Shown: positions 1 through 32,619 of the stretch, in pieces | Layout of the letters: the number at the start of each line of letters is the position of its first letter | Position numbering within the stretch: the first letter of the stretch is position 1 | Virus record (IMG/VR): IMGVR_UViG_3300042691_025117 | Coordinates: 1-32,619 of that record | From: a virus | Length of the DNA stretch: 32,619 nucleotides | Direction: 5' to 3' (one strand) | Translations under genes and position numbers: made by a program | The notes under the pieces: model-generated | Told to the model about the DNA's origin: nothing | What the model saw: only the letters and a program-made list of their open reading frames with translations | The model's database searches: none

Positions 1-23
1 TAGTCAACCTTTTAGGAATTCTC

Positions 24-1367
24 ATGGCATTTTTCGGTCTATCAGATGTAAGATTTAACTATGAAGATAAGCGCACGTTCGGTGCTCTATCTGCGCTTGA
101 AAATGTCGATGGGGGTACATTCAAAAAGAATGCTCTAAAATATCCTTTGGATGTTGGTAGTGCTGACAAAGGACATTACATGATCTTCTTTGTTCGTCAG
201 CAGAAAGAAACTCAGTTCTCTGTTGAAAATCGTGGTGGTCAAGTTTTTGATGCTAAGACAGAAGAAAATATTCAATCTCAATTATCAAAAGGAACTTCTG
301 TTGCTGGAAGAGTTTCTTCTAGTAAAGTTAAAAATTCATTTGCCGATAGGATAAACAGAAGTTTAGAAAATCAAATTGCCGGTTTCAATACGACTCTTTA
401 TAATAAGTTTGGCACCGCTGGTCAAAAAGTTTCAGGTGCTATTTCAAACTTTTTTCAACCAAATTCAGTTTCTCTTGGTGGTGAACAAAAAACAAATGAT
501 AATATCACCAACTCAATAAAAAGAATTACCGACAAAACACCTTTTGGTTTTGTCAACAAAACGCAACTGACTACAGATTCAATTGCTTTATACATGCCCG
601 ACACTGTTCAATTTGATAGTCGTCAATCATATGATGGTCTGTCACCTGGTAAAGAATTATTAGGACAAGCACTTGTTGCTTTACCTGGTTTGGTTGATAT
701 CTACAGAGCACCGGGTGGTGGCGGTAGAGCCGCACTAGAAGCAATCAAAAAGACGGGTGCTTTACAAGCACTTGCTGAAAGATTTGTTGGTGGTGTAACT
801 GGTGCACAAGATACAACTCGTCTTGGTGTTTTTGGTGTAACTGGTCGTGTAGTAAATCCAATGCTAGAATTGATTTATAACTCACCAGATTTCCGTCAGT
901 TTCAATTTGAGTTTTTCTTTTGGCCACGTGATGAGGCAGAAGCACTTCAAGTTCAAAAGATCATTGAACGATTTAGATTTCACCAAGCACCCGAATTAGA
1001 GAAAATTTCTGGCAAACAGTCAGGCCTTTTGATACCACCTTCTGAGTTTGATATTCAATTCTATTATGCTGGTCGTCAGAATCCAAATATACCGCCAATC
1101 GCATCTTGTGTTCTCGAAAACATTCAAGTGAACTATGCGCCACGTGGATGGGCTGCGTATGAAGTGCCAGGTGAAAATAATCCAGATTTAGGTCGCACAG
1201 GTATGCCAGTAGGTATTCAAATGACTTTACAGTTTAGAGAAACAACTTACATCACTAAAGAAGATTTTGATAGTGCCGTTGGTTCCAAAACAAACGCATT
1301 AGGTGTTGATGTTCGTGCTGTACCAAATGAACCTTACACGAACTATAATTGGGCAAATGGTGGATAA
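24..1367 (+). CDS. 48: Baseplate tail-tube cap / tube initiator, gp48-like
   Basis: 447 aa, probably the gp48-type protein that caps the central hub and starts tail-tube polymerisation. The start is supported by an AGGAA ribosome site at 14-18. The middle (about residues 40-240) is low in recognisable motifs. The C-terminal third (about 278-418) holds the part that looks like T4 gp48/gp54: NPMLELIYNSPDFRQ, FEFFFWPRDE, then a beta-rich segment ending in LQFRETTYITKEDF, where gp48 has a similar 'MRE..' strand. It is longer than T4 gp48 (about 364 aa). The TAA abuts the gp53 ATG (TAAATG), and the hub genes that follow support the assignment. The alternative is gp54, the paralogous tube-associated protein; residue-level recognition alone does not separate the two with certainty. 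Confidence 0.72.
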   Translation: MAFFGLSDVRFNYEDKRTFGALSALENVDGGTFKKNALKYPLDVGSADKGHYMIFFVRQQKETQFSVENRGGQVFDAKTEENIQSQLSKGTSVAGRVSSSKVKNSFADRINRSLENQIAGFNTTLYNKFGTAGQKVSGAISNFFQPNSVSLGGEQKTNDNITNSIKRITDKTPFGFVNKTQLTTDSIALYMPDTVQFDSRQSYDGLSPGKELLGQALVALPGLVDIYRAPGGGGRAALEAIKKTGALQALAERFVGGVTGAQDTTRLGVFGVTGRVVNPMLELIYNSPDFRQFQFEFFFWPRDEAEALQVQKIIERFRFHQAPELEKISGKQSGLLIPPSEFDIQFYYAGRQNPNIPPIASCVLENIQVNYAPRGWAAYEVPGENNPDLGRTGMPVGIQMTLQFRETTYITKEDFDSAVGSKTNALGVDVRAVPNEPYTNYNWANGG

Positions 1368-2030
1368 ATGGCAAATTACTTCAATTATTTTCCTTCAACT
1401 TTTTATAGTGTAGATTCTGATAAGCAAACATCTTTAGATATTGTAACAAATATTACTGCTCGTTTTGCTTTTGAACAATCTCTAAAAGAGAATTCTACAA
1501 TCTTTTATCCTTACGATATAAAAGATTCTGATACACCAGAATCGATAGCATATAAAATTTATGGTAGTTCAGAGAGGCATTGGATTGTATTGAACTTCAA
1601 TAACATTATTGATCCACAGTATGACTGGCCATTAAACTATCCAAATTTTACCGACTATGTGAATCAAAAGTATGCAGCAAATGGTGCGGCAAATACTACC
1701 GTGCAGTCTGGACTTACTTGGGCACAAAGTGAAAATAATGTACACTCTTATTATAAAATTGTCACAAGAAGCACAAACGCCGTAACTGCGGATAATAAAA
1801 CTATAAAAGAAAAAATTCAGATAGACGAAGATGCTTATACAAATCTACAGACAAGTAGCAATCAGTACACTCTAAAAAATGGCACAGTTATCACTGAGAT
1901 TGTGGCTAAAGAAAAATTGACTTATTATGAGTATGAAATGCAAGAGAATGAAAAAAAGAGAAAAATTAAATTATTGAAACCGGAGTTTGTTTCTGACGTA
2001 TTCGAAGAATTTAAAGAAATAATTAGATAA
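1368..2030 (+). CDS. 53: Baseplate wedge protein gp53
   Basis: 220 aa, close to T4 gp53 (about 196 aa), a wedge subunit that joins wedges around the hub. The N-terminus MANYFNYFPSTFY is typical of marine T4-like gp53. Residues about 50-95 form a LysM-like segment: the acidic KDSDTPESIAYKIYGS, then RHWIVLNFNNIIDP and DWPLNYPNF. The C-terminal third is charged and ends in EFKEIIR. The start directly abuts the previous stop, and its own stop overlaps the next ATG by one base (TAATG), so translation is probably coupled in a hub/wedge operon. Identification rests on the LysM-like motif and gene order. Confidence 0.85.
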   Translation: MANYFNYFPSTFYSVDSDKQTSLDIVTNITARFAFEQSLKENSTIFYPYDIKDSDTPESIAYKIYGSSERHWIVLNFNNIIDPQYDWPLNYPNFTDYVNQKYAANGAANTTVQSGLTWAQSENNVHSYYKIVTRSTNAVTADNKTIKEKIQIDEDAYTNLQTSSNQYTLKNGTVITEIVAKEKLTYYEYEMQENEKKRKIKLLKPEFVSDVFEEFKEIIR

Positions 2031-3355
2031 TGACAGTCACTTTAAAAGACTCTACACAGTTTAGAGTAAAAAGAATTTCAATTATGACCAAAGGTGGAGC
2101 AATTGACGTTGCACCTTTGTATGATGAAATTAACATTTATGATTCTTTGTTTATGCCAATGTTATCTGGAAATATCCTGATAACTGATACTGTTGGTTTG
2201 TCTAAGGCTTTGAACTTTGATGGTTCTGAAGTAATATTCATCGACATAGAAAAAGCATCTAACTTTTTGTCTTTTACCAAGTCATTTAGAATTTACAAAC
2301 AAACTGATCGAAAGAATGTAAATCAATCTACCGAGAAATATATTCTACATTTTATTGCGGATGAGTATGTGTTCTCAAGCCAACAAAGAGTGAATCAAAG
2401 TTATCAGATGACTTACTCTGAGATCGTGAAAAAGATTTTGCAAAATTACCTGAAATTGGAGAACAATGAAAAAGGTATATTTGAGAACTCTTTTGGAATT
2501 AAAAAAGTTGTGATACCTAATCTCAACCCAATAGATGCAATAGAGTGGTGCACCAAACGTTCTGTTGATAATAAAAATGCGCCCAGTTTTGTTTTCTTTT
2601 CTAATTTAATTGGATATAACTATACATCACTATCAAGTCTTTTGAAAAAAGATTCTATTCTTAGAATTAAATTTGATCCTAAAAACATCAATGATGGTGA
2701 TGCACTAAATGAGATAAGCAGTGCCAGAGGTTTTGAGTTAGTTGTTCAAAACGATTCAATAGATAAAATTCGTAGTGGTGTAAATGCTGGTAAGTTTATT
2801 GGATTTGATCCTCTTACAAGAAGTTTTAATGAAAAAAATATAACGTTCAATGACCATTACAACTCGGTTGATCATTTGAATAAAAATCCAAACAAAACAG
2901 AAATCTTTAACAAAGACAATACAACTAATTACACTTCAATTAATTCACGAAAAGTTTTAAGCATCTTTGGTACAAATAGAAAGAATAGTTCGTATATTAA
3001 AAAAAATGATCCTGATTCAATTTCTAAAATTGAAGATTATGAAAATTTCTCATTCCAAAGAAGAGCAATTTTTAAGAATCTGATTGCCAAAAGAATGAGA
3101 GTTGTGATGCCTGGAAATTTTCAATTAACATCTGGATTTAATGTAGAAGTTTTGACTTCTGGGTTTAGTCGTAAGAGCAAAGGCTCAGAAAATGATGATG
3201 TGTCTTTAAATGGAAAATATTTAATTGTTGCTGCAAGACATACTCTAACTAATAATAAACACGAAACTTTAATTGAAATTGCAACCGATTCAACAACAGA
3301 CGCAAGAACATACACAAGTAATCCACAACAAAACGAATTATTGAAAAGAGCATAA
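2030..3355 (+). CDS. 27: Baseplate hub protein, gp27-like
   Basis: 441 aa, probable counterpart of T4 gp27 (391 aa), the trimeric torus that links the tail tube to the gp5 needle. Residues about 1-110 form the first tube-like beta domain (IYDSLFMPMLSGNILITDT; DGSEVIFIDIEKAS). A central alpha/beta part contains YSEIVKKILQNYLKL and IDAIEWCTKRSVD, and the C-terminal beta domain (about 345-425) contains MRVVMPGNFQLTSGFNVEV and the strand-turn-strand LIVAARHTLTNN..HETLIEIATDS. This architecture is the same as other phage hub proteins. It is immediately followed (TAAATG) by the gp5-like needle, as expected for its binding partner. It is larger than T4 gp27, with extra loop sequence around residues 215-320. 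Confidence 0.8.
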   Translation: MTVTLKDSTQFRVKRISIMTKGGAIDVAPLYDEINIYDSLFMPMLSGNILITDTVGLSKALNFDGSEVIFIDIEKASNFLSFTKSFRIYKQTDRKNVNQSTEKYILHFIADEYVFSSQQRVNQSYQMTYSEIVKKILQNYLKLENNEKGIFENSFGIKKVVIPNLNPIDAIEWCTKRSVDNKNAPSFVFFSNLIGYNYTSLSSLLKKDSILRIKFDPKNINDGDALNEISSARGFELVVQNDSIDKIRSGVNAGKFIGFDPLTRSFNEKNITFNDHYNSVDHLNKNPNKTEIFNKDNTTNYTSINSRKVLSIFGTNRKNSSYIKKNDPDSISKIEDYENFSFQRRAIFKNLIAKRMRVVMPGNFQLTSGFNVEVLTSGFSRKSKGSENDDVSLNGKYLIVAARHTLTNNKHETLIEIATDSTTDARTYTSNPQQNELLKRA

Positions 3356-4240
3356 ATGAGTGACAGTGCATATGATTTTGCCGGTAAAGGCAGTTTTGTT
3401 TGGTGGGTTGGTGTCGTTGAAGATAGACAAGACCCACTAAAACTAGGTCGTTGTCGTGTTAGATGTATTGGTTGGCATTCAGGAAATAAATTAGAACTAC
3501 CAACAAATATGTTACCTTGGGCAATACCAAGTGTGCCAATTAATATGTCAAATATTTACGCACCAAAAGAAGGTGATATGGTGTTTGGATTTTTCGTTGA
3601 TGATGAGAATGCACAAGAGCCTGTGATGATGGGAGTTCTTCCAGGCATACCATTGAGATCAGCAAATCCAAAAGAAGCGTTTACTGACCCTAGAACATCG
3701 GCGCAACTTTCTGCTGCGCCAGTGAAGCCGTATGAGTCTGCAACAAACTACCCACGTAAGTTAGATGAGCCAACAACATCAAGACTTGCACGAAATGATT
3801 CAGATTATCCATCAGAAATTGTAGCAGCAAAGAAATCAAAGAAGGCAAGCAAAGTTGAACCAGACTCTTACTATGCTGCAAAATATCCATACAATAATGT
3901 GTATGAATCTGAGTCTGGTCATGCATTAGAATTTGACGATACTAAAGGAGCCGAACGAGTACATGTATATCATCGTTCAGGTTCTTACACAGAATGGGCA
4001 CCTGATGGCTCACGATCTGAAAGAGTGCAAAAAGATAAATTTGAAGTTGTTATTGGCAACGAACAAGTATATGTTAAAGGTGATGTTACGGTTTATATTG
4101 ATGGTAATGCCACAGTAGATGTAGGAAAAAATGCCACACTTAAAGTCGGTGGAAACTTTCAAGCAGATATTGGCGGAACATGTAAAGTAACTTCTGGTGG
4201 TAACATGACATTTAAGGCACCTAGAATTGATCTAAACTAA
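3356..4240 (+). CDS. 5: Baseplate spike/needle protein gp5-like, no lysozyme domain
   Basis: 294 aa; forms the central needle under the hub. Residues about 14-105 are an OB-fold-type domain (VVEDRQDPLKLGRCRVRCIG; LPWAIPSVPI; EGDMVFGFFVDDE; EPVMMGVLPGIP), typical of gp5/gpV/VgrG. The linker (about 105-190) is charged and flexible. Residues about 195-294 give a short-period beta-helix pattern (GDVTVYIDGNATVDVG, GKNATLKVGGN, GGNMTFKAPRIDLN), like the triple-stranded needle of T4 gp5. T4 gp5 (575 aa) has a lysozyme domain between these parts, and no such domain or catalytic motif is visible here. Cyanophage-type gp5 proteins are commonly lysozyme-less, so this is probably ancestral rather than a deletion. 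The PAAR gene 191 nt downstream fits a needle with a separate tip. Confidence 0.85.
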   Translation: MSDSAYDFAGKGSFVWWVGVVEDRQDPLKLGRCRVRCIGWHSGNKLELPTNMLPWAIPSVPINMSNIYAPKEGDMVFGFFVDDENAQEPVMMGVLPGIPLRSANPKEAFTDPRTSAQLSAAPVKPYESATNYPRKLDEPTTSRLARNDSDYPSEIVAAKKSKKASKVEPDSYYAAKYPYNNVYESESGHALEFDDTKGAERVHVYHRSGSYTEWAPDGSRSERVQKDKFEVVIGNEQVYVKGDVTVYIDGNATVDVGKNATLKVGGNFQADIGGTCKVTSGGNMTFKAPRIDLN

Positions 4241-4241
4241 T

Positions 4242-4448
4242 ATGGCACATGAATTTGTAATACTTGTAAATGGTGAGTTAAAGACTTATCATAATTATGA
4301 AGATATACCAGAAGAGTTCGACAACGTAATTAAGTTTTTACCTGAAATGCCTCCAGCACCCCATACACACGATGAGCATGATGAAATGTCGCTATGGAAC
4401 GAAAGATTACAAAAACTAATGGAGAGAGAACGTGCCCGCAGCAACTAG
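4242..4448 (+). CDS. Small His/acid-rich protein between needle and PAAR genes
   Basis: 68 aa, function not recognised. The N-terminus EFVILVNGELKTYHNYEDIP looks like a short beta-hairpin followed by an acidic turn. The centre carries a compact metal-ligand-like string, PAPHTHDEHDEMS (about residues 45-57), and the C-terminus is a charged helix rich in Arg and Glu. It starts one base after the gp5 stop, and its last 17 nt overlap the GTG-started PAAR gene in another frame, so the two are probably translationally coupled. Its position between needle and tip suggests a small virion or assembly role, perhaps linked to metal loading of the PAAR tip. That role is inference only. Confidence 0.7.
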   Translation: MAHEFVILVNGELKTYHNYEDIPEEFDNVIKFLPEMPPAPHTHDEHDEMSLWNERLQKLMERERARSN

Positions 4449-4722
4449 AATAGGTGACGCAGATGTTGCACATTGCTCCGGTATGGTGAGGGCAGCAGGA
4501 TCACCAAATGTTTACGTTAATGGTATACCTTGGTCTAGACAAGGTGATGTTAATACTGTGCATTTACTACCAGGTTCACCATGTCCACCACATGCAGCAC
4601 CAATAGCATCTGGTTCATCTACTGTAAAAGTTAATGGAATGGGCGCTGGCCGTGTTGGAGATGCCATATCTGGATGCACTTCAGTAGCAGCAGGTTCGGG
4701 AAATGTTTTTGCCGGAGGTTGA
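4432..4722 (+). CDS. 5.4: PAAR-domain needle tip protein (gp5.4-like)
   Basis: 96 aa, the size of a stand-alone PAAR protein that sharpens the membrane-attacking tip of a contractile tail spike. Typical features are the opening ATRIGDADV, SPNVYVNGIPWSRQGD, CPPHAAPIASGSSTVKVNG, GRVGDAISGC and the closing GSGNVFAGG. His14, His44, His54 and Cys82 (or Cys51) are plausible ligands for the buried metal ion that holds the cone together in the family. Translation starts at GTG inside the preceding ORF (17-nt overlap in a different frame); no in-frame ATG gives a complete domain. Adjacent to the lysozyme-less gp5 needle, it should bind the needle's end. Confidence 0.88.
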   Translation: MPAATRIGDADVAHCSGMVRAAGSPNVYVNGIPWSRQGDVNTVHLLPGSPCPPHAAPIASGSSTVKVNGMGAGRVGDAISGCTSVAAGSGNVFAGG

Positions 4723-4729
4723 ATAAATA
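4722..4729 (+). promoter_or_regulatory. Possible T4-type late promoter octamer before gp25
   Basis: AATAAATA, one mismatch from the T4 late consensus TATAAATA. The gp25 ATG lies 4 nt after it, so initiation at the usual distance would place the transcript start at the start codon. It may be chance in A+T-rich sequence. Confidence 0.25.
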
Positions 4730-4733
4730 AAAG

Positions 4734-5156
4734 ATGACAACCACAATAACTTCAAGAAATCCAGTAATAACATCTGAAAGAATTTTCAGAGATTTGGATT
4801 TAAATTTTAATATACATCCTGTAAAAAAAGATGTGTCTAAACACATCAATGAATTTGCAATTATAAATTCCGTTAAAAACTTAGTCTCTACTAATTTTTA
4901 CGAAAGACCCTTTAGACCAGAAATTGGTTCTGGAATAAGATCGCTTTTATTTGAAAACGTTGATCCGTTAGTTGCTGCACAGTTAGAGAGAGCATTATTT
5001 GAAACAATTGGTAATTATGAGCCAAGAGTTTCTATTACTGATGTTCAAGTAAGAGCATCTCCAGATGATAATCTATACGCAGTTTCTTTAAGTTTTTTGA
5101 TTGTAAATAATCCAAATCCAATTACTATTGATTTCTTCTTAGAAAGAATTAGATAA
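4734..5156 (+). CDS. 25: Baseplate wedge protein gp25 (GPW/gp25 family)
   Basis: 140 aa, matching T4 gp25 (about 132 aa). This is the highly conserved wedge core protein that nucleates the sheath-baseplate contact and is shared with type VI secretion TssE. Family hallmarks are SERIFRDLDLNF with acidic residues, NEFAIINSVKNLVSTN, the signature YERPFRPEIGSGIRSLLFE (about residues 58-76), then ALFETIGNYEPRV and the final beta strands LYAVSLSFLI and ITIDFFLERIR. No good Shine-Dalgarno precedes the ATG; the region is GAATAAATAAAAG. gp6 begins two bases after the stop, the usual gp25-gp6 order. Confidence 0.95.
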   Translation: MTTTITSRNPVITSERIFRDLDLNFNIHPVKKDVSKHINEFAIINSVKNLVSTNFYERPFRPEIGSGIRSLLFENVDPLVAAQLERALFETIGNYEPRVSITDVQVRASPDDNLYAVSLSFLIVNNPNPITIDFFLERIR

Positions 5157-5158
5157 AA

Positions 5159-7228
5159 ATGGTAGACAGACTAAGAGTAACAGAACTTGATTTTGATACA
5201 ATCAAGCAAAATCTAAAAACATTTTTAAATCAACAATCAGAGTTTTCTGACTACGACTTTGAAGGCTCAGGCTTGTCAATTTTGCTTGACATCCTTGCTT
5301 ACAATACTCATTATCAAGCGTACTATTTGAACATGGTTGCTAATGAAGCGTTCATGGATACAGCTTTACTTCGTGATTCGGTAATATCACATGCAAAAAC
5401 ATTAGGTTATGTTCCTTATTCTCGTAAAGCACCTAGGGCTTTAATTAACTTCACAGCTAATTCAAGTTCAAATGCAGCAGCAACTATGACCATTCCAAAA
5501 GGTTATAGATTTCTTTCAAATGACATTGATGGTGTAAGTTATGGATTTGTCACACTCAACGAAACTACAGTAACGAAGGCGAATACACAGTTTCAATTTA
5601 TTAATTTACCCATATATGAGGGTCAATTAGTAACATATTCTTATAATCATAATCAAGCAACAAATCCAAAACAAATTTTTACTTTGCCTGATACTGGCAT
5701 AGACACAACAACAATTTCAGTTGCAGTTCAAACATCTGCAACAAATACTGAAATTTCAGTCTACACACTGGCGACTGATGCAAGCAATACAACAACACAA
5801 TCTGAGGTTTTTTATTTACAAGAAGGTAAAGCAGAACAATATCAAATTTATTTTGGTGGTGGTGTAATTGGTAAAAGTATACCAGATGGCTCCATCGTAA
5901 ACATCACATATCTTGTTACGAATGGAGATGCTGCAAATAAGGCAAACAATTTCGTAGAGACATTACCACTTGCTGATTCATTGGGACAAAATTATCCTGG
6001 TGCAAATACTTCTTTATCAACTACCGCAGTTAGTGAAGCCGCTGGTGGTGCAGAGCGTGAATCGGTTGACAATATCAAGTTTGCTGCACCATTGCAGTTT
6101 ACGACTCAGAATCGTTTGGTTACATTCAAAGACTATGAAACATACATTCAAAAAAGTTATCCATCGGTAACTTCGGTATCTGTTTGGGGCGGTGAAGATG
6201 AAACACCTCCAACTTTCGGCACAGTATACGTTGCGTTGAAACCAAAAGAAAATTATTATTTGTCTGATACGGAAAAACAAAGAATCATTGATGAGATTAT
6301 CAAACCTAAAGCAGTCGTTGCAGTGCAAACAATTATTCGTGATCCAGAATTTTTATATCTATTGATTTCGGCAGATGTTAGTTACGATAAAAATAAAACT
6401 ACATTGACTGAGGAGCAACTAAAAACCGCAATTAGAAATGCAATTCTAGGATACAAAACAACTTATTTGGATAAATTCTCAGGTAAGTTTGTTGAGTCTA
6501 GAGTACAAGATGCAATCGATGCTGTAGATAGAAATACTATTTTAGGTAGCACAATAGTTACACGTGTGCAGAAAAGATTTACACCTGATGTGACGGCAGC
6601 AGTTCCTTACACAATTGATTTCGGTGTACCACTCCGTAGAGGTACCATTGGAAACAAATTAGAATCTACGTTCTTCACTGTTGCCGATTCGGGAGGTGTA
6701 GATCGTCAAGTTCAATTTGATGAGATACCACAATCCTTCTCAGGTATCAGTTCAATCAAAGTTATCAATCCTGGTCAAGACTATATTAGCCAACCAAAAG
6801 TAACGATTGAGGGTGATGGAGAGGGTGCTAATGCCGTTGCTGTAATAGTCAACGGTCAAATTCAAAGTATTGATGTAACAAATCGTGGTATTGATTACAC
6901 ACGTGCAACAGTCACAATTTCTGGTGGAGGTGGATATGGAGCATCTGCTACGGCAGTTATTGATGGTCGTGTTGGCACTATTCGCACTGTATATTATGAT
7001 GCAAGGGCACAGCGTCAAATTGTAGATGATAATGCGGGTGAAATTGACTACGATACAGGAGTCGTAAAAATATCAAACATTCTAATCAAAGATGTTGATT
7101 CAGTTGATGGAGATGTTCGTCTTTCCATTGAATCAGAAAAAGGAATACTAAGTACAATCAAAAATAATATTATTACAATTGACGAAAACGATCCGACATC
7201 TATTAGTACAACTCTGCAAGCCGCATAA
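5159..7228 (+). CDS. 6: Baseplate wedge protein gp6 with C-terminal GxGY module
   Basis: 689 aa, similar in length to T4 gp6 (660 aa). gp6 forms the iris-like ring of the baseplate and belongs to the gp6/gpJ family. The N-terminus shows the family pattern DFDTIKQNLKTFLNQQSEFSDYDFEGSGLS, then YNTHYQAYYLNMVANEAF, DSVISHAKTLGYVPYS and KAPRALINFT (about residues 1-105). A central gpJ-like part follows (GAERESVDNIKFAAPLQF, FKDYETYIQKSYPSV, about 295-340). Residues about 529-615 carry an extra glycine-rich beta module (NPGQDYISQPKVTIEGDGEG; NRGIDYTRATVTISGGGGYG) that resembles repeats in neighbouring giant proteins and appears to be an insertion relative to T4 gp6. The last strand GEIDYDTGVVKIS resumes afterwards. 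The stop overlaps the next ATG (TAATG). Confidence 0.92.
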   Translation: MVDRLRVTELDFDTIKQNLKTFLNQQSEFSDYDFEGSGLSILLDILAYNTHYQAYYLNMVANEAFMDTALLRDSVISHAKTLGYVPYSRKAPRALINFTANSSSNAAATMTIPKGYRFLSNDIDGVSYGFVTLNETTVTKANTQFQFINLPIYEGQLVTYSYNHNQATNPKQIFTLPDTGIDTTTISVAVQTSATNTEISVYTLATDASNTTTQSEVFYLQEGKAEQYQIYFGGGVIGKSIPDGSIVNITYLVTNGDAANKANNFVETLPLADSLGQNYPGANTSLSTTAVSEAAGGAERESVDNIKFAAPLQFTTQNRLVTFKDYETYIQKSYPSVTSVSVWGGEDETPPTFGTVYVALKPKENYYLSDTEKQRIIDEIIKPKAVVAVQTIIRDPEFLYLLISADVSYDKNKTTLTEEQLKTAIRNAILGYKTTYLDKFSGKFVESRVQDAIDAVDRNTILGSTIVTRVQKRFTPDVTAAVPYTIDFGVPLRRGTIGNKLESTFFTVADSGGVDRQVQFDEIPQSFSGISSIKVINPGQDYISQPKVTIEGDGEGANAVAVIVNGQIQSIDVTNRGIDYTRATVTISGGGGYGASATAVIDGRVGTIRTVYYDARAQRQIVDDNAGEIDYDTGVVKISNILIKDVDSVDGDVRLSIESEKGILSTIKNNIITIDENDPTSISTTLQAA

Positions 7229-10200
7229 TGACTACTAATTTAAAAACGTCTTTACTTGTAAATCGACAAGTTCCAGAATTTGTTCGTGACGAATATCCAC
7301 AATTCGTTGCGTTTCTGGAAGCATACTATGAATTTTTGGAACAAAAACAGGGAACAGAAATAAATGATCTGACGACCGTTTCTAAAAATTTACGCACGAT
7401 TAAAGATGTTGACGATTCAATTGACGAATTTGAACAAAGTTTTTATAATACATACGGTGCTCTAATTCCTGCCGACGTTCAGGCCAACAAAGCACTTCTA
7501 TTCAAACATCTAGTTGAACTGTATCGTTCAAAAGGCGCAGAGAATTCTTTTAAACTTTTATTTCAATTAGTGTTTGGTGAAGATTTAGAAGTTCTTTTAC
7601 CTAAAAATAATGTTCTGAAGCCGTCGGCAAGTAAATGGACAATCGATAATAAACTTCGTATTAACTTAGACACATTCTGTCTTTATAAGGGTGACGGAAC
7701 AAAGAAAATATTTCCTCTACCACAAGAAATTGGTTTCGAAGATATTACCGTTTTTGTTGGTGGAGTGTTAAAAGAAATTAATGTTGATTATTCTGTCAAT
7801 AAAGAATATCGCCAATTAATATTCAATACTGCTCCTCAAAATAATATTGAAATAAAAGTAGATATAAGAGATTTTGATTTTAAACTATTCGTAAATCGTA
7901 AAGTTACAGGTCTGTCATCTGGCGCAAGTGCTATCATTGAAGATGCGAATCGCAGAATTATTTCCGACACATTCAACTTAGGTTTGCCTGTTGAACTTTT
8001 AATTAATGCTAAATCACGCAGAGGAACATTCTTAAACGGTGAAGTAGTATCGATTCCAATATTAGACTCAAATGATGAGTTGATTGAAGTTCGTGCTTCC
8101 ACATTTTCTGTAATTAAAAGATTTACAGTTGTTAATAGTGGAAGTGGATATCTTGTAGGAGATAAAGTCACAGTATTTGGTGGAAACTCTTCTGTAAACG
8201 CCACAGGAACAGTTTCAGAAATCTTTTCTGGAACACTATCTTCCATAGTATCATTGGTAGGCGGTGCTGTGTTCACAAACACATCTCCGATTATTCCATC
8301 AGGAAATGGAATTTATGCTATTGAAGCATTTGTTGACGGTATTGATACTAGCGGCACAAAATCTGCAAACAACTTTTTAGTATCAACTGATGTTATAGGC
8401 TCGTTTAACGGCAGCATTCATGCGGCAAATACTGTAATTAGTTGTACGAACTATGGATTTGTAAACGCAAATATTCCTACTGGCGAAAATGCAAGCACTC
8501 GAATTATTGATGCTTTATCTTACGACCGATTAACTGTCGGCCCAATCACCAATGTAAAAATTCTTATTACAGGTGTTCCACTAGATGTACCAGTTTCTTT
8601 GGATGCATTTGGCGCCCTGTATGGACCAAACACAAATTATAGAACTGTAAAAAGTCTAGGTTCAATTGGTTCTTTTAAAATTAATCATGGTGGGAATGGA
8701 TATAAAGTCGGTGATGAAGTAGTTTTTGGACCTAGCCCAATCATGACTTTTGGTCAAGGTGGTGCTGCTGTTGTCGGTAGCGTCAACGCTATTGGTTCTA
8801 TTGTAAGAGTCGATGTTGCAAATGCCAGGGTTTCCGGCACAGTGTCTTTATCTGGCGCACCTCCATCATCTTCTCTGCAAGGAACTGGCACATCATTTAC
8901 GAATGAATTAAAAGTTGGTGATATAATTGATGTTAATGGTGAATCAAGAATGGTTGCAACCATCACATCAGACACAGTTTTGTCCGTTAAAGATATAGAT
9001 GGCATTACTTCCAATCCATTCAACAAAGCACATACAAATCAAAAACTTGGAGTATTTAATTATTATCCTAAAGGTGGACAAGGATATATTCAAAACAATT
9101 TTCCAACTGTAAGTGTTTCTTCTCCAACAGGTGTTGGCGCAAACATAGAAATTGCTTCAATCGCTTCAGATGGCGAACAATTACAACCAACTGGTAATGG
9201 TGTTATTGGTTCTATTGTTACAGTTGATGTTGTTGATCCTGGTTCAGGATACGAATTCATTCCTGTCAGTGTAGTTGAAAGTGCCAATGGAGTTGGTGCT
9301 AAAGTCCGTGCAGAAGTTGAACAATCTTATATTACCACAGAGGGTAGATGGACGACATCTGATTCGATCATTTCTTCAATGGAAAGAAAGATTCAGGGTC
9401 AAGATTATTTTGTTGATTATTCTTATGTTCTATCATCAAAAATTGAATTTTACAAATATAAGAAATTATTAAAAGAACTCCTACATCCTGTAGGAATGGT
9501 AGATTATTCTGAATATAAAAAATCGCAAGTAATTGAGGGTGATGATATTGTCGTTAAGAAGAAAAATGTTACAACAGATGAACAATTTAGAACAATTGGT
9601 GGTCGAGTTAATGTTGGAAACGGCAGCATTGTAGTTACTGGAATTAATACAAAGTTCAATACAGCAGCTTATTTGGGAATTATAGAACCAGTAAGTCGAT
9701 TGACAAAGATTGCCGTTAATGGAGAAATTAGAACTGTCAATACAATTTTGAGCAACACAATAATGTTGACCATTGGTGAGGTTGCAAATGTTGTTGTTGC
9801 TAACTCTGGAAACGGATATGTAAATGGCAATTTAGTTTTTTCAAATGGTGGCGGCACTATAACAAGTCTTTCAATTAGACCAGGATACAACGGCTCTGGA
9901 TATTCAAATGGTATTATTGTATTCAAGAATGTCGAAGAGGGTGTAGTTGCGATTGCAAATGCTGAAGTCTATCCATCGAATGGTGCTCTGAGAAGAGTAA
10001 CACTTACAACTGGTGGTTTGTATTCCGACAAGCCTATTGCAGAACCTTTTGAAGATCCTCATCTGGTATTCTATTCAAATACTGTAACAGTAACAAATCT
10101 CGGTAGAGGATACACAAAGGGTAAATTTATACCAATTGGTGGTGCACCCACAAGAGAAACACAAATATCTTTTGATGTTTTTTCTAGCAACGGTTCAGTA

Positions 10201-12336
10201 AACTCAAGTTCTATTACTGTAAGTGATTCTGGATTGTATGAATCAAATGTTGTTCTTTTTCCAAACACAACACCAAACTCTGTCATTCATACGATGTCAA
10301 TTGCTAATACAGGATTAGGACACTCGAATGGTACAATCGTATTCAATGATACAGGCATTGCGACAATTACAGCAAATGCTGGCGCAGTTGGTGTGAACAG
10401 TTGGATTAACTTTAGTAATAACATTGGTATAATTGGCTCAAGCAATCTGATTTCTGCAAATGCCCGTGTGTTTGTGAATACAACTGGACATATTATGAAT
10501 GTCACTGTGTATGCAAATGGCGTTTACTTTAATCCACCTACAATTTCTAATGTCTACACAAGTTTAATATATTCCGAAAACACAACGCCAATATCAACAT
10601 CGTCTTATACTAATGCTGTCTTTACTATTGCAACTTTAAGATATTCAAATCAACCCGCAGTAGTAACCGCTGAAGTTTATCCGTCAAATGGTTCAATTCG
10701 TAGTATCACTATACGAGATGGTGGTTTATACGCCAACTCCTTAAGAGTAACTTCAATTACTGCAAACGACGGTGCTGTTGCTGTAAACAGTTGGATAAAT
10801 CTTGATGGTTATTTGGGATACAATACATCAACAAATTCTGCAAACGCTCGTATTTTTGTCAATTCAACGGGATATATTGAAAATGTAACCATTTACGCTA
10901 ATGGATTCTATCGTAGTATTCCAGAAGTTTCAAATGTCTATACGAATCTAATATATTATGAAAATGTGGCTGCCATTTCCACTGCTTCATATAGTAATGC
11001 TGTGTTTACAATTACTACCGCAGATCGACCAACCACAATTGGTCAATTAATTGGTGTGCCGAACACATGGCCTGTTTCCGTTACTGGCGTGGGTCCAAAT
11101 GTTTCTGTAAATCCTGCAATAACATTCAATGGCGCATCACATCAAAATGGTTTTGTTACATTCTCTGGTGGTGATCCAATCGTCAACGCAAATGCTACGA
11201 TTGAAGTTTATGAATCAAATGGTGTGATTCGCAGCATTACTGTTACAAATCCAGGACTATATAGAACCGCTCCAACTGCAACGCCAAACAGCGTTCCAGT
11301 TTCAATCACAGAACTTTTGCCGTTGTTGCCTAATTTTGGCGGAACTGGGTTCTCAAATGGATATGTTAAAATTGTTGGTGGTGGCGCAAACACTCCAGCC
11401 AATATTCAAGTAGTCGTTAATTCTACTGGAGCTATTGTCAGATCACAGATAAATAATATCGGATTGTATGCTAATGGTGAAAATATCAGTGTGAATCCTG
11501 GTGTTCATACCATTACAGCAAACGCTGGTGCTATTGCTGTGAACAGTTGGATTTCGTTCCCAATCGGAACACCCGACGCATCTCAAAACATAGCAAACGC
11601 CCGTGTATATGTGAACACGACAGGTCATATCATGAATGTGTCTCTGTTCGCAAATGGCATTTACACAGTAACACCTAATATTTCAAATGTCTATACAGAC
11701 TTGACATATTATGAAAACACTGCTGCCATTTCAACCAGTTCATATACAAATGCGGTGTTCTCTATTGTGATGGGTCCGGTTATTCATAGAATTAGTAGCA
11801 CTCCATCAGTTAGTGGCACAACAGCAAATGGAAATGGAACGCAATTCTCTTTATCATATAATGCAAACACAAGTAATCTTGCAAGTTTAGTAGTTGCGAC
11901 AACTGCAAATGGTTTGCATACCGGTAATGTAGTCTTTACAGCAAATAGTAATGTTCTTACAAATGCCACATTTACAACTGCTGGTGTAGCCAATACACAA
12001 ACGATTGCGATTATTGATGTTGGTTTTGTTGAGACAAATACAGCAGCAGTAGGCACAGTAGAAGTTTATGATAATAGTTCGGGAACGATGCCAGTTGGAA
12101 CTGTTAATGGTGCGATTCGTAAAATAACAGTTACGAGCAATGGTGCGTATTATTATCCACCAACAATTAGACCGAATTCTGCTGGAAATAATGCGATATT
12201 GATTACGACTGCTGGAGCATTTACGCAGACTGCGAATTTACAAACAGCAATATTCTCTTATCAACCAAAATCTGTTTATACAGAAGATGGTATTGAAATA
12301 GAAACTGAAGATGGTATTATCTTCACAACCGATTAG
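7228..12336 (+). CDS. Giant baseplate structural protein at the gp7 position, with long repeat extension
   Basis: 1702 aa. Its position between gp6 and gp8 is that of T4 gp7 (about 1032 aa), but I recognise it only as the marine T4-like counterpart. The helical N-terminus (VPEFVRDEYPQFVAFLEAYY, KNLRTIKDVDDSID, LFKHLVELYRSKGAENSFKL, about residues 15-125) is characteristic of that counterpart. Residues about 707-781 contain DYFVDYSYVLSS and KKLLKELLHPVGM, which normally lie near the C-terminus of relatives. Here about 920 more residues follow, made of beta modules. GxGY repeats occur around 300, 483, 670, 860, 888, 958 and 1030, and three long TANxGxxxVNSW repeats lie at 1047-1135, 1177-1263 and 1429-1513. 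The protein ends in an acidic DGIEIETEDGIIFTTD tail. Very Asn/Ser/Thr/Gly-rich, it is probably an elongated, peripheral part of the wedge. Confidence 0.8.
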   Translation: MTTNLKTSLLVNRQVPEFVRDEYPQFVAFLEAYYEFLEQKQGTEINDLTTVSKNLRTIKDVDDSIDEFEQSFYNTYGALIPADVQANKALLFKHLVELYRSKGAENSFKLLFQLVFGEDLEVLLPKNNVLKPSASKWTIDNKLRINLDTFCLYKGDGTKKIFPLPQEIGFEDITVFVGGVLKEINVDYSVNKEYRQLIFNTAPQNNIEIKVDIRDFDFKLFVNRKVTGLSSGASAIIEDANRRIISDTFNLGLPVELLINAKSRRGTFLNGEVVSIPILDSNDELIEVRASTFSVIKRFTVVNSGSGYLVGDKVTVFGGNSSVNATGTVSEIFSGTLSSIVSLVGGAVFTNTSPIIPSGNGIYAIEAFVDGIDTSGTKSANNFLVSTDVIGSFNGSIHAANTVISCTNYGFVNANIPTGENASTRIIDALSYDRLTVGPITNVKILITGVPLDVPVSLDAFGALYGPNTNYRTVKSLGSIGSFKINHGGNGYKVGDEVVFGPSPIMTFGQGGAAVVGSVNAIGSIVRVDVANARVSGTVSLSGAPPSSSLQGTGTSFTNELKVGDIIDVNGESRMVATITSDTVLSVKDIDGITSNPFNKAHTNQKLGVFNYYPKGGQGYIQNNFPTVSVSSPTGVGANIEIASIASDGEQLQPTGNGVIGSIVTVDVVDPGSGYEFIPVSVVESANGVGAKVRAEVEQSYITTEGRWTTSDSIISSMERKIQGQDYFVDYSYVLSSKIEFYKYKKLLKELLHPVGMVDYSEYKKSQVIEGDDIVVKKKNVTTDEQFRTIGGRVNVGNGSIVVTGINTKFNTAAYLGIIEPVSRLTKIAVNGEIRTVNTILSNTIMLTIGEVANVVVANSGNGYVNGNLVFSNGGGTITSLSIRPGYNGSGYSNGIIVFKNVEEGVVAIANAEVYPSNGALRRVTLTTGGLYSDKPIAEPFEDPHLVFYSNTVTVTNLGRGYTKGKFIPIGGAPTRETQISFDVFSSNGSVNSSSITVSDSGLYESNVVLFPNTTPNSVIHTMSIANTGLGHSNGTIVFNDTGIATITANAGAVGVNSWINFSNNIGIIGSSNLISANARVFVNTTGHIMNVTVYANGVYFNPPTISNVYTSLIYSENTTPISTSSYTNAVFTIATLRYSNQPAVVTAEVYPSNGSIRSITIRDGGLYANSLRVTSITANDGAVAVNSWINLDGYLGYNTSTNSANARIFVNSTGYIENVTIYANGFYRSIPEVSNVYTNLIYYENVAAISTASYSNAVFTITTADRPTTIGQLIGVPNTWPVSVTGVGPNVSVNPAITFNGASHQNGFVTFSGGDPIVNANATIEVYESNGVIRSITVTNPGLYRTAPTATPNSVPVSITELLPLLPNFGGTGFSNGYVKIVGGGANTPANIQVVVNSTGAIVRSQINNIGLYANGENISVNPGVHTITANAGAIAVNSWISFPIGTPDASQNIANARVYVNTTGHIMNVSLFANGIYTVTPNISNVYTDLTYYENTAAISTSSYTNAVFSIVMGPVIHRISSTPSVSGTTANGNGTQFSLSYNANTSNLASLVVATTANGLHTGNVVFTANSNVLTNATFTTAGVANTQTIAIIDVGFVETNTAAVGTVEVYDNSSGTMPVGTVNGAIRKITVTSNGAYYYPPTIRPNSAGNNAILITTAGAFTQTANLQTAIFSYQPKSVYTEDGIEIETEDGIIFTTD
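10366..10632 (+). repeat. Long VNSW/ANAR repeat, copy 1 (protein level)
   Basis: 89-residue repeat unit in the gp7-position protein: TANAGAVGVNSWINF, then SANARVFVNTTGHIMNV, YANGVYFNPPTISNVYT and TSSYTNAVFTI. Copies 2 and 3 repeat the same landmarks in order. Confidence 0.85.
10756..11016 (+). repeat. Long VNSW/ANAR repeat, copy 2 (protein level)
   Basis: 87-residue unit with TANDGAVAVNSWINL, SANARIFVNSTGYIENV, YANGFYRSIPEVSNVYT and TASYSNAVFTI. It differs from copy 1 mainly in the loop after VNSW and at third codon positions, so the duplication is not very recent. Confidence 0.85.
11512..11766 (+). repeat. Long VNSW/ANAR repeat, copy 3 (protein level)
   Basis: 85-residue unit with TANAGAIAVNSWISF, ANARVYVNTTGHIMNV, FANGIYTVTPNISNVYT and TSSYTNAVFSI. 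It is separated from copy 2 by about 165 residues of GxGY-type sequence. Confidence 0.85.
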
Positions 12337-12344
12337 GCTTTCAA

Positions 12345-13271
12345 ATGACAACAGTTAAATTATCAGAACTAACCGAACTAACAACACCGTCATCGAATAC
12401 AGAAAAGACATTTTTACTGGTAACTGACACTCAAACCGGTTTAGCAGTTTCTAGGAAAATGTCCGTGAAAACATTAGATACATTGATGGATGTGACTCAA
12501 GGACAGGCAAACTTGGCATTTAATCATGCTAATAGTGGATTCAATCAAGCCAACGCAGCATTCATTCGTGCAAATAATTCTTTAAGTGCTAATAGTGGAG
12601 GAATAGTAACAGGTGATGTTTCCATTACTGGTAATTTAACCGTAACTGGTGTAACGACTTACACTAACACCCAAACCGTTTTAGTTGCGGATAATATACT
12701 TACTTTAAACGCTGCAATAGATCAATCGGCTGCTCCATCTTTAAATGCTGGATTAGAAATCGATAGAGGCAGTTCTGCAAATGTGTATCTTTTGTGGAAT
12801 GAATCTAACGACAAATGGACATTTACAGAAGATGGTACAAACTATGACAGTATTGGTAGTGCATCTACAGCTTCTTATGCCAATGCAGCATTTATACATG
12901 CCAACTCTGCGTTCATTCATGCTAACTCAGTATTCGATGTGGCGAATGCGGCGGCAGGAACAGATGTGACACAAAACAACAGTATTACGGCAGCATTTAA
13001 TCAAGCTAATGCTGCATTTGATATTGCTTACTCTACTTCGTTTTATGCTAATGCCGCATTTATACAAGCAAATACACCAAGTCATGTAGCAAATTCTGCT
13101 GCAATTTATGCTAATGGTGCTTTTGCTGCTGCGAATACTGCTGAAGCATACACAGCAGCAAACTTATCAACAGAATTGTGGGCAACATCACCACCCGCAA
13201 CTTTACAAGCCGCAATTGAAAGACTTGCCAATGTAGTGATAGTGTTAAATGGATATACTCCAATACCATAA
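12345..13271 (+). CDS. Fibre-like virion protein with ANAAF heptad repeats
   Basis: 308 aa, not assignable to a T4 gene. The N-terminus (KLSELTELTTPSSNTEKTFL, about residues 5-24) resembles the beta-rich attachment segment seen at the start of many marine phage fibre proteins. A first run of helical heptads follows (AFNHANSGFNQANAAFIRAN), then a beta-repeat segment (GDVSITGNLTVTGVTTYTN) and a domain with LNAGLEIDRGSSANVYLLWN and KWTFTEDGTNYDSIGS. From about 175 onward come many A-N-x-A-F-x-x heptads (SYANAAFIHANSAFIHANS, FNQANAAFDIAYS and so on). The end SPPATLQAAIERLANVVI is helical. Ala and Phe at fixed heptad positions suggest a long trimeric coiled coil or stalk. It sits between the gp7-position gene and gp8, so baseplate attachment is likely. 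Confidence 0.78.
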   Translation: MTTVKLSELTELTTPSSNTEKTFLLVTDTQTGLAVSRKMSVKTLDTLMDVTQGQANLAFNHANSGFNQANAAFIRANNSLSANSGGIVTGDVSITGNLTVTGVTTYTNTQTVLVADNILTLNAAIDQSAAPSLNAGLEIDRGSSANVYLLWNESNDKWTFTEDGTNYDSIGSASTASYANAAFIHANSAFIHANSVFDVANAAAGTDVTQNNSITAAFNQANAAFDIAYSTSFYANAAFIQANTPSHVANSAAIYANGAFAAANTAEAYTAANLSTELWATSPPATLQAAIERLANVVIVLNGYTPIP

Positions 13272-13277
13272 TAAATA
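13270..13277 (+). promoter_or_regulatory. Possible T4-type late promoter octamer before gp8
   Basis: AATAAATA straddling the end of the preceding stop codon, 6 nt before the gp8 ATG. If active, it would give a leaderless or nearly leaderless gp8 transcript. One mismatch to TATAAATA. Confidence 0.28.
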
Positions 13278-13283
13278 AAAATT

Positions 13284-15071
13284 ATGCCATCAGTAACTTC
13301 TAAAAAATTAGCTTATATTGCTGCGGTTCAATTCAAAGAATCGTTTTATGAACCCGCTCCAGAAATTGGATATGTTTTCATAGGTAAACACCTTGAATAC
13401 CCATCTGGTGATGTTCCAACCATAATCAGTGACACCACTTTTGACGAAAAGACGGCATGGGATAACATGTATGCCGCCAAAAAAATAACTGGTAATGATG
13501 TAGAGTTAGTTATTCCTAGAATTAACTGGACAGCAGGCACATATTATAAACAATATGATGATTTGGTTTCGTTGGAAAGTCTTGCGACATCTGATGAACA
13601 AATTGTTTTTTCCGTAACTGCTAACTCAGGTTCTTATGGTGTAAACAGTTTTATTACTTTTTCTAGCACAGGTAGTAATACTTCCGCTAACGCCAGAATT
13701 TATGTTCATTCAAATGGCGCTATTCAAAATGTAGTTGTTCTTTCAAATGGTGTGTACGGCCGAGGTGATACAGTAACAGCGGCTCCAAACACAGGTAATG
13801 CATCGTTGACTGTCACACTAAATCCAACGAGTGTTAAACCGATGTATGTAATGACATCGGAAAGAAATGTTTATAAGTGTCTGTCAAACAATAATTCAAT
13901 ATCTTCAACTGTAGAACCACGTGGTGATTATACTTCATCGAATGGTAATATTGCCACATCTGATGGTTACATTTGGAAGTACATGTTCAATGTTAAACCA
14001 TCAAATAGATTTTTAACTGATGAATGGATTCCTGTTCCAACATCCATAACTCAATTAGATTACGGTTCAAGTATTCTTGATGTAATTGATGGTGAATTAA
14101 CGACTATTGTCGTGACAAATAATGGTAATGGTTATTATGAAAACAATGTTCGTATTATTGACGCATTCACAGAAGGATGCACAGTATTGACATTGGCAAA
14201 TACAACAAATGTCGCAGCAAACATGTCGATATCAGGAACAGGTATCACAATCGGTTCTTATGTACAAAGCGTAGGGGTTGTTTTGGGACAGCCACAACTT
14301 ACACTTTCAACTCCAACATCAGGATCGGGTGGCGGAAACACAGCAGCAACCGCAGCACAATTGAGAACTAGAATATTTCTTGATGGTGATGGAACATCAA
14401 CTGTTGCTGCTGCCACAATAAACACTGTAGGAAATGTAGAAAAGATTTCAGTAACAACCATTGGAACTGGCTACTCACGTGCCAATGTGTTCATTTTTGG
14501 AACTGGTTCAAATGCTCTGGCCAGAGCAATTTTGGACATGAAATACGGACATGCGAACAATCCAGCCAGAGAATTAATGGCTAATAGCGTCATGGTTTGC
14601 AGCAGAATTGGTGAAATCGACACCACTGAAGGTGGCAAAATACCAGCAAATACAACGTTTAGACAATATGGAATCTTTGTAAATCCGCATAAATATGGTG
14701 ATGCCAATGTCGTTACTTCAGCAAATGCAAGTGACGTAATTTCACAAACAAGAACACTAACTTTAGTTCCTGGTGGAAGTTATTCTTTAGATGAATTCGT
14801 CTATCAGGGAATCAGTGCAAATAATGCAGTGTCTTATGGTTTTGTTTTGAATCAAACTTCAAACGAAATAAAAATTACAAATGTAAAAGGAACTTTCCAA
14901 ACTGGTGTTCCTGTTATTGGTGCTAATTCTGGTGTAAGTCGATTGGTGGTTAGCACACAAGACCCAGAATTTGAACCGTATAGTGGAGATATGTTATACA
15001 TCGAAAATGATGTTTCCACAAGAAGATTTGATGGTCAAGCAGAAAACATAAGACTTATTGTTAGATTTTAG
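13284..15071 (+). CDS. 8: Baseplate wedge protein gp8 with inserted repeat modules
   Basis: 595 aa against 334 aa in T4 gp8, the dimeric wedge protein bound to gp7 and gp10. Landmarks match T4 gp8 in order: EIGYVFIGKHLEYPSGDVP near the start, DVELVIPRINWTAG, MYVMTSERNVYKCLSNN, STVEPRGDY, ATSDGYIWKYMFNV, RQYGIFVNPHKYGD late in the protein, and the C-terminus GDMLYIENDVSTRRFDGQ followed by ENIRLIVRF. The extra length comes from insertions. Residues about 108-183 are a VNSF/ANAR module homologous to the repeats in the gp7-position protein, and residues about 265-410 hold another Gly/Thr-rich beta insertion. No Shine-Dalgarno sequence is obvious upstream of the ATG. Confidence 0.9.
   Translation: MPSVTSKKLAYIAAVQFKESFYEPAPEIGYVFIGKHLEYPSGDVPTIISDTTFDEKTAWDNMYAAKKITGNDVELVIPRINWTAGTYYKQYDDLVSLESLATSDEQIVFSVTANSGSYGVNSFITFSSTGSNTSANARIYVHSNGAIQNVVVLSNGVYGRGDTVTAAPNTGNASLTVTLNPTSVKPMYVMTSERNVYKCLSNNNSISSTVEPRGDYTSSNGNIATSDGYIWKYMFNVKPSNRFLTDEWIPVPTSITQLDYGSSILDVIDGELTTIVVTNNGNGYYENNVRIIDAFTEGCTVLTLANTTNVAANMSISGTGITIGSYVQSVGVVLGQPQLTLSTPTSGSGGGNTAATAAQLRTRIFLDGDGTSTVAAATINTVGNVEKISVTTIGTGYSRANVFIFGTGSNALARAILDMKYGHANNPARELMANSVMVCSRIGEIDTTEGGKIPANTTFRQYGIFVNPHKYGDANVVTSANASDVISQTRTLTLVPGGSYSLDEFVYQGISANNAVSYGFVLNQTSNEIKITNVKGTFQTGVPVIGANSGVSRLVVSTQDPEFEPYSGDMLYIENDVSTRRFDGQAENIRLIVRF
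13605..13833 (+). repeat. VNSF/ANAR module inserted in gp8
   Basis: About 76 residues: TANSGSYGVNSFITF, SANARIYVHSNGAIQNV and SNGVYGRGDTV. They align landmark by landmark with the three long repeats at 10366-11766 in the neighbouring giant gene. T4 gp8 has nothing like this between its IPRxxW and MxxxxxNVYKC-type segments. Confidence 0.8.
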
Positions 15072-15081
15072 AGGTTATTAA

Positions 15082-18000
15082 ATGCCATTAACTACGAATT
15101 TTAATGTTGATCCATATTACGATGATTTTGACGGTCAGAAAAACTATTATCGTACTTTGTTTAAGCCTGGACAGGCAGTTCAAAGCCGTGAATTAACACA
15201 AATTCAAACCAACTTACAAGATCAAATCAAAAAATTTGGTGATCATATTTTTAAAACCGGTTCGGTAGTTACTGGTGGTCAAATCACGATTCAAAATTGT
15301 AATTATCTTAATATCACATCTACATTTTCTGGTGCGGACATTTCAGCAAATAACTTCAATGAAAAAGTTATTGTCAACGCTGCAAATACAAAACGAGCAT
15401 ATGTTTTAAGATCATATAGTTCCAATGAAGCAAGGGGCGAGCCAATCACCTTTATTATTACGCAATCATATGGTGATCCTTTTACAGAAAACGAAACAAT
15501 CTATACAGCAAACAGTGATCCAACTGCAATCACATACTATGCAACTACAGCAAACGTAAGTGCATACGGCAATTCAAAAGCATTTTCAGTTGCATCTGGT
15601 GTTTTCTACTATGATGGATTCTTCGTTGAGAATCAACCTCAGTCAATTGCAGTAAGTAAATATTCCGCAAATGGTAATGCTCTGATTGGTTTTGTTGTAT
15701 CCGAAGATATCGTAGATTACACAGAAGATACAACTCTTCTTGATCCTGCACAGAGTGCATCAAACTTCCAAGCACCTGGTGCAGATCGTTACAGAATTCA
15801 ACTTACACTCGACAATCGTGCTCTTGATAGTACCGATTTGTCAAAATTTATTGAACTTGCACAATTCTCTGAAGGAACTCCACAAAAAGTTATTCAGACA
15901 CCAATCTATGGTCCAATTGGAGATGAACTAGCCCGTCGCACATATGATGAATCTGGCGATTATGTTATTGATAATTTCCAAATTTCATTAACTGATAGTG
16001 CAGCAAATTCAGCATATGCGAATGTTATTTTAGGTTCTGGTAAAGCATACATCAGAGGTTATGATTATCGAACGATTGCACCGACAACACTTTCTATTCC
16101 GAAACCAAGAGAAAAAGCGGCTGTAATTAATCAGAGAATTACATCCGATTATGGTTATTTCTTGTATGCGAATAGTTATTTTGGTAACTTTGCTACAAAT
16201 CAATATGACAATGTAGCAATTCTTTCAATTAACACCGGACAAATTCCATACAATTCTGTCGGTATCGTAAATACAAACATTCTTGCTAATTCTACTATTG
16301 GCACAGCAAGAGTGAAGATAGAGAAGTTTTATGCAGCGTCAGGAAATACACAAGATAGTGATAGTTATATTTACAAACTTTATGTTACCGATGTAAACAC
16401 TGCTTCCATTGGTGCTAACAATGGTTATGGTTATAACTCATCTGGTGCAGGCACAACAACTACAATTTTACTTCCTACTAATTTCGCAGCAAACAATGAT
16501 GCATACAAAGGTATGACATTACGAGTTGTGAACAGTTCAGGAAATCCTGCTGATAACACTCCACGTGTTATTACTGCATATACTGGTTCAACATGGACGG
16601 CAGCAGTTGATCCTCCATTTACAACTGCTCCTACGACGAATTGGCGCTTAATTATTGATACATCGATTGAGAGTGCAGAATCTTTACTCAGAACGAACAC
16701 AGCACTTTACAGAGTTGCCTCTGCAAACATTAGTCCCATGTCTAAGAATGAGTCTGTTGGTGCGCCGCCTTCTTCTTTATCATTAAATCAACCGCTGTTT
16801 CAACCAGTTTCAATACAAGAAAGAAGAAAAGAACCTTTATTGATTAAAATCGGTGAAAGCAATGTTGCCGATAACACTATAAGTGATTTTTCTTTTGCAT
16901 ATAAAAAATTGTATCAGGGAGTAACTTTCACTGGCACAGTATCTTCGGCACTTTCTTATGGCACAGGAGAATCACTACAAGCGGCACCAACTGAAGCATC
17001 ACGCAGACAATATTACAGAGTTGTTGTAAGTGATCCAATTACAAGTACCGTATATACCAGAGGACAAACTATACCTTCTGACAGACTTAGTGTTGATACA
17101 ACCGCTCGTACAATCACAGTATCGCAAGCAATAACTGGAATGGTGGTAAATGTCTACGCCACAATCAATTCATCGAATCCAACCTCAAAAACTAAAAGAT
17201 ATGTAAAAGCAAATACAGTTTTAGTTGATCCTGCTGGTGGTAGAGCCAACAACATATTTGGTAATAGTGCTGTTTTTGTTTCGTCGCCGGATGGGCAGAC
17301 AATTATTTCCGAAGCATTCTTGGAAAAAAGAGCGGGACGCCCACAAACCTTATTTGCTTCAGATTTACACTCCATCAATGCTATTCTAGATTTTGCTGGC
17401 ACAACAATCAGCACGGCAAATTACGAGGCTGGTGCATATATCAATGTGACCTCACGCTATACATTTGATACTGGTCAAAAAGACTCATACTATGATTGGG
17501 GTTCTATTACATTAAAACCTGGTCAAAACGCACCAAGAGGTCCTCTGCTTGTTCGTTACAATAGATTTACATCATCTGGCTCTGGTTATTTTAATGTAGA
17601 CTCATACACTCGTTTAGGATCAGAAGAAAATGGTGGTTTAGGTTTAGATTATGGTGCAATACCAAATTTTGTTTCTCAAGATGGTGCGATATACAAACTA
17701 TCAGATTATCTGGACTTTAGACCGGTTCGTAGAGATGCTGGTTCTTTAGGACAGAGTGACACTTATACAGCAAGTAATTTTGTTCTTGATGCTGACGAAG
17801 CAAATATTGGTACAAAAATTTCTGAACCAGATTTAGACATCATCACTGATTATGAGTATTATTTGCCTCGTGTTGATAGAGTCGTACTAACAAAGAATCG
17901 TGAGTTCAAAATACTACAAGGTGTTTCAAGCATCAATCCAGTCGTTCCTGTTGAACCAGATGATGCAATGACGCTTTATGTTTTGAAGTATCCACCTTAT

Positions 18001-21000
18001 CTGTACAATACATTCTCGACACAAATTGATATCTTCAATAATCGTAGATATACGATGAGAGATATTGCAAAACTGGATAAGCGTATTCAGAATCTTGAGA
18101 TTTATACTTCATTATCTATTGCCGAACTTGCAGCAATCAATAAGAATGATCGTACCGTAAGAGATGCTAATGGTTTAAATCGTCCTAAAAATGGTATTTT
18201 CGTTGACTCGTTTACCGATCAAACTGGATCTGATATTACAAGTCCAGATTATACAGCGGCAATTGATGTTATTTCTAGACTGTGTAGAGGCTCATATAAC
18301 ATTGCGTCAACAAGATTGGTTTCAAGTCGTTCAGTAAATGATACGAATGTTGAAATCAATGGACCAGTTTTGATGCTTGCTTCTTCAAATACGACATTTA
18401 TTCAACAAAATAAAGCATCAAAAGCAATCAATGTAAATCCATTTAATGTTATCAATTATTTGGGCACAGTTAAACTTGATCCACCTTCTGATGTTTGGAA
18501 AACTGACGATAGAAGAGAAGCACAGAACATTGATCTAACTGGTGGTAATGCCGCCCGTGATGCATGGTCATCAATTCAAAGTACAACATGGGGCGCATGG
18601 AATACACAGTGGACAACTAACATTCGTGCATCTACAACAACGGACGATGTAGATTTTAATCGAAGAAGAACTACGGTTGACAGAACAACAAGACAAGAAG
18701 CAACTGGAAGAGGCACTGGAGCTGCAATTGTTGAAGATACTACAACAACTACAACAACAAGAATATCTTTAACACAGAATCTTCAGGCATCACGCACAGG
18801 TATTCTTTCTCAAATTGTGCCACAGCAACTTACAAGATCGTTCGGTGATCGTGTAATTGATTTGACAGTTGTTCACTACATGAGACAAAAGAATATTCTG
18901 GTAATTGCAGAAAGATTCAAGCCATTTACATCGTTACATGCATTTTTTGATGCAACTAAAATTGATAATTACATATCTGTTCTCAACAGCCTTGTATTTA
19001 CTCAAAATGATTTAGAGTTCAGCACACCTCTTTCAAATCAAGAGACTGTGAGTTTATATGCTGCAACATCAAATACTGCATTGAAACCAACAGATACACT
19101 GATTGGTGTTGCTGGTATGGTTCATACTGCAAGTGATAGAGGTTATATCGTAAGTTTACCAACTGCATTTGATACATTCGGTTCTTGGAATCAATTATTG
19201 ACCAATGGTATTTGGGCAGTTGGCAGTAGATCGGGTAAAACATATCGTGCCAATAAATGGTATCATCGTGTCGGTAGAGCAAGAGGTGGTTCATCGGTAT
19301 CATCAACAGTAAAAGTCATTTCACTTGCAAATAACGTGTTTGGTGCGGAAAACACTGGTGATTTTGTTGGCCAAACACTTTATATCATTCGTAATACGGG
19401 TGCTGGACAATCTGGTACAATTACGGCATATGATGTATCAACAGGAAATGCAACTGTTAGTGGTCTAACTACGACACCAGACACAACATCTGATTACTCT
19501 ATCGGTTTACTTGAAACAGATGCATATGGTTCTTGTGCAGGTATCTTTAACTGTCCTGATGGTGTATTCAGAACAGGTGAAAAACTATTCCGTTTAATTG
19601 ATGATGAAGTAGGTAACTTGGAGAATTCACGCACCAATGGTGATACAAGTTTCTATGCGTCTGGTATCGTTCAGACTAAACAAGAAACTTCTGTGACGGT
19701 GTTTGTACCAACAGTAACCCGTAGGGAAGTAACAGAATCTTTCTCGGCATCTTCAAGAGCGGCTTGTACTTCTTCAACAACAACCACTACAACAGAGTTT
19801 GTTGCTTATATTGATCCTCTTGCACAAACATTCTTAATTAATGCTTCTCAATATCCACAAGGTATTGTTGTTGATTCTATTCGTGTTTGCTTTAAAACGA
19901 AAGACGCAACTGAATCTGTAACATGTCAGATTCGTCCTGTTGTTAATGGATATCCTTCAGCAACTCAAATATATCCATATGCGGAAAAAGTATTGACACC
20001 TGATAAGGTTAAGATTTCTTTGACGCCAAGTATTACTGACTCAACGAAGTATACTGAGTTTAAGTTTGATATTCCAGTTCTGTTATTACCAGGTGAACAT
20101 TCTTTTGTTCTTCTGTCTAACAGTACAGGATACGAAGCATTTATTGCAGGTATCAATGATACAGATATTGTAACGGGTGCAAAGATATCTGAGCAGCCAT
20201 ACACTGGTTCATTGTTCTTATCACAGAACGGCGCAGTATGGACGGCAGATCAACAAAACGATATAATGTTTGCTATTCAGAAACGAGTGTTTACTAATGA
20301 TGTCGGATATGGTTATCTGGAAACAGATATGTCTGATGTAACAGCAAATGTTGTTTATGATGTTTTACAAGTCATGTCAACTGATGCTGTAATTGCAAAC
20401 ACTAATATTTCTTACGAGTTTATCTCAGAGAAACAAACTGGTGGTCAGCACACTCTGCTACCAATTGTACCTAATTTTGACTATGAAGTAGATGTTGATA
20501 ACAACGGTAGAAGAATACTGAACACTCTAACAGGTAACAGCACATTCCAATTACGAGTTGTTATGTCAACACTAAATCGTGATATTTCTCCAATGATTGA
20601 CATCAATCGTTTGAATCTGTTGACTGTTGAAAACAAGATTAATAATCTTCCGTTGAAGAATACAGGATTCCAAATTACAAATAGCGGCTCTGGATATACA
20701 GGAAATGCTAAAGTAACAATCGGAACGGGTGGAGATGGCACAGCAAACGCTTATGCGAATGTAACCGCCGCTGGAACTGTGGATAAAATTGTTATTGATA
20801 ATCCAGGTAATCTCTATATAAGTTCACCCACAATTACTATTGCATCATCAGCTGGCGTAACTGCAACCGCTGTGTATAACGGTGAAGATAAAGCAACTGG
20901 TGGTAACGGTGATGTTCGTTATATCACTAAAAAAGTTCCACTTGCAACAGGCTTTGATGCTGGCGATCTTCGTGTTTACATGGATCTATATCGTCCACCT

Positions 21001-21354
21001 GGTGCTGGAATTCTTGTTTGGTATAAAATTCTGGCTGAATCTGATCCTAGTCGTTTTGATGACAATAACTGGCAATTAATGACGGAACTATCAGACAGTA
21101 AAAATCTTTATTCTGTGAACAGGGATGATTTCTTCGAAGCCGTTTTTGCTCCAGGCACACAAGATTCTGGTGTACCAGCAAACAAGATAAGATATACATC
21201 TGTATCTGGAACTGGACCACATTCAGATTTTGCCATGTTCCAAATTAAAGTTGTATTATATGGTTCGAGCACTGTGTCTGTTCCAAAATTTGCTCAACTT
21301 CGTGTGATTGCTTTGCCAGAAACAACATTGGTTGGCACAATTATACCTAAGTGA
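15082..21354 (+). CDS. DUF4815-type giant virion structural protein
   Basis: 2090 aa. The N-terminus NVDPYYDDFDGQKNYYRTLF with PGQAVQSRELTQIQTNLQDQ and FGDHIFKTGSVV (about residues 6-65) is the hallmark of the DUF4815 domain found in marine T4-like structural proteins. Further conserved blocks are RRYTMRDIAKLDKRIQNLE (about 988-1006), MRQKNILVIAERFKPFTSL (about 1267-1285) and DPLAQTFLINASQYPQG (1578 on), with VVNGYPSATQIYP, SEQPYTGSLFLSQNGAVW and FAIQKRVF. Thr-rich linkers lie around 1220 and 1565. Residues about 1862-1938 contain a GxGY module (NSGSGYTGNAKVTIGTGGDG). It follows gp8, where T4 has gp9/gp10, so it may form the outer baseplate or fibre-docking structure; that role is inference. 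The RBS is AGAGG just before the start. Confidence 0.85.
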   Translation: MPLTTNFNVDPYYDDFDGQKNYYRTLFKPGQAVQSRELTQIQTNLQDQIKKFGDHIFKTGSVVTGGQITIQNCNYLNITSTFSGADISANNFNEKVIVNAANTKRAYVLRSYSSNEARGEPITFIITQSYGDPFTENETIYTANSDPTAITYYATTANVSAYGNSKAFSVASGVFYYDGFFVENQPQSIAVSKYSANGNALIGFVVSEDIVDYTEDTTLLDPAQSASNFQAPGADRYRIQLTLDNRALDSTDLSKFIELAQFSEGTPQKVIQTPIYGPIGDELARRTYDESGDYVIDNFQISLTDSAANSAYANVILGSGKAYIRGYDYRTIAPTTLSIPKPREKAAVINQRITSDYGYFLYANSYFGNFATNQYDNVAILSINTGQIPYNSVGIVNTNILANSTIGTARVKIEKFYAASGNTQDSDSYIYKLYVTDVNTASIGANNGYGYNSSGAGTTTTILLPTNFAANNDAYKGMTLRVVNSSGNPADNTPRVITAYTGSTWTAAVDPPFTTAPTTNWRLIIDTSIESAESLLRTNTALYRVASANISPMSKNESVGAPPSSLSLNQPLFQPVSIQERRKEPLLIKIGESNVADNTISDFSFAYKKLYQGVTFTGTVSSALSYGTGESLQAAPTEASRRQYYRVVVSDPITSTVYTRGQTIPSDRLSVDTTARTITVSQAITGMVVNVYATINSSNPTSKTKRYVKANTVLVDPAGGRANNIFGNSAVFVSSPDGQTIISEAFLEKRAGRPQTLFASDLHSINAILDFAGTTISTANYEAGAYINVTSRYTFDTGQKDSYYDWGSITLKPGQNAPRGPLLVRYNRFTSSGSGYFNVDSYTRLGSEENGGLGLDYGAIPNFVSQDGAIYKLSDYLDFRPVRRDAGSLGQSDTYTASNFVLDADEANIGTKISEPDLDIITDYEYYLPRVDRVVLTKNREFKILQGVSSINPVVPVEPDDAMTLYVLKYPPYLYNTFSTQIDIFNNRRYTMRDIAKLDKRIQNLEIYTSLSIAELAAINKNDRTVRDANGLNRPKNGIFVDSFTDQTGSDITSPDYTAAIDVISRLCRGSYNIASTRLVSSRSVNDTNVEINGPVLMLASSNTTFIQQNKASKAINVNPFNVINYLGTVKLDPPSDVWKTDDRREAQNIDLTGGNAARDAWSSIQSTTWGAWNTQWTTNIRASTTTDDVDFNRRRTTVDRTTRQEATGRGTGAAIVEDTTTTTTTRISLTQNLQASRTGILSQIVPQQLTRSFGDRVIDLTVVHYMRQKNILVIAERFKPFTSLHAFFDATKIDNYISVLNSLVFTQNDLEFSTPLSNQETVSLYAATSNTALKPTDTLIGVAGMVHTASDRGYIVSLPTAFDTFGSWNQLLTNGIWAVGSRSGKTYRANKWYHRVGRARGGSSVSSTVKVISLANNVFGAENTGDFVGQTLYIIRNTGAGQSGTITAYDVSTGNATVSGLTTTPDTTSDYSIGLLETDAYGSCAGIFNCPDGVFRTGEKLFRLIDDEVGNLENSRTNGDTSFYASGIVQTKQETSVTVFVPTVTRREVTESFSASSRAACTSSTTTTTTEFVAYIDPLAQTFLINASQYPQGIVVDSIRVCFKTKDATESVTCQIRPVVNGYPSATQIYPYAEKVLTPDKVKISLTPSITDSTKYTEFKFDIPVLLLPGEHSFVLLSNSTGYEAFIAGINDTDIVTGAKISEQPYTGSLFLSQNGAVWTADQQNDIMFAIQKRVFTNDVGYGYLETDMSDVTANVVYDVLQVMSTDAVIANTNISYEFISEKQTGGQHTLLPIVPNFDYEVDVDNNGRRILNTLTGNSTFQLRVVMSTLNRDISPMIDINRLNLLTVENKINNLPLKNTGFQITNSGSGYTGNAKVTIGTGGDGTANAYANVTAAGTVDKIVIDNPGNLYISSPTITIASSAGVTATAVYNGEDKATGGNGDVRYITKKVPLATGFDAGDLRVYMDLYRPPGAGILVWYKILAESDPSRFDDNNWQLMTELSDSKNLYSVNRDDFFEAVFAPGTQDSGVPANKIRYTSVSGTGPHSDFAMFQIKVVLYGSSTVSVPKFAQLRVIALPETTLVGTIIPK

Positions 21355-21358
21355 TGAT

Positions 21359-21598
21359 ATGCCATACGTTCAAATAGAATCTCATAAGCACCTTTATCGT
21401 GATTTAGATAGTGGTGCTATATTGAATACTGACGTTGAAGAACTAAAGGCATATCGTGCTCAGGTTGAAATTAAGAATAAAGAGATGGAAGAAAAATTAA
21501 AATTAGAAAACAAAGTAAATAAGTTGGAAGAAGATATTGATGAAATTAAAATACTTCTTCGTAGCTTGATAGAGATGAGAAAACCAGATGGCAATTAA
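21359..21598 (+). CDS. Small coiled-coil virion-associated protein
   Basis: 79 aa. I place the start at the ATG giving MPYVQIESHKHLYRDLDSG, because the longer reading would run into the preceding gene and this N-terminus resembles a common small protein of marine T4-like phages (short beta segment, then a conserved RDxxSGAILNTD motif, residues about 14-25). Residues about 28-72 are a charged heptad coiled coil (VEELKAYRAQVEIKNKEMEE, LENKVNKLEEDIDEIKILLR). It starts 4 nt after the DUF4815 gene stop, and its last 11 nt overlap the next ATG, suggesting coupled translation. It could be a trimerising connector between the baseplate giant and a fibre; function not proven. Confidence 0.78.
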   Translation: MPYVQIESHKHLYRDLDSGAILNTDVEELKAYRAQVEIKNKEMEEKLKLENKVNKLEEDIDEIKILLRSLIEMRKPDGN

Positions 21599-22502
21599 TC
21601 AATTATCCACTGCAAATACATTCCAAGAGTGGTTAACCACAACTTCGTTGTTGGTAGCAACGGCTAATGCTCTTACCGATAATACCAATGGTGGATTCAT
21701 AGCAAACTCTTCCATCTTCGTTCAAGGTTCTAGTGCATCATTAAACGTTCGCACACTTGCAAATATCAATACTTTGCAAGCAAATACAGGTAACATAGCA
21801 AACATCTCACTGATTTCTGGAAGTGTCATTGGCAATGGTAATCTGACTTTTAGTGGCGCTACGATCAGCAATCTTACTTTTGGTAATGTTGTTGTTACTG
21901 GTAATGTTCAGACGCTTAATGTAACAACTGCCCTGCGTGTTGGTGGTGATGCCTTAATTTCTGGTAATTTGATTATTACAGGAAACACCACCCTTGACAA
22001 TATTGGTTTTAATGATTTAAGTATATCGGGTAATGCTTCCGTTGGTAACAATTTAGTTGTAACTCAGAACATTGCAGTAGCAAATGTTACAACAACTTTG
22101 AATGTTGGTAGCAGTATAACTGCACCATTAGCAAATATTGCTAATATCAATCTGTCATTCAGTTCACTGTCTGTTCCAGGCAACTTAACAGTAACCGGCA
22201 CGACTTCCAATATTACTAGAAACTTGGTTGTTGGTGGTAATATTGCCGTAGCAAATATTACTTCGAATGCATATATTGGTGGTGATGCATTCATTTACGG
22301 CAATCTGACAATCTCCGGTAACACAACACTCGACTCAATTGGTTTCAATGATTTGGTTGTAGCTGGTACAATAACTGCACCAAATTTAAGCGTCACAAAT
22401 GCAAATGTCACGATTCTTTCTGGACAAGCAAATACAGCAATTTACAACACCATCGTAGCAGCAATCGATTCTTCAATTGCATTTGCGATTGCTTTAGGTT
22501 AA
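21588..22502 (+). CDS. Fibre-like beta-repeat virion protein
   Basis: 304 aa. The N-terminus INQLSTANTFQEWLTTTSLL with a following helix (about residues 3-30) is a recurrent start of virion proteins in marine T4-like phages. The rest is a Gly/Asn/Thr/Val beta-repeat stalk, with SGNLIITGNTTLDNIGFNDL-type units at about residues 118-150 and 231-262 that are nearly the same, separated by GNNLVVTQNIAVANVTTTL and RNLVVGGNIAVANIT. The pattern xGNLxIxGNTTL resembles triple-beta-spiral or beta-helix fibre shafts, and a shorter version occurs in the 308-aa protein at 12345. Its ATG overlaps the preceding gene by 11 nt. It could be a short tail fibre or a baseplate appendage. Confidence 0.75.
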   Translation: MAINQLSTANTFQEWLTTTSLLVATANALTDNTNGGFIANSSIFVQGSSASLNVRTLANINTLQANTGNIANISLISGSVIGNGNLTFSGATISNLTFGNVVVTGNVQTLNVTTALRVGGDALISGNLIITGNTTLDNIGFNDLSISGNASVGNNLVVTQNIAVANVTTTLNVGSSITAPLANIANINLSFSSLSVPGNLTVTGTTSNITRNLVVGGNIAVANITSNAYIGGDAFIYGNLTISGNTTLDSIGFNDLVVAGTITAPNLSVTNANVTILSGQANTAIYNTIVAAIDSSIAFAIALG

Positions 22503-22509
22503 ATAAATA
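22502..22509 (+). promoter_or_regulatory. T4-type late promoter octamer before fibre cassette A
   Basis: AATAAATA, in a true intergenic gap. Usual spacing puts the start near 22515, giving a leader of about 15 nt with an AGAGG ribosome site at about 22520-22524 and the ATG at 22530. Confidence 0.5.
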
Positions 22510-22529
22510 GATAAAAAACAGAGGTTTTA

Positions 22530-22862
22530 ATGGCTAATACTTTTAAAAATTCAACTTTGAAATCAGTTGGAACATCAGTGCAAAATGTTTATGCTGCCGG
22601 AGCAGGTGTTCAATCTACGGTAATTGGAATGACGGTTGCCAATATGGTTACTACTCCAATTTCAGTAAGCGTTAGCCTAAGTGGTGGAACTATTACAGGA
22701 AACGTTTTTTTAATCAAAGATGCCACAGTCGCTCCTGGCGGCGCATTAGTGCCTATTGGTGGTGATCAAAAGGTTGTGCTTGAAGCGGGAGACTATTTAC
22801 AAGTAAACACTTCAGTTGCATCATCTGCTGATGTTGTAGTTTCAGTTCTGGAGATCAGTTAA
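22530..22862 (+). CDS. Small beta-rich virion protein (EIS family), cassette A copy 1
   Basis: 110 aa. The predicted fold is a compact beta sandwich: QSTVIGMTVANMVTTPISVS, a Thr/Gly strand pair, then VVLEAGDYLQVNTSVAS and the final VVVSVLEIS. The pattern 'xIxxLxVAN ... LEAGDxLxV ... ExS' is shared with the ORFs at 26960 and, more loosely, 23304, so this family is represented three times here. It has its own AGAGG ribosome site and late promoter, and its stop overlaps the next ATG (TTAATGG). In marine phages such small proteins accompany fibre genes. A role as fibre collar or adaptor is inference; no enzyme motif is present. Confidence 0.75.
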   Translation: MANTFKNSTLKSVGTSVQNVYAAGAGVQSTVIGMTVANMVTTPISVSVSLSGGTITGNVFLIKDATVAPGGALVPIGGDQKVVLEAGDYLQVNTSVASSADVVVSVLEIS

Positions 22863-23284
22863 TGGCATACATAGGAAACACTCCTGAGGTTAGTTTTTAC
22901 ACTTTAGGAGTGGAAAAATTTAGTGGTACTGGTGCTTGTACAGAGTTTACTCTTGGTAGAACTATCAGTGATGCTAATACTATTTCTGTTGTGGTGAGTG
23001 GAGTTTCTCAGATTCCAGGTGATTCATACTCAGTTGCAGCCGGCGTTCTGACTTTTACAGAAGCACCAGCATCTAGTGCCAATAACATCATTGTCACTTA
23101 TCTTGCGACAAGTGTGTACACTCAATATATTCCAGGTCAATTTGCTCCTGGTTCAGTCACGCAAACAGCACTTGCTACAAATGCAGTCACAGAAACTAAA
23201 ATTGCAAACAACGCAGTTACAGGCGAAAAAATTAGTACACCAGCCGACATTTTTGATGATTCGTTTTTATTTGGTGGAATGTAA
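22862..23284 (+). CDS. Small fibre protein with YIGN N-terminus, cassette A
   Basis: 140 aa. It begins MAYIGNTPEVSFYT. A beta domain like the N-terminal adaptor of T7-type fibres follows: VEKFSGTGACTEFTLGRTIS, SVVVSGVSQIPGDSYSVAAG, LTFTEAPASSANNIIVTYL (about residues 18-80). A short TKIANNAVTGEKI-type shaft repeat (about 105-123) comes next, and it ends in DSFLFGGM. The paralogue at 26591 shares all the beta-domain landmarks and the FGG end. It is translationally coupled to the gene before it. Likely a short fibre or adaptor that docks a longer fibre; receptor binding cannot be inferred. Confidence 0.76.
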   Translation: MAYIGNTPEVSFYTLGVEKFSGTGACTEFTLGRTISDANTISVVVSGVSQIPGDSYSVAAGVLTFTEAPASSANNIIVTYLATSVYTQYIPGQFAPGSVTQTALATNAVTETKIANNAVTGEKISTPADIFDDSFLFGGM

Positions 23285-23303
23285 ACAAAAGGAAAACTAA
23301 CAA

Positions 23304-23642
23304 ATGGCAAGAGCATATAAAATTTTAGGTCAAACAAATCCAACAGCAAATGTGCTGACTACATTATACAATGTGCCTGCTGGTAATTCAGCAATCATTT
23401 CGTCAATTACAATTGCTAATCTTGATGAAAATTCTGTTAGTGGCGCTGCATTCAGAATCGCAGCAAATGTTTCTGGTGTTGCTGTTTCTAATGCAAGTTA
23501 TATCGCATATGGTGTTAATGTGCCAGGTCGTGATGCTATCACATTAACACTTGGCGTAACCCTCAATGCAGGTTCAATTGTTTCAGTCAACGCTAATAGT
23601 TCACTACTTTCTTTTTCAGCATTTGGTACTGAAATTTACTAA
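23304..23642 (+). CDS. Small beta-rich virion protein (EIS family, divergent), cassette A copy 2
   Basis: 112 aa. The series LYNVPAGNSAIISSITIAN, a Val/Ala-rich strand pair, the loop VNVPGRDAITLTLGVTLNAG, then IVSVNANSSLLSFSAFGTEI has the same order of strands as the proteins at 22530 and 26960, and all three end in E-I-S/Y. An AAAGGA ribosome site is present in the 19-nt gap upstream. It precedes the first glycine-rich adhesin by 12 nt, so it may be that fibre's partner. No signal peptide or enzyme motif. Confidence 0.74.
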   Translation: MARAYKILGQTNPTANVLTTLYNVPAGNSAIISSITIANLDENSVSGAAFRIAANVSGVAVSNASYIAYGVNVPGRDAITLTLGVTLNAGSIVSVNANSSLLSFSAFGTEIY

Positions 23643-23654
23643 TTGGAATTTTAA

Positions 23655-26123
23655 ATGGCTCTGAATAGAATCTCTGTAAGTAGAGTATCACTTAAACGAA
23701 TGACCGTGCCAGGATTTGGTGCGGCTGTTACTCCCGTTACTCCTCCTGCCCCAAATGTTGGTATGCAAGTTTTCACAGAAACAACTAATTGGGTAGCACC
23801 ACCAGGCACAACATCAGTTGAATATCTTGTTATTGCTGGTGGAGGAGGTGGTGGTGTTGGTGAAAATAATTCAGCAGGTGGTGGAGGTGGAGGTGGAGGT
23901 GCAGGTGGTGTTCGTCAAGGTTCTGGACTTAATGTGACACCAAATCAAACATATACATTTGTTGTTGGTGCGGGTGGAACGGGGTCGGGTGATCCTACGG
24001 GAGGTTCAAACGGAAGCAATTCCGGCATTTATAGCACTGGTGCTGTTCCTTTTTCAGCATTATGGAGCACTGGTGGTGGTAGAGGTGGAAATGATAACAA
24101 TCCTGCATATCAAGGTGGTATGTCTGGTGGCTCTGGTGGTGGAGGTGGTGGTGATGCTCCCTCACCTTCAAAAGGATTGGCCACATCTGGTCAAGGATTT
24201 GATGGAGGAAATGGTGCACCATCACGATGCGCTGCTGGTGGTGGTGGTGCTGGTAGTGTTGGTCAAGATGGACAGGCTGGAGCTGGAGGCAATGGTGGTA
24301 TAGGTATCTTCTCAACAATCACAGGTGCAAACACAGCATATGCTGGTGGTGGTGGTGGTGGCAGAGGAGGAAATCAACCACTTGGTGGTAAAGGTGGTGC
24401 AGGTTATGCATCTTACGGTACACCTGGAAATGGAACGCCATTTGGTGGTGGAAATGGTGGACCTGGAGCAGCATCAGCAAATACCTACACTGGTGGTGGT
24501 GGAGGAGGAGGTAGCTCTGAGGGTGGTTCGCCGGGAGCAAATGTACCAGGTGGTAATGGTGGCTCGGGCATCATCGTTCTCAAATACACATTCGGTGACT
24601 CAACCAATCAAACATTCGTTTTCGCAAACACAGGACAATTTAGAGTGCCCGATGGCATCACAACAATCGATTATTTGTTAGTTGCTGGAGGTGGCGGTGG
24701 TGGTGGCAGTGGTTCTGGTATTGGCGGCGGTGGTGGTGGTGCAGGAGGATTCTTAACAGGTGTTGGATATCCCGTAGGACCAAATCAATTATACACTATT
24801 CAGGTAGGTGCTGGTGGCTCAGGAGGAAGTGGACAAGTTCAAGGCTCAAATGGAGTCAATACAGTAATATCTGCGGGTAATACTGCAAATGCTATCATAT
24901 TATCCGCATTTGGTGGCGGCGGTGGTGGTGGTGGTAACGGTTCGCCAGCAAGTAGTGGCAGAGCAGGTGGTTCTGGTGGTGGAGCAAGTAATGGTAATGC
25001 TGGCGCAGGAACTCCTGGACAAGGAAACAATGGTGGTTCAACCGATAGTGGCGCTCCAGCTTATAGACTTTCTGGAGGCGGCGGTGCTGGTGCTGCCGGT
25101 GTTTCTGGTGTATCTACTGGTAACGGTGGTGCTGGTTCATCTTCTACTATAACGGGCTCATCTGTTACATACGCTGGTGGCGGAGGTGGTGGAAACAACA
25201 CTGGTCCCGCATCTTCTGGAGGAACTGGTGGAGGTGGTGCTGGTAATGGTGGAACAGGATCAAACAATTTAGGTGGTGGCGGCGGTGGCGCTCCTAATGG
25301 AGGAACTGGTGGTAGTGGTGGTTCAGGCTTTGCTGTCATCAAAATTTCTGCTACACAAAACAAAATTGTAGTATTCTCTAACACAGCAACATGGAATGTG
25401 CCCACTGGAGTATCGTCATTAGAATATCTTGTTGTTGGTGGTGGAGGTGGTGGTTCAAGTTATGGCGGTGGTGGTGCGGGTGGTTATAGAGCAGGAACAG
25501 GATATGTTGTTACACCCGCACAGACACACAATATTATAGTTGGTGCGGGTGGTGCGGGTGGTTATGGTGCACCGGGTATCAACGGTTCAAACTCGACTTT
25601 TGCTACTATCACTTCAATCGGTGGTGGCGGTGGTGGTGCTGATGCTTCGCCAAACTCTCCCGTTGACCAAACCAGAGGTAAAAATGGTGGTTCTGGTGGC
25701 GGTGGTGCTGGTCGTGGTGAGCCTAGTGGTTCAAAAGCGGGTGGAACAGGAACGCCGGGACAGGGAAACAATGGTGGTAATGGTTCACCTAGTGACTTGG
25801 GTCCTTTTGCAGGTGGTGGTGGTGGTGGCGCTGGTGCGGCAGGTCAGAACTCACCCGGAGGTGGTGGTAATGGTGGTGTTGGATTAGAAAATACTATCAC
25901 TGGTGTTGCGGGAATATACTACGCAGGCGGTGGTGGGGGAGGAAATTTTACTTCTACTCCAGTAGGTGTGGGTGGACTTGGTGGTGGTGCGAACGGCACA
26001 ATCGTTAGTGTTACTGCTCCACAAGGTCAAGCTGGAACTGGAGGTGGTGGCGGAGGTGCAGGTGGTGGCGGTGCGGGTGGTGGAACAGGTGGTTCTGGAA
26101 TCGTCATTCTCAGATGGACTTAA
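23655..26123 (+). CDS. Glycine-rich three-module tail fibre/adhesin, cassette A
   Basis: 822 aa. A short basic N-terminus (ALNRISVSRVSLKRMTVPGF) and a Pro-rich linker are followed by three copies of one domain at about residues 37-312, 321-566 and 571-822. Each copy opens with VF..T..W..P.G..S.EYL(V/L)(V/I)AGGGGGG, continues with GGGGAGG..., TPNQTY...VGAGG, long G-rich loops, ITG.N.AYAGGGGGG (copies 1 and 3 clearest) and closes with GGSGxxVxKxx or GIVILRWT. Such proteins are known in marine T4-like phages as glycine-rich domain tail fibres. The composition recalls the polyglycine-helix sandwich of T2/S16 gp38 receptor-binding adhesins. Receptor binding is therefore a likely but unproven role. 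The N-terminus differs from that of the two paralogues downstream. Confidence 0.85.
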   Translation: MALNRISVSRVSLKRMTVPGFGAAVTPVTPPAPNVGMQVFTETTNWVAPPGTTSVEYLVIAGGGGGGVGENNSAGGGGGGGGAGGVRQGSGLNVTPNQTYTFVVGAGGTGSGDPTGGSNGSNSGIYSTGAVPFSALWSTGGGRGGNDNNPAYQGGMSGGSGGGGGGDAPSPSKGLATSGQGFDGGNGAPSRCAAGGGGAGSVGQDGQAGAGGNGGIGIFSTITGANTAYAGGGGGGRGGNQPLGGKGGAGYASYGTPGNGTPFGGGNGGPGAASANTYTGGGGGGGSSEGGSPGANVPGGNGGSGIIVLKYTFGDSTNQTFVFANTGQFRVPDGITTIDYLLVAGGGGGGGSGSGIGGGGGGAGGFLTGVGYPVGPNQLYTIQVGAGGSGGSGQVQGSNGVNTVISAGNTANAIILSAFGGGGGGGGNGSPASSGRAGGSGGGASNGNAGAGTPGQGNNGGSTDSGAPAYRLSGGGGAGAAGVSGVSTGNGGAGSSSTITGSSVTYAGGGGGGNNTGPASSGGTGGGGAGNGGTGSNNLGGGGGGAPNGGTGGSGGSGFAVIKISATQNKIVVFSNTATWNVPTGVSSLEYLVVGGGGGGSSYGGGGAGGYRAGTGYVVTPAQTHNIIVGAGGAGGYGAPGINGSNSTFATITSIGGGGGGADASPNSPVDQTRGKNGGSGGGGAGRGEPSGSKAGGTGTPGQGNNGGNGSPSDLGPFAGGGGGGAGAAGQNSPGGGGNGGVGLENTITGVAGIYYAGGGGGGNFTSTPVGVGGLGGGANGTIVSVTAPQGQAGTGGGGGGAGGGGAGGGTGGSGIVILRWT

Positions 26124-26131
26124 AAACACAG

Positions 26132-26139
26132 CATAAATA
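26132..26139 (+). promoter_or_regulatory. T4-type late promoter octamer before fibre cassette B
   Basis: CATAAATA in the 38-nt gap after the first glycine-rich gene. The expected start near 26145 gives a leader of about 17 nt. The ribosome site AAGGTGAG lies at about 26151-26158 and the ATG at 26162. One mismatch to TATAAATA. Confidence 0.5.
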
Positions 26140-26161
26140 TTTTTATTTTAAAGGTGAGTGA

Positions 26162-26575
26162 ATGAATACTGAACAAATTTCTTATGCACAATATTTAATT
26201 GGTAACAACAATAAACTTGTGTGTGGTATCGATACTGCTATTAAAGCACTTCGACCACACGCAAGATATGATATGTCTGCATCTGGTGGACATTTTGAGT
26301 TCACACGTTGGGAAGATGAAACTGGCACTAAGCCACCAACAAAAGAAGAAATTTTTGAAGAACTAGAATATCAGAATAAGTTTATCGATTACTGGCAGCA
26401 TTTTTTAGATCGTGCTGTAAATTATCCTGATATTGTAGTTTTAATTAACTTATTATATGATGCGATAGATAATGGTGAAATTCCAGGTAAAGGAAGCGGA
26501 TTCTATAATGCTATCAAAGAAGTCAACGACAAGTTTCCAAAACCTGAAGGCGAACCTCCTAGCAAAAATAATTAA
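26162..26575 (+). CDS. Small fibre-associated protein, possibly XkdW/assembly-like
   Basis: 137 aa. The middle of the N-terminal half has the layout common in small proteins next to phage fibre genes: CGIDTAIKALRPHARYDMSA, then FTRWEDETGTKPPTKEEIFE (about residues 21-67), similar to the XkdW-type 'A..AL.P.A.f......i.W.d......PT.eEI' pattern. The second half is helical, FIDYWQHFLDRAV and IVVLINLLYDAIDNGEIPGK, with an acidic/proline tail. It lies between the two fibre cassettes and is not glycine-rich, so a folding or assembly helper for the fibres is plausible. The similarity is weak and I could not check it against a database. The RBS AAGGTGAG is strong. Confidence 0.6.
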   Translation: MNTEQISYAQYLIGNNNKLVCGIDTAIKALRPHARYDMSASGGHFEFTRWEDETGTKPPTKEEIFEELEYQNKFIDYWQHFLDRAVNYPDIVVLINLLYDAIDNGEIPGKGSGFYNAIKEVNDKFPKPEGEPPSKNN

Positions 26576-26590
26576 AAATTAAGGAATTAA

Positions 26591-26956
26591 ATGTCGTATA
26601 TTGGAAATCAAGTAACTTCAGTCCCGTTTACTGCTGATGTTTTCAGTGGTACGGGCAGTGCCACATCTTTTGGGCCAATGATACGAATTCCTGCTACGAT
26701 TGCTTCTATAGCAGTTTTTGTGAACGGTTCATATAAAACACCCGGCATAGACTACACATTGGATGTAGATTACATTATCTTTACAACGCCACCTGCACTG
26801 GGTGTAAACAACATCGTTGCACATCATTTAGGTAATGGTGTCATGGCAACACAAGTACCCGCTGATGGTGCTGTTACACCAAATAAATTTTCATCATCAG
26901 CAAATAACAAAATTTTTAGTTCGGGCGTTGTAGGCTCGATCATATTCGGAGGTTAA
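26591..26956 (+). CDS. Small fibre protein with YIGN N-terminus, cassette B
   Basis: 121 aa, paralogue of the ORF at 22862. It shares SYIGN at the start, DVFSGTGSATSFGPM, IAVFVNGSYKTPGIDYTLD, IIFTTPPALGVNNIVAHHL, a short C-terminal linker and the final IIFGG. It lacks the TKIANNAVTGEK-type shaft of the cassette A copy. An AAGGA ribosome site precedes it, and the next gene starts 3 nt after the stop. Likely the same adaptor or short-fibre role as its paralogue. Confidence 0.75.
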   Translation: MSYIGNQVTSVPFTADVFSGTGSATSFGPMIRIPATIASIAVFVNGSYKTPGIDYTLDVDYIIFTTPPALGVNNIVAHHLGNGVMATQVPADGAVTPNKFSSSANNKIFSSGVVGSIIFGG

Positions 26957-26959
26957 TAA

Positions 26960-27343
26960 ATGGCAGCGCCAAACATTGTTAGCGTAACAGATATTAGAGG
27001 TAAAAGTAACGTTGCCAACGTTACAACAGTTTCATCGTCAGTGATTGTTAATCCTGTCAACTCAAACAAAGTATTTAAAATTAACACACTGATTGTGTCT
27101 AATGTTGACGGTACAAACGCTGGTAATGTGTCAGTGGAATTGTTCAAATTTGGCGCACAAAACACAAGCACAGGTTTAGGTAATGCAACATATGCTATTG
27201 CAAACACTGTTACTGTACCCGCTAAATCATCATTAGATATTTTATCTAAGTCACTTTATCTTGAAGAGGGTGATCACATCAAAGTAAAAGGCGATGCAAA
27301 CAATCGTCTACATTTCATTTCATCATTTGAAGAGATTAGCTAA
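26960..27343 (+). CDS. Small beta-rich virion protein (EIS family), cassette B
   Basis: 127 aa. NSNKVFKINTLIVSNVDGTN, a strand pair VSVELFKFG, the linker NTVTVPAKSSLDILSKSLYL, EEGDHIKVKGD and the last strand FISSFEEIS reproduce the order of the family seen at 22530 and 23304. The last base of the stop overlaps the ATG of the next glycine-rich gene (CTAATG), so this protein and the fibre are probably made in coupled amounts. The role in fibre attachment is inference. Confidence 0.76.
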   Translation: MAAPNIVSVTDIRGKSNVANVTTVSSSVIVNPVNSNKVFKINTLIVSNVDGTNAGNVSVELFKFGAQNTSTGLGNATYAIANTVTVPAKSSLDILSKSLYLEEGDHIKVKGDANNRLHFISSFEEIS

Positions 27344-29901
27344 TGCCATTAGGTTTAAATGGTGGTATCATTGGTTTAGTAAATGCAACAACTAGAACTG
27401 GTGGTGCCACTGGTATTTGGTCATTAAGTGAGGCAGGAATTAGTAGTCTTGTTGGACTATGGCCTGAACCTTTTTCAGGTGTTCGAGTATTCACACAGTC
27501 AGACTTATGGATAGCACCGTCTGGTGTAACAAGTGTAGAATACCTTATTGTTGCGGGTGGTGGCGGTGGTGGAGGTATCAGTACCCTTGCTGGTAGTGCC
27601 GGTGGCGGTGGTGCTGGTGGATATTTAACAGGAACTTCACTTTCAGTAGTAGAAAATCAAGCGTATACAATCGTTATCGGTGCTGGAGGAAATGGTGGTG
27701 GAGCGGGAGCCGTAAACGGTTCTAATGGCTCGAACTCTGGAATATGGGGATCATCTCCTTTTCCTGCCGTTTGGTCAGCAGGTGGTGGTGGTGGTGGTAG
27801 AGGAAGAATTGGACCATTAGGAGACACTGGTCGATCAGGAGGATCAGGTGGTGGCGGCGGTTATAGCGATGCTCCTAACACTTCACGATTAGGTGGTTCT
27901 GGAACTCCAGGACAAGGAAACGATGGTGGTCGTGGAGGAATAGGTACACCCTATGGTGGCGGTGGTGGTGGTGGCGCAGGTGCAGTTGGACAAAATGCTC
28001 CATCTGCACCCTCTCCAGGGTCATGTGCTGGAGGTTCAGGTTCTTTCTCAACAATTACAGGTGCAAACACCGCATATGCCGGTGGCGGAGGCGGTGGAAA
28101 TGAAGCATCATCATTTGGTCCTGGTGGTGTTGGTGGTGGCGGAAATGGTGGACGAAATGGAGGCGGTAGTGTCGGTGTAGTCAATACAGGTGGTGGTGGC
28201 GGTGGTGCTGGTGGTCCTCCCACTTCTGCTGGCGGTTCGGGTGGTTCAGGTATAGTTATTCTGAAATATAAGTTTGGCACATCAACAAATACATTATTCA
28301 CATTTGCAAACACAGGTCAGTTTGTAGTGCCTGACGGCATTACGACGATTGATTATTTGTTAGTTGCTGGTGGTGGTTCCGGTGGCACAGCTAGAGGTGG
28401 TGGCGGCGGTGCTGGCGGCGTTCTTCAAGTAACCGGTTATCCAGTAGCACCTGGACAACTTTATACAATTCAAATTGGTGCTGGTGGAGCCGGTGTGTCA
28501 GGTGATACATCATCAATGCAAAATGGTGCTAATGGAACAAATACTGTTTTATCCGCAGGTAATACGGTAAACGCAGCAATATTTACTGCAATTGGTGGTG
28601 GCGGTGGTGGAGGACCTGGAAATGGAATGGCTGGTGGTTCTGGTGGCGGTGGTGGTAGCCAAAACGCTCCAACTGGAACACCCTTTGCCGCCACATATCC
28701 TGGAGGTTTAGGCGTTTCATCACAAGGAAATAGAGGTGGACAAGGAACAAGAGCGCCTGCACCAGCACTCACGACTGGTGGTGGAGGAGGTGGTGGAGCA
28801 GCAAATATAGGAGGTGACGCAAACACTACGTTTGCGGGAACTGGTGGATCAGCATTTTACTCATCTATCACAGGAGCAAATACAGGTTATGGCGGCGGTG
28901 GCGGTGGTGGAGCTGCTGGAACTCTTGGCGCTGGTGGTGTCGATGCTAGTGGTGGAGGTGGCGTTGGTGGAGGTTCGCCAGGTTCACCCGGAACTAATGC
29001 CGTTCAAAATCGTGGAGGTGGAGGTGGTGGTGCTGGTAACGCTAGTTCACCTACCGTAGGAGTATCTGGTGCAGGTGGATCAGGTTTTGCAGTTATCAGA
29101 GTTTCAGCAGTGCAAAATAAGATAGCAGTATTCTCTAACACAGCAACATGGAATGTACCAATCAATGTTTCATCGATTGAATATTTAATTGTCGGTGGTG
29201 GTGGTGGTGGTGGATCAAGATATGGTGGTGGTGGTGGCGCCGGTGGGTATCGTGCGGGTTCAGGATTTGGAGTATCGTCAGCACAAACATGGACTATTGT
29301 AGTCGGCGCCGGTGGTGCAGCAGGGGTTGAAGGAGATACCAGCACACAAAAACCAGGTTCAAACTCTGGAATTTACACTGCAACTACATCATTATGGGGT
29401 GCGGGTGGTGGTGGTGGTGGACATAATGGTCCTGATGGAACTGCATATGCTGGAGGAAATGGTGGTTCTGGTGGAGGTGGATCCGCTGGAGGAGCAGGAA
29501 CACCAACTGCTGGACAAGGCAACATACCAAACGTTTCACCCGCTCAAGGAACTGGAGGTGGAACTGGAATAGGAGCACCTGGTGCACCAGTATATGGTTC
29601 TGGTGGAGGTGGAGGCGCTTCTGCTAATGGAACAAATGGTACTGGTGCAAGTACGGGTGGTGGTGCTGGCGGCAATGGAATACAAAACACAATTACTGGA
29701 GTAAACACATATTATGCCGGCGGCGGTGGTGGAGGTTCAAATGCGGGAGCTGCACCTGGAAGGGGATCTGGTGGTTTAGGTGGCGGTGGTGGTGGTGCAA
29801 TTATAAATGGAACAGTTGCTACTGGAGGTGGTGGTGCGGGTGGTGCTCCCGGTGGTGTTGGTGCTGGTGGTTCAGGTGTCGTCATTCTCAAATGGACATA
29901 A
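27343..29901 (+). CDS. Glycine-rich three-module tail fibre/adhesin, cassette B copy 1
   Basis: 852 aa. The N-terminus NGGIIGLVNATTR...GATGIWSLSEAG and GLWPE (about residues 6-43) is a short attachment-like segment shared with the next gene but not with the fibre at 23655. Three glycine-rich modules then follow at about 47-311, 318-589 and 594-852, each opening VF(T/S)......P....S.EYLIV(A/G)GGGGGGG or TTIDYLLVAGGG and ending GGSGIVILKY, GFAVIRVSA or GSGVVILKWT. Loops such as GTPGQGNDGG and GANTAYAGGGGGGN recur. It is positionally homologous module by module to both other glycine-rich proteins. Likely a receptor-binding or fibre-tip protein; the receptor is unknown. Confidence 0.85.
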   Translation: MPLGLNGGIIGLVNATTRTGGATGIWSLSEAGISSLVGLWPEPFSGVRVFTQSDLWIAPSGVTSVEYLIVAGGGGGGGISTLAGSAGGGGAGGYLTGTSLSVVENQAYTIVIGAGGNGGGAGAVNGSNGSNSGIWGSSPFPAVWSAGGGGGGRGRIGPLGDTGRSGGSGGGGGYSDAPNTSRLGGSGTPGQGNDGGRGGIGTPYGGGGGGGAGAVGQNAPSAPSPGSCAGGSGSFSTITGANTAYAGGGGGGNEASSFGPGGVGGGGNGGRNGGGSVGVVNTGGGGGGAGGPPTSAGGSGGSGIVILKYKFGTSTNTLFTFANTGQFVVPDGITTIDYLLVAGGGSGGTARGGGGGAGGVLQVTGYPVAPGQLYTIQIGAGGAGVSGDTSSMQNGANGTNTVLSAGNTVNAAIFTAIGGGGGGGPGNGMAGGSGGGGGSQNAPTGTPFAATYPGGLGVSSQGNRGGQGTRAPAPALTTGGGGGGGAANIGGDANTTFAGTGGSAFYSSITGANTGYGGGGGGGAAGTLGAGGVDASGGGGVGGGSPGSPGTNAVQNRGGGGGGAGNASSPTVGVSGAGGSGFAVIRVSAVQNKIAVFSNTATWNVPINVSSIEYLIVGGGGGGGSRYGGGGGAGGYRAGSGFGVSSAQTWTIVVGAGGAAGVEGDTSTQKPGSNSGIYTATTSLWGAGGGGGGHNGPDGTAYAGGNGGSGGGGSAGGAGTPTAGQGNIPNVSPAQGTGGGTGIGAPGAPVYGSGGGGGASANGTNGTGASTGGGAGGNGIQNTITGVNTYYAGGGGGGSNAGAAPGRGSGGLGGGGGGAIINGTVATGGGGAGGAPGGVGAGGSGVVILKWT

Positions 29902-29904
29902 CAA

Positions 29905-32514
29905 ATGGCAAGTAGAAGATTTAACGGCGGAATAATTGGTATACTCAACACTGCTAAGTTTGGTGGTGATACTACAGGCTTGTGGACACAAAATGAAGTA
30001 TCTTTGAATAGACTTGCTGGTTCGTGGCCACGTGATGATTTAATTGGTGTTAGAGTATTCACAGAAACTACAACATGGAATCCACCTCAAGGAGTAACTT
30101 CTGCTGATTATTTGATTGTTGCTGGTGGAGGAGGCGGTGGTAGAGCCGCCAGTCCTCCAGCACCGGGCGTTAGCAATGGTGGTGGAGGTGGTGGTGCTGG
30201 TGGAGTTGGACAAGGCACAGGTTTTTCCGTTTCTCCAGGCCAAACATATACTATCGTGATTGGCGCTGGCGGCGCTGGTGATTCATCTCCATCGACCACA
30301 ACTGCTGGTTCGAACGGCTCCAATTCTGGAATGTATGGTACTGCACCATTTCCTGCTATTTGGAGAACGGGTGGTGGTGGTGGTGCTGGAAATAATCCAG
30401 GTAGTGCAGGACCAGCACCATCGTTTCCAGGACTTCAAACTGCTGGATGGGCCGGTCGTGGTGGTGGTTCTGGTGGAGGAGGGTGTCAAAATCCTGCTTT
30501 AAGTGTTGCTGGAGGCAGTGGAAACTTAGGAGGTTACACTCCAGCAGAAGGATTTGGTGGTGCACCCGGTGCACCGGGTGGAAGTTTTGGTGGTGGGGGT
30601 GGAGGTGCTTCAAGTAGCGGCGCTGCTTCTAATGGCGGCGCTGGAATTTTTTCTACAATTTCAGGATCAAACACCGCTTACGCTGGTGGAGGAGGAGGAG
30701 GAGCTGCTTCAGTAACCTCCTTACAGAGAGGCGGTGGTGGTTATGCTTCTTATGGAACTTTATTAGGAACACCTTATGGTGGTGGTAATGGAGGTATGGG
30801 TGTTACACCTTCATTTGCCGCAAATGGTGCAAGTGGCAATACAAACTCCGGCGGAGGTGGTGGTGGGGGTGGCCGCAGCACACCAAGTTTTATGCCAGCT
30901 GGTTCTGGTGGTTCGGGTGTTATTGTACTAAAATATTATAGAACAAAGTCACAAAATACCATATTCACATTTGCAAATACAGGACAATTTGTAGTACCTG
31001 ACGGAATCACATCAATCGATTATCTGCTAGTTGCGGGTGGTGGCGGTGGTGGTAACGCAACAGTTGGCGCTGGGCCGCTTGCTGTTGCTGCTGGTGGTGG
31101 TGGTGCTGGTGGTGTTCTTCAAGGAACAGGATATCCAGTAACACCAAATCAACTCTACACAATCCAAATCGGTGCTGGCGGAACAGGAGGAGGTTCTAAT
31201 GGCGTTAATACAATATTTTCGGTTGGTAATACAGCAAATGCTATATTATTAACAGCAGAAGGTGGTGGAGGTGGAGGTAGTAGTCCTACTGCACCCGCAA
31301 CTCCCGGATTAAATGGTAAATCAGGAGGTTCTGGTGGTGGAGGAGCAGGAGGAGTATTTAGTGATCCTGCACTCTTAGGATTAGGTGGGCTTGGAAAAAG
31401 TGGACAAGGAAATAATGGAGCAAGTAATGGCTCTGTTCCTGGTCAGGCTGTTGGAGGTTCGGGTGGTGGTGCCGGTTCAGCAGGCAATAAATCAACTGGC
31501 CAATTTGGTGCTAATGGTGGTGCTGGAATTTATTCGACGATTACTGGTTCCAATACTGCATATGGTGGCGGTGGTGGAGGTCAAAACTCATGGAACAATG
31601 CTGGAGGTGTTGGAGGTGGTGGTGCAAGTGCTGCTGGTATACCACTTACAATACAATCATCTCCAGGAGAACCTAATTCTGGTGGTGGAGGTGGTGCTGG
31701 AGCAATGCAAATAACCGCTCCGGCTGGTGCTTCAGGCGGCTCAGGTTTTGCAGTTATCAGAGTTTCTGCTGTACAAAATAAAATAGCGGTTTTTGCTAAT
31801 ACAGGTACATGGACTGTGCCTACAGGAGTTTCTTCAGTTGAATATCTGGTCGTTGCCGGTGGTGGAGGTTCAACAGGCACTGGCACTGGTGCCGGTGGTG
31901 GCGCAGGTGGCTATTTAACAGGAACTAATTTTGGAGTGACTCCTGCACAAACTATTACTGTTGTTGTTGGTGCGGGAGGTGCTGGTAGTCCAAGTGCTCT
32001 GAATGCGTCTAATGGTGTGAACTCTTCATTTAGTACAATTATAGCTATTGGTGGTGGCGGTGGCGCATTAACAGATTCCGCAACAAATGGACGTTCCGGA
32101 GGCTCTGGTGGCGGAGGTGGTAGAGGTGGTTCTGGTGGTTTAGGTACACCGGGTCAAGGAAATAATGGAGGTGGAAGTGTCGATTCTCCAGGTGCAAATT
32201 ATGGTGCTGGTGGTGGCGGTGGGGCTGGAGGTATTGGTGGAACAGGAACTTCAACAACAGGTGGAAATGGTGGAGATGGCTTATTGAATGCTATTTCAGG
32301 AGCTTCTGTTTATTACGCCGGTGGTGGTGCTGGTGGTACGTATCAAGGAGGGACTCCTGGAACGGGTGGTTTAGGTGGCGGTGGAAATGGTGGAAATTTC
32401 CCTGCACCTGAAGGCGTTGCGGGAAGTGTATCAACTGGCGGTGGAGCTGGCGGCGGTGGAACAAATCCGGGTAAAGCCGGTGGTTCAGGCATAGTCGTTC
32501 TCAAGTGGACATAA
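29905..32514 (+). CDS. Glycine-rich three-module tail fibre/adhesin, cassette B copy 2
   Basis: 869 aa, starting 3 nt after the previous stop. The N-terminus FNGGIIGILNTAKF...TTGLWTQNEV and AGSWPRD (about residues 6-43) matches its upstream neighbour. Modules lie at about 49-347, 353-622 and 627-869. The first is longest, with extra loops including PAEGFGGAPGAPGGSFGGGG. The second carries ITSIDYLLVAGGGGGG and ITGSNTAYGGGGGGQ, and the last ends GGSGIVVLKWT. Modules 2 and 3 are joined by the same VSAVQNKIAVF linker as in the 852-aa protein. Together the two proteins look like products of tandem gene duplication whose glycine loops have diverged. Probable alternative or heteromeric fibre tip. 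Confidence 0.85.
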   Translation: MASRRFNGGIIGILNTAKFGGDTTGLWTQNEVSLNRLAGSWPRDDLIGVRVFTETTTWNPPQGVTSADYLIVAGGGGGGRAASPPAPGVSNGGGGGGAGGVGQGTGFSVSPGQTYTIVIGAGGAGDSSPSTTTAGSNGSNSGMYGTAPFPAIWRTGGGGGAGNNPGSAGPAPSFPGLQTAGWAGRGGGSGGGGCQNPALSVAGGSGNLGGYTPAEGFGGAPGAPGGSFGGGGGGASSSGAASNGGAGIFSTISGSNTAYAGGGGGGAASVTSLQRGGGGYASYGTLLGTPYGGGNGGMGVTPSFAANGASGNTNSGGGGGGGGRSTPSFMPAGSGGSGVIVLKYYRTKSQNTIFTFANTGQFVVPDGITSIDYLLVAGGGGGGNATVGAGPLAVAAGGGGAGGVLQGTGYPVTPNQLYTIQIGAGGTGGGSNGVNTIFSVGNTANAILLTAEGGGGGGSSPTAPATPGLNGKSGGSGGGGAGGVFSDPALLGLGGLGKSGQGNNGASNGSVPGQAVGGSGGGAGSAGNKSTGQFGANGGAGIYSTITGSNTAYGGGGGGQNSWNNAGGVGGGGASAAGIPLTIQSSPGEPNSGGGGGAGAMQITAPAGASGGSGFAVIRVSAVQNKIAVFANTGTWTVPTGVSSVEYLVVAGGGGSTGTGTGAGGGAGGYLTGTNFGVTPAQTITVVVGAGGAGSPSALNASNGVNSSFSTIIAIGGGGGALTDSATNGRSGGSGGGGGRGGSGGLGTPGQGNNGGGSVDSPGANYGAGGGGGAGGIGGTGTSTTGGNGGDGLLNAISGASVYYAGGGAGGTYQGGTPGTGGLGGGGNGGNFPAPEGVAGSVSTGGGAGGGGTNPGKAGGSGIVVLKWT

Positions 32515-32517
32515 ATA
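32510..32517 (+). promoter_or_regulatory. Possible second late promoter octamer
   Basis: CATAAATA overlapping the stop codon of the last glycine-rich gene, 4 nt before a perfect octamer. It may be secondary or chance. Confidence 0.25.
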
Positions 32518-32521
32518 AGTT

Positions 32522-32529
32522 TATAAATA
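32522..32529 (+). promoter_or_regulatory. T4-type late promoter, perfect TATAAATA
   Basis: Exact match to the T4 late -10 element TATAAATA, in the longest intergenic gap of the window. The expected start is near 32535, with a leader of about 30 nt and a strong ribosome site AGAGGGAG at 32548-32555 before the ATG at 32565. Confidence 0.65.
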
Positions 32530-32564
32530 CATAGTAATTTTTAACAAAGAGGGAGTTTTAACAA

Positions 32565-32619
32565 ATGGCACATTTTGCACAACTTGATGAAAACAATGTA
32601 GTAACTCAAGTCATTGTTG
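32565..32619 (+). CDS. 5' end of a conserved small virion-type protein (cut by window end)
   Basis: Only 18 codons are visible: MAHFAQLDENNVVTQVIV. This opening (MAHFAxLDxNNxVxxVIV) is a frequently seen N-terminus of a conserved protein in marine T4-like phages, usually of unknown function. A perfect late promoter and a strong ribosome site support a real start. The rest lies outside the window, so length and domains cannot be given. Confidence 0.72.
   Translation, partial: MAHFAQLDENNVVTQVIV

Follow-up and report, generated by a model that had tools for sequence, protein, structure and literature searches.

The window, a 32,619-nucleotide stretch corresponding to the virus record IMGVR_UViG_3300042691_025117, contains an island that is best read as a set of exchangeable predicted receptor-binding tips, carried on short anchors by a T4-like (Kyanoviridae-type) phage of lake bacteria. 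Three genes of the island encode nine glycine-rich (Gly) modules which, from their sequence and modelled structure, are probably the receptor-binding tips of fibres. The novelty lies in the arrangement, the module and the other parts being of already known types. Because the record is a fragment of 32.6 kb, nine modules represent a minimum for this phage.

Gene content and genomic setting

According to PHROG matches, the window holds a T4-like baseplate gene cluster followed by the island, which lies directly 3′ of a gene for a VrlC-like DUF4815 protein. The Gly genes are thereby placed in the tail-fibre/host-recognition region beside baseplate genes, and in pelagimyophages the region extending from VrlC to gp14 has been described as a hypervariable host recognition cluster (PMC7029224). 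A first-pass annotation of this DNA had bounded the island at 22502-32514. The genes within these limits stand, but the extent does not, since the conserved unit begins at p304 (21588) or at a small unlisted gene (21359) and continues beyond the end of the window. The genes are as follows.

15082..21354, + strand: VrlC-like / DUF4815 baseplate protein, 2090 aa, the upstream landmark (PF16075 6e-61; phrog_358 E 0; homologues annotated as VrlC or adsorption proteins)
21588..22502, + strand: p304, first scaffold gene, repeat-rich and fibre-like, with a function proposed from these features; 95.7% identity to the closest relative
22530..22862, + strand: EIS1, a small protein rich in beta structure (phrog_1276 type); position conserved in relatives
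22862..23284, + strand: YIGN1, tail-fibre domain (PHROG tail fibre and PDB fibre matches)
23304..23642, + strand: EIS2 (phrog_1276); position conserved in relatives
23655..26123, + strand: Gly-A, 822 aa, a 36-aa anchor (MALNRISVSRVSLKRM...) and three Gly modules (PF21722 1.2e-57)
26162..26575, + strand: p137, 137 aa, between Gly genes; 97% identity to the closest relative; 38 related loci
26591..26956, + strand: YIGN2 (PHROG and PDB fibre matches); recurs in relatives
26960..27343, + strand: EIS3, phrog_1276 type; recurs in relatives
27343..29901, + strand: Gly-B, 852 aa, a 46-aa anchor (NGGIIG...GIWSL) and three Gly modules (PF21722 1.1e-58)
29905..32514, + strand: Gly-C, 869 aa, a 48-aa anchor (NGGIIG...GLWTQ) and three Gly modules (PF21722 2.3e-54)
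32565..32619, + strand: start of the MAHFAQLD protein, downstream of the last Gly gene in relatives and cut by the window end

The three open reading frames of 822, 852 and 869 aa are located exactly where the first-pass annotation had put them. The small genes that it had described as paired are real (EIS at 22530, 23304 and 26960; YIGN at 22862 and 26591), and together with p137 they form a set that recurs in relatives. However, the two cassettes that it had called related are not mutual copies: YIGN1 and YIGN2 share 35% identity and the EIS paralogues 22-25%. Likewise, the N-terminal anchor of Gly-A (MALNRISVSRVSLKRM) differs from those of Gly-B and Gly-C (NGGIIG...G-I/L-W). Searching the PDB with the YIGN profile yields solved chains of phage fibres or depolymerases (9k4a, 1.5e-8; 8i4m, 8e-8), and a PDB search gave no usable match for EIS. 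For p137, no informative match was found in Pfam, PDB or NCBIfam; assignment to a solved chaperone family was rejected for want of a usable PDB match, and the protein is a candidate fibre-assembly factor. The T4 late-promoter motif TATAAATA was matched once, with two matches expected by chance. The high G+C content of the island (about 50%) is due to Gly codons; its GC3 (0.18-0.20) resembles that of the baseplate genes (0.22), which rules out a foreign origin as the explanation.

Dozens of related contigs, and most of the relatives found, have their island genes arranged as p304-EIS-YIGN-EIS-[Gly]-p137-YIGN-EIS-[Gly][Gly]; the last Gly gene is followed there by the MAHFAQ protein, a 111-aa protein and a long fibre-like protein. 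Modules were found in 32 of the 36 related records searched, with totals in close relatives of about 15 (on a 70-kb contig) and 14. Chains with one, two, three and four modules number 42, 17, 32 and 5 among 98 distinct Gly chains, some of which end at contig ends, and in four relatives (L148, L164, L166 and L174) the first Gly slot is occupied by a non-Gly protein. Thus, three domains per chain and three chains per phage, noted in the first-pass annotation, are indeed present here, but they are one state of a variable system and not a general rule.

The glycine-rich module and its predicted fold

The modules are arranged in tandem behind each anchor.

23763-24611, 24612-25364 and 25365-26120, + strand: Gly-A modules A1, A2 and A3
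27481-28293, 28294-29121 and 29122-29898, + strand: Gly-B modules B1, B2 and B3
30049-30960, 30961-31782 and 31783-32511, + strand: Gly-C modules C1, C2 and C3

The nine modules measure 243-304 aa each (a domain of ~260 aa), have a Gly content of 32-38% and share 43-63% pairwise identity, or 27-58% when Gly columns are excluded. Three copies per gene, nine in total, had been counted at first pass from the sequence alone, and PF21722 (Gly_rich_2) indeed matches three stretches in each protein (E 2e-54 to 1e-58); the proteins score 196, 199 and 185 bits, where the cut-off is 24.3. All three proteins also match phrog_2295, a PHROG without functional annotation, and a search for literature on PF21722 found none. 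As PF21722 also occurs beyond phages, namely in a Methanosarcina control and in algal viruses, the fold alone is no proof of phage receptor binding. A tblastn search of the phage collection with Gly-B gave no match, low-complexity filtering having probably removed the query, and relatives were found by profile searches instead.

A test profile was built from these relatives only and then scored on the nine modules of the window. The real modules reached 161-207 bits, all residue shuffles remained below -18 bits, and shuffles keeping Gly in place attained at most 50 bits; the similarity of the modules is therefore not mere composition, since the real sequences far outscore both types of shuffle. 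In the module alignment (425 columns), Gly accounts for 46 of the 51 near-invariant columns, as would suit a Gly stem that is conserved and carries loops that vary, and 161 columns are gappy, so that loops vary in both length and sequence.

Structure prediction of a single module, a check proposed at first pass, yielded a confident fold matching a solved phage fibre tip. The AlphaFold2 model of module A3, computed from an alignment of 47 modules of the window and related contigs, has a pLDDT of 94.4 and a pTM of 0.92. Its top structural match is tail fibre gp24 of the cyanophage Pam3 (7ypx; Z 15.6, rmsd 2.4 Å, 172 residues); the tail-tip protein of the mycobacteriophage Bxb1 (9d93_Qb) aligns with Z 15.5 over 176 residues, and the glycine-rich domain of ALK/LTK with Z up to 9.5 (104-121 residues aligned, 18-24% identity). 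In an independent PDB profile search, the Pam3 fibre also ranks first, with a match that is weak (E 0.073) yet colinear, while phmmer with Gly-A against the PDB gave no match. The predicted fold is thus of the Pam3/ALK type, a TNF-like sandwich with loops forming a Gly lattice. Many viral models share it, and most of them are named just 'Glycine-rich domain-containing protein'.

The Pam3 gp24 domain was described as a TNF-like sandwich bearing six glycine-rich loops, with diversity increasing towards the tip and variable distal loops proposed to bind the receptor; gp24 was detected in the virion by mass spectrometry and requires the chaperone gp25 (PMC9608196). The Gly runs of the A3 model are neither helix nor strand according to DSSP, and a polyglycine-II geometry of these segments is suggested by the structural match; the Pam3 authors reported Gly-segment dihedrals near beta-sheet (PMC9608196). 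The full-chain model of Gly-B (pLDDT 72.9, pTM 0.46) displays three repeated strand patterns behind a disordered 43-residue anchor and is too weak to fix the arrangement of the modules. A single-chain pseudo-trimer, in which three modules would replace the Pam3 trimer, is not favoured, since chains with one, two and four modules exist.

Module turnover behind conserved mounts

Comparison of the locus across related phages, as advised in the first-pass annotation, revealed conserved mounts and strongly variable modules with loops that differ in length and sequence. Against the closest relative, whose gp8 is 93% identical to that of the window, the scaffold genes of the island retain 83-97% identity, whereas Gly-A falls to 68% and Gly-B to 52%; Gly-C finds its best match in a different Gly gene, a clear partner being lost. 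Within Gly-A, the anchor is 100% identical and A2 92%, but A1 only 66% and A3 60%. In the variable modules dN amounts to 0.30-0.51; those scaffold and baseplate genes that were tested have values of 0.02-0.07. Positive selection on whole modules was not seen, as dN never exceeds dS (dN/dS 0.33-0.46). As dS in A1 and A3 is not above that in gp6, the comparison with the closest relative alone cannot separate replacement from fast in-place change, which could also account for the A1/A3 contrast.

A broader view is given by a tree of 63 modules, all taken from chains with three modules; many of its branches are poorly supported. The modules group by chain position and not by phage of origin: 7 changes are counted by chain position (shuffled mean 30.3) and 46 by phage. 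In addition, near-identical module pairs (86-92%) occur in phages that mostly share no more than 46-59% identity in the adjoining modules, and one module, 87-88% identical between its copies, is found at position 1 of a slot-1 gene, at position 1 of a different gene and at position 3 of yet another, in different phages. Such near-identical modules at different positions are the best evidence for whole-module exchange.

The anchors of the Gly chains are short and of few types (MALNRIS..., NGGIIG...G-I/L-W and MP..AS...), and one anchor type may be borne by chains of differing module number. Elsewhere, the YIGN domain is itself an N-terminal mount, fused to a Gly module in Melnitz-1, one of the cultured Melnitz phages, for which Methylophilales H5P1 is the laboratory host. 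The upstream DNA of Melnitz-1 and Melnitz-3 is 99.9% identical over 13.4 kb; Melnitz-3 retains the YIGN part, has its Gly tip exchanged for a different domain, and carries Gly modules elsewhere in this region, in two further genes. According to the authors who isolated these phages, the length of the region changes in one isolate, and isolates differing in the region have an identical host range on the few OM43 strains tried (PMC9004378).

Proposed function, alternatives and known systems

Three lines of evidence, namely the match to a fibre-tip fold, the position in a host recognition cluster and the strong turnover of modules, agree with the original reading of these proteins as glycine-rich phage adhesins with variable loops. 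In the mechanism proposed, every chain would be held by its short N-terminal anchor, either on the baseplate or on the EIS/YIGN fibre proteins. The variable loops would sit on a rigid stem, formed by the Gly lattice, and would bind structures on the host surface. Tandem modules could supply several binding faces per fibre and p137 might aid folding or assembly; module exchange and loop change would then alter or widen binding with no need to rebuild the baseplate. A more elaborate version, put forward tentatively and with rather more doubt than confidence, is that of a combinatorial adhesin. Here, one chain would be a series of several different PF21722 tips in position-specific classes, recombined at inter-module linkers between chains and phages, so that a phage would present many binding specificities simultaneously and change them module by module, and YIGN, EIS and p137 would form a constant kit for mounting and assembly.

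The modules might instead be sticky or stiff fibre stems, that is non-specific adhesives or spacers with weak binding to glycans or particles, specificity being set by another fibre such as the downstream MANTPIQI protein. The variable number of modules (1-4 per chain), the several Gly genes in each phage, the shared host range of the Melnitz variants (PMC9004378) and the long fibre-like gene downstream in relatives are all compatible with this idea. It nevertheless appears unlikely, since position-specific module classes suit specific recognition better, whole tips are exchanged behind fixed anchors, and the modules diverge strongly while the scaffold is conserved. A role in virion decoration or as a protective coat, with no use in host binding, would agree with the width of the module family but is highly improbable in view of the location in a tail-fibre cluster after a baseplate gene, the fold shared with fibre tips and the YIGN tail-fibre mounts.

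The likeness to the gp38 adhesins of T2 and S16, noticed at first pass, does not hold as a family claim in Pfam, hhalign or profile scores. Adhesins of the gp38 family, with repeated polyglycine sandwiches, would combine glycine-rich motifs with variable loops as observed here, and the Pam3 authors called the glycine-rich architectures of gp24 and S16 gp38 similar (PMC9608196). Yet the window proteins match neither PF05268 (GP38) nor PF21721 (Gp38_N) at E 0.1, when the S16 gp38 positive control gives 4e-73 and 1e-19, respectively; hhalign of the modules with gp38 returns a probability of 1.8%, and the module profile scores -18.4 on gp38, under the best shuffle of gp38 itself. A PF05268 search of the record itself gave no match, with no control matched either, and so carries no weight on its own; 6F45 is not among the structural matches listed for the A3 model, which does not by itself prove another fold. 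At sequence level, membership in the gp38 family is rejected and it is the least credible of the alternatives, and the relation to gp38 may be a functional analogy. Receptor-binding fibre tips, exchanged on conserved mounts, remain the preferred reading.

If this reading is correct, widespread freshwater T4-like phages diversify host binding by swapping whole modules of a solved fold while keeping the mounts constant. It would also suggest a function for phrog_2295-type proteins, whose sole annotation so far is 'Glycine-rich domain-containing protein'. For lake bacteria that are uncultured, the specificity between phage and host would become testable from sequence, the cultured Melnitz phages offering a ready natural swap pair.

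Among known systems, Pam3 gp24 (7ypx, 7yfw) shares the module fold, a TNF-like sandwich with a glycine-rich lattice at the tip of a tail fibre, but has one module per chain behind a helical shaft and forms a homotrimer with the help of chaperone gp25, whereas the family described here has 1-4 modules per chain, short anchors and several chains. The Bxb1 protein has a module-like glycine-rich domain, in a siphophage tail tip, and ALK/LTK (7nx3, 7lir and others) have the same general TNF-like and glycine-rich fold, in an animal receptor. The fibre-tip adhesin S16 gp38 (6F45) also has glycine-rich motifs interspersed with variable segments; it belongs to another Pfam family and is a monomeric cap sitting on gp37 via three helices, with a beta-helix and a three-helix cap in place of the TNF-like sandwich predicted for the module. 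Lastly, the host recognition cluster of pelagimyophages is likewise a hypervariable fibre region between VrlC and the neck genes; its description makes no mention of glycine-rich modules (PMC7029224), whereas the present analysis resolves the variable unit down to the individual module.

Genes upstream of and within the glycine-rich island

Window 7228-12336, + strand: 1702-aa gene, baseplate-wedge Pfam match in its N-terminal part only
Window 12345-13271, + strand: 308-aa gene, no match in a PHROG search at a threshold of 0.001
Window 21359-21598, + strand: previously unlisted 79-aa coiled-coil-like ORF, starting MPYVQIESHKHLYRDLDSGAIL
Window 26162-26575, + strand: p137 (137 aa), motif LRP.A...W.D....PPT.EEI

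The p137 family, which nearly always lies between Gly genes (those encoding the glycine-rich modules), is duplicated in the related contig L004 (two copies, L004:7469-8334). Its PHROG matches are solely to PHROGs of unknown function, and it looks like a fibre-assembly factor.

Gly genes beyond the main island

Some relatives carry an additional Gly gene distant from the main island and surrounded by non-fibre genes:

L119:8264-11404, extra Gly gene remote from the main island
L125:5018-7465, extra Gly gene remote from the main island

Both have a different type of N-terminal anchor (MP..AS...YGL). The longest Gly chain seen is a 1404-aa ORF of L153, with six profile matches, a figure that may differ from its number of modules.

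Counterparts in known phages

The 79-aa ORF, located between the VrlC-like gene and p304, the island's first scaffold gene, is conserved in the closest relative. In Melnitz, HTVC008M and Ochrobactrum phage OC the homologous gene is followed by one about as long as this ORF, annotated in HTVC008M as a virion structural protein. Comparison of the island regions of L141 and L142 revealed that several kb of tail-fibre genes are replaced in Melnitz-3 relative to Melnitz-1, the replaced stretch including tail assembly chaperone genes that adjoin the swapped tips.
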